Positions 1 to 64,000 of a stretch of 64,000 nt of DNA are shown here, one piece after another. Each line of letters begins with the position of its first letter. Within the stretch, counting starts at the first letter, position 1. The stretch is from Chiridota heheva (taxonomy: Eukaryota > Echinodermata > Holothuroidea > Apodida > Chiridotidae): positions 346,501-410,500 of the forward strand of contig JAIGNY010001237.1 of the NCBI GenBank assembly GCA_020152595.1, given 5' to 3'. Below the pieces are notes generated by a model that was not told where the DNA came from, searched no databases, and saw only the letters and a list, made by a program, of their open reading frames with translations. A program made the position numbers and the translations under genes.

Positions 1-361
1 GCAGGTAAGAGAGACTGGTCTGTAATTAGCTGAGGCATGTTTATCACCTTTTTTAAAATCGCTACCTATGTTTGCTTCTTTCCACTTGTTTGGGATAGTA
101 CCGTTATCTACAGAGGTTTGGAAGAGATCAGTAAGGATTCATAAAGGTCTTCCGCATGTGTATTTAAGAACCATGGTGGTATATTGTCGGGACCTGAGGC
201 TTTGTATGATTTAGGTTTAACAGCTGCTTTTTGGCACCTTCTGGAGTGATTATAAGTTGGTTTATTTTGTTGGTGGTGAGTGGTTTAGTTACAGGGATTT
301 GAGAGGTATCTTCTTCTGTGAAAATGCTGAAAAACTGGTTGTCTAGAATGTTAGCTTTCAT
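1..361 (-). pseudogene. LINE reverse transcriptase, N-terminal fragment
   Basis: 164-361 ends in ITPEGAKKQLLNLNHTK, the start of LINE RT; the following residues continue in a shifted frame as a GPDNIPPWFL-type motif, then a [14 protein letters not shown]-type block near 60-20. The window cuts it before the catalytic YxDD. Confidence 0.7.
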
Positions 362-555
362 GACTTGTTCTTTTCCTTAAAAATTTGTTCCAGTAAATTA
401 TGACCACAAACTTACTGTAGCAAACAATGAGACCACTTATCTTCCTTAGAATAACTGATCAACCAGGAGAACAAATACAATGGGGCCACTGATAAGGGAA
501 TTTGATTCTAATTACTTGTGGTTTTCAGAATTAAAAAAATAAAGAGGAAAAGGCT

Positions 556-586
556 GACCCGACCTGCTTATTTATCAGGTCGGGTC
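556..586. other. Perfect 11-bp stem hairpin
   Basis: GACCCGACCTG at 556-566 pairs exactly with CAGGTCGGGTC at 576-586 around a 9-nt AT-rich loop. It lies in the ~280-bp stretch that interrupts the LINE, so it may belong to an inserted element. Confidence 0.6.
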
Positions 587-920
587 TGACTGTTTGAAAT
601 TTTAAGGAGCACAACAACTAATGTTAGTCATACTGGCACTACAAAGTTTACCGTTGTTCATAAGGTCTGACACACCCACTGAATTACTTTTAAGTCTTTT
701 TATGTAGGACCAAAAGGGTTTTCAGCTAGGAAACTTTTGGGTTTATTACAGATAAAGTTGTTTCTAGCTTCTTTAATGTTTTTACAGACAGATTTCCTAA
801 AGCTTTTACATGTGTTCCAGTCATGGATTTGTTGAGTTTTCTTAACTTTTTTGAACAGTTTATGTTTTTTCTTGCAGAGATGGCATTATATATGGGTGAA
901 CCAAGGTAGATTTAGTTTAG

Positions 921-1713
921 TTAAGGTGAATTTGTGAGGTGTTTTTTTTCTTCAATAATCAATTTAATTTCCTTTTCAAAGAAATTCCATTTTCCATCAA
1001 CATTAATAGATGAGCTATTGAATTTAGAATAATATCGCAGTTTAAGTTTAGACAGGTCTTCTTTCATGCGTTCTGTGTTAGCTTTTTTCCTTAAATAGAT
1101 TTTATGTTTAGGCAACTTTTTACGAGGGGAGATGTTTAGGGTCAGTTCAACAATATCATGGTCACATATACCGGGTATGATGTTACCTGAGATAACAGCT
1201 GGTGAGTTGTTAGTAAATACAAGATCAAGGATGTTGTTATCTCTGGTGGGTGACTGCACCATTTGAGTGAGGTTGAATGAATCGGCCACTTTAAGAAGCA
1301 TTTTGGCTGCTTCGGAGGAAGCGTTAGTGCCTGAAATAATGTTTTGGCTCCAGTCAAATGTAAGGTTGGTTGAAATCACCAGCAAGAATAACATTGTTTT
1401 TGTCAGCATTTTCCCTTAACTTTTGTAGTGATTTTCTCAACTCAAGAAGGCTAGTAAGGTCATTGTGACTGGACCTGTAAAAAGTTCCTACATACATGCT
1501 CTTTTCCTTAGGAAATTGGAATTTGGTCCAGATGATCTCACAGTCAGAGTCTAGTTTAGTAAGCTCAGTAAAATTCAGGTCATTTTTTATTGCCTGTAAT
1601 ACACCACCATAACCATTTGTACTTCTGTCTTTGCGAATGACTGTACAATTGTCGGGAAAAATTTCAGTTGTTGATTTCGGAATTAAGCCAGGTTTCAGTG
1701 CCAATAATGACAT
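921..1713 (-). pseudogene. LINE apurinic-type endonuclease domain, frameshifted
   Basis: Two overlapping minus-strand frames together give one EEP endonuclease. 1354-1713 contains YGGVLQAIKNDL and the catalytic-type motif AGDFN; 921-1409 continues in another frame with SPTRDNNILDLVFTN and the SDH-like motif CDHDIVELTL. One frameshift near 1380 breaks it. Downstream of 921 the sequence continues as the linker towards RT. The family role is nicking target DNA for target-primed reverse transcription. Confidence 0.75.
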
Positions 1714-2001
1714 TTGTGTCTTAGTGGGAGAAGTTTGTTTTCAAACTGGTGGTAAAAATAGCTGTGTATCTTACTGCCTGATGTAATAATGTACATTAAC
1801 TGTGGATGATTGACGGACCATTTCCCCTAAGAAAAGATATTGCTTCATGTATACATTGTATGTTTGTTCGTTTGTTTGTTTGATAATGGCTTAACGGCAC
1901 CACAACAACTAAGGTCAAATTGTGCCTGAGAGGTCAGATCATTCTAGAGGTAGGAAGTAATGGAAACAGGGGGAGAATGAGAGAAATTTAAGGACAAAAG
2001 G

Positions 2002-2760
2002 TCAGAAAGCTGTGATCGTGAGGGGAGGTGCATGGTTGAAAACAAAAACAAAGTAGAGAGGGGGTGGAAGAGGAGAATTAAATATGGTCAAAGAGGGAAG
2101 CATGATGAAGAGAAGAGATAATTTTATCCGGAGGATTTTTCTGAAAGAACTCAGCAATTGAGTTGTAGGGAGCGAGGGAAGCTCTGGGAAGGTTGTACAG
2201 GGGGCAAGCAAGGAGAACGTGATGGATTGTGAAGGTGCAATGGCAATAGTTGCAGAGGGCTTGGGGGGAGCCAATAAGGAGGTGGGAGTGGGTGAGATGA
2301 GTGTGACCAATTCTAAGACGGGTAATATGAACGTTGCCAATACGAGAGAGGTTGTTAATGGTGGCTTTGATCGGAATTGTGGGCTGGATGACATGGAGTT
2401 TGTTATCAATTTGGGATTTCCATGAGGTCTGCCAGCAGTCTCGAACAAGAGAAGCGATAAGCGGTTTTATGTCAGAGAGGGTTTTGGGAAAAGGGGCAGG
2501 GAGGAGGGTGAGGGCAAGCTTAGTGGCTGCATCAGCCCTGTCATTACCCGGGATGCCAACATGGCTGGATATCCAGAAGAAAAGAATACTTTTCCTGCAG
2601 AGGGTGGGAGAAAGGAGTTTGCGGAGGAGGAGGTGGCATGTGAGGTTATCCCATTTAAGGTTGAATAAAGAAGTAAGAACAGCCTTTGAGTCGGAGAAAA
2701 TAACAAAGTGGCTGAGCGGGGAGTACTCAATAAAGTTGAGGGCAGGGAGAATGGCCTTAG
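2002..2760 (-). pseudogene. LINE RNase H domain and C-terminal region
   Basis: Minus-strand frames give SDSKAVLTSLFN (catalytic DS of RNase H), ISSHVGIPGNDRADAATK (the SHVGI.GN..AD block) and a C-terminal CNYCHCTIHHVLLACPLY Cys/His motif. The segments are in more than one frame, so the copy is dead. Confidence 0.75.
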
Positions 2761-3759
2761 CTTGGCTGAAAAGATGGATGAGTAGTCGGGAAGTCTGCTA
2801 CTGAGGGTGATGTCTTGGATGACCGCAGCAGCAGCTGTCTTGTTGCCCTCCTTGAACCCATCAGTATAGATGGAGGTGTAAATTGAGAGTTGGTCTTTGA
2901 CTTGGTTGTGGAGATTGATAAAGAGGTTTGGATGGGTTTGAGCTTTGTGATGAGTGGAGGGGCCCAGGCGGACAGAAGGGAGGGGGGTGGCCCAAGGAGG
3001 AAAAGTGGGCCAGGAGAAGGTGCCGAGAGTGGTGGAGTTGATGCCGAGATGGAAGAGGTCTGATTTAATGCGTAAGCCGAAGGGAGGGGATAGGGTTTTA
3101 GTCCTATCAAAGAGGGTGGAGAAATTGGGGTACCGAATGAGGTTGCAAACAGGGTTCTGGGTGTTGGCGAGGACCCTAAAAGCATAGGATAGGCTAAGCT
3201 TTCAACATCTAAGTAAAAAGGGGGTTTGTTGGCTTCAACATGATTGCTGGTGATTGGGGAGGTCCTGTAGGCTCCGAGACAAAGCCTGAGGGCTTCATTT
3301 TGGATGGTGTTGATGTGGTTGAGGTATGAGTTGTGAGCGACACAGTAGACAATATTGCCGCAGTCAAGCTTGGCACGAATGGTGAGCCTGAAAGTTTTGA
3401 GGAGAGCAAAGCAGTTCGCACCCCAAGTGGTGTTGGAGAGGAGTCTGAGGGTGTTGAGGGAGCTGTTGCATTTCAGTTTCAGGTTGGTGATGTGTTGCTT
3501 GTATGTAAGCTTAGGGTCTAGAGTTAGACCCAGAAACTTTGTGTGTTCAAAATTTGGGATGCGATTACCATTGAGCACAAAGTTCGGGTTGGGGTGGTGG
3601 TTGTTGAAATGACAAAAGTGCATGCAGACTGTCTTGTCTTTGGAGAATTTAAAACCGTTTTTGTTGCTCCAGTCTTGCAGCAGGTCGAGGCTGGTTTGGA
3701 GCCTATTTTCAACAATAGGAAAGCTCGGGGAGGAGTAGAAGATGGTAAAGTCATCCACA
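2757..3759 (-). pseudogene. I-like LINE RT catalytic and thumb part
   Basis: The frame opens with YVDDFTIFYSSP (the YxDD catalytic motif), then FKFSKDKTVCMHF and FLGLTLDPKLTYKQHI, the usual order after RT motif C, followed by a thumb with LLKTFRLTIRAKLDCG. The YVDD codons are intact, but the upstream RT (3760-4400) is in several frames. The frame runs on into a degenerate region before RNase H. Confidence 0.8.
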
Positions 3760-4397
3760 TATAAGGTACGTTTGATGTTGGGGCCAAGGCTATCCGCAAT
3801 GTCATTGATGCTCAGGTTGAAGAGAGTGGGAGAGAGGATGCTGCCTTGGGGGACGCCCTCTTCTTGGGGGTACGGGTTGCAGAGGGTGTGGCCAATACGA
3901 AGTTGGAACCGCCTGGATGAGAGGAAGTTTTGAATAAAGATGGGAAGATGGCCTCTAAGGCCGATGGTGTGAAATTATGCGGGTAATGCCGTATTTCCAA
4001 GTAGTGTCGAAAGCTTTCTCAAGGTCAAAAATATGGCAATGAGGTGTTCCTTTTTGCAAAGGATTCTCGGATAGCGTGTCGAGCGTAATTAACTGGTCTA
4101 GGTATTGCGACGCGTTTTGAAGTCGCTTTGGTCAGGGAGAGGATTTTGTTGGTCTCAAGGAACCAGTTTAGTCTCTGATTAATGATCCTTTCCATAATTT
4201 TACAAAGACAGCAAGTTAGGGCGATGGGGCGGTAGCTGGAGGGGTCGGTACCGTCTTTCCCCGGTTTAAGGACGGGGATGACAATAGCTGTCCTCCATAT
4301 AGGGGAAAAGGAGTGTGAGGTCTAAATGTTGTTGAAGATTGTGAGTAGGGTAGTGGTGGCCTTGATGGGGAGGTGTTTCAGGAACTGGTAGGGGATG

Positions 4398-5033
4398 TTA
4401 TCTGGGCCCTTGGAGGTACAACCAGTGGATGGCTAGGTTTAATTCAGAGAGGGTGAGAAGGGCGTTGTAGCTTTTGGAGTTGTCGGAAGGAAAAGTGATT
4501 TTCCGGGCTTCATCAGAAGCTTTTTTGGTTTTGAAGGCATTGGAGTAGTTGGTCGAGGATGAGATGTTGCTGAAAGTGGCGACGAGGTGGTTAACGATGT
4601 CCTTTTTTGCGGTGAGAAGGTCACCATTCTGGGATATGGGAGATTTGCCCACTCTGCCGTGGAAGCTGTTAACCATTCTCCAAATCTTCTTTGTGGGGGT
4701 GTTGGTGGTGAGAGAAGAGATGAAGTTGTTCCAAGTGTTAGTTTTACTGTCCTTGATAGTGCGTCTGGCCTTGGCACGGCTGATGCGAAAGAGGTTGAGG
4801 TTATGGGTGATCAGGTTAGTTTTGAAGTTCCTGAGGGCTCTTTTCCTGTTCTTGATGGCGGTTTTGCAGTCATCAGAGAACCAGAAGTTGGGGGAATGAT
4901 TTGGGGGTTTAGGGGTTTTGGCAATTGAGCAGGTGGCGATGTTGATAAGGATATTACTGAAGTTTGACATGGCTTCCTTATCCTCAGAAATATTCACGAT
5001 CCTCCCGCAATCAGGAACTCTGAAATCACCCAA
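4398..5033 (-). pseudogene. I-like LINE linker between endonuclease and RT
   Basis: A 211-codon open frame contains FWFSDDCKTAIKNRKRALRN and KTNTWNNFISSLTTNTPTKK, the basic linker typical before LINE RT, ending in ALLTLSELNLAIHWL near the first RT motif. The frame is then lost at 4398. The start codon shown is not the real protein start; the element is truncated here. Confidence 0.65.
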
Positions 5034-5035
5034 TC

Positions 5036-5396
5036 AAGTTATGATTGATTTGAATTCTTATGATCACCATTTTGAATAATATCTCCCTTATGTTGCTAGC
5101 GGTGTCACTAGTCTTTCAGGTCACCTTCAAAACATGAAATCTGTCAATCAAACAGGTGGTCAATTAAGCATTAACCCATAATTCATTGTGCATTGTCACT
5201 GATTAACCATAGAAGCTGGGGTACCGGATTAAGGAATGCACAAGGCGAAAAATTAATTTTTTTTTTTTTAAACAAATATCACAGGATTACTTTCATCAAC
5301 AAATGCCACTAAGATTCAAGCAGGGTTGTTGCTGTGCGGTGCAGTGGATTAACCATGGTCAGCTGACACCTTTCAACCAATCATTTACAATAATTC
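5036..5396. other. Intergenic or intronic spacer, nothing recognised
   Basis: Low-complexity AT-rich sequence with a poly-T run near 5260-5271. I see no exon, RNA gene or repeat here. Confidence 0.5.
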
Positions 5397-5400
5397 TTAA

Positions 5401-6256
5401 AGGAGTATTCCAGTGGTCAAGCATGTCCATCTTATGTGAAAGAGGACTTCAAAAGAAACAAAAAGGTGAAGAAAGCATTCACAAATCTTATTCCATTAAG
5501 GAGATATTCAAGTTTAAAGTTGTATCTTATCTGTGTAGAAATGATTGGTATAGTAAGTCTACCATGGAAAGTTGGCGTTTTCATCCTCACAATCTTAACA
5601 ATTGTTAATGTTTTCTAAAAAAAAGTTTATTTCATTTTTTCACTATATAAATTATTTTTTATAAATACCCTTCCTAGCTTCAGTTTTACTACTTTTTGAT
5701 ATATCTCATGGTTTTAAGCCAAAAATTACAGGACAAAATAAGATAGAATACATAAAGGCTTCGAGGAATCTGAGGCTGTGATGTCACAACTAGTCTGATT
5801 TCTACACAAATAATACTAAACTTTAAACTTAGATATTTCCTTAAGGAAATAAGATTTTGAATGCTTCCTTTACCATTTTGTTTCTTTTGAGGTTCTCAAC
5901 TGTTTGTTTGAAGGTCTTAATCTGCACACAATTACAATGACGGGTCGTACCTGACCTCTCATTCTAGGTTATGATAGTAAACAATGGAATCAGGGGAAGC
6001 TTAATTCAAGACAAAGTCAGAAAGCTGTGATCGGACAGACATAACATCGAAACCAAGTCAATGTCCACGGCCTTTGATAAGGAGAATTAAATTGTTGTAC
6101 AGGAAGCATGACCCAACCCAGGCTTTATCCAGGGAATTTTTCTGGTCTGTAGCAATTGATGATAACCGCTACACCACAGGAGGTAGATAGCCATTTTGTT
6201 TCTTTTGAGGTTCTCTTTTATATAAGATGGACATGCTTGACTACTGAACTAATCCT
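5401..6256. mobile_element. TTAA-flanked foldback MITE (family A), interrupted
   Basis: TTAA occurs at both edges (5397-5400 and 6257-6260). The ends are long inverted arms: the left begins AGGAGTATTCCAGTGGTCAA and the right, reversed, begins AGGATTAGTTCAGTAGTCAA. Each arm is about 160 bp. Other copies are at 29805-30263, 35466-35584 and 7570-8224. TTAA target sites suggest a piggyBac-type mobiliser (inference). The right arm is split by a LINE fragment at 5898-6190. The left edge of the LINE-free arm lies only 20 bp from the STAM tail exon donor. Confidence 0.8.
5898..6190 (-). mobile_element. Short I-like LINE 3' fragment inserted in a MITE
   Basis: The segment resembles 1870-2160, the 3' part of the I-like LINE (shared GTCAGAAAGCTGTGATCG block and GGAGAATTAAA block). 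It is bounded by an exact 25-bp direct repeat at 5873-5897 and 6191-6215, as expected for target-primed insertion. Confidence 0.75.
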
Positions 6257-6279
6257 TTAAGACATATGAATGAACTCAC

Positions 6280-6461
6280 CTAGAGGAATACATTGAGGGG
6301 TCCATGGAAATGGTGGTAGATGGCTGGCTTTGAGGAATCTGCTGCATGCCTGGCATGTTATAAGGAACACTTTGGTGAACTATTGGTGCTCCTGTGCTCT
6401 GTGGTATGGTAGGGATTCCTCCAGGGGGGAAGTATTGCTGTGGAGGTTGACCCACAGGAAA
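6280..6461 (-). CDS. STAM: STAM exon, Pro/Gln/Met-rich tail
   Basis: It encodes [15 protein letters not shown], then a low-complexity Pro/Gln/Ser/Met run ending SMYSS plus AG. The acceptor is TATTTTCAG| and the donor AG|GTGAGT, ending in phase 2. If the donor were not used, the next codons would be AGG TGA, giving a stop one residue later, so an alternative short C terminus is possible. A following exon was not recognised in 1-6279, which is mostly LINE and MITE. Confidence 0.85.
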
Positions 6462-9400
6462 CTGAAAATAAAAAGATGAGAGTAATAATCACCATTATTC
6501 ACACCATAATTTCAATTGATAGGAAAAAAAACTTATTCTCAATAAATTGGAAGTAACCCGCAATTCATCAAATAGCACAATATCTGTATCATTTACAAAT
6601 TTTCCACAAAATATTCACAGCACTCACTGTATAATTACCATGACCATTTTACTTCCTCATTACACACAGGTATCAAAGTATAGAATTCAATCACTGCTAA
6701 TTTTGAATCATTTCAGGAGAGGAATTTTTCTGCAGTGCAAAATTCATCCTTTTATAAAGATGATCAACTTTTAAAATGTATGTGAAAAAGGTCAGCTAAA
6801 ACAAAGAAATACTTAAGTAAATATAACTTGTTATTTGTTATGTACCAAATTAAGCTTTTTAAAATCTGCCAGAATTTCTCTTTCTGATATCATGTACAGA
6901 CAGTGGTGGCACTATAGAGCGGGAGGGACATTTGCCCCCAACGAGATTGCTTTGCCCCCTACTTTCCCCCCAGAAATTATGGAAATATTTTGTCTGATTA
7001 TTAGACATATTTTGACCGATTTATAGGCTTATAGACAAAATTGCCCCCAATCCTTTATGATCAAAATCCTGGTGCTGCCACTGTGTACAGAGTGAAATAG
7101 AAATGTTTCTCAGCATACCTCAAAAAAGGGAGATTAAAAACTACTTAGTCCAAGAGTAAGTAGCACTTGTATACTCTCACTATAACTAGTCCTATAACAG
7201 CAGATATAAGACATAAATCCATCAGATCTACCCATTCATGACTTACCTGTCCTCCCATGGGCATTCCACCAGGTCCCACAGAAGCGCCAGGGTACCCAGG
7301 TAAGCCTCCCATGTTCTGCAGTGAATACCCATAAACGGGTGCTTCTTTCATCAGAGAATGGTACATGGAAAATGCATCAAGCAGCTTTTGATTGAGGGTG
7401 CTGTAATCTTCAAGCTGTCTGTCAATTTGTTCTAATTCCTGATCAATGAGAGGCACCATTCGATTGCACGTATCTGGAAAAGGATATGAATTATGTTTTC
7501 ATCTACATTATATAGCACTTGAATAAAGGAAGGATGGGGATTCACCCACTTCAGTATATTCCCTTATATCTAATCCGAGGGAGACAGGTGTAGTTAGTCT
7601 ACTATGGAAGGTTGGCGCCCTCATCCTCACATTCTTCACAATTGGTAATATATCTTAAAGGTATCATGCCATAAATATATTTAGAAGTGAACGCCACTGT
7701 GGTGGTAACGTCACTTCCGTCATTCAATTTTCCTTATTCTGCGAGAATATCGAAAACATCACAGATTTCTCGCAATCAATAAGGGAAATTGAAAACCGGA
7801 ATTGAAATTACCAGCATAGCATGGCAACGTTCACTTTTGAATTATTTTCCTAAAACTTTTTTCAGGTGGTAAATTATAATTACCCTTACTGGATTCCATT
7901 TTACTACTTTGACATATCCGATGGTTTCTAAGCCACAAAGTTACAAGACAAAATATGATAGAATAATCTGAGGCTGTGACGTGACAACTAATGTATTTCT
8001 ACCAAATGATACCAAACTTTAAACTTAAATATTCCCTTAACAGAATAAGATTTTGCAATGCTTTCTTCGCCATTTTATTTCTTTTGAAGCCTCTTTTCAT
8101 ATTAGATGGGACTGCTTAAACTTAAATATCTCCTAAACAGAAGAAGATTTTGCAATGCTTTCTTCACTAATTTGTTTCTTTTTAAGACCCTCTTTCATAT
8201 TAGATGAACCCCTGAAGTAGTCCTATTAACTTTTGCATCCTTCAAATATCATCCCTACCTTCAAGGACCAGCATCTCCTGCGTGTCTGGTCGTTCTTCTG
8301 TTGGGTCAGCATTCTGTAATTGAGCAAGGCATTGATCTAATTGTTCCTCATTAATCTCCACGACCTCTGGTGGTTCTATTGTCTTCACTGTCACCTCCTC
8401 ATGGAACTGAACCTTCCTCTCCCTCTCCTTCATTTCTATTAATCAACAAAAGGTCAAAGATAATTATATTACCAACAGTTTTCACAATACTTGGTTCATC
8501 TGTAAAGGAGGGAGTATGTGGCTCAATTGGTAGAGCGCATGACTGAGATGCTGGAAGTACCGGGTTCAAGCCTCAGTCAGGTCTAACCCATTGGAGATAC
8601 GGAGCTCAGTTGGTAGAGCGCACGACTGAGATGCTGGGGGTACCGGGTTCAAGCCTCAAGTCAGGTTTAACCCATTGGAGATACGGAGCTCAGCTGGTAG
8701 AGCGCACGACGGAGATGCTGGAAGTAATGGGTTCAAGCCTCAGTCAGGTCTAACCCATTGGAGATACGGAGCTCAGTTGGTAGAGCGCACGACTGAGATG
8801 CTGGAAGTACCGGGTTCAAGCCTCAGTCAGGTCTAACCCATTGGAGATACAGAGCTCAGTTGGTAGAGCGCACGACTGAGATGCTGGAAGTACCGGGTTC
8901 AAGCCTTGGTCAGGTCTAACCCATTTTTCCACAGCTATGCCAACAGATACACTGAACATCAAAGCGGAAGTATGGCGCTTGCAGCTCCTGCTCCCCATTC
9001 AGCTGACGGTTCTGATGGTAGGAGAGTCTCACCCTACCTGGCTCTCTGAACACTTCTCGAAAAAGGGTGAAAACCTGGTGTTCATCCACTTGCGACCCGA
9101 TCAAAATCCATGTTCATTCATGGTGGTGTGGTTTACTCCACTAGGAGTGTTGAATTGAATCATACCAAGACCGAGGAGACATAAAGTCAATTATTCTAGC
9201 TTGATATATGATAGAGAATCAAAAAATAAACCAACTAATTAAATATCTATGTTCCCCCATCTTAAAACCTTATTTGATTCTCAAGTTATCCACGTTTGAA
9301 GTTAACATGGACGCTGCCATTTTGTCTACTTTTGTGTTGAAATCATGCCACTGATGACATACTTTGCCCTATGTGCTAGCGTATATAATGTATTTCTTAA

Positions 9401-12400
9401 GAATTTTCTTTGAAATTTTCTTTCCAAAATGCTCTGACATGAAGTTCTCAGGGCTTGAATCATTAAAATCATATAAAAATTCATAGACCCATGCAAAGCA
9501 AAAATTATTTCTCAGGGTGTATGACATCATTTTTACAGGGTACATGAACAACTTGGCCACTCCCATTTAAGTTTATATTGACACAATGAATGTTTTAATT
9601 AATTAAATAATATATGCTAAATTGTTTTGAACAATGTGAAATTTCTTCAGATAACTTATATTATTTCTATCATATTAAAGGAGCACTAGACTGAAGAGTG
9701 AGGGCGCTCATTTTTGCAAATTTCCACAACAGATCTATTATCCACAACAGATCTATTATCCACAACAGATCTATAAACTTCATGGCTCGATAGCCCACAG
9801 GCGACATGTGGGGCAAAGGTCACTTTAATATTCATATTAACAGAAAATTACTAAACCGTTGCGTGCTAGAGAAGCATTTGTTTTTGGGAGCTCCATAAAA
9901 TTACGCCATCACTTTTCAGTCTAGTGCTCCTTTAAATAAAGAAAAAGCCAGACTTTATGAAACAACATTCTACTCTGCCTTACACGAGCTCTCGGTCAAG
10001 AAGTCACGGGAATTTGGAAATACCCCAGGTCAACTATTTGAAACTCATGTCATTGAAAAATTACTGTAATTACTGTAAGTATTCATAAGAAATATTCATG
10101 ATTTATTTGAACATTTGTAGCAATGATTTGCAGTACCATCACACGAACAGTATGTTAGCATATTCTTGAGACTCAAGAAAGAAAGATGGTCAGGTTTTAT
10201 TACTGATGATCAGGTTTTATTACCGATGATCAGGTGATATTACCAATGACCAGGTGATATTACCGATGATCAGGTGATATTACCGATGATCAGGTTTTAT
10301 TACCAATGATCAGGTTTTATTACCGATGATCAGGTTTTATTACCGATAATCAGGTTTTATTACCAATGATCAGGTTTTATTACCGATGATCAGGTTCTAT
10401 TACCGATGATCAGGTGATATTACCAATGACCAGGTGATATTACCGATGATCAGGTGATATTACCGATGATCAGGTTTTATTACCGATGATCAGGTTTTAT
10501 TACCAATGATCAGGTTTTATTACCGATGATCAGGTGATATTACCAATGACCAGGTGATATTACCGATGATCAGATTTTATTATCGATGATCAGGTTTTAT
10601 TACCGATGATCAGGTTTTATTACCGATGATCAGGTTTTATTACCGATAATCAGGTTTCATTACTGATGATCAGATTTTATTACCGATAATCAGGTTTCAT
10701 TACTGATGATCAGGTTTTATTACCGATGATCAGGTTTTATTACCAATGATCAGGTTTTATTACCGATGATCAGGTGATATTACCAATGATCAGGTGATAT
10801 TAACGATGGTCAGGTGATATTAACGATGATCAGGTGATATGATATTGATCACTGATTAGGTGACATTGATTGCTGATCAGGTGATATTGATTGCTGATAT
10901 TCTGTAGTTTAAGTACATCAATATTACTGATACAAAATGTGGCAATATGTGAGTACATTTTCTTAATGCAATGAAATTTTTCCATTGGTTTTGAGTTAAA
11001 TTTGATCTAGAAATGTCTCCACGTGGTCTTACCTGGTTCTGTTTCTGCTGTAAGATCCGCTGATACAAAGTTTGATGGGAATAAACCAATGCCTCTGAAA
11101 TTCTCACCTTTCCACCAATTAACATCACTATAGAGAAAAGAATGAAGACATCTTCACAATGGCATGATGGAGGATTAAATTCTAAACCAACTACCAAAAC
11201 AGAAAATTAAAATCTTATTCCTATCTCAAGTTATTCATGATTGAAGTCAACACATGGGGGCTGCCATTTTGTTCAATTCTGTAATTAAAATATTGTGCAT
11301 GATGACAAGTGGGACAAGAATTATAATGTATTTCTTATAAATTGTATTAGTTTTTATTCCAAAATGATGTGACACAAAGTTTTAACAGCATGTTTTGATA
11401 ATTTTATGTGTACACAAAAATGTCCTTGACCCTTGCAAAGGAAACCAATTTGTTATCAACTAAAAACTTAAGATAGATTATACAGAAATACAAAACATTC
11501 CAACATCATGTTAGGCTGATGACATCATTTTCTGCATATTATTAAATCAAAATGGCAGCTCCCATATTAGTGGCTTGTTGCTAAGATAAGATAAATAATT
11601 TATTTTGTCCACAAGAAAATATGGAAAATTTGTCGCCCTGTACCAAAACGTACAAAGATATTTAAAAAGGAATATAAATATAAAAGTTATAAATATAAAA
11701 GTAACATAAAAATGATATAAAAAACAGTAAATTAGGAAAAATAATTGTTTTTTAACAAAAATTGTTTTAACAAAAATTGTTTCCAATAATTAAAAAAATT
11801 GTATTAGATTGCTTTAGGGGTATGAAACTTGGTCAGAAAAATTTGTTAATTTTAATTCTATCATATTATGACAGATTTAATGTCTCCTTTAATTCAAAAA
11901 ATGCTGCTTTCCATTTGAAAAAATCAAACTTTACAAGCAACTGTCCATCCATTTCTCTCAATTATTTCACTTGTTCTATAAGCAATCATTCAAGCATTTT
12001 AACACACTTTTACCTTTCTATAGGCAATCATTCAAGCATTTTGATAGCTTATTGCAATGCTGTACTATCTACCCAATAAGCCACCATCTAAGACCTGATA
12101 GCCCATTGCAATGCTGTACTATCTACCCAACACGCCACCATCTCAGACCTGATAGCTTATTGCAACGCTGTACTATCTACCCAACACGCCACCATCTCAG
12201 ACCTGATAGCTTCTTGCAATGCTGTACTATCTACCCAAATCTCAGACCTGATAGCCCATCTGTACTATCTACCCAACACGCCACCATCTCAGACCTGATA
12301 GCCCATTGCAATGCTGTACTATCTACCCAACACGCCACCATCTCAGACCTGATAGCTTATTGCAACGCTGTACTATCTACCCAACACGCCACCATCTCAG

Positions 12401-15400
12401 ACCTGATAGCTTATTGCAACGCTGTACTATCTACCCAACCAGCCACCATCGCAGACCTGATAGCCCATTGCAATGCTGTACTATCTACCCAACACGCCAC
12501 CATCTCAGACCTGATAGCTTATTGCAATGCTGTACTATCTACCCAACACGCCACCATCTCAGACCTGATAGCTTATTGCAACGCTGTACTATCTACCCAA
12601 CCAGCCACCATCGCAGACCTGATAGCCCATTGCAATGCTGTACTATCTACCCAACACGCCACCATCTCAGACCTGATAGCTTATTGCAACGCTGTACTAT
12701 CTACCCAACACACCACCATCGCAGACCTGATAGCTTCTTGCAATGCTGTACTATCTACCCAACACGCCACCATCTCAGACCTGATAGCCCATTGCAACGC
12801 TGTACTATCTACCCAACACGCCACCATCTCAGACCTGATAGCCCATTGCAATGCTGTACTATCTACCCAACACGCCACCATCGCAGACCTGATAGCTTAT
12901 TGCAACGCTGTACTATCTACCCAACACGCCACCATCTCAGACCTGATAGCTTATTGCAACGCTGTACTATCTACCCAACCAGCCACCATCGCAGACCTGA
13001 TAGCCCATTGCAATGCTGTACTATCTACCCAACACGCCACCATCTCAGACCTGATAGCTTATTGCAATGCTGTACTATCTACCCAACACGCCACCATCTC
13101 AGACCTGATAGCCCATTGCAATGCTGTACTATCTACCCAACACGCCACCATCTCAGACCTGATAGCTTATTGCAATGCTGTACTATCTACCCAACACGCC
13201 ACCATCTCAGACCTGATAGCCCATTGCAATGCTGTACTATCTACCCAACACGCCACCATCTCAGACCTGATAGCTTATTGCAATGCTGTACTATCTACCC
13301 AACACGCCACCATCTCAGACCTAATAGCCCATTGCAATGCTGTACTATCTACCCAACACGCCACCATCGCAGACCTGATAGCTTATTGCAATGCTGTACT
13401 ATCTACCCAACACGCCACCATCTCAGACCTAATAGCCCATTGCAATGCTGTACAATCTACCCAACACGCCACCATCTCAGACCTAATAGCTTATTGCAAT
13501 GCTGTACAATCTACCCAACACGCCACCATCTCAGACCTAATAGCTTATTGCAATGCTGTACTATCTACCCAACCAGCCACCATCGCAGACCTGATAGCTT
13601 ATTGCAATGCTGTACTATCTACCCAACACGCCACCATCTCAGACCCTAATAGCCCATTGCAATGCTGTACAATCTACCCAACACGCCCACCATCTCAGAC
13701 CTAATAGCTTATTGCAATGCTGTACTATCTACCCAACACGCCACAATCTCAGACCTGATAGCTTATTGCAATGCTGTACTATCTACCCAACACACCACCA
13801 TCGCAGACCTGATAGCTTATTGCAATGCTGTACTATCTACCCAACACGCCACCATCGCAGACCTACAGCCCATTGCAATGCTGTACTATCTACCCAACAC
13901 GCCACCATCGCAGACCTGATAGCTTATTGCAATGCTGTACTATCTACCCAACCAGCCACCATCGCAGACCTGATAGCCCATTGCAATGCTGTACTATCTA
14001 CCCAACACGCCACCATCTCAGACCTGATAGCTTATTGCAACGCTGTACTATCTACCCAACCAGCCACCATCGCAGACCTGATAGCCCATTGCAATGCTGT
14101 ACTATCTACCCAACACGCCACCATCTCAGACCTGATAGCTTATTGCAATGCTGTACTATCTACCCAACCAGCCACCATCGCAGACCTGATAGCCCATTGC
14201 AATGCTGTACTATCTACCCAACCAGCCACCATCGCAGACCTAATAGCTTATTGCAATGCTGTACTATCTACCCAACACGCCACCATCTCAGACCTGATAG
14301 CTTATTGCAATGCTGTACTATCTACCCAACACGCCACCATCGCAGACCTGATAGCTTATTGCAATGCTGTACTATCTACCCAACACGCCACCATCGCAGA
14401 CCTAATAGCCCATTGCAATGCTGTACTATCTACCCAACACGCCACCATCGCAGACCTGATAGCTTATTGCAATGCTGTACTATCTACCCAACCAGCCACC
14501 ATCGCAGACCTGATAGCCCATTGCAATGCTGTACTATCTACCCAACACGCCACCATCTCAGACCTGATAGCTTATTGCAACGCTGTACTATCTACCCAAC
14601 CAGCCACCATCGCAGAGACCTGATAGCCCATTGCAATGCTGTACTATCTACCCAACACGCCACCATCTCAGACCTGATAGCTTATTGCAATGCTGTACTA
14701 TCTACCCAACCAGCCACCATCGCAGACCTGATAGCCCATTGCAATGCTGTACTATCTACCCAACACGCCACCATCTCAGACCTGATAGCTTATTGCAACG
14801 CTGTACTATCTACCCAACACGCCACCATCTCAGACCTGATAGCTTATTGCAATGCTGTACTATCTACCCAACACGCCACCATCTCAGACCTGAAAGCTTA
14901 TTGCAATGCTGTACTATCTACCCAACAAGCCACCATCGCAGACCTAATAGCTTATTGCAACGCTGTACTATCTACCCAACCAGCCACCATCGCAGACCTG
15001 ATAGCCCATTGCAATGCTGTACTATCTACCCAACACGCCACCATCTCAGACCTGAAAGCTTATTGCAATGCTGTACTATCTACCCAACACGCCACCATCG
15101 CAGACCTGATAGCCCATTGCAATGCTGTACTATCTACCCAACACGCCACCATCTCAGACCTGATAGCTTATTGCAATGCTGTACTATCTACCCAACACGC
15201 CACCATCTCAGACCTGATAGCTTATTGCAATGCTGTACTATCTACCCAACACGCCACCATCGCAGACCTGATAGCTTATTGCAATGCTGTACTATCTACC
15301 CAACACGCCACCATCTCAGACCTGATAGCCCATTGCAATGCTGTACTATCTACCCAACACGCCACCATCGCAGACCTGATAGCTTATTGCAATGCTGTAC

Positions 15401-18400
15401 AATCTACCCAACACGCCACCATCTCAGACCTAATAGCTTATTGCAATGCTGTACAATCTACCCAACACGCCACCATCTCAGACCTAATAGCTTATTGCAA
15501 TGCTGTACTATCTACCCAACCAGCCACCATCGCAGACCTGATAGCTTATTGCAATGCTGTACTATCTACCCAACACGCCACCATCTCAGACCTAATAGCC
15601 CATTGCAATGCTGTACAATCTACCCAACACGCCACCATCTCAGACCTAATAGCTTATTGCAATGCTGTACTATCACCCAACACGCCACAATCTCAGACCT
15701 GATAGCTTATTGCAATGCTGTACTATCTACCCAACACACCACCATCTTGAGACCTGATAGCTTATTGCAATGCTGTACTATCTACCCAACACGCCACCAT
15801 CGCAGACCACAGCCCATTGCAATGCTGTACTATCTACCCAACACGCCACCATCGCAGACCTGATAGCTTATTGCAATGCTGTACTATCTACCCAACCAGC
15901 CACCATCGCAGACCTGATAGCCCATTGCAATGCTGTACTATCTACCCAACACGCCACCATCTCAGACCTGATAGCTTATTGCAACGCTGTACTATCTACC
16001 CAACCAGCCACCATCGCATGAGACCTGATAGCCCATTGCAATGCTGTACTATCTACCCAACACGCCACCATCTCAGACCTGATAGCTTATTGCAATGCTG
16101 TACTATCTACCCAACCAGCCACCATCGCAGACCTGATAGCCCATTGCAATGCTGTACTATCTACCCAACCAGCCACCATCGCAGACCTAATAGCTTATTG
16201 CAATGCTGTACTATCTACCCAACACGCCACCATCTCAGACCTGATAGCTTATTGCAATGCTGTACTATCTACCCAACACGCCACCATCGCAGACCTGATA
16301 GCTTATTGCAATGCTGTACTATCTACCCAACACGCCACCATCGCAGACCTAATAGCCCATTGCAATGCTGTACTATCTACCCAACACGCCACCATCGCAG
16401 ACCTGATAGCTTATTGCAATGCTGTACTATCTACCCAACCAGCCACCATCGCAGACCTGATAGCCCATTGCAATGCTGTACTATCTACCCAACACGCCAC
16501 CATCTCAGACCTGATAGCTTATTGCAACGCTGTACTATCTACCCAACCAGCCACCATCGCAGACCTGATAGCCCATTGCAATGCTGTACTATCTACCCAA
16601 CACGCCACCATCTCAGACCTGATAGCTTATTGCAATGCTGTACTATCTACCCAACCAGCCACCATCGCAGACCTGATAGCCCATTGCAATGCTGTACTAT
16701 CTACCCAACACGCCACCATCTCAGACCTGATAGCTTATTGCAACGCTGTACTATCTACCCAACACGCCACCATCTCAGACCTGATAGCTTATTGCAATGC
16801 TGTACTATCTACCCAACACGCCACCATCTCAGACCTGAAAGCTTATTGCAATGCTGTACTATCTACCCAACAAGCCACCATCGTGAGACCTAATAGCTTA
16901 TTGCAACGCTGTACTATCTACCCAACCAGCCACCATCCAGACCTGATAGCCCATTGCAATGCTGTACTATCTACCCAACACGCCACCATCTCAGACCTGA
17001 AAGCTTATTGCAATGCTGTACTATCTACCCAACACGCCACCATCGCAGACCTGATAGCCCATTGCAATGCTGTACTATCTACCAACACGCCACCATCTCA
17101 GACCTGATAGCTTATTGCAATGCTGTACTATCTACCCAACACGCCACCATCTCAGACCTGATAGCTTATTGCAATGCTGTACTATCTATCCAACACGCCA
17201 CCATCTCAGACCTGATAGCTTATTGCAATGCTGTACTATCTACCCAACACGCCACCATCGCAGACCTGATAGCTTATTGCAATGCTGTACTATCTACCCA
17301 ACACGCCACCATCTCAGACCTGATAGCCCATTTGCAATGCTGTACTATCTACCCAACACGCCACCATCGCAGACCTGATAGCTTATTGCAATGCTGTACA
17401 ATCTACCCAACACGCCACCATCTCAGACCTAATAGCTTATTGCAATGCTGTACTATCTACCCAACACGCCACCATCTCAGACCTGATAGCCCATTGCAAT
17501 GCTGTACAATCTACCCAACACGCCACCATCGCAGACCTGATAGCTTATTGCAATGCTGTACTATCTACCCAACACGCCACCATCTCAGACCTGATAGCTT
17601 ATTGCAATGCTGTACTATCTACCCAACACGCCACCATCTTAGACCTGATAGCCCATTGCAACGCTGTACTATCTACCCAACACGCCACCATCTCAGACCT
17701 GATAGCTTATTGCAATGCTGTACTATCTACCCAACACGCCACCATCTCAGACCTGATAGCCCATTGCAATGCTGTACTATCTACCCAACCAGCCACCATC
17801 GCAGACCTAATAGCCCATTGCAATGCTGTACTATCTACCCAACACGCCACCATCTCAGACCTAATAGCCCATTGCAATGCTGTACAATCTACCCAACCAG
17901 CACCATCGCAGACCTGATAGCTTATTGCAATGCTGTACTATCTACCCAACCAGCACCATCTCAGACCTGATAGCTTATTGCAACGCTGTACTATCTACCC
18001 AACACGCCACCATCTCAGACCTGATAGCTTATTGCAATGCTGTACTATCTACCCAACACGCCACCATCTCAGACCTGATAGCTTATTGCAATGCTGTACT
18101 ATCTACCCAACACGCCACCATCTCAGACCTGATAGCCCATTGCAATGCTGTACAATCTACCCAACACGCCACCATCTCAGACCTGATAGCTTATTGCAAC
18201 GCTGTACTATCTACCCAACACGCCACCATCTCAGACCTGATAGCTTATTGCAACGCTGTACTATCTACCCAACACGCCACCATCTCAGACCTGATAGCCC
18301 ATTGCAATGCTGTACTATCTACCCAACACGCCACCATCTCAGACCTAATAGCCCATTGCAATGCTGTACAATCTACCCAACCAGCACCATCGCAGACCTG

Positions 18401-21400
18401 ATAGCTTATTGCAATGCTGTACTATCTACCCAACCAGCACCATCTCAGACCTGATAGCTTATTGCAATGCTGTACTATCTACCCAACACGCCACCATCGC
18501 AGACCTGATAGCTTATTGCAACGCTGTACTATCTACCCAACACGCCACCATCTCAGACCTGATAGCTTATTGCAATGCTGTACTATCTACCCAACACGCC
18601 ACCATCTCAGACCTGATAGCTTATTGCAATGCTGTACTATCTACCCAACACGCCACCATCTCAGACCTGATAGCCCATTGCAACGCTGTACTATCTACCC
18701 AACACGCCACCATCTCAGACCTGATAGCCCATTGCAACGCTGTACTATCTACCCAACACGCCACCATCGCAGACCTGATAGCCCATTGCAACGCTGTACT
18801 ATCTACCCAACACGCCACCATCTCAGACCTGATAGCTTATTGCAATGCTGTACTATCTACCCAACCAGCCACCATCGCAGACCTGATAGCTTATTGCAAT
18901 GATGTACTATCTACCCAACACGCCACCATCTCAGACCTGATAGCCCATTGCAACGCTGTACTATCTACCCAACACGCCACCATCGCAGACCTGATAGCCC
19001 ATTGCAATGCTGTACTATCTACCCAACCAGCCACCATCTCAGACCTGATAGCTTCTTGCAATGCTGTACTATCTACCCAACACGCCACCATCTCAGACCT
19101 GATAGCTTATTGCAACGCTGTACTATCTACCCAACCAGCCACCATCGCAGACCTGATAGCCCATTGCAATGCTGTACTATCTACCCAACACGCCACCATC
19201 TCAGACCTGATAGCTTATTGCAACGCTGTACTATCTACCCAACACGCCACCTTTTCAGACCTGAAAGAAAGATCTACGGTTCCATCAATTACAACAGCAA
19301 GAAAAACGGGAATTCGCAAGAAGGATATTTTTCTTTAAAGATTTCTTGAGTAAGCAACAGTATATGTGGTAAATACAGTACAGTATGTGCTCTAAAAACG
19401 TTGCCCATGTAATTGTGCAATGATAGTATATTAAATTGCAAAAGAGAGAAGCATATCAAGATATAATTACTACATTAAAATTATTTCTGTTACGTTTCTT
19501 GTGTGAAGATTTTCGACAAGTTTTTCAGAACCGTGGAAAATTGTATAATTATTTCCAACTCTGTGTATTATCTACTCAACAAACCACCATCTCAATCAAA
19601 TGCATTTTAACATATAATAAGACCCAGTCAATCACTTGACCTCCGCATGATTTTGGTCTCTTTTGGTCTCAGCATGACGCCTGCATGCATCTATAGACCT
19701 TTTCAAATCTAAATCGGCAATTTCCGGATAACTTATTTAAATAATGTCACATGGCCGAGATTCAAGTGTCCATAATGGACCAATCGTATACTGGAGGAAT
19801 CTTATTGACCAATAAAATACTGGAGGAATCTTGGCCATCTGCACAATTCACGCACGGTATGGGACCAAGCGTATGAAAAACTTTTTTTAAGCGCACGTAT
19901 CATACGTGCGCTATACATGAAGGAAATACGCGCGCCTACTGCTGCTTACATTTCTTTCCTCAAACCTGCACCTGATTGGTTGGGAAACAAAGGAAAAGTT
20001 TCCCCAGCATTTATTTGATTGGTTGAAGTACTAAAGAAATCACGTTCGGCTAAACTCGGTTTGAAAAGGTCTATACCCCATTGTCCCTCCCCACCGCAGT
20101 GAGCCTGTATATGTGACCATGTATATGTGAATAAATGACTTCACCATATGTTGTAAGTTCTGACATGCTCATACAAAAAAACTTTGTTAAAACAATACTC
20201 TATTTACGATGCACAACTGATTGCTTTAAAATCTTTTTGGTACATTTATGAAATTTCTTTCATCTATTAGAAATTTTTCAGTGCATATCAATAAATTCAA
20301 GATTCAATATGCAAGAAACCAAGATGATAATAACATAAGATTAATAAGTATCATATACTTCAAACTGTTAGGTGAAAGAGTTCGTTTGAGAAGTAAAATC
20401 CTAACTCGACGCTGTGTGTGTAAATGGTAATAATGGTGGCGCAGTTTCGAATTTTTTACGGCAAGGCATTACAGTATGCATGATGCATAGTGAACACTGA
20501 TAGCCTAACGAGTATGGCAAAAAAGATAAGCGATGTTGAGATTAAATGATATGTGAAAGGGAACTGTTCTGTTCTTTCTGAAACAAATTTCCATTTATAT
20601 TTTCCATAAAAATGACGATGTATACCGTAGAAATAACAATTTTTAAATGATTTTGAAAGCAAAATTCCAGCGTTTATTTGGGCACCAAAGTAGGGTTTGC
20701 AGTAGCAGTGCGAATGTGGAATTGCGCAATCAGTTCTCACAATCCTGCACAAAATTAAAAGCAATCCAGGATGGTCACTACCAGGAGCTGCCGGCTTAGA
20801 CAAGTGTTCAAATCCGCGCTAAGCATTAAGTGATAACATTTGGTCTCAAGTTAACGATATGAATTTTAGCGATTAGACATGAAATATCTATGCAATTTAC
20901 GGAACTAAATATTATTTGAAAAATAGACGAACAAAAACATTTCAAAGTTACTAAGATTTCAGCGTAGTTCTCAAACTGATCATCGCCATTTCCTAGAGGA
21001 TTACATCATATACATTACAGTTGGGAATAGGAATGGGTTAGAATATTTGTTCTACACTATAGCTGGTTCGGGGTGGTGCACTTTCGGATCTTTTACGGCA
21101 CAGTCGTAAGTGTTTAAAACATATCTAAATGCTTGCAAGTCACGGAAAATTTATTTGCTAAAATCTTCTTTCTGCATCTGTTTAAAGCGCGTTGCAACCA
21201 CGGACCATTATTTTTTAAGCCTTATGGATAATTTGAAGACTTATTATACGGCCCCTACTCAAGTTTTGTGACATTCCTTGTTCATTTTTGGGCCGGTTAT
21301 CGCGATGGTTATGAGGTGTTTATTGTAGAGATAGAATCAGTTCCGCGAAAATTGTCCATTTATTTCAACACTTCTGAGGTCCAATTAAAAAAAAAAAAAA

Positions 21401-24400
21401 ATGGAGTTTGGGGAAATACCCTACCAAAAATCTGAAATCCCTACAAGAAAAATTTTGAAAGAGGAAATTTCCCTCCCAAAAATCCAAAGCCAGTGGAAAC
21501 CCTGCACTGGAGTCAATACTTTTGCCAAACAGGTTCCACGATTTTTTTGAATGTAGCATGGTTTTGGAGTAACTTTGGTGTACTTCCGAAAAATTATGGT
21601 ACTAAACATGAGTAATCACTGAAATCTTGCAATCATTTGCGTGTAAACATTAAGTAAAATCAATCAACGTTCACAGCTTTAGCAAAATATCTGATTCTAT
21701 ATTAGAAATGGTTGTGTCTCCTTTACCTGTCATCTAAAACGCTAATGATCTCCCCTGCTTTAAATGTTAATTCGTTATCTTCTACTGCTTCGAAGTCATA
21801 CAGTGCCTTGACTTTCCTGGGCTCCCTCCTCATTGGTTCAGCTGTGGCGTATGTGTAGGATGCTGGCGAGACTGAGGGGTACAGACTTGATGTCTTGCTA
21901 GGCTCTGAATCTTTCAGGGAAAGATGTATAGCTGCAGAAATACAAATATTTAAAAAAACAGATACAAGCATTATTCCCGCTAAATATAAGAAAACCAGAC
22001 ATCGCAAATCATACAAATCCACTCGCCGCTAATAACACACCTTCCACCTTTTATCCCACATAAAATCAAATCCTCTGTGCAACATGCCATCCCATCTTAC
22101 ATTCCACCTTACATGAAATAATACATTAAATCCAGATGTCTTTCGACCACATGACGCGCCATCACATCTGAAATCAAGATGACATCCCACCACATGTCAT
22201 CCACTCCTGTACCACATGCCACCTCACCCTGTCCCACAGGCCATTCCATCCTATCCCACATGTCATCACACCTGAAAACTAGATAACTTCCCACATAACA
22301 AGCCACCCCATCCAACACTCATCCCTCCCGGTTCCAATACCATCCCCTCCCGTTGTTGAGGGGATAATAACAAAGTTTTATGTCAGTGTTGGGGATAAGC
22401 TTCATTGAACACTGAAAGAGTTAGAGATAAATAATGAGGTGCCTAAAATCTTATACTTACACTTAGGGCCGTCAAGAGGGAGGGAGGAGGGGGTGTCAGA
22501 GGGGCTGCAGCATCCGGGCCTGTACCATTTGTGGGCCCAGGGAAAGTATGAGAACCAATATTATTACTCCTTTCGTAACATATGTAAGCACATTGAACTA
22601 TAAAAGAGTTTTTTTTTTTGATGGATAATTAAAGAATTGTCCTTGGGGGCGTTTGGCTCTCGACGGCCCTGCTTACACTTACAACTTATCCATACTAGTC
22701 ACAGAATTGATCAAGGGGTTAATTGCTCATGACCACAAACAGTTACTTGTTCATTTGGTCAAAGGCTATCAGTTAATCAAGATATGAGAAGTAATTTCTA
22801 TTAAGTAAATCCAAACGCAATCAGGTAATTTCAGGTCTATAACATGATCCAAATTCAGCCCGTTAAAGTTCTGTGATGTAACTGGTAACTTATTATTTGA
22901 TCAAAAATCGATCAGCTAATGGAACATGTGATCAGAGAAAAGATTAATCCATAATCAATAATAGTTTTTACATAGCAGGTGAAATGCAAATTACCTTTAG
23001 CAATATCATCTTCTTCCTGTTGTGAGGAAACGACATTAGGATCTGCACTGACAGGTGGTGGGTTGGATTTTGTCTGTGAAAGAAATACCAGCATATTCAA
23101 CAGGTTTATAGATGCTGGTAACTATTTGTGTGATTAACCTACAGTTTAGGTGAAAAGCAATTTACATTTTCAGACCTCGTCATGGATAAGCCAGGACAGA
23201 TGAAGACCTACTGTAACGTATTCCATAATTGGGTTCACATAAATAAGTGTACTTTGCAGATATACGGTATGAACGGTTGCACAATACCAACATCTTTCAG
23301 ATGCATTTCACTGATTAAAATAACATTGAATTAAATGTTTGATAAAATGTTGCAGGATGTTTCTCAATAACCACAATGTTCAACCCACTTGAGGAAAAAA
23401 GGTAACTGAGGCTTAGCTAGTATTTAGATGGTTTTTGATTGGCTGGCATCCATCAAGGGAATATGTTTGATTTTGTGATGAAAAGTTTAACACAAGAAAA
23501 TGGTCAAAAAATTCAGATATCAAAAAGAATCAATGTGGGATGGATGAACTGTTAATGAAAAGAACAACATGAAAAGTTTCTGAGTCCCCGTTCAGTTATA
23601 TACGCAAGGAAAACGGGAATTCGTGGGAAGAATACTTTTTTGATAATTTAAAAAAAAAAGGATTTATTGAGTAAGCAATAGTATATATGGTCAATATATG
23701 TGCTCTAAAAACATCCCTGTGTAATTGTGCAATGAATAGCACATTAAATTGCAAAAGAGGGCAGCATATAAAGATGTATTCACTATATTCATATTATTTC
23801 TGTCACAGTTTTTCGTAGGAAGATTTACACCACCTTTATTCCGAACAGTGGGATATTTAATTCCAACTCTGACCCTTGCCCTCCTCCTCCTCACTCCAAA
23901 ACAAAAGAAGAGAGATATTTTGAATATTTCTACCACTTATAACCATTTTCAATACTCAGAACACCTAAAATTACTAACGCATAGTGACAACATAGGCTAG
24001 TTTGTTAGGAAAGGTCTGAAAATCATACAAAAGTAACAAAGAATTCAACCCAAATTGATGTTTTTTATATTTATGAATTCTGTAAGGTACATACATTGTT
24101 TTTAATCTCTGCCACAACTGACCTCGCCACACCCATCATAACAGTGCAGTAAATAGGTGGGACAAACAAACTTATAAATCTGTCAACAATTAGGGATTAA
24201 TCGTTTGGAATCGCTCGGAACTCTTCAAAAACGCTTAGTTCAACTTTTAAACAATTAATCGCAAAAATACTACATGGGTGGCCTAGTGTAGAGTAACAAT
24301 TAGCACCACTGAAAAAGATTGTAAAATACTTAAAAACTTACCCAAACAATTTAAGCTATAAACTGAAAACAAACCCTCTATGCTTAAAATGCATGAAAAA

Positions 24401-27400
24401 GGCATTACAAATCAAGCAAATTCCTTCATTTTGTTGATTACCGATCATTTAGATCTTTCCACAGTGTGTTCATGGCCAGAACTAAATTCAACTTTTTAAA
24501 TTCAAAATTATTGGTGCACTTTAAGAACTGCAAATTGATTTACAGCAGGGAAGTGCCATTTTACAGGCCTTAGCCAATACTGTATTAGGGTACGGTCGAT
24601 GTACAAAACTTTTTATTTTGTGACACGGATGGAACTTCAGACTGCCAGTAATCAGCAATATTCTTGTTAAATTTTTATTTCTACGCCGGTGTGAATGTCA
24701 TCCAAATCCAGGATCTTTATTTTTAGTTTTATCAGCCTAACGGGTAAATTATAGGACATTAAATTTGCATTTGGTGAGATACTTGGCCTATTTTTGGTCT
24801 GAAAAACATCCCATGTTTGTGTATTGTGAACTGTACCAGTTCCACATAATTTTTTTCTACTGAGTTTTGGGTGAATTTGATTACGATTAATTGCTAAACG
24901 CTCACAAATTTTGGCGATTAAACGTTTTGTGAATCAATCGCAAATCAACAGCACTAATTATTTCATGCATGATCAATGCATTGACATTTAGATGTTCATG
25001 TGGCCTGCTGCAAACTTTGATCCATCTATGGCACTTCTCCAGATGTTTAGAGCTTTTAACAAATGGAATAAAAATGATTGTTTTCTAACCATTCTGGGTA
25101 AAGGAAATCGGGTTTACAAAGCCCGTAGTGGGGCTCTGTAGGCTTAAGTTTTGTTCACCATCTTGTCTGTCACTCAGTCTGTGTGTGCAGAAATTTGTAT
25201 TGCACAGTACATTGCATTGACCGTATGATTGTCCCCACTAAGCTAGCTAGCTGTACTGGTACTGCATAGGAATTTTGCCCCACTTAGTTACGCAGATTTT
25301 GTTGCAAGGCAAATTCATGCAGTGATTGGTTGAAAAAGCTGTCAATCAACTAACTCAGAGGTTATTCGTTCAGCTGAATTTGTAGATAAGAATCTTACAG
25401 CAATAACATACAGATTTTAAAAGCACTGTTCCACCTTACTATGTGACCAACTTTACAGTAGTATATGTATCAAATATAACTAGCAGTTTAATCTTCTAGA
25501 ACCCCAAAAAGAAAGAATGATTTTAACAAAACAGAATTATCACTGGCAGTTCAATCTTCCAGAACCCGAAAAAGAAACAATGATTTTAACAATCTTCCAG
25601 AACCCAAAAAAGAAGAATAATTTTAACAAAACAGAAATATCACTGGCAGTTTAATCTTCTAGACCCCAAAAAGAAAAAATGATTTTAACAAAACAGAATT
25701 ATCACTGGCAGTTCAATCTTCCAGAACTGGAAAAAGAAATGATTTTTACAATCTTCCAGAACCCAAAAAAGAAAGAATAATTTCAACAAAACAGAAATAT
25801 CACTGGCAGTTTATTCTTCCAGAACCCCAAAAAGAAAGAACAATTTCAACAAAACAGAATTATCACTGGCAGTTTAATCTTCCAGAACCCAAAAAGCAAG
25901 AATGATTTTAACAATCTTCCAGAACCCAAAAAAGAAAGAATAATTTTAACAAAATAGAAATATCACTGGCAGTTTAATCTTCTAGAACCCCAAAAAGAAA
26001 GAATGATTTTAACAAAACAGAATTATCACTGGCAGTTCAATCTTCCAGACTCCAAAAAAGAAAGAATGATTTTAACAAAATAGAAATATCACTGGCAGTT
26101 TAATCTTCAAGAACCACAAAAAGAAAGAATGATTTCACAAAACAGAAATATCACTGGCAGTTTAATCTTCTAGACCCCAAAAAGAAAAAATGAATTTAAC
26201 AAAACAGAATTATCACTGGCAGTTCAATCTTCCAGAACCCGAAAAAGAAAGAAAGATTTTTACAATCTTCCAGAACCCCAAAAAGAAAGAATAATTTCAA
26301 CAAAACAGAAATATCACTGGCAGTTTAATCTTCCAGGACCCCAAAAAGAAAGAACGATTTCAACAAAACAGAATTATCACTGGCAGTTTAATCTTCCAGA
26401 ACCCGAAATAGAAAGAATGATTTTCACAATCTTCCAGAACCTCCCCCTCCCCCAAAAAAAAAGAATGATTTCAACAAAACAGAATTATCACTGGCAGTTC
26501 AATCTTCCAGAACCCCAAAAGGAAAGAATGATTTTAACAATCTTCCAGAACCCAAAAAAGGAAGAATAATTTTAACAAAACAGAAATATCACTGGAAGTT
26601 TAATCTTCTAGACCCCAAAAAGAATGATTTCAACAAAATAGAATTATCACTGGCAGTTTAATCTTCCAGAAGCCGAAAAAGAAAGAATGATTTTAACAAT
26701 CTTCCAGAACCCAAAAAAGGAAGAATAATTTTAACAAAACAGAAATATCACTGGCAGTTTAATCTTCTAGACCCCAAAAAGAAAAAATGATTTTAACAAA
26801 ACAGAAATATCACTGGCAGTTTAATCTTCCAGAACCCAAAAAAGAAAGAATGATTCTTACAATCTTCCAGAACCCCAAAAAGAAAGAATAATTTCAAAAC
26901 AGAAATATCACTGGCAGTTTAATCTTCCAGAACCCCCCCATTAAAGAATGATTTTAACAAAACAGAATTATCACTGGCAGCTTAATCTTCCAGAACCCCC
27001 AAAAAGCAAGAATGATTTCAACAATCTTCCAGAACCCAAAAAAGAAAGAATAATTTCAACAAAACAGAATTATCACTGGCAGTTTAATCTTCCAGAACCC
27101 CAAAAAGAAAGAATGATTTCAACAATCTTCCAGAACCCAAAAAAGAAAGAATAATTTCAACAAAACAGAAATATCACTGGCAGTTTAATCTTCTAGAACC
27201 CCAAAAAGAAAGAATGATTTTAACAAAACAGAATTATCACTGGCAGTTCAATCTTCCAGAACCCGAAAAAGAAACAATGATTTTAACAATCTTCCAGAAC
27301 CCAAAAAGGAAGAATAATTTTAACAAAACAGAAATATCACTGGCAGTTTAATCTTCTAGAACCCCAAAAAGAAAGAACAATTTCAACAAAACAGAATTAT

Positions 27401-30400
27401 CACTGGCAGTTCAATCTTCCAGGACCAGAAAAAGAAAGAATGATTTTTACAATCTTCCAGAACCCAAAAAAGAAAGAATAATTTTAACAAAACAGAAATA
27501 TCACTGCCAGTTTAATCTTCCAGAACCCCAAAAAGATAGAATGATTTTAACAAAACAGAATTATCACTGGCAGTTCAATCTTCCAGAACCAGAAAAAGAA
27601 AGAATGATTTTAACAATCTTCCAGAACCCAAAAAAGAAAGAATGATTTTAACAATCTTTCAGAACCCAAAAAAGAAAGAATAATTATAACAAAACAGAAA
27701 TATCACTGGCAGTTTAATCTTTCAGAACCCAAAAAAGAAAGAACAATTTCAACAAAACAGAATTATCACTGGCAGTTTAATCTTCCAAAACCCCAAAAAG
27801 AAAGAATGATTTTAACAATCTTCCAGAAGACAAAAAAGAAAGAATAATTTTACAAAACAGAAATATCACTGGCAGTTTAATCTTCCAGAGCCCAAAAAGA
27901 AAGAACGATTTTAACAAAACAGAAATATCACTGGCAGTTTAATCTTCCAGAACCCGAAATAGAAAGAATGATTTTCACAATCTTCCAGAACCCCCCAAAA
28001 AAAGAATGATTTTAACAAAACAGAAAATTACTGGCAGTTCAATCTTCCAGAAGCCGAAAAAGAGAGAAGGATTTTAACAATCTTCCAGAACCCCCCAAAA
28101 CAAAGAATGATTTTAACAAAACAGAAATATCACTGGAGTTTAATCTTCCAGAACCCCAAAAAGAAAGAATGATTAAAAAAAACAGAAATATCACTAGCAG
28201 TTTATTCTTCCAGAACCAAAAAAACAAAGAATGATTTTAACAAAACAGAAATATCACTGGTAGTTTAATCTTCCAGAACCCCAAAAAGAAAGAATGATTT
28301 AAACAAAACAAAAATATGACTTGCAGTTTAATCTTCCAGAACCCCAATAAGGACGAATGATTTTTACAAAACAGAAATATCACTGGCAGTTAAATCTTCC
28401 AGAACCCCAACAAGAAAGAATGATTTCAACAAAACAGAGTTATCACTGGCAGTTTAATCTTCCAGAACCCCAATAAGGAAGAATGATTTTCACATAACAG
28501 AAATATCACTGGCAGTTTAATCTTCCAGAACCCCAACAAGAAAGAATGATTTCAACAAAATAGAGATATCACTGGTAGTTTAATCTTCCAGAACCACAAA
28601 AAGAAAGAATAATTTTCACAAAACAAAATATCACTGGCAGTTTAATCTTCAAGAACCCTGAAAAGGAAGTATGATCTTAACAAAACCAAAATATCACTGG
28701 CAGTATAATCTTCAAGAACAACAAAAAGAAAGAATGATTTTCACAAAACAGAAATATCACTGGCAGTTTAATCTTCCAGAACCCCAAAAAGAAAGAATGA
28801 TTTTAACAAAACAGAAATATCACTGGCAGTTTAATCTTCCAGAACCCAAAAAAAGAAAAATGATTTTAACAAAACAGAAATATCACTGGCAGTTTAATCT
28901 TCTAGAACCCTAAAAAGAAAGAATGATTTTAACAAACCTGAAATGTCACTGGCAGTTTAATCTTCCAGAACCCAAAAGAAAGAATGATTTGTAAACAGAA
29001 ATATCACTAGCAATTTAATCTTCCAGATTCCCATAAAGAGAGAATGATTTGTAAACAGAAATATCACTAGCAATTTAATCTTCCAGATTCCATAAAAGAG
29101 AGAATGATTTGTAAACAGAAATATCACTAGCAATTTAATCTTCCAGATTCCCATAAAGAGAGAATGATTTGTAAACAGAAATATCACTAGCAATTTAATC
29201 TTCCAAACCCCATAAAGAGAGAATGATTTTAACAAAACAGAATTATAACTGGCAGTTTAATCTTCCAGAACCCCAAAAAGAAAGAATGATTTTAACAAAA
29301 CAGAAACTTTTTTCCTCATTGTTAATGTGATGTAGACCAAGAAAATATTTATTCCACCCTATCTCTATATAAAACCAAAAAGCTGTGCGATAATGTAATA
29401 AAAGTGTGATTAGATTTATAAGAAATACATTAGAACTGTGCTGGAATTGCCTTGATGACATCACCAAGCTGAAGGACATATAACTATGCAAGGTGTTTTT
29501 AAGAACATTTTTCTATTCTTCAAATTGTTATACCTTCTAAATCGAATAAGATATTAACATAGTTTTTTCACCACTTTGTTTCTACAAATTTTCTCTATCA
29601 TACATCTATGAAAAAATGAAAATCCATGGGAATATTCCTTTAATTGTTATAACTTTTAAACGGAATAAGATATTACCATAAGTTTTTCACCACTTTGTTT
29701 CTACAAATTTTCTATCAATTATGAAAAAGATAATCCATGGAATATTCCTTTAAATGGCTTGCTAAACAACTATAACATTTTGATAGGTTGGTGAAGTTGG
29801 TTAAAGGAGTACTTCAGTAGTCAAGCAAGTTTATCGTTTATGAAAGAAGACTTTATGAGAAGCAAAATGGTGAAGAAACTATTTCAATATCTTATTCTGT
29901 TAAGGAGATATTCAAGTTTAAAACTCTATCTTATCTGTGTAGAAATACCTAGTGTAGCAAGTCTACTATGGAAAGTTGGCACCCTCATTCTTACAATTCT
30001 TAAGTACAATTGCAGGACAAAATATGATAGAATACATAAAGGCTTTGAGGAATCTGAGGTTGTGGTGTCACAACTAGTCCTAATTTCAGTTGTTTCTACA
30101 CAAATGATACCAAGCTCTTAAACTTAAATATCTCCTTAACGAAATGAGATTTTTGAATGATTGCTTCACCATTTTATTTCTTTTGAAGAAATCACCATTT
30201 TATTTCTTTTGAAGTCTTCTTTCATATAATATGGAATTGCTGAACCCCTGAATCAACAACCCTTTAGGATATACGAGTTCTACATAATCATATATTTCAT
30301 ATATCAACAGCAATGAAATTATATTAAAGAACTATAAAAGAAGCTGAATCCATCTGAGCCATTAGACCTATAGGGCCAGTGCTTATCCGTTTTCTTTGCG

Positions 30401-33400
30401 TAAGCGATAAGAGTACATAACTCCCCTGGACGGGATGCCAGTCCATCACAGGTTAATTTCCCTGCAGTGCTGTGACTCATTTTTTACAGCTGAGTGGCCT
30501 GGGGCAAGTAGAGTAAAGTATCTTGCTCAAGGACACAATGCAGCACTTGCGGCAGGTATCGAACCCGGCACCTTTCGGATACAAGCAAGATAACATAACC
30601 ACTGAGCCACTGCACCTCTTCATGTTGATAAGTAATGCACAATTTTATTAAATCCCTTCATACAAATGTACATACCACACTCTGCTCAGATGCTGCTGGG
30701 AAACTATATCCTTCTGACTTGAGACTGTTGTAAAGTTGCACTAAAAGACTGTAAGAAAGAAAAACATGACACCAGCGTCAATCTATAGTCAAATATACAT
30801 ACGACAACAGCCAATCCTGCTTGTGCAGATTGAAGACTGCCCATACATCATTAATACAACAGACTGAAGACTGGTAATACTTCATTAATATAACAGATTG
30901 AAGATTACCCATACTTCATTAATACAACAGATTAAAGCCTACCCATAATTCATTAATACAACAGATTGAAGACTACCCATACTTCATTAATACAACAGAT
31001 TGAAGACTGCCCATACTTCATTAATACAACAGATTGAAGACTACCCATACTTCATTACTACAACAGATTGAAGACTACACATACTTCATTAATGCAACAG
31101 ATTAAAGACTGCCCATACTTCATAATACAACAGATTGAAGACTACCCATACTTCATTAATACAACAGATTGAAGACTGCCAATACTTCATTAATATAACA
31201 GATTGAAGACTACCCATACTTTATTAATACAACAGATTGAAGACTACCCATACTTCATTAATACAACAGATTGAAGACTGCCAATACTTCATTAATATAA
31301 CAGATTGAAGCCTAATACTTCATTAATACAACAGATTGAAGACTGCCCATACTTCATTAATACAACAGATTGAAGACTACCCATACTTCATTACTACAAC
31401 AGATTGAAGACTACACATACTTTATTAATGCAACAGAATAAAGACTACCCATACTTCATTAATACAACAGATTGAAGACTACCCATACTTCATTAATACA
31501 ACAGATTGAAGACTGCTAATACTTCATTAATACAACAGATTGAAGACTACCCATACTTCATTAATACAACAGATTAAAGACTACCCATACTTCATTAATG
31601 CAACAGATTGAAGACTGCCAATACTTCATTAATACAACAGATTGCAGACTACCTTTATCAGCATCATATGGCTAAACTTGAAATAAATCCATGCTTTACA
31701 GTTATCTTATGTCCAAGTACATGTGTACCTAAAGACATCAAGTAGAATTGCTAGTATAGAGAAAGTGGTACTGACTTCCATTTTTGTTCTTGGAATTAAA
31801 GATATTCATCACCAATTTTACTTTCTAAAATTATATTTGAAAAAACTTAACTTTCATCTAGTACACACACTTCCTTCACTGAGAACATTTGGTTACCAGA
31901 TCACTGTATATCATTTGTAATTAATTATCAAACAAAACTGGAAAAAAAAGTTTCAATCAGGAAATATAATAAGGAAGATTAAAAGACATGACACAAATAT
32001 GTGCATCCAATCTGAGGAAAGAAAAACAAAATGATTTACAACTTGGACAAATGACTAAACTTATCTTGCTTACCTAAGTGATGGTTCATTTTTATATTCT
32101 TCAGCCCAATCTCTTAGAATAGCTTTGAACTTTTCAGCTACTTTGGCATGGCCCTGCAAAAAAATAATAATGATATAAATATATATATATATTTTTTTTT
32201 TAGATTTAATTGTTTTCTTTTGGGCACAAGAGTAGGAACCGGGTAACAGTAACGGGTACCCAGTTCCGATTTTTTGGTACCCGAATCAGGCCTACTTAAA
32301 AGGGAAGTATTCAGTGGAGTTCTTTTTTTACCATTATAAACTGCATTTCATCCTCCCATTAAAACATTAAACTAGAATGCTAGCACTATGTAAAATGCAT
32401 ACATCCGGCTGCTTGGCAATTCCAATATGCCTAATATTTAGTCAAGTACACCCCCACCCACCCTAACCTCTTACACACACCCCACCCCACACACACACAC
32501 ACACAATCTCCCTCAGAAATCTTAGACCCACTAAGTTTTATCCCACAAAAATGTCTTCCTCACTTTAAATCCATATTGCCTATTTGCATTCTAAACACTT
32601 AAGGGGTTACCCACCTCTTCCAAAGCCATGTCATTATATTTCAGTTTCATTCAGGCTAAGCATCTATTGTTTGAGTTCCTTTCATTCAAGATTCACATTC
32701 CATCATTTTCCATTCATGGCAGAAACCAACTATTTTCATTTTCTTTGACATCCAATAACTTGATTTAATTTGTTTAGAGTCTATAATGGATTGTGTGGAT
32801 TTTTATTCTGAGCATGAATTCATTGTTTGGCACATTCCATTGAAGAGTTCAAGTAAGTCTTGACAGATCTCATCCTAAAACATCCCCATCTCTCCATTTC
32901 TGCCCTTCCTCTTGATCCAATACGTCCCAAATCTTGACCACTTTTTCCTGAAGCAGTAACAAAACCACACACTAAATTGAATTAAAATCAAACAATCAGT
33001 TCTTGAGATATACTGATGACAATGGGAAAATGCAGGTCAAAACATAACCTCCGTCCAACTTTCTTGGGGAGGTAACAACTAAACTCAGATGACCTTACTT
33101 GCCTTTGTAACAATATTTCTTGCATCTGCACAAAATTCTGCTGAACTGACTTCCATTTGAAAAGGACGACCACAATTACTCATACAAGCATTCAATAGCT
33201 GTAATGAGAAAAGATTGATAATGTCAGTTACATGTACATCAAAGATAAAGTAATCTGAAAGTAGTCGCTGATGTATGATAATCTTATTAATTTATCCAAG
33301 GGATCAAAGTAATAACTGAAGAAAAAAAATGTATACAAAACCAGAACCACAAGGTTTTCTGGTTCTGATGCTTATTTTCTCATGCTGATTGACTTGCAAG

Positions 33401-36400
33401 TTTTGTATTAACTGTCCTGTCATTGCATATAAAATACCATATTTATTCATAAGCCACCATGTAGATCATTAAAACTGTTGACGACATTGGCATGTGCAAA
33501 ATAATTTACAACATTATCATAGCAAGTATGATGCAAAAACAGTTGCTCTTTTATCCTATTTCAGAAATTTGTCAGTAAGCCATGCCTACTCATTAATATT
33601 CATAACATCATTACCACAACATTAAACATATCTGCATACCACATACGGCATAAGTTCGAAATACCGTTCATGAGATATGGTGTTTACACTCATTTCTGAG
33701 TACTTTCACATAAACCACGCCAACCATGCATATTAATGACATGTTGATAATACATAAATACAAGCATGTGCACAATTACCAACAATATCATCATGCCCAC
33801 TATGACGCAAAACGGACGTACGGTTGATCATTTATCCCTGCTTCAAAATTTTCATATTAAGCCCTGCCCACTCATTAATATAAAAACATCACCACCAAAA
33901 ACAATCTAGGATACATCTGCCGACCATGGGCTATCTGTGTACCACACATGATGTTAATCCAGTTTATCCTTTTTGAGATATCATGCTTACAAGCTCTTTT
34001 CTGCAAAACAATACTGATTTTGATTAATTGCGTATTTATATTTTAGGTATTTCAATTTTTTGCTTTTAAATTTCTAGTTTTATACTTCATTTGTTTCATA
34101 TATCTTATCATTTACAGATGTTAGATTTAGTTCAAAGGAGTATAAATATATGTGTATTATTATTATTATTATTATTATAATGTCAGTTTAACCAGTGATA
34201 TGGTCAGTAGATGTACAGGTACATGGTCAGAAGTGGATGTACAGGTGTATGGTTAGTAGATGTACAGGTGTGGGATAATTTTAACCAAGAGATCAAGTAG
34301 TTCTAAAAAAATGTATACGAAAAAATTGATGTGCAAGACTTCAGCTTTCTGTATTGCTTATATACAGAAACACTATGGGACACAACATTTGTAAGAGCAA
34401 AATAAGAAATTGGACATAAATTCAAGTTCAGATTATAAGATTTCTTTTAAAGACATTTTCAGATCTCCCCAAATCAACAAAATATCTGCCGCATTTCAAA
34501 ATTGGTCTCATCTTTGCTTTATATATTTTTTTGCTTTTAAAAAGCAAAATTGCCTCACAAGTGGGCTAACTTTTAACACTTTGTCTTGGAGGAGAGGGGG
34601 GGGGGGGATTCTAGGACCTTCTCAGGTCCCCTCACTTTTTTAATGCTGGCTACGCCACTTGATAGGAGGGGGGGAAGCCCCCAAATTGAGTTGAACCCAC
34701 AAAAGCATTAAAGAATGAAATGAAACATGCAGACCTGTGTACATGACTGAAGATATTTTGGTCTTGCCACAAATTTCAGTTCATACCTGGCTGTGTAAGA
34801 ATCATTTGTTTGACGTCTAGTTTTGGTTGACGTATAGTTTTGCTTGACAGAAAAACACACTTTGAGCATTAGATATTTTGTGATTGTGAAGAATATGTTG
34901 CATTGTGTAGAATGGGGTCATATGGAGGTCGGGTACCAGGACTGTCGGAAGTTAGATTTTGAAAAATCCTGCCCCCCTTCTTTGTGGAGGTCAAGTATAT
35001 GCTTCATGTCCCCCTTCCGCTCTGTGAAGATTAATAACAGCCCTGTGGGGTAGTATGTATGTTATGTTTCCTCATTGGTTTATATATATTCAGCGTGTAT
35101 AGCTTTTTGCAAAGAATTGTCAATGAGTGGTATTCTAATTACAATTTCAGTCAACATTGATAGGTTCTTTACTAACTCTGAGCGTCTTTTATTATTTTTA
35201 TTTTTTTGTGGTGGTGGTGGTGTTAGTTTGGGCTTTTTATGGGGTGACTCACCCTTCTTAGCCTGTCATCTTGTTATGTTATCTTATGTTACATACTTTA
35301 ATATAAAAAATTATGATGTACTGCAAAATCCACTGTCAGATTTAAGCACCTGGGAAAGCAATTGTAAAGATGTGAGCACAGCTCCATAGCTGCCAATCAT
35401 GAGAAATCTGAAATCAAAGGCAGTCCCAATGGCATTCTACACAGCAGCCAAGCAAGCAAGCTTAAAGGATTAGTTCTCTTATGCTTAAATATCTCTTTAA
35501 CAGAATAAGATTTTTAAATGATTTCTTGTTTCTTTGAAGTCTACTTTCAAATAAGAGGGTTTGCTTGACCACTGAACTAATCCTTTCAGCTTGCTTACTT
35601 GGCATTCTTTAAGTTAGATATGAAAAGCAGGGGACAGTGATGTGATTAATTCATTGGTAGGATTTCACAGCACCTCAAGAGTGTTGGTCAAATTGTGCAT
35701 GACAGGTTAAATTATATCAAACTTGGAGAGCAGTGAAGATATTCAGAACTGATGGAACTGAGGAGTAGTGAAGATATTCAGAACTGGTGGAACTGAAGTG
35801 ATTGAATGGTAATGTTAGTATGGGGTAGGATATAAGTGCAAACAATGTCTGGTTTACATGTTAGTTACAACTACAGGAGCTTGTACAGTTAAAGGAGCAC
35901 TAACAGAACAAGATGATGGGCTAAGAAGGCTTAAACACCCCATAAAAGCCCAAACTTACATCACCACCACCACCACAAAAAAAAACACACAAAAATCAAA
36001 GACGCCCAGGATCAGTAAAGAACTTATCAATGTTGACTTTTAGAGCTGTGAACGTTTAGGGATGCCCCCCAAAAAGCAAGCGTGTATCATTTACACGTGT
36101 TTAGTACCGTAATTTTCGGAGATAAACCAAAATTGCTCTAAATTTACAATGCGAAGTAAAAAAAAATCGCGCAACTAGTATGACAAAAGTATTGACTCCA
36201 TTACCCAAATGGACGCTGCAGTTTTGCTTTCCAAATCGTAAAAAAGTTTACTTCTACAGTATAAATCATCATTTTTATGGAAAATATGCATAGAAATTCA
36301 GTTTAGAAAGAACAGATAACTTCCTTTCAGTGTCATTTTAACTCAACATCGCGTAACCTTTTTTGCCCTACTCGCTACGGCTTTCACAGCTCCACTTAAA

Positions 36401-39400
36401 ATCTTGCATACTAGGCCTATGATACCTCGCTGTAAAACATTTCAAAAATACTCCACCACCCCGCAAGTTCTGAAATATCAGCCCTCTCGAAAAAATGGCC
36501 GCCATCTTTGCGAAACACCTAGAATTTCAGTTTTGTCAAAACTTGCAATATTTTTTCTTTCTTGCAAAATTTATTTGACTCATTTGTAATAATTACATGT
36601 AAATGTACTGATTGTCACGATTTAAGTATTTTGAATGTGTATTTTAACAGCTTGTAAAACGGGCCTTGATTGCGTGGGATTTAAAGTCTTATTAATTATT
36701 GCTTAATGTTAGGCCTATTATTAGATTTTTACATTAAGCCCGTCTACTCATTAATAGGCATGACATCACCATTAAAAACAATTGTGCATATCTACGGATC
36801 ATGGGCTATCTGTGTACCAAATATGACATGAATCCAGTTTACAATTCTTGAGATACCATGTTTACAAGCTTTTTTCAGCAAAATCATATTAAGCCCCGCC
36901 CACTATACATATTAAGGAAATTCAATGTTTTTACATCATGAACACATTAGCTAACATCATAACTACTTCAAATATGAAACAAAATAGAATGATAAACTAT
37001 GAACAATTCAAGATTTTAACATTGCGCCCCACCTACTAATTAATATGCATGACATCACTATAAAAAACAATAGGGTACATCTACAGAACATGGGCTATCT
37101 GTGTACCATGATATGACATGAATCTAGTGATCGATCTTGAGATATCATGTTTACGAGCTGGGCGTCACACACGTACATACATACATACATACACACATAC
37201 ATACACAAACACTCCAATACATGTACATACATACACGCATACATACACACATACACACACGCCATTATGACCGCATAGGTTCCTGATGCTATCGCATCGG
37301 AACCAAAAATGAAAGTCATTACACTTCTTAAAATTACCTTTTAAAATTGAAGTGTTCAATTTACCCAAAATGTACTGTACACTTTTGAACATGTACATGT
37401 AATAACAAGATATTTGATTTTACTTACCCTATGGAAAAGACATATAAGCATATGCAAATAAAAGACAGTAGAAGTGTATATGTAAGTACAAAAATAAGAA
37501 TTTCATGTGAGTGTGAAATATGTGCTTTGATACTTTAACCCACTAGGCATTGTTAGCAAAATAAGCCAGAATCTACTGAAGCAACTGGTTGGTTTGTTGG
37601 TATCTAACGGCACCGCGACAGTCAGAGTCAAATGTGCCAAGAGGGTATTAATAAATAATGGTGTAAGAGTTAGGATAGTGAGGGGATGGAAGGTTTGTAA
37701 GGGCGAGAAGTGAAGCAACTGTGACTAGGGAGGTGCATTTTCGTTTAATTCAGTAAACAATAAACGATCCATTTTTCACCAAAAATATCAAGAAAATGAT
37801 TCTATCCCTACAATAATTACTTTAAAAAAGTAAGGAATGTCACAAAACTTGAGTAGGGGCTAATATGTCTTCAAATTACCCGTTAGGTGGAAGAAAACAA
37901 ATCAGAAATTTAAAAAAAAATCAGCCGTTAGGCTGAAATCTAAGCAGCTTTCAAACATTTTTGTTTGCTTATTTCGCAATCTTTTTTGTACAATTTACTT
38001 GACTCATCAGGTAATGTTTTCATTTATTTGTAGTAAACATTACAAAAAAACTTTTGTGTCTATTCATTTCTGTGTTAGTTTTACAGTTTGTAAAACAGGT
38101 CTTGGCCTTCTGCAAATAAATGCCCAACAATACATTGTGTAGCATTGTTTATTGGGTCTAGCCTGGTACCATTCAGTAAGGCTAAGTTCAGCAAACCAAT
38201 GTGAAAGAATAGTGTGAATTTCAACTAAATTTCAATTAAAAGGATTAAATCTTTTGCTGATCATGGCATGTTATGTTTGAATTGTAAAATAATTAATTGA
38301 AAGTTGTAAGTGTGTGGTATGTATATGTTATTGATTTTGAGTGCAAAGAATTTGTTGGGAAATTAAAAATGGCACTTTCTGGGTGATTTTCCCGTGTAAA
38401 CGATGCATCAATTTTGTAAAAGTAAATGATGTTTTCGATCGTGTACACGATAATCAGTAAACGGTCACATCGCTATTGACAGACCATCTGAACAAATCCC
38501 TAAAAATTGTTTGGACTAAGAAAAAACCGATAAAGCAATTAAATATATTTATCGCAAAAGTATATTGATTTGAAGTACCCAATCAAAACTGAATAAGCTT
38601 TATACAAAGTTAAAACTTGTTCTTCTTACAAAGAAACGTTCTTTTCTAAATCCTATAAATTAAAGGAAAGGTATCGTCCCATAAATACATTCATAAGTGA
38701 ACGCCGCCGAGCTGGTAACGTCACTTCCGGTTTTCAATTTTCCTTATTGATTGCAAGAAATCTTTGATCTTATCAATAACACATGTAGGCTCCTATGTTC
38801 GGATCAGCAGATGTGTGATCAATAACATCGCATATTTCTTGCAATCAATAGGCAAAATTGACAACCAGAAGTGACGTCACCATCACGGTGGCGTTCACTC
38901 TGATTGTATTTATGGGACAATAACTTACTCTTAAATAAAGGTTTTCCTCCACCCAAAGAGAAGGATTTGAAATCTAATCTGCTGATGCTGGTACACTTTA
39001 CAGTATGCAGTGTTCCTTCATTATTATTATACTGCTGTAAACATAGTTGCAGCCCATTGTATGAACTTACAAACTTAAAGTTGTGTGTATTTAAGACAGC
39101 TGGTCTAACCCACATAATTTATGGCAGTGCTTCTTGTAAGTTAGAAACCACATTAGAAATGGCTTTGCTTAAAACCAGGAACACTTGCGGCCCTCATAAA
39201 GAGCAGGGCCGGTCTAAGTCAAAAGTTATCTTTTTCTTTATTTCCCAGACGACAAAACTGTGATCTTATCAACTCTATACAACATCAGACCCCTAGCTTG
39301 ATTTAAAAGGGGCAGGTGCTAGACTTGTTGAGGGGCATATTAATGCGCAGGCGAAGAGCTGCATCTTTTCAGCATGGAGTCCTGGGCTTGAGGCTTAATC

Positions 39401-40469
39401 CATGGTAAAGAAGCTCTGGGATTTAGTTATAATCATACCTCAGAATTAAACTATTCTGACTGATATTGATAAGGACCATTCATGAGCCAAACAGGACAAT
39501 TTCTTACTATGCTATTGTTCTGTGTTCTGTATCCATGTAGGGTATTTAATTATGAGGTTAATTAAGATGAATAAGTTAAAAAAAAATATATTATTATTTT
39601 TTCTCATGAGGGGCAGGGCGGGCCCACGGAGGGGGGTAGGCAGGGCGAGTCGCTTTTGTAAAACAGCAAAGCTAGGGGGAGGGGAAGGCAGGGAGTCGCT
39701 TCTGTAAAACAGCAAAGTTTTAATTTTTCAAAAAAGTCCAAATTTTAATCACTTTTTCCGCTGGAACAAAATCACACACCAAATTTAATTAAAATCCAAT
39801 CATCAGTCATTATGATATCTTGATGACAAACAAACAGACAAAAACAAAGAAAACATAACCTCCGTCCACCTACGTTGGTGGAGGTAATGAGCAGCTGGTC
39901 GGACTTACCGTAAGACTCTGAAGGGCAACATGGGGCACATGGTGCTTCAGTCTCTTCATGATAGATTTAAATGCATCTTTACTCCTGAGAAAGAGAAAAA
40001 CATGAATTTATTTGATTAAATACGTCAAATACAGCTGTTTGAAGATTTTAAGTAAGATACAGCTTACAAGAACTACTTTAAATGAATATCTATTCAATTA
40101 GATAAATGAGTGCAATAGTCAAACGAGTTTAAACATGTAGTATTAAAAGAAATAAAATGGTGAAGAAAGCAGTCAAGAACTCAATAAAACCTCACAGACC
40201 ATGCAAAGCAAAAATTATTTCTCAGAAGTAAAAAAATCAGAAATAGATTATAAAGAAATATATTGATATGTACTACAGTAGGTGTATGAAACTATTTTTT
40301 AGAGGGCATATGAAAAAATGGCTGCCCCCATGTAAGTTTATATTTACAGAATGTTATGTTTTCATAAAGTGGAACATATTAAAGTGGAATAATTATTATT
40401 TTTATCATATTATATAAAAAAAGCCAAAAAGGTCTCCTTTAACTTTTATTATTTTATTTTATTTTTATG

Positions 40470-40521
<52 letters not shown>

Positions 40522-43500
40522 TTATTTTATTTTTTCAAATATGTTTTTACTTTTATTATTATTTTATTATTATTATTATTTATTTATATTTATTTTATTA
40601 TTTATTTTTATCTATATTTATAATTATTATTATTATTATTATTTTATTTATTTATTTATTTTATTTAATTATTTTATTTATTTATATTTATTTTTATATT
40701 TTATTTTATTATTTATTTATTATTATTTTATTATTATTATTATTATTATCATTATTATTATTAAATGGTTACTCATAAAGCGCAAATACTAGAAAAAATG
40801 TATTCAAATGCGCTGTACATAAAAAAAAAAAGAAATAAAGAAGAAATTATCAAAGGAGTGAAAGTGAAATATAAATACATAATACTCGTAAACGTTTAAG
40901 ATGAACGATAATGAAATCAAATTGAAAAGCTATAGAGTAAAGATGTAAATAGGAAAATACAAATCTTAAAACATTGTTAAAATATTGACTGTATGAATTT
41001 ATATTTGTATATAATATTAATGATTCAAGCCCTTAGAACTTCCATATCAAAGCATTTTGGAAAAAGATTTCAAAAAGGATTCTAAAGAAATACATTATGT
41101 GTGCTAGCACATAGGGCAAAGTACTGTATGTCATCATTGTGAAAATTAGACAAAATGGCAGGTCCATGTTACAACCTCAAAGGTGGATAACTTGGTTTGG
41201 TTTGTTGATGTTTAACGGCACCGCACTTTATGCCCCTTTAACGATAGTCCTAGCTGTCCCTATCACAAAACTTATGCATTTGGGGTTGCATTTACTCTGT
41301 CACATATCTTTATGCCCCTTTAACGATAGTCCTACCTGTCCCTATCACAAAACTTACACATTTGGGGTTGCATTTACTCTGTTACATATCTTTATGCCCC
41401 TTTAACGATAGTCCTAGCTGTCCCTATCACAAAACTTATGCATTTGGGGTTGCATTTACTCTGTCACATATCTTTATGCCCCTTTAACGATAGTCCTACC
41501 TGTCCCTATCACAAAACTTATGCATTTGGGGTTGCATTTACTCTGTTACATATCTTTATGCCCCCTTTAATGATAGTCCTACCTGTCCCTATCACAAAAC
41601 TTACGCATTTGGGGTTGAATTTACTCTGTCACATATCTTTATGCCCCCTTTAACGATAGTCCTACCTGTCCGTATTACAAAACTTATGCATTTGGGGTTG
41701 CATTTACTGTGTCATATATCTTTATGCCCCCTTTAACGATAGTCCTACCTGTCCCTATCACAAAACTTACACATTTGGAGTTGCATTTACTCTGTCACAT
41801 ATCTTTATGCCCCCTTTAACGATAGTCCTACCTGTCCCTATCACAAAACTTACGCATTTGGGGTTGCATTTACTCTGTCACATATCTTTATGCCCCCTTT
41901 AACGATAGTCCCTGTCCCTATCACAAAACTTATGCATTTGGGGTTGCATTTACTCTGTCACATATCTTTATGCCCCCTTTAACGATAGTCCTAGCTGTCC
42001 CTATCACAAAACTTATGCATTTGGGGTTGCATTTACTCTGTCACATATCTTTATGCCCCTTTAATGATAGTCCTACCTGTCCCTATCACAAAACTTACAC
42101 ATTTGGGGTTGCATTTACTCTGTCACATATCTTTATGCCCCTTTAATGATAGTCCTACCTGTCCCTATCACAAAACTTATGCATTTGGGGTTGCATTTAC
42201 TCTGTCACATATCTTATGCCCCTTTAACGATAGTCCTAGCTGTCCCTATCACAAAACTTACACATTTGGGGTTGCATTTACTCTGTCACATATCTTTATG
42301 CCCCTTTAACGATAGTCCTACCTGTCCCTATCACAAAACTTATGCATTTGGGGTTGCATTTACTCTGTCACATATCTTTATGCCCCCTTTAATGATAGTC
42401 CTAGCTGTCCCTATCACAAAACTTATGCATTTGGGGTTGCATTTACTGTGTCACATATCTTTATTCCCCTTTGAAATAGTCCTACCTGTCCCTATCACAA
42501 AACTTATGCATTTGGGGTTGCATTTACTCTGTCACATATCTTTATGCCCCCTTTAACGATAGTACTACCTGTCCCTGTCACAAAACTTACACATTTGGGG
42601 TTGCATTTACTCTGTTACATATCTTTATGCCCCTTTAACGATAGTCCTACCTGTCCCTATCACAAAACTTACGCATTTGGGGTTGCATTTACTCTGTCAC
42701 ATATCTTTATGCCCCCTTTAATGATAGTCCTAGCTGTCCCTATCACAAAACTTATGCATTTGGGGTTGCATTTACTCTGTCACATATCTTTATGCCCCCT
42801 TTAATGATAGTCCTACCTGTCCCTATCACAAAACTTATGCATTTGGGGTTGCATTTACTCTGTTACATATCTTTATGCCCCTTTAATGATAGTCCTACCT
42901 GTCCCTATCACAAAACTTATCATTTGGGGTTGCATTTACTCTGTCACATATCTTTATGCCCCTTTAACGATAGTCCTACCTGTCCCTATCACAAAACTTA
43001 TGCATTTGGGGTTGCATTTACTCTGTCACATATCTTTATGCCCCTTTAATGATAGTCCTACCTGTCCCTATCACAAAACTTACGATTTGGGGTTGCATTT
43101 ACTCTGTTACATATCTTTATGCCCCTTTAATGATAGTCCTACCTGTCCCTATCACAAAACTTACGCATTTGGGGTTGCATTTACTCTGTCACATATCTTT
43201 ATGCCCCTTTAATGATAGTCCTAGCTGTCCCTATTACAAAACTTATGCATTTGGGGTTGCATTTACTCTGTCACATATCTCTATGCCCCTTTAACGATAG
43301 TCCTACCTGTCCCTATTACAAAACTTATGCATTTGGGGTTGCATTTACTCTGTCACACATCTTTATGCCCCCTTTAATGATAGTCCTACCTGTCCCTATC
43401 ACAAAACTTATGCATTTGGGGTTGCATTTACTCTGTTACATATCTTTATGCCCCCTTTAACGATAGTCCTACCTGTCCCTATTACAAAACTTACGCATTT

Positions 43501-46500
43501 GGGGTTGCATTTACTCTGTCACATATCTTTATGCCCCTTTAACGATAGTCCTACCTGTCCCTATTACAAAACTTACGCATTTGGGGTTGCATTCACACTG
43601 TCACATATCTTTATGCCCCCTTTAATGATAGTCCTACCTGTCCGTATTACAAAACTTACACATTTGGGGTTGCATTTACTCTGTCACATATCTTTATGCT
43701 CCTTTAACGATAGTCCTACCTGTCCCTATCACAAAACTTACGCATTTGGGGTTGCATTTACTCTGTCACATATCTTTATGCCCCTTTAACGATAGTCCTA
43801 CCTGTCCCTATTACAAAACTTACGCATTTGGGGTTGCATTTACTCTGTTACATATCTTTATGCCCCTTTAATGATAGTCCTAGCTGTCCCTATCACAAAA
43901 CTTACGCATTTGGGGTTGCATTTACTCTGTCACATATCTTTATGCCCCTTTAATGATAGTCCTACCTGTCCCTATCACAAAACTTACGATTTCAGGTTGC
44001 ATTTACTCTGTCACATATCTTTATGCCCCTTTAATGATAGTCCTACCTGTCCCTATCACAAAACTTACACATTTGGGGTTGCATTTACTCTGTTACATAT
44101 CTTTATGCCCCTTTAATGATAGTCCTACCTGTCCCTATTACAAAACTTACGCATTTGGGGTTGCATTTACTCTGTTACATATCTTTATGCCCCTTTAATG
44201 ATAGTCCTAGCTGTCCCTATCACAAAACTTACACATTTGGGGTTGCATTTACTCTGTCACAAATCTTTATACCCCTTTAACGATAGTCCTAGCTGTCCCT
44301 ACCACAAAACTTATGCATTTGGGGTTGCATTTACTCTGTCACATATCTTTATGCCCCCTTTGACAATAGTCCTACCTGTCCCTATTACAAAACTTATGCA
44401 TTTGGGTTGCATTTACTCTGTCACATATCTTTATGCCCCTTTAATGATAGTCCTAGCTGTCCCTATCACAAAACTTACACATTTGGGGTTGCATTTACTC
44501 TGTCACATATCTTTATGCCCCTTTAATGATAGTCCTACCTGTCCCTATCACAAAACTTACTCATTTGGGTTGCATTTACTCTGTCACATATCTTTATGCC
44601 CCTTTAACGATAGTCCTACCTGTCCCTATCACAAAACTTACGATTTGGGGTTGCATTTACTCTGTCACATATCTTTATGCCCCTTTTAATGATAGTCCTA
44701 CCTGTCCCTATCACAAAACTTATGCATTTGGGGTTGCATTTACACTGTCACATATCTTTATGCCCCTTTAATGATAGTCCTACCTGTCCCTATCACAAAA
44801 CTTATGCATTTGGGGTTGCATTTACTCTGTCACATATCTTTATGCCCCTTTAATGATAGTCCTACCTGTCCCTATCACAAAACTTATGCATTTGGGGTTG
44901 CATTTACTCTGTCATATATCTTTATGCCCCTTTAGTGATAGTCCTAGCTGTCCCTATCACAAAACTTACGCATTTGGGGTTGCATTTACTCTGTCACATA
45001 TCTTTATGCCCCTTTAATGATAGTCCTAGCTGTCCCTATCACAAAACTTATGCATTTGGGGTTGCATTTACTCTGTCACATATCTTTATGCCCCCTTTAA
45101 TGATAGTCCTACCTGTCCCTATCACAAAACTTACACATTTGGGGTTGCATTTACTCTGTCACATATCTTTATGCCCCTTTAACGATAGTCCTACCTGTCC
45201 CTATCACAAAACTTACACATTTGGGGTTGCATTTACTCTGTCACATATCTTTATGCCCCCTTTAATGATAGTCCTACCTGTCCCTATCACAAAACTTATG
45301 CATTTGGGGTTGCATTTACTCTGTCACATATCTTTATGCCCCCTTTAATGATAGTCCTACCTGTCCCTATTACAAAACTTACGATTTGGGGTTGCATTTA
45401 CTCTGTCACATATCTTTATGCCCCTTTAATGATAGTCCTACCTGTCCCTATTACAAAACTTATGCATTTGGGGTTGCATTTACTCTGTCACATATCTTTA
45501 TGCCCCCTTTAATGATAGTCCTACCTGTCCCTATCACAAAACTTATGCATTTGGGGTTGCATTTACTCTGTCACATATCTTTATGCCCCTTTAACGATAG
45601 TCCTACCTGTCCCTATCACAAAACTTACTCATTTGGGGTTGCATTTACTCTGTCACATATCTTTATGCCCCCTTTAACGATAGTCCTACCTGTCCCTATC
45701 ACAAAACTTATGCATTTGGGGTTGCATTTACTCTGTCACATATCTTTATGCCCCTTTAACGATAGTCCTACCTGTCCCTATCACAAAACTTACTCATTTG
45801 GGGTTGCATTTACTCTGTCACATATCTTTATGCCCCTTTAACGATAGTCCTACCTGTCCCTATCACAAAACTTACGATTTGGGGTTGCATTTACTCTGTC
45901 ACATATCTTTATGCCCCCTTTAATGATAGTCCTACCTGTCCCTATCACAAAACTTACCCATTTGGGGTTGCATTTACTCTGTCACATATCTTTATGCCCC
46001 CTTTAATGATAGTCCTAGCTGTCCCTATTACAAAACTTATGCATTTGGGGTTGCATTTACTCTGTCACATATCTTTATGCCCCCTTTAATGATAGTCCTA
46101 CCTGTCCCTATCACAAAACGTTAATATGCATTTGGGGTTGCATTTACTCTGTCACATATCTTTATGCCCCCTTTAACGATAGTCCTACCTGTCCCTATTA
46201 CAAAACTTACGCATTTGGGGTTGCATTTACTCTGTCACATATCTTTATGCCCCCTTTAATGATAGTCCTACCTGTCCCTATCACAAAACTTACACATTTG
46301 GGGTTGCATTTACTCTGTCACATATCTTTATGCCCCTTTAATGATAGTCCTACCTGTCCCTATCACAAAACTTACTCATTTGGGGTTGCATTTACTCTGT
46401 CACATATCTTTATGCCCCCTTTAATGATAGTCCTACCTGTCCCTATCACAAAACTTACACATTTGGGATTGCATTTACTCTGTCACATATCTTTATGCCC

Positions 46501-49500
46501 CTTTAACGATAGTCCTACCTGTCCCTATCACAAAACTTATGCATTTGGGGTTGCATTTACTCTGTCACATATCTTTATGCCCCCTTTAATGATAGTCCTA
46601 CCTGTCCCTATCACAAAACTTATGCATTTGGGGTTGCATTTACTCTGTCATATATCTTTATGCCCCTTTAATGATAGTCCTAGCTGTCCCTATCACAAAA
46701 CTTACGCATTTGGGGTTGCATTTACTCTGTCACATATCTGTATGCCCCTTTAATGATAGTCCTAGCTGTCCCTATCACAAAACTTATGCATTTGGGGTTG
46801 CATTTACTCTGTCACATATCTTTATGCCCCCTTTAATGATAGTCCTACCTGTCCCTATCACAAAACTTACACATTTGGGGTTGCATTTACTCTTGTCACA
46901 TATCTTTATGCCCCTTTAATGATAGTCCTACCTGTCCCTATCACAAAACTTACTCATTTGGGGTTGCATTTACTCTGTCACATATCTTTATGCCCCTTTA
47001 ATGATAGTCCTACCTGTCCCTATCACAAAACTTACACATTTGGGTTGCATTTACTCTGTCACATATCTTTATGCCCCCTTTAACGATAGTCCTACCTGTC
47101 CCTATCACAAAACTTATGCATTTGGGGTTGCATTTACTCTGTCACATATCTTTATGCCCCCTTTAATGATAGTCCTACCTGTCCCTATCACAAAACTTAT
47201 GCATTTGGGGTTGCATTTACTCTGTCATATATCTTTATGCCCCTTTAATGATAGTCCTAGCTGTCCCTATCACAAAACTTACGCATTTGGGGTTGCATTT
47301 ACTCTGTCACATATCTTTATGCCCCTTTAATGATAGTCCTAGCTGTCCCTATCACAAAACTTATGCATTTGGGGTTGCATTTACTCTGTCACATATCTTT
47401 ATGCCCCCTTTAATGATAGTCCTACCTGTCCCTATCACAAAACTTACGCATTTGGGGTTGCATTTACTCTGTCACATATCTTTATGCCCCTTTAACGATA
47501 GTCCTACCTGTCCCTATCACAAAACTTACGCATTTGGGGTTGCATTTACTCTGTCTCATATCTTTATGCCCCCTTTAATGATAGTCCTACCTGTCCCTAT
47601 CACAAAACTTATGCATTTGGGGTTGCATTTACTCTGTCACATATCTTTATGCCCCCTTTAATGATAGTCCTACCTGTCCCTATTACAAAACTTACGCATT
47701 TGGGGTTGCATTTACTCTGTCACATATCTTTATGCCCCCTTTAATGATAGTCCTACCTGTCCCTATTACAAAACTTATGCATTTGGGGTTGCATTTACTC
47801 TGTCACATATCTTTATGCCCCCTTTAATGATAGTCCTACCTGTCCCTATCACAAAACTTATGCATTTGGGGTTGCATTTACTCTGTCACATATCTTTATG
47901 CCCCTTTAACGATAGTCCTACCTGTCCCTATCACAAAACTTACTCATTTGGGGTTGCATTTACTCTGTCACATATCTTTATGCCCCCTTTAATGATAGTC
48001 CTACCTGTCCCTATCACAAAACTTACGCATTTGGGGTTGCATTTACTCTGTCACATATCTTTATGCCCCTTTAACGATAGTCCTACCTGTCCCTATCACA
48101 AAACTTACGCATTTGGGATTGCATTTACTCTGTCACATATCTTTATGCCCCTTTAACGATAGTCCTACCTGTCCCTATCACAAAACTTACACATTTGGGG
48201 TTGCATTTACTCTGTCACATATCTTTATGCCCCTTTAATGATAGTCCTAGCTGTCCCTATCACAAAACTTATGCATTTGGGGTTGCATTTACTCTGTCAC
48301 ATATCTTTATGCCCCCTTTAACGATAGTCCTACCTGTCCCTATTACAAAACTTATGCATTTGGGGTTGCATTTACTCTGTCACATATCTTTATGCCCCTT
48401 TAACGATAGTCCTAGCTGTCCCTATCACAAAACTTACGCATTTGGGGTTGCATTTACTCTGTCACATATCTTTATGCCCCCTTTAATGATAGTCCTACCT
48501 GTCCCTATTACAAAACTTATGCATTTGGGGTTGCATTTACTCTGTCACATATCTTTATGCCCCCTTTAATGATAGTCCTACCTGTCCCTATCACAAAACT
48601 TATGCATTTGGGGTTGCATTTACTCTGTCACATATCTTTATGCCCCCTTTAATGATAGTCCTACCTGTCCCTATTACAAAACTTATGCATTTGGGGTTGC
48701 ATTTACTCTGTCACATATCTTTATGCCCCTTTAATGATAGTCCTAGCTGTCCCTATCACAAAACGTTAATATGCATTTGGGGTTGCATTTACTCTGTCAC
48801 ATATCTTTATGCCCCCTTTAATGATAGTCCTAGCTGTCCCTATCACAAAACTTATGCATTTGGGGTTGCATTTACTCTGTCACATATCTTTATGCCCCCT
48901 TTAATGATAGTCCTACCTGTCCCTATCACAAAACTTATGCATTTGGGGTTGCATTTACTCTGTCACATATCTTTATGCCCCTTTAATGATAGTCCTACCT
49001 GTCCCTATCACAAAACTTATGCATTTGGGGTTGCATTTACTCTGTCACATATCTTTATGCCCCCTTTAATGATAGTCCTACCTGTCCCTATCACAAAACT
49101 TACGCATTTGGGGTTGCATTTACTCTGTCACATATCTTTATGCCCCTTTAATGATAGTCCTAGCTGTCCCTATCACAAAACTTATGCATTTGGGGTTGCA
49201 TTTACTCTGTCACATATCTTTATGCCCCTTTAATGATAGTCCTACCTGTCCCTATCACAAAACTTATGCATTTGGGGTTGCATTTACTCTGTCACATATC
49301 TTTATGCCCCCTTTAATGATAGTCCTACCTGTCCCTATCACAAAACTTATGCATTTGGGGTTGCATTTACTCTGTCACATATCTTTATGCCTCCTTTAAT
49401 GATAGTCCTACCTGTCCCTATCACAAAACTTATGCATTTGGGGTTGCATTTACTCTGTCACATATCTTTATGCCCCCTTTAATGATAGTCCTACCTGTCC

Positions 49501-52500
49501 CTATCACAAAACTTATGCATTTGGGGTTGCATTTACTCTGTCACATATCTTTATGCCCCCTTTAACGATAGTCCTAGCTGTCCCTATCACAAAACTTATG
49601 CATTTGGGGTTGCATTTACTCTGTCACATATCTTTATGCCCCCTTTAATGATAGTCCTACCTGTCCCTATCACAAAACTTACACATTTTGGGTTGCATTT
49701 ACTCTGTCACATATCTTTATGCCTCCTTTAATGATAGTCCTACCTGTCCCTATCACAAAACTTATGCATTTGGGGTTGCATTTACTCTGTCACATATCTT
49801 TATGCCCCTTTAATGATAGTCCTACCTGTCCCTATCACAAAACTTACACATTTGGGGTTGCATTTACTCTGTTACATATCTTTATGCCCCTTTAACGATA
49901 GTCCTACCTGTCCCTATCACAAAACTTACTCATTTGGGGTTGCATTTACTCTGTCACATATCTTTATGCCCCTTTAATGATAGTCCTACCTGTCCCTATC
50001 ACAAAACTTACTCATTTGGGGTTGCATTTACTCTGTCACATATCTTTATGCCCCCTTTAATGATAGTCCTACCTGTCCCTATCACAAAACTTACACATTT
50101 GGGATTGCATTTACTCTGTCACATATCTTTATGCCCTTTAACGATAGTCCTACCTGTCCCTATCACAAAACTTATGCATTTGGGGTTGCATTTACTCTGT
50201 CACATATCTTTATGCCCCCTTTAATGATAGTCCTACCTGTCCCTATCACAAAACTTATGCATTTGGGGTTGCATTTACTCTGTCATATATCTTTATGCCC
50301 CTTTAATGATAGTCCTAGCTGTCCCTATCACAAAACTTACGCATTTGGGGTTGCATTTACTCTGTCACATATCTGTATGCCCCTTTAATGATAGTCCTAG
50401 CTGTCCCTATTACAAAACTTATGCATTTGGGGTTGCATTTACTCTGTCACATATCTTTATGCTCCTTTAATGATAGTCCTACCTGTCCCTATCACAAAAC
50501 TTATGCATTTGGGGTTGCATTTACTCTGTCACATATCTTTATGCCCCCTTTAATGATAGTCCTACCTGTCCCTATCACAAAACTTATGCATTTGGGGTTG
50601 CATTTACTCTGTCACATATCTTTATGCCCCTTTAATGATAGTCCTAGCTGTCCCTATCACAAAACTTATGCATTTGGGGTTGCATTTACTCTGTCACATA
50701 TCTTTATGCCCCTTTAATGATAGTCCTACCTGTCCCTATCACAAAACTTATGCATTTGGGGTTGCATTTACTCTGTCACATATCTTTATGCCCCCTTTAA
50801 TGATAGTCCTACCTGTCCCTATCACAAAACTTGTGCATTTGGGGTTGCATTTACTCTGTCATATATCTTTATGCCCCTTTAACGATAGTCCTACCTGTCC
50901 CTATCACAAAACTTATGCATTTGGGGTTGCATTTACTCTGTCACATATCTTTATTCCCCCTTTAATGATAGTCCTACCTGTCCCTATCACAAAACTTATG
51001 CATTTGGGGTTGCATTTACTCTGTCATATATCTTTATGCCCCTTTAACGATAGTCCTACCTGTCCCTATCACAAAACTTATGCATTTGGGGTTGCATTTA
51101 CTCTGTCACATATCTTTAGACCCCCTTTAATGATAGTCCTACCTGTCCCTATCACAAAACTTATGCATTTGGGATTGCATTTACTCTGTCACATATCTTT
51201 ATGCCCCTTTAACGATAATCCTACCTGTCCCTATCACAAAACTTATGCATTTGGGGTTGCATTTACTCTGTCACATATCTTTATGCCCCCTTTAATGATA
51301 GTCCTACCTGTCCCTATCACAAAACTTATGCATTTGGGGTTGCATTTACTCTGTCACATATCTTTATGCCCCCTTTAATGATAGTCCTACCTGTCCCTAT
51401 CACAAAACTTGTGCATTTGGGGTTGCATTTACTCTGTCATATATCTTTATGCCCCTTTAACGATAGTCCTACCTGTCCCTATCACAAAACTTATGCATTT
51501 GGGGTTGCATTTACTCTGTCACATATCTTTATTCCCCCTTTAATGATAGTCCTACCTGTCCCTATCACAAAACTTATGCATTTGGGGTTGCATTTACTCT
51601 GTCACATATCTTTATGCCCCTTTAACGATAGTCCTACCTGTCCCTATCACAAAACTTATGCATTTGGGGTTGCATTTACTCTGTCACATATCTTTATGCC
51701 CCTTTAATGATAGTCCTACCTGTCCCTATCACAAAACTTATGCATTTGGGATTGCATTTACTCTGTCACATATCTTTATGCCCCTTTAACGATAATCCTA
51801 CCTGTCCCTATCACAAAACTTATGCATTTGGGGTTGCATTTACTCTGTCACATATCTTTATGCCCCCTTTAATGATAGTCCTACCTGTCCCTATCACAAA
51901 ACTTATGCATTTGGGGTTGCATTTACTCTGTCATATATCTTTATGCCCCTTTAATGATAGTCCTAGCTGTCCCTATCACAAAACTTACGCATTTGGGGTT
52001 GCATTTACTCTGTCACATATCTTTATGCCCCTTTAATGATAGTCCTAGCTGTCCCTATTACAAAACTTATGCATTTGGGGTTGCATTTACTCTGTCACAT
52101 ATCTTTATGCTCCTTTAATGATAGTCCTACCTGTCCCTATCACAAAACTTATGCATTTGGGGTTGCATTTACTCTGTCACATATCTTTATGCCCCCTTTA
52201 ATGATAGTCCTACCTGTCCCTATCACAAAACTTATGCATTTGGGGTTGCATTTACTCTGTCACATATCTTTATGCCCCTTTAATGATAGTCCTAGCTGTC
52301 CCTATCACAAAACTTATGCATTTGGGGTTGCATTTACTCTGTCACATATCTTTATGCCCCTTTAATGATAGTCCTACCTGTCCCTATCACAAAACTTATG
52401 CATTTGGGGTTGCATTTACTCTGTCACATATCTTTATGCCCCCTTTAATGATAGTCCTACCTGTCCCTATCACAAAACTTATGCATTTGGGGTTGCATTT

Positions 52501-55006
52501 ACTCTGTCACATATCTTTATGCCCCTTTAACGATAGTCCTACCTGTCCCTATCACAAAACTTATGCATTTGGGGTTGCATTTACTCTGTCACATATCTTT
52601 ATGCCCCCTTTAATGATAGTCCTACCTGTCCCTATCACAAAACTTATGCATTTGGGGTTGCATTTACTCTGTCATATCTTTATGCCCCTTTAACGATAGT
52701 CCTACCTGTCCCTATCACAAAACTTATGCATTTGGGGTTGCATTTACTCTGTCACATATCTTTATGCCCCTTTAACGATAGTCCTACCTGTCCCTATCAC
52801 AAAACTTACGCATTTGGGGTTGCATTTACTCTGTCACATATCTTTATGCCCCTTTAACGATAGTCCTAGCTGTCCCTATCACAAAACTTATGCATTTGGG
52901 GTTGCATTTACTCTGTCACATATCTTTATGCCCCTTTAACGATAGTCCTACCTGTCCCTATCACAAAACTTATGCATTTGGGGTTGCATTTACTCTGTCA
53001 CATATCTTTATGCCCCCTTTAATGATAGTCCTACCTGTCCCTATCACAAAACTTATGCATTTGGGGTTGCATTTAGTCTGTCACATATCTTTATGCCCCT
53101 TTAATGATAGTCCTACCTGTCCCTATCACAAAACTTACGCATTTGGGGTTGCATTTACTCTGTCACATATCTTTATGCCCCCTTTAATGATAGTCCTACC
53201 TGTCCCTATCACAAAACTTATGCATTTGGGGTTGCATTTACTCTGTCACATATCTTTATGCCCCTTTAACGATAGTCCTACCTGTCCCTATCACAAAACT
53301 TATGCATTTGGGGTTGCATTTACTCTGTCACATATCTTTATGCCCCCTTTAATGATAGTCCTACCTGTCCCTATCACAAAACTTATGCATTTGGGGTTGC
53401 ATTTACTCTGTCACATATCTTTATGCCCCCTTTAATGATAGTCCTACCTGTCCCTATCACAAAACTTATGCATTTGGGGTTGCATTTACTCTGTCACATA
53501 TCTTTATGCCCCCTTTAATGATAGTCCTACCTGTCCCTATCACAAAACTTATGCATTTGGGGTTGCATTTACTCTGTCACATATCTTTATGCCCCTTTAA
53601 TGATAGTCCTACCTGTCCCTATCACAAAACTTACTCATTTGGGGTTGCATTTACTCTGTCACATATCTTTATGCCCCTTTAATGATAGTCCTACCTGTCC
53701 CTATCACAAAACTTATGCATTTGGGGTTGCATTTACTCTGTCACATATCTTTATGCCCCCTTTAATGATAGTCCTACCTGTCCCTATCACAAAACTTACG
53801 CATTTGGGGTTGCATTTACTCTGTCACATATCTTTATGCCCCCTTTAATGATAGTCCTACCTGTCCCTATCACAAAACTTACACATTTGGGGTTGCATTT
53901 ACTCTGTCACATATCTTTATGCCCCTTTAACGATAGTCCTAGCTGTCCCTATCACAAAACTTATGCATTTGGGGTTGCATTTACTCTGTCACATATCTTT
54001 ATGCCCCTTTAACGATAGTCCTAGCTGTCCCTATCACAAAACTTACACATTTGGGGTTGCATTTACTCTGTCACATATCTTTATGCCCCTTTAACGATAG
54101 TCCTAGCTGTCCCTTATGCATTTGGGGTTGCATTTACTCTGTCACATATCTTTACTTTAAAAACTCACAAAACTTATGCATTTGGGGTTGCATTTACTCT
54201 GTCACATATCTTTATGCCCCTTTAACGATAGTCCTAGCTGTCCCTATCACAAAACTTACGCATTTGGGGTTGCATTTACTCTGTCACATATCTTTATGCC
54301 CCCTTTAACGATAGTCCTACCTGTCCGTATTACAAAACTTACGCATTTGGGGTTACATTTACTCTGTCACATATCTTTATGCCTCCTTTAATGATAGTCC
54401 TACCTGTCCCTATTACAAAACTTAAGCATTTCGGGTTGCATTTACTCTGTCACATATCTTTATGCCTCCTTTAATAATAGTCCTAGCTGTCCCTATCACA
54501 AAACTTACGCATGTGGGGTTGCATTCACACTGTCACATATCTTTATGCCCCCTTTAATGATAGTCCTAGCTGTCCCTATCACAAAACTTATGCATTTGGG
54601 GTTGCATTTACTCTGTCACATATCTTTATGCCCCCTTTAACGATAGTCCTAGCTGTCCCTATCACAAAACTTACACATTTGGGGTTGCATTTACTCTGTC
54701 ACATATCTTTATGCCCCCTTTAACGATAGTCCTAGCTGTCCCTATCACAAAACTTACGCATTTGGGGTTGCATTTACTCTGTCACATATCTTTATGCCCC
54801 TTTAACGATAGTCCTACCTGTCCCTATCACAAAACTTACACATTTGGGATTGCATTTACTCTGTTACATATCTTTATGCCCCTTTAATGATAGTCCTAGC
54901 TATCCCTATCACAAAACTTACGCATTTGGGGTTGCATTTACTCTGTCACATATGTCCATTATAAGACCCCAGTCTTCACTAGTGTTTCCTTCATTGGTAA
55001 CTTTTT
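6280..55006 (-). CDS. STAM: STAM, ESCRT-0 adaptor (eleven exons, partial at both ends)
   Basis: STAM forms ESCRT-0 with HRS on early endosomes. It binds ubiquitinated receptors through its VHS and UIM domains and recruits deubiquitinases (UBPY, AMSH) through SH3. The joined coding sequence is 54922-55006, 39909-39984, 33103-33198, 32074-32153, 30676-30748, 22995-23073, 21727-21931, 11033-11127, 8259-8435, 7247-7473 and 6280-6461, read on the minus strand: 1375 nt, about 458 residues, with phase conserved at all ten junctions. Diagnostic residues are [11 protein letters not shown] and PHVALQSLT (VHS), [12 protein letters not shown] (UIM), ALYDFEA, WWKGE and GLFPSNF (SH3), and [13 protein letters not shown] (GAT-like helix). 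Vertebrate STAM is about 540 residues, so roughly 15 N-terminal residues and part of the tail are missing here. The last exon ends at a strong donor (AG|GTGAGT), so the gene probably continues past the left edge. Orthology is certain at family level; STAM1 versus STAM2 does not apply outside vertebrates. Confidence 0.95.
6901..7083. mobile_element. hAT-type MITE, 183 bp
   Basis: It starts CAGTGGTGGCAC and ends with the inverse of CAGTGGCAGCAC (10 of 12 match). An exact 8-bp target duplication TGTACAGA flanks it (6893-6900 and 7084-7091). Eight-bp duplications and CAG-type ends are the hAT pattern. It lies in a STAM intron. Confidence 0.85.
7247..7473 (-). CDS. STAM: STAM exon, GAT-like HRS-binding helix and start of tail
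   Basis: It encodes [20 protein letters not shown], then [19 protein letters not shown] and a Gly/Pro/Met-rich stretch ending GGQ. In the family this helical region binds HRS to form the ESCRT-0 core. The acceptor is TTTTCCAG| and the donor CAG|GTAAGT, phase 0. Confidence 0.93.
7570..8224. mobile_element. Family A MITE, left arm truncated, with nested family B MITE
   Basis: The interior and right arm match 5500-6256 (TTAAACTTAAATAT-type arm; the right arm is partly duplicated at 8115-8224). A second element (family B, about 7659-7865) sits inside it, beginning after TTAA with AGGTATCATGCCATAAATA and sharing AAGTGAACGCC and GGTAACGTCACTTCCG with the copy at 38664-38930. Confidence 0.65.
8259..8435 (-). 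CDS. STAM: STAM exon, post-SH3 acidic region
   Basis: It encodes [20 protein letters not shown], then a stretch including [19 protein letters not shown] and QEMLVLEG. This is the VQF...VETIEPE...DQLLQMLQSTDP region of STAM that precedes the HRS-binding helices. The acceptor is TTAATAG| and the donor GAAG|GTAGGG. Confidence 0.93.
8511..8924 (+). repeat. Five tandem tRNA-like units (SINE heads)
   Basis: Five units with an 82-84-bp period start at about 8511, 8593, 8677, 8760 and 8843. Each has a box-A-like GCTCAGTTGGTAGAGCGC, which folds as a 4-bp D stem, and a box-B-like GGGTTCAAGCC. The anticodon and T stems pair poorly, so these are not credible working tRNA genes. They look like pol III promoter heads of a tRNA-derived SINE multiplied in tandem. 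The following 8925-9160 may be the SINE body. Confidence 0.7.
9285..9575. repeat. Dispersed repeat Y, copy 1
   Basis: Contains CTGCCATTTTGT, CACATAGGGC-type, AATGTATTTCTTA and ATGCAAAGCAAAAATTATTT blocks that recur at 11215-11560, 40190-40345 and, inverted, at 41030-41175. No coding capacity; class unknown. Confidence 0.6.
9679..9931. mobile_element. TTAA-flanked MITE (family C)
   Basis: TTAA lies at 9675-9678 and 9932-9935. Terminal inverted repeats are AGGAGCACTAGACTGAA at the left and its inverse at the right. Inside the left half is a 2.7-fold tandem of an 18-bp unit, CCACAACAGATCTATTAT (about 9725-9775). No transposase. Confidence 0.85.
10188..10893. repeat. 20-bp minisatellite array (A)
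   Basis: About 33 copies of GATCAGGTTTTATTACCGAT, with the GTTTTAT/GTGATAT variant alternating in patches, ending in a decayed tail after 10840. Each unit contains TGATCA. It lies in the STAM intron about 140 bp downstream (gene sense) of the second SH3 exon. Confidence 0.9.
11033..11127 (-). CDS. STAM: STAM exon, second half of SH3
   Basis: It encodes [20 protein letters not shown], then [11 protein letters not shown]. The paired Trp and the ALYDF-complementing PSNF motif of SH3 are present. The acceptor is TCTATAG| and the donor CCAG|GTAAGA, phase 1. I found it by looking for the missing SH3 half between 8.4 and 21.7 kb; it is too short and frame-bound to be an obvious ORF. Confidence 0.95.
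11215..11560. repeat. Dispersed repeat Y, copy 2
   Basis: Same blocks as 9285-9575 in the same orientation (CTGCCATTTTGTT, AATGTATTTCTTA, CCAAAATGATGTGACA), more decayed. It lies about 90 bp from the second SH3 exon. The stretch 11560-12045 that follows is AT-rich with nothing else recognised. Confidence 0.55.
12046..19262. repeat. 54-bp minisatellite array (B), about 133 units
   Basis: The unit is TTGCAATGCTGTACTATCTA then CCCAACACGCCACCATCTCA then GACCTGATAGCTTA. Variants: AACGCT/AATGCT, CACGCC/CCAGCC, TCTCAG/TCGCAG, GCTTATT/GCCCATT, ACTATC/ACAATC. Since 54 is divisible by 3, several frames stay open for hundreds of codons. Variation mixes silent and replacement changes and single-base indels break every frame, so it is not coding. 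It occupies the intron that splits the STAM SH3 domain. Confidence 0.97.
19277..19561. repeat. Dispersed repeat X, copy 1
   Basis: Matches 23590-23870 in the same orientation: AAAACGGGAATTCG, GAGTAAGCAA, GTGCTCTAAAAAC, TGTAATTGTGCAATGA and AAATTGCAAAAGAG blocks. It directly abuts the right end of array B. Confidence 0.7.
19562..19597. repeat. Lone decayed unit of array B
   Basis: TATTATCTACTCAACAAACC followed by ACCATCTCAATC matches the core of the 54-bp unit (ACTATCTACCCAACA..ACCATCTCAGACC). It is separated from the array by repeat X. Confidence 0.55.
19694..20073. mobile_element. TA-flanked MITE (family D)
   Basis: Terminal inverted repeats TAGACCTTTTCAAA are exact at both ends, flanked by TA. 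Interior palindrome at 19891-19911 has 10-bp arms (GCGCACGTAT). TA target sites suggest a Tc1/mariner-type mobiliser (inference). Confidence 0.75.
20390..21350. repeat. Dispersed repeat, inverted counterpart at 36.1-37.9 kb
   Basis: CCATAAAAATGATG-type, AACATCGC-type and CCCCTACTCAAGTTTTGTGACATT blocks are found again in the opposite orientation at 36100-36380 and 37830-37880. No coding potential seen. 21360-21726 is AT-rich with a poly-A run and nothing else recognised. Confidence 0.5.
21727..21931 (-). CDS. STAM: STAM exon, end of UIM and first half of SH3
   Basis: It encodes [20 protein letters not shown], a Ser/Tyr/Pro linker, then [19 protein letters not shown] and [11 protein letters not shown]. 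The SH3 start ALYDFEA and the RT-loop acidic residues are intact. The acceptor is TTTCTGCAG| and the donor GACAG|GTAAAG. It joins to an exon 10.6 kb away to make [11 protein letters not shown], so the SH3 domain is split by an intron that carries the 54-bp array. Confidence 0.95.
22030..22322. repeat. Decayed CCACATGNCATCCCA minisatellite
   Basis: Irregular repeats of CCCACATGTCATC, CACATGCCACC and CATTCCATCCTA. It resembles the array at 58.74-59.88 kb but is more diverged. It lies in the STAM intron between the UIM exons. Confidence 0.55.
22464..22671. mobile_element. hAT-type MITE, 208 bp
   Basis: Starts TAGGGCCGTCAAGAG and ends with the inverse of CAGGGCCGTCGAGAG. An exact 8-bp duplication CTTACACT flanks it (22456-22463 and 22672-22679). 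Confidence 0.85.
22995..23073 (-). CDS. STAM: STAM exon, linker and first half of UIM
   Basis: It encodes [19 protein letters not shown], then EEDDIAK, ending in G that CT of the next exon completes to Ala. Joined to the next exon it gives [15 protein letters not shown], the ubiquitin-interacting motif with its acidic start, central Ala and conserved Ser. The acceptor is TTTCACAG| and the donor AAAG|GTAATT. Confidence 0.9.
23590..23870. repeat. Dispersed repeat X, copy 2
   Basis: Same blocks as 19277-19561. 23871-25477 that follows is AT-rich intron; a possible decayed element lies at 24185-24965, with GATTAATCG-type sequence at one end and CGATTAAACG at the other. No exon seen there. Confidence 0.65.
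25478..29300. repeat. 63-bp/38-bp minisatellite array (C)
   Basis: The long unit runs TTTTAACAAAACAGAAATAT, CACTGGCAGTTTAATCTTCC, AGAACCCCAAAAAGAAAGAATGA. A short unit of about 38 bp lacks the AACAGAA...GGCAGTTTAA part, giving AACAATCTTCCAGAACCC. Both are mixed through 25.5-28.1 kb; only long units remain after 28.1 kb. At 28980-29230 four units have a distinct form, GATTTGTAAACAG, with a 60-bp period. It lies in the intron between the VHS and UIM exons. Confidence 0.93.
29805..30263. mobile_element. Family A foldback MITE, full copy
   Basis: TTAA at 29801-29804 and TTAG at the right edge. Arms as in 5401-6256 (AGGAGTACTTCAGTAGTCAA). A 22-bp segment at 30167-30188 is repeated at 30193-30214 with 4 bp between; this is the same place where copy 5401-6256 carries the LINE insertion. 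Confidence 0.8.
30368..30618 (-). mobile_element. tRNA-derived SINE
   Basis: On the minus strand it begins GGTGCAGTGGCTCAGTGGTTA (box A) and has GGGTTCGATACC (box B), followed by a TTGTGTCCTTGAGCAAG conserved body motif and CCAGGCCACTCAGCTG. This is the usual head-plus-body arrangement of SINEs. It sits about 60 bp from the last VHS exon. Confidence 0.8.
30676..30748 (-). CDS. STAM: STAM exon, end of VHS domain
   Basis: It encodes [18 protein letters not shown] followed by ASEQSV, equivalent to the last VHS helix and the short linker. The acceptor is TTCTTACAG| and the donor GTG|GTATGT, phase 0. It lies 68 bp from the 34-bp array on its upstream side and about 60 bp from a tRNA-derived SINE on its downstream side. 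Confidence 0.9.
30816..31655. repeat. 34-bp minisatellite array (D)
   Basis: About 25 copies of TTCATTAATACAACAGATTG AAGACTACCCATAC, with ACTGCCAATAC and ACTACACATAC variants. It lies 68 bp upstream (gene sense) of the last VHS exon. 31656-32073 is AT-rich with no further feature. Confidence 0.93.
32074..32153 (-). CDS. STAM: STAM exon, VHS late helices
   Basis: It encodes [20 protein letters not shown] followed by KNEPSL; vertebrate STAM has GHPKVCEKLKALMVEW here. The acceptor is TTTGCAG| and the donor CTTAG|GTAAGC. It starts in phase 0 and ends with two bases (AG) that T of the next exon completes to Ser. Confidence 0.93.
32930..33076. repeat. Dispersed repeat W with terminal hairpin, copy 1
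   Basis: Matches 39755-39890: CACTTTTTCC, ACACACYAAATT, ATTAAAATC, TCAGT, GATGACAA and AAAACATAACCTCCGTCCA. The right end folds as CCTCC...GGAGG. It ends 27 bp from the GC donor of a VHS exon. 32160-32930 holds only an AC-rich stretch (32470-32505). Confidence 0.65.
33103..33198 (-). CDS. STAM: STAM exon, VHS middle, with a GC donor
   Basis: It encodes [14 protein letters not shown], then [18 protein letters not shown], matching the LLGACVSNCGK region of vertebrate STAM. The acceptor is TCATTACAG|. The exon must end after ACAAAG in phase 0 to join the next exon (GGCCATGCC), so the donor is AAG|GCAAGT, the consensus form of a GC-AG intron. The nearby GT, four bases further on, would leave phase 1 and break the frame. 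All 32 codons are open. Confidence 0.9.
33540..34020. repeat. Dispersed repeat Z, copy 1
   Basis: Roughly 130-150-bp subunits with AAGCCnnGCCnACTCATTAA, CATCACCA, TGGGCTATCTGTGTACC and TGAGATATCATG blocks, repeated two to three times. Found again at 36720-37150. Confidence 0.65.
34021..35461. other. Intron stretch without a recognised gene
   Basis: Contains an (ATT)n microsatellite near 34156-34180, a diverged ATGTACAGGT repeat at 34200-34272 and a 13-G run near 34595. No exon or RNA gene seen. Confidence 0.5.
35466..35584. mobile_element. Family A MITE, short deleted copy
   Basis: After TTAA (35462-35465) it begins AGGATTAGTTCTCTTATGCT and ends GACCACTGAACTAATCCT. Only the arm ends remain, so the middle was lost. 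Confidence 0.7.
36720..37330. repeat. Dispersed repeat Z, copy 2, with TACA microsatellite and hairpin end
   Basis: Subunits as in 33540-34020, then (TACA)n/(CA)n at about 37170-37262, then GGTTCCTGATGC...GCATCGGAACCAAAAAT, a hairpin end. A similar module, GGTTCGCAT...ATGCGAACCAAAAAT, is at 60395-60430. Confidence 0.6.
37575..37720. mobile_element. I-like LINE 3' end fragment
   Basis: TCTAACGGCACCGCGACAGT and TCAAATGTGCCAAGAGG resemble TTAACGGCACCACAAC and TCAAATTGTGCCTGAGAGG at 1890-1930, at the 3' end of the I-like LINE. A further 30-bp piece is at about 41195-41225, at the left border of array E. Confidence 0.55.
38664..38930. mobile_element. TTAA-flanked foldback MITE (family B)
   Basis: TTAA at 38660-38663 and 38931-38934. 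Inverted arms of about 100 bp share GTCCCATAAATAC, AGTGAACGCC and GACGTCAC-type sequence. A diverged copy is nested at about 7659-7865. Confidence 0.75.
39755..39890. repeat. Dispersed repeat W with terminal hairpin, copy 2
   Basis: Same as 32930-33076; the hairpin end is CCTCCGTCCACC...TGGTGGAGG. It ends 18 bp from the donor of the second VHS exon. 38935-39754 holds no recognised gene. Confidence 0.65.
39909..39984 (-). CDS. STAM: STAM exon, VHS helices 2-3
   Basis: It encodes [15 protein letters not shown] followed by [10 protein letters not shown]; vertebrate STAM has an equivalent SIMRRV...PHVAMQALT. The acceptor is CTTTCTCAG| and the donor ACG|GTAAGT, phase 0. It is separated from the previous exon by a 14.9-kb intron that is almost entirely minisatellite. 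A dispersed repeat ends about 20 bp downstream of its donor. Confidence 0.93.
40467..40765. repeat. ACT and TTA microsatellites
   Basis: About 17 ACT triplets (40468-40520), then some 240 bp of TTA/TTTA-rich sequence. Open frames of poly-Thr or Tyr/Ile here are artefacts. Confidence 0.9.
41226..54953 (-). repeat. 82/83-bp array (E) derived from a STAM exon end and splice donor, about 165 units
   Basis: On the minus strand each unit is ATATGTGACAGAGTAAATGC AACCCCAAATGC (identical to the last 32 bases of exon 54922-55006), then the donor GTAAGT or ATAAGT, then about 44 bases of intron ending GGGGCATAAAG. Units of 82 and 83 bp differ by one C in the CCCC/CCCCC run. The last unit (54872-54953) is the real exon end. 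The array fills most of the intron between the first two VHS exons. Confidence 0.95.
54922..55006 (-). CDS. STAM: STAM exon, start of VHS domain
   Basis: The minus strand encodes [20 protein letters not shown] followed by DRVNATPNA, aligning without gaps to the first VHS helices of animal STAM. The acceptor is TTTTACAG| and the donor GC|GTAAGT. The exon enters with two bases of a codon and leaves with two (GC), completed by G of the next exon. Its last 32 bases (54922-54953), the donor and the following intron bases form the final unit of the 82/83-bp array at 41.2-54.9 kb. The upstream coding exon, which should encode a short MPLF-type start, was not found between here and 64000. Confidence 0.92.
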
Positions 55007-56708
55007 CTGTAAAACAAAGAAAAGACAATTTAGTAAGATAGTAACTTACTAGTGCTGTAACGACATGGCTCAATTACGTATCAATTATCGTAGAGAAAAA
55101 CATCGCAATATATTGGTACAATGCAATACTTTTCAAGGAAACGACTCATGACACAAATTGTTAATATCACTAACGTTACTTCTTTTATGACTGTATAATG
55201 AACGCAACAAAAAATGATTTGCAGATCTAGCAGACAACATGATCGCGTGATTATTACGTTCATCATGCATCACACACGTATTTGGTAATTCAGCCAACGT
55301 GACTGACCATAAATCAAGTGAGAGGCATGTTCTGGGCCAAATTTTCATTATTTTTGCCTACTTACATCGGAATGTGTCAGTGTGGGGTGAAGGAGCACGA
55401 TTTTCAATTAGTTGTTTTTATGTTTCACGGTATTTCGCACGTTTTTAATGGCCTAAACTTGGCTTTAAACGTATGAAGTAGCCTAGCCTAGTTGCGCGAA
55501 AATTTCTTAGTTCTGTATTAGTTTTTAGTATCGCAATATGTGTTGAGAGGAACATTTCATGCCGTGGGAAAAAAAATATCGCAATAATCGACATGTCATG
55601 GCAGTACTATAAGTTACTATTTTATTATACAAGTCTATGTCAAGGATGTGGTAACAATGGGTGTTACGTTCAGTAGGATGGTATGACCCCCTAAGATCCA
55701 AAATCTTGAATTACACAGAAGATTATGTCACGCCGAATACTCCAATACTGTAGTCTTGTAAATGTAAATACCCTTATAGGGCACGGGCCTAGGCGGCAAC
55801 TGGCTCTCCCCCCCCCCTCTCCCTCCCCCCTCTCTTTGTTAAGCCACTACATATCAAGAGATAATGGACTATGCAATTTAGGGATATGCCCCTCTCAACC
55901 AATCACATTTCAGGAAACAAACTTGGGTGTAAAAAAGTATTTTCACCACAGAATTTAAAAGTTACTGTTAATAGGCCCTAAGAATACGCATTGGACTATA
56001 TTTTTGCTCAGTTTAAATCTCAAAATAAAATGGTCATCATTATTAGCAAGATATTTGCGCCGCTTTTAGGTCTTACATAAGTATATTTTTTCATCCACAT
56101 ATTTATCAAAACTATTTTAATTTCTTTCTTCGACAAATCCATGAATACCCCGAAGTTTGTGTAGCCTACCAATGATAAATATGACTTTTAAGAGCTGTAC
56201 CAGTAAAGCATAAAAAGGCTTGAACAAAAATACAAGAACGAATTACTGAGTTTAATTTCTACAATAATGATATACTGTATGGTAGGTATGGTACTGTACT
56301 TCAGGTACTTATGGTACTTCTTTACATCTACTTCTATTCTATGTGGATACTTATTAAAAGGCTGTTCAACAACTGGATGAGGGATAACTGCAGTGACACA
56401 AGCGATGGATTACGAATCTTCATACTCCAACTCCTTCGCTCTGAATCTCTCTAGTTTAGAGTATGAACGATTACATACATCAAAAACTTACACAATTAGG
56501 CAAAGTCAATGGGATTCAATAAATTTTCAACAACAAAAAATGCCCAGAATTTTAAGGAACTTGATTTTCGATATGAATACTTCCATATTTTAACCTGAAA
56601 ATCAGCACATTGAAACTTGAATTTGTTTGACATATTGTGAATATCGTAATAACTCAAATTGCTATCCTACAAAAATATACATTTTTGGTGAGCGTCTTGA
56701 CAAACATG
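55007..56708. other. First visible STAM intron, no exon recognised
   Basis: Unique-looking sequence with a 30-bp pyrimidine run at 55806-55835. I searched for a short MPLF-type first coding exon with a phase-1 donor and did not find one. Confidence 0.45.
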
Positions 56709-56716
56709 TTACAAGC

Positions 56717-57653
56717 CAGGGTTCTAGCTATGTGCTGGGCGGGCCCGCCCAGGAATCGCAATTGCCGCCCAGGACTCTCAATTGCCGCCCAGGACTCGCA
56801 ATTGCTGCCCAGGACTCTCAATTGCCGCCCAGGACTCGCAATTGCTGCCCAGGACTCGCAATTGCCGCCCAGCACTCGCAATTGCCGCCCAGCACTCGCC
56901 TCTGAGATTCACTCTTCCGCCCAGCACTCAAAAGTTCAATTCGGGTGATTAATTAAGAGTTCAAATAGATCTCCTTTTAATCTCGCTCTATTTACGTCAT
57001 CCACTGATTTACACACGTAACATAACATACATTACGCACAATAAATTCTGATCAAAACAACTGAACTATAGGAATTTAGCGCAATTGAAAGTACATATCA
57101 TAAAATCACCCATACATAAAGCTATTTGCATAAACATACGTACATGTACACATTTCAGGTTGACATTTTAATCCTTGTAAATCACTGGTGGCAGCTTGCC
57201 AAGTCTGTCACTTACCATACAAATAAACTTTAACAATGTACATTATAATGGACTGATCGATATTCTTTTGATTTGTGGGGGATTTGATATTGACAAAAGT
57301 TGTTGCGTAGTTCATAGGAACATGTGCTTTCGTCGAACAATACTGGGACGAAAATAAAAGCGGTAAAACGTTTAGGCAAGATGAATAACTATGGGAATTA
57401 AGAGAAGAGTTTCCGGCATATGTTTGTACTTTTTTTAAAGAGAGAAGGGGGGTACTTTAACAGTTGAATATCTATTTTACTTAAAAAATATTTTGTAAAT
57501 CCTTCTAGTCCTGATTAAAAAAAAAAAAATCGTTGACAATTTGTCAATAAAAGTGGACTAAATTTCAACAGTTCTTCATGAGAGGGGGGTCTAGGAGGTC
57601 ACCCTGGATTGTCACTGGAGCCCTGCACTCAAACTTGTCTAGCCAGAACCCTG
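56717..57653. mobile_element. hAT-like non-autonomous element, copy 1
   Basis: Ends CAGGGTTCTAGCTA and, inverted, CAGGGTTCTGGCTAGA. Imperfect 8-bp duplication TTACAAGC / TAACATGC (6 of 8). An 18-bp perfect palindrome CTGGGCGGGCCCGCCCAG is at 56735-56752. About 6 copies of a 20-bp unit, CAATTGCCGCCCAGGACTCG, follow (56758-56890). No transposase frame. Confidence 0.7.
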
Positions 57654-58332
57654 TAACATGCATGTGAGCATTATTTTCAACTAATAAGAAGATAGAATGC
57701 TGATCAAGCTGTTGGAACTCCAGGGTCCAAAGTCCAATCTGACAGTTCCAGAGGCTCATTAGGGGTATTTATAATTAAATATCGGGAATGAAAGTTATAT
57801 CATGGAGCAGACTTCATGGTTATATCTACTTAAAGAGAAAAGGCTGTGCTTCAATTTAACATACTGTATTTGGAGCTGTAGGGTGAAGAGAAAGCCTTCG
57901 AAGAGCGACTTTAAAAAAAATGCATATGTTGGAGTACATTTTTGGGGGGCTCTGTCCTTTAAGGGTTAATATCAACAAAAGAACATGGGCGTTTGTTGAG
58001 GAGTCAAATTAGAATGATTATAATAGTGCGCAACAATGCAATTGTCGTATCTTGTAATGAACGTGCATTTTTTTGTATCTGTGCCCATTTTGGCCCCTCT
58101 TTTTTCCAAGTTGTATATCTGTGCGCGTTTGCATTTGCACCATTAGTGGCAATATTATTACGCTGTGCACAAGGCAGTGAATTTCTTCCACAGAATTGAC
58201 CATTGTTACCCTTTTATACAAAGAATTTGGGAAATCTACCAAAAGTAAGTTGAAATAAGGGCTTACATGTAACTGCAGAATCAAATGCATTTTTTAAACA
58301 CCCTTTTGGAAGTTGGGGCTCAGTTGCAATAA

Positions 58333-58620
58333 TATTGTATATCTTCATGATGTGTCGTTTTATAATTAAATACACTAGTTGGACTTAGGACTAAGCCTCC
58401 AAGAGAAGGGGGAAAATAGGCCACTAGTTCGACTAAGGACTTAGCCTCCAACAAAGGGGGAATAACCCTATCATCACCTCTCATACCTCCCACTGCGACA
58501 ACACAAAGGGGAATCATAGCCCTGTGATATTGTATATCTTCATGATGTGTCGTTTTTAATTAAACAATATAGTCCTACTAACCTATAGTTCGACTTAGGA
58601 CTGAGTCTTTAACAAAGGGA
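58333..58620. repeat. Two-fold direct repeat
   Basis: ATTGTATATCTTCATGATGT at about 58333 recurs at about 58528, each followed by GTCGTTTT and a GACTTAGGACT block. 57654-58332 shows nothing recognised. Confidence 0.6.
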
Positions 58621-58737
58621 ATTATCTTATTTTATGACAGAACATATCAAATAACTAGAAGGGTAAATACCGTCATGGTTCGCATGCCCATGCAAATTGA
58701 CACTCATATTATATGGCCAATTATAAAAATGGCATCT

Positions 58738-59880
58738 CACACTAAGTTTAACATGGCATCCCATGTGCCACATGGCATCTCACCCCATGTGCCACATGGC
58801 ATCCCACCCAATGTCACACATGGCATCCCACCCAATGTCCCACATGACATCCCATCCCATGTCCCACATGGCATTCCACTATATCTTCCACATGGCATTC
58901 CACCCAATGTCCCACATGACATCCCATCCCATGTCCCACATGGCATTCCACTATATCTTCCACATGGCATCCCACCCCGTGTCCCACATGACATCCCATC
59001 CCATGTCCCACATGGCATTCCACCATATCTTCCACATGGCATCCCACCACATGTCCCACATGACATCCCATGTCCCACGTGGCATACCATCATGTCCCAT
59101 GGGGCATCCCACCCCATGTCCCACATGACATTCCATCTCATGTCCCACATGGCATTCCACCATATCTCCAAATGGCATCCCACCCCATGTCCCACATGAC
59201 AGCCAATGTCCCACGTGGCTTTCCCTTATATGTCCCACAGGGCATCCCATTCTATGACCCACATGGCATTCCATCCTATATCCCACATCCCAAATGACAT
59301 CCCACCTCATGTCCCACATGACATCCAATGCCTTGTCCCACATGGCATTCCACCATACAGTGTCTCACATGGCATTCCACCATATGTCCCACATGGCATT
59401 CCACCATATGTCCCACATGGCATCCCACGCTATGACCCACATGGATCCCATCCTACATGTATGTCCCACATTAATCCAACCATGTCCCACATCCCTCCCT
59501 ATGTCCCAAATGGTATCCCTCCCTGTGTCCCGCATCAGTGGCTTCCCACCTGATGTTCCACATGGCAGCCCACCATGTTCCACATGGTATCCCTCCCAAC
59601 TATGTATAAAAGTGTCAGTTCATATAATAACTTATATGCAAATGACTTGCTGAAATGAAGTGGGACGCCATGTCCCACATAACATCCCATGTCCCACATG
59701 ACATTCCATCCCACAGCAATCCACCCTATGTCCTGCATGGCATTCCACCACATATCCTACGCGGCATTCCATCCTGTTCCACATAGCATCCCACCCCATG
59801 TCCCACATGGCATCCCACCCCATGTCCCACATGGCCCCCATCCATGTCCCACATGGCATCCCTCCCTATGTCCATATGCA
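58738..59880. repeat. CCCACATGGCATCC minisatellite
   Basis: Roughly 24-bp units (CACATGGCATCCCACCCCAT GTCC) with GACATCCCATCC and GGCATTCCACCATATC variants, often in 72-bp trios. An 80-bp non-repeat stretch interrupts it at about 59592-59670. Open frames on both strands result from the absence of stops in the unit. Confidence 0.92.
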
Positions 59881-59899
59881 TTCACATCCTGTCACACTC

Positions 59900-61166
59900 C
59901 TTGAGTGAGCATACTAAATAAAAAAGTCTAGTCAGGTCATATACTGTAGCAACTTTATGCAAAATTTATGCAAATCAACCACAATAATAAAGGTGGAGTT
60001 TAATAATCATGCCTGATACAATTGCTGGTGCCCAAATATTTTGAAGAATTTTAAGGATTTTAAATCTCAAGTACTACAAGAGAGACTTGAGGATCTCTGA
60101 AGAATATTGGAAAATAATATCATTTTACAGTTATCTTCTAAGAAAATATCACATGTTTTATAGACTTTTTAAGGAAACTAGTCTTCAATCCTGTCTTAAG
60201 TATCTCTGAAAAACTTTAATATATTATAAGGAAATTCTAACCTTCCATAAGAATATCTGAAAAAACTTTAACTTTTTCTGAGGAACTCTGAAGAAACTTT
60301 AACATTTTCTGAGCAATTCTTAATTTTTTTTATTATTTCTGAGGAAATCTTAGGACAAATCTGTGGACGCCCAGACGGACGTAATCGCCATTACATAGGT
60401 TCGCATAATTCTTCGCATGCGAACCAAAAATAAGACACTAGGACTCTGCCTCCCATATTTTCCAGGGGTAGTACCGTCGGACAGCCGTGTTAGCTGCCAT
60501 TAGTGATGGCTGGCCATCGGAGGGTACAACAAAAACCTATACCCTGCTGTATTGTTTTAAGTCTTGTGTTAAAACATAGGAAAATCTCAGTTTTAAGATC
60601 TTTGCAAAAACGAAACCATTTTACCTTCTTTTTTTGCTCATTCATGATGTTTGAAGCCTGCCCATGTCTCCAAAAACTATTTTTAAGGTGATTTTAGTTA
60701 TTTTTATCGAAGTGTTTTTTCGGCTACTTTTCATTCCATAAAAATCGTTTGACAAGCTCTCCAAAGTACGGTCAAAGTTCAAAACACTGCTATCGGGGCT
60801 ATAATATTTTAGCAGTGGTAAGGCCTAATAAGTTTTAGATTATTTGAGGGAACAAAATTAAGATAATACTTATTAGGTACAATTATATAATCTAACCATT
60901 TCTTGGTGTTTTATTTATTTATCCTGTTGTGGTGCAAAACAACGTAAAGATTTAGGAAAGTTTTTTGGAAAAGTGAATTATTTAGAATAGCTTAATTGGA
61001 TAAGAATATCAAAAAAAGTAATTCATTTTTAATCATCAATTTTCTGCAATGTGTGAATTTAAAAAAAAGAAGGAATTGAACTGAATTTATAAAGACCCTC
61101 ATACAGCAATCCCAATATCAACCCGTACTTAGGATAACAACAACACAGGCTAAGTGTGCAACTGCT
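59900..61166. other. Non-coding stretch with a hairpin end module
   Basis: A decayed TCTGAGGAA-type repeat at 60080-60360 precedes GGTTCGCAT...ATGCGAACCAAAAAT (60395-60430), which resembles 37280-37312. No exon or RNA gene seen. Confidence 0.5.
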
Positions 61167-62066
61167 TCTGACAAGTTTGAGCGCCAGGTTTCAGTGAAAA
61201 TCCAGGGTGATGTCCTAGACCCGCCTCCCATGAAGAACTCTTCAAATTTAGTCCACATACTATTGACAAATTGTCAACCAAAACGTGTTTTTTATTATTA
61301 TTTTTTTAATTGAATTCTAGAAGGAATTACAAAAAAAAATTATGTCAATTTCAACTGTCAAAGTGCCCCCCCCCCAAAAAAGTACAACATATGCCAGAAA
61401 CTTCTCTTAATTCCCATTTGTTATTCATCTTGCCCAAACTTTTTACCGCTTTTATTTTCGTCCCAGTATCTTTTAACGAAAGCCATGCGGCACATGTTCC
61501 TATGAACTACGCAACAACTTTTGTCAATATCAAATCCCCTACAAATCAAAAGAAATCGATCAGTCCGTTAAGTGCATATGAGGTTTATAACAAATGTGAT
61601 TGGTTATTTACATTTGAACCGGTCTATAAGCGCGCCTTGGGCCCTTCGGGGTGTAATATTTACTTTGGTAAAGTTTTATTGTATGGTAAATGACAGACTT
61701 GGCAAGCTGTCAGTAGGGATTCACAAGGATTTAAATGTGAACCTGAACTGTGTGCATGTGCGTATGTTTATGCAAAGAGCTTTAATATGGGTGATTCTAT
61801 CATATGTACATTCAATTGCGTTAAATTCCTATAGTTCAGTTGTTTTAATCAGAATTTAATGTGCGTAATGGATGTTATGTGTGTAAATTAGCTGACGACA
61901 TAAAAAGAGCAAGATTAAAATGATATCTGTTTGAACACTTAATTAATTAACCGAATTGAGCTTTTGAGTGCTGGGCGGAAGAGTAAATTTTAGAGCCAAG
62001 TGCTGGGCGAAAATTGCGAGTCCTGGGCGGGCCCGCCCAGTGCCGCCCACCGTAGCTAAAACCCTC
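61167..62066. mobile_element. hAT-like non-autonomous element, copy 2 (inverted)
   Basis: Inverted copy of 56717-57653: GACAAGTTTGAG near the inner end, TCTTAATTCCCAT and TGACAGACTTGGCAAGCTG in the middle, and the 18-bp palindrome CTGGGCGGGCCCGCCCAG at 62023-62040 near the outer end (inverted AGGGTTTTAGCTA). Its GC-rich minisatellite has only about three units. Confidence 0.7.
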
Positions 62067-62931
62067 CCTTGAACTTGAACTGCTGCAGGATGGGCATTTC
62101 GATGATGGGTTGAAATATGTGAATGAATTAAGCAAATATCTACCAAGTTATGTAGGCCTAAACCTATAGTAATACTAGTATTGAACTACTAGGCCCTAAC
62201 TTTAGGCCCCTATTTACCTATTGAGATCAACACCTCACTCAGTAGGGCACTACTTGCAAGGCAATACTTGCATACTGAGTGAGACGATGCACAATACACT
62301 CATAACGTTGAAAACCACTCAGACAACAACAAATAACATAATCATAAAATGAAAACCTTTTCAAAATTGCCAAAAGTACTTACGAGCTACGATTTTGATT
62401 TTGATGGTGTCTTGAAACAAGTATCTTTCAAAGTTTTTGATGAAATGATGAAAATGTATGCGAAAAATATCTAAATTATGGAAATGACATTCCGATTACG
62501 TCACAAATCCCTCACTTTAGGAAACGAGTATACAGTACATATAGTGTGCATAGGCTATGACACCCGAGTGCACTAACAGTGCTATTTTGAAAATGTTCGT
62601 CAGTAATGCGAGCAGTATTTGATTTGATGCTATATGCATGTTGACTTTAATACCATCACTCTGTTGTTCAACAACTTTTCAACTAATTAGACACATCCAT
62701 CCAAGGCACTTTTGGAAAATATGTAGGCCTATAGGCCTAAGTAGCGAAGGAGTCTTAAAAAACGCAATTTTTCAACTTTTCTTTATTAAACTCCCGCACA
62801 AAACGTAAGTGAACATCTCAATATAGTATCTGAATCTGAATCTGAATCGGTTAAGTCGGCAAAAATCCTTCAAGAGGACATGAACGCCAACCAAGCGTAA
62901 ATAGTATGAGTAAAAAAAAATATAAAAAAAA

Positions 62932-63180
62932 CTAGTTAGCAATACAGGTGTTAGTAAGTTTAGCTTTGAAACAGTTGAGACTTAGTGCATGAACAATGTC
63001 TGACGGTAAAGCATTCCAATCCTTTAGTGTGTGAGGGAAGAAAGAGTGTTTATATACATTCTTTTTAGCATAGGGAACCTGGAAATTAAGGTCATGATTA
63101 TTTCTTGTATTAGTTCTAACGGTGGGGATAAGTTCATCTTTATTGATGGCGACAAGATTGTTATTGATTTTATATAGCAT
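62932..63180 (-). pseudogene. LINE RT C-terminal tail
   Basis: LYKINNNLVAINKDELIP, then KHSFFPHTLKDWNALPSDIV and FKAKL, ending in a stop. This is the RxxSFFPRTIRDWNxLP-type C terminus of Jockey/CR1/L2 RTs. It is frameshifted relative to 63224-63811. Confidence 0.8.
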
Positions 63181-63223
63181 ATGCAGCGGGTGTTGTATCG
63201 TCTTGTTTTAAGCAGGGGCCAAT

Positions 63224-63811
63224 CTAATTTATAAAGCATGTTTTTACACTAGATTTATAAGAGTAGTCTGCCATACAGAACCTGGCTGCTCTCCTTTGAA
63301 TAGATTCAAGTTTATCCACATCGCACTGGTGATGGGGGTCCCAGACTGCAGATGCGTACTCAAGTACTGGCCTGACTAGAGCTTTATAGGCAGTGGATTT
63401 AACGTCGGTGGGACAGTTTGAGAGGTTACGTTTTAAAAGGCCAAGTATAGAGTTAGCTTTCTTGGTTATGTTATGTATATGTTTATCCCATCTAAGTTTA
63501 TTATCAATTTCAACACCTAGGTATGGGTGGGAGTTGACATGTTTTAGTGGCTGGTTGCATAAGGTATAAACAGGTGATTTAAAGCATTTCTTAGAGGAAA
63601 TTGACAAGATGTAGCATTTGGAGGGGTTGAAATTCATTTGCCATTTGTTTTGCCATTGTTCAAGTTTGTTAAGATCATCTTGGAGGATTTGTTGGTCAGA
63701 GGGGTTATCAATTGTTCTGTACACAAGGCAGTCATCAGCAAACAGTCTGACTGTGCTGTTTATATCATCAGGGATGTCATTTATATATAAGAGGAAAAGT
63801 AATGGACCCAA
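63224..63811 (-). pseudogene. LINE reverse transcriptase, catalytic part
   Basis: Contains GPLLFLLYINDIPDDI, the catalytic LFADDCLVYR (FADD), NPSKCYILSIS, YLGVEIDNKLRWDKHI and LVRPVLEYASAVWDPH, in the correct order. Upstream, 63815-64000 continues in shifted frames with a DFSKAFDKVP-type motif. At 63224-63245 the frame is lost, and the C terminus continues at 62932-63180 in another frame. Confidence 0.85.
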
Positions 63812-64000
63812 GACAGTACCTTGTGGTACACGGATAAAACCTGTTTAGAATCAGAGATTTCACCATCGCAAACAACACGCTGGATGCGGTTGTTGAGGAA
63901 TGATGCAAACCAGGCCAGAAGATTTCCATCAATGCCATAGGCAGAAAGTTTGGATAACAGGCGCTGGTGGGGACTTTATCAAAGGCTTTTGAGAAGTCAA

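Follow-up and report, generated by a model that had tools for sequence, protein, structure and literature searches.

STAM locus and host exon

The window analysed here, a 64,000-nucleotide stretch of Chiridota heheva contig JAIGNY010001237.1, carries nine exons of a STAM gene, and most of the intron following exon 2 is filled by a minisatellite array that begins with the 3′ end of that exon (Table 1). On the minus strand exon 2 is preceded by TTTTACAG and followed by GTAAGT, so that the exon limits proposed in the first-pass annotation are exact, with splice signals on both sides. Some 2.2 kb outside the window, at L017 2266-2308, is exon 1 (MPLFGSSTPFDHDV), which together with the nine window exons gives one frame of 336 residues without a stop codon; at least one additional 3′ STAM exon match, at 7313-7468, falls outside this join. 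Pfam identified a VHS domain (2e-34) and an SH3_1 domain (1e-17) in the joined frame, and a UIM with 20.3 bits, just under the cut-off of 21. Residues 1-150 match the human STAM2 entry 1x5b (4e-52). In the PDB match to STAM2 the exon 2 peptide aligns free of gaps, and so do the 11 residues coded by the last 11 codons of the exon. Judged from these protein matches, exon 2 is a real STAM (VHS-domain) exon that is conserved in STAM1/2.

The DNA of exon 3 was found at one place in the assembly (among the 40 scored of 1903 candidates), and the 41 other rows for this query all fall in query positions 1-144, which is a dispersed repeat adjoining the exon. The edge of a dispersed repeat family is also seen at 39765-39893, near exon 3. 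The search for Pfam VHS gave three places: one is exon 4 of the present gene, and the remaining two resemble this STAM only weakly. It may be noted that the intron after exon 4 starts with GC (33101-33102; ACAAAG/GCAAGT) and is apparently a GC-AG intron.

Table 1. Coordinates of the STAM features, the array and the neighbouring dispersed repeat in the window.
Feature	Position	Strand	Description	Evidence
STAM exon 2	54922..55006	(-)	85 nt, VHS domain	Splice signals, open frame, PDB STAM2/STAM1 matches, Pfam VHS
Seed of the array	54922-54953	(-)	Last 32 nt of STAM exon 2
Real 5′ splice site GT	54920..54921	(-)	ATGC/GTAAGT, inside the first unit
Host intron	39985..54921	(-)	14,937 bp
STAM exon 3	39909..39984	(-)	Next exon after the array; phase agrees (GC/G AGT AAA GAT)
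Minisatellite array	41226..54953	(-)	167 tandem units, mostly 82/83 bp	TRF, unit split and alignment
Exon-attached unit (u000)	54872..54953	(-)	32 nt exon and 50 nt intron	Unit split
Dispersed repeat copy	41086..41194		31 bp from the distal end of the array	At least 39 further places (40 scored of 1353 candidates)

Extent, unit and breakpoint of the array

TRF reports the array as rows with an 82/165-bp period at 41226-54154 and a continuation at 54165-54953. When the minus strand is split into units, the 166 spacings are 82 bp in 79 cases, 83 bp in 70 cases and 81 bp in 10 cases, with seven others. The total length of 13,728 bp and the 167 units agree well with the earlier estimate of about 165 units and 13.7 kb. 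The unit consists of the last 32 nt of exon 2, the 5′ splice site (GTAAGT) and the adjoining intron, with 50 nt intronic in all, and thereby spans the exon-intron boundary of a verified STAM exon. An exact match to the 32-nt exon end is present at 99 places in 41226-54953, counting the exon itself, and at 0 places on the same strand of the remaining window. The 98 extra exact copies are far beyond chance.

The match between exon and array is continuous through the donor and ends at 54953. The first-pass annotation had placed the breakpoint inside the exon at this position, and the exon context that spans it is indeed present at 0 places in the array when up to 2 substitutions are allowed. Also, 165 of the 166 expected unit junctions were found with one identical breakpoint (up to 4 errors allowed). 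As the same breakpoint recurs at 165 junctions and the exon context at none of the array places, a single founding duplication suffices to account for the array.

Distribution of the unit in the genome

The 1.1-Gb assembly (3744 contigs) was searched with patterns from both halves of the unit, for which the totals are complete. With up to 2 mismatches allowed, a 26-mer from the exonic half matches 166 places genome-wide and 166 in the window, where one is the end of the exon itself; a 38-mer from the intronic half, allowed up to 3 mismatches, gives 162 genome-wide and 162 in the window. Both patterns gave 0 matches on the opposite strand and 0 with the reversed-pattern controls. Copies of the unit at other loci, as a dispersed satellite or mobile element would have, were thus not found in 1.1 Gb by this pattern search, which copies diverged by more than 2-3 mismatches would escape. 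A 32-mer of the unit had 0 matches in the prokaryote collection and a 40-mer had 0 in the viral collection. Since the exon end is conserved in STAM proteins and the unit was found nowhere else in the assembly by these patterns, it is the exon that seeded the array. The earlier proposal of a real STAM exon whose exon/intron junction served as the seed is therefore upheld by both the STAM conservation and the single locus.

Other repeats in the window and a background sample

The window is very rich in minisatellites. Further long arrays are seen at 12042-19264 (54-bp units), 25472-29306 (about 63 bp), 30826-31653 (34 bp) and 58751-59873 (24 bp), the first three in STAM introns. Ten other window arrays (TRF, with shorter and low-complexity rows excluded) were considered as possible exon-edge arrays and rejected, as 0 of 10 overlap any of the nine window STAM exons for which both ends are set. 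Five of the ten match sequence elsewhere in the window, and none of the matching stretches listed (at most 12 per array) is on a STAM exon. The arrays at 30826-31653 and 8521-8925 lie near 3′ splice sites, ending just 78 and 86 bp before STAM exons. The array at 8521-8925 has about 4.9 copies of an 83-bp unit that looks tRNA-like by eye (GCTCAGTTGGTAGAGC...GGGTTCAAGCC); Rfam and ARAGORN gave 0 hits, this unit included. Most of 39 rows of a dispersed repeat start about 40 bp upstream of exon 2, with the edge at about 55046-55100. Long minus-strand frames at 924-5033 and 62935-63844 resemble LINE reverse transcriptases (YVDD and ADD motifs, by eye).

As a background sample, TRF was run on 30 of 134 kinase places (106,956 bases), giving 15 rows that merge into 12 arrays. 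Nine of the 12 have no match outside themselves and 3 match nearby sequence, and 0 of the 12 overlap the kinase match (1500-base flanks assumed). This sample says little about the genome-wide rate of exon-edge arrays.

Turnover within the array

The 167 units comprise 91 distinct sequences, and the longest identical block is of four consecutive units that recur 20 units apart. A regular higher-order structure was not found: the best lag is 23 units, with 0.769 against a shuffled 95% point of 0.764, and lag 2 does not exceed the shuffled 95% point. Divergence from the consensus increases with distance from the exon, weakly over all units (Spearman 0.19, p = 0.01) and more clearly past the first 13 units (Spearman 0.41, p = 9e-8). 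This outward rise suggests that the most recently homogenised part is near, but not at, the exon. The mean number of pairwise differences is 9.48 in the first 14 units as opposed to 2.18-5.0 in ten later 14-unit blocks (units 14-153), the value of the first block being inflated in part by two truncated units, of 60 and 71 bp. Five interior units are each a single base away from the exon-attached unit, to which the first units are no closer than the remaining ones. Strand folding of the unit gave no signal (z from -0.59 to 0.21).

Sequence constraint and loss of the donor

The first-pass annotation held that most units keep the 32 exonic bases. This is correct as a count, since they are unchanged in 99 of 167 units with the exon itself counted, but it does not reflect any special conservation. 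The mean minor fraction over all columns is 1.5% in the exonic and 2.8% in the intronic part; on removing the four CpG columns the values become 0.9% (31 exonic columns) and 1.3% (47 intronic columns), with a permutation p = 0.38. Codon positions 1, 2 and 3 of the exonic part have 0.8, 1.4 and 0.5%, which gives no codon-position signal in this half of the units. The copied exon piece is therefore without visible extra constraint.

The GT of the donor is kept in 69 of the 167 units and lost in 98, i.e., it is present in many but not all of them. A CpG straddles the exon/intron junction of the unit, so that its one-sided decay is enough to kill the donor. A change of G to A is seen in 97 of 167 units at the donor CpG versus 106 of 167 at a control CpG (p = 0.37), and the whole CpG is intact in 36 units at the donor versus 58 at the control (p = 0.01). 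Loss of the donor GT is thus mostly a CpG-type change, about as frequent at the control CpG.

Splice signals of the array

A second donor-like site, CAG/GTAGGA, is present 22 nt past the first and is alive in 125 of 167 units; only 26 units have neither site. It is dead in the exon-attached unit, and the nearest alive copy is about 104 nt from the real donor. A crude estimate of U1-pairing energy ranks the real donor last among the nine window donors of STAM, at -5.7 kcal/mol, with the eight others at -6.6 to -11.3 kcal/mol; CAG/GTAGGA is at -11.2 kcal/mol. With the real donor the weakest and a stronger site in most units, mis-splicing may be real. CAG/GTAGGA is alive in 3 of the 13 units nearest to the exon versus 122 of the 154 others (p = 6e-5, the cut at 13 being post hoc); with the cut at 20 it is alive in 10 of the 20 nearest units, and in the last 13 units it is alive in 8. 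A retained ancestral state explains this deficit at the edge without selection, and it could also reflect selection.

On the sense strand, AG sites that look like acceptors (11 or more pyrimidines among the 15 upstream bases) number 0 in the array versus 204 in the other 50,219 bases. With donor-like sites present and acceptor-like ones absent by this simple rule, units of the array would be unlikely to become exons. Reading beyond the real donor gives an in-frame TAA as the first codon. Use of a deeper donor adds this stop at once, and the resulting truncated transcripts would probably be degraded. Also on the minus strand of the array, 156 of 167 units contain CATAAA, with 157 copies in total, and ATTAAA has 105 copies, so that variant poly(A) signals lie beside donor-like sites in most units.

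The human F7 intron-7 VNTR has just a handful of units, and its unit is shorter than that of the STAM array. In STAM, as in an F7-type arrangement, the real 5′ splice site is inside the first repeat, and the open frame through the first donor is consistent with F7-type use of the most upstream 5′ splice site alone.

Comparison with known boundary repeats

The first-pass annotation regarded a satellite seeded by an exon edge and its own donor as an undescribed pattern. This does not hold, as a paper on amphioxus already describes tandem repeats that span exon-intron boundaries, called mirages, in Adh3 and the globins BflGb6 and BflGb9 (PMC3087553). As reported there, the BflGb6 mirage has 6 and 3 units of 150-160 bp each in two haplotypes, the boundary duplicated in BflGb9 is a 3′ one, and according to RT-PCR regular splicing seems to be preserved (PMC3087553). 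The STAM array resembles these mirages in the tandem duplication of a boundary and in having splice signals in many but not all units, may resemble them in the internal homogenisation described for mirage clusters, from which the cluster boundary is excluded, and resembles BflGb9 also in that the 3′ exon boundary is the one duplicated (PMC3087553). It differs from BflGb6, as there described, in having 167 units, mostly of 82/83 bp, over 13.7 kb instead of 3 or 6 units of 150-160 bp. The pattern is already known on a smaller scale, and size is what stands out here.

Human paralogs in segmental duplications carry internal tandem repeats where exons meet introns, and these repeats are able to activate cryptic splice sites and to create new introns (PMC2812944). 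They are, like the STAM array, minisatellite expansions at an exon-intron boundary, but the units there are of 30 bp on average and repeated 4 times, in recent paralogs (PMC2812944). The MSTN-2 repeat of sea bream is at the 5′ end of an intron, with an exon part unmentioned in the available excerpt (PMC3045353). The portions at hand of an F7 case report (PMC6783214) and of a paper on amphioxus huntingtin (PMC2206037) have nothing on exon-boundary repeats.

Proposed origin and tolerance of the array

We consider it likely that this is a very large, probably non-functional minisatellite of the mirage type that is tolerated because the first donor wins. An 82-bp stretch that takes in the 3′ edge of exon 2, the adjoining 5′ splice site and 50 intronic nt would have been duplicated once in tandem, for which the common breakpoint is the support. 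Growth to 167 units would then have taken place by unequal exchange, slippage or gene conversion inside one intron, as suggested by the repeated multi-unit blocks together with the lack of copies elsewhere. STAM would stay functional by use of the first donor past the exon's own 3′ splice site, either through exon definition or through scanning oriented 5′ to 3′. The units meanwhile drift without visible constraint, and in most of them a CpG-type change at the exon/intron junction has destroyed the donor GT. Weighing against this reading are the weakness of the real donor beside CAG/GTAGGA, the rarer intact CpG at the donor than at the control, the loss of CAG/GTAGGA in 10 of the 13 units nearest to the exon and the lack of a regular higher-order structure.

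It is possible, though we think it unlikely, that the array and the final 11 codons of exon 2 also exchange sequence by gene conversion. The one-base distance of the exon-attached unit from five interior units is compatible with such traffic. The coding edge would then evolve in concert with 166 non-coding copies, and CpG decay in those copies would keep supplying the real exon with alleles that kill its donor.

The same one-base distance, which places the exon end and the array still in register, could be taken in favour of a satellite that came first and from which the exon edge was derived, by exonisation or by the array converting the exon end. We find this highly improbable, because 11 residues aligning gap-free to STAM2 are not expected of a satellite by chance, and the unit is not found elsewhere in the assembly by pattern search. 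Equally hard to credit is that the exon edge was captured by a dispersed satellite or by a mobile element containing internal tandem repeats, of which the array would be part: one dispersed repeat does stop 31 bp short of the array's distal end and another starts about 40 bp upstream of exon 2, but neither half of the unit occurs outside the array in 1.1 Gb at up to 2-3 mismatches, and these single-locus counts largely refute the idea. That the number of units is an artefact of assembly is also very doubtful. Long arrays are often mis-assembled and one assembly is behind the count, yet the 167 units have 91 distinct sequences and the surrounding gene is correctly phased.

Somewhat less remote, but still improbable in our judgement, is a function for the array. 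Its decoy donors, tens in number, could work as a switch of splicing, giving a poison extension of exon 2, or could serve as landing sites for U1 and so protect the long intron against premature polyadenylation. Such a role would fit the retention of the first-donor GT in 69 of 167 units and of CAG/GTAGGA in 125, with just 26 lacking both, as well as the weakness of the real donor among the nine; CATAAA (157) and ATTAAA (105) are dense, so shielding could matter. Against this, G to A changes are about as common at the donor as at the control CpG (97 versus 106 of 167), and the exonic half is unconstrained with no codon-position signal.

The array is an extreme natural test of 5′ splice site choice, in which a real donor is followed by tens of others that share its 32-nt exonic context; all that sets it apart from them is the upstream 3′ splice site together with the 53 bases of the exon that the unit does not include. 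Clean splicing of the gene would strongly favour exon definition or oriented scanning over free competition between donors. Boundary minisatellites, which have been reported with few units, can thus reach 13.7 kb while the frame of the host gene stays open.
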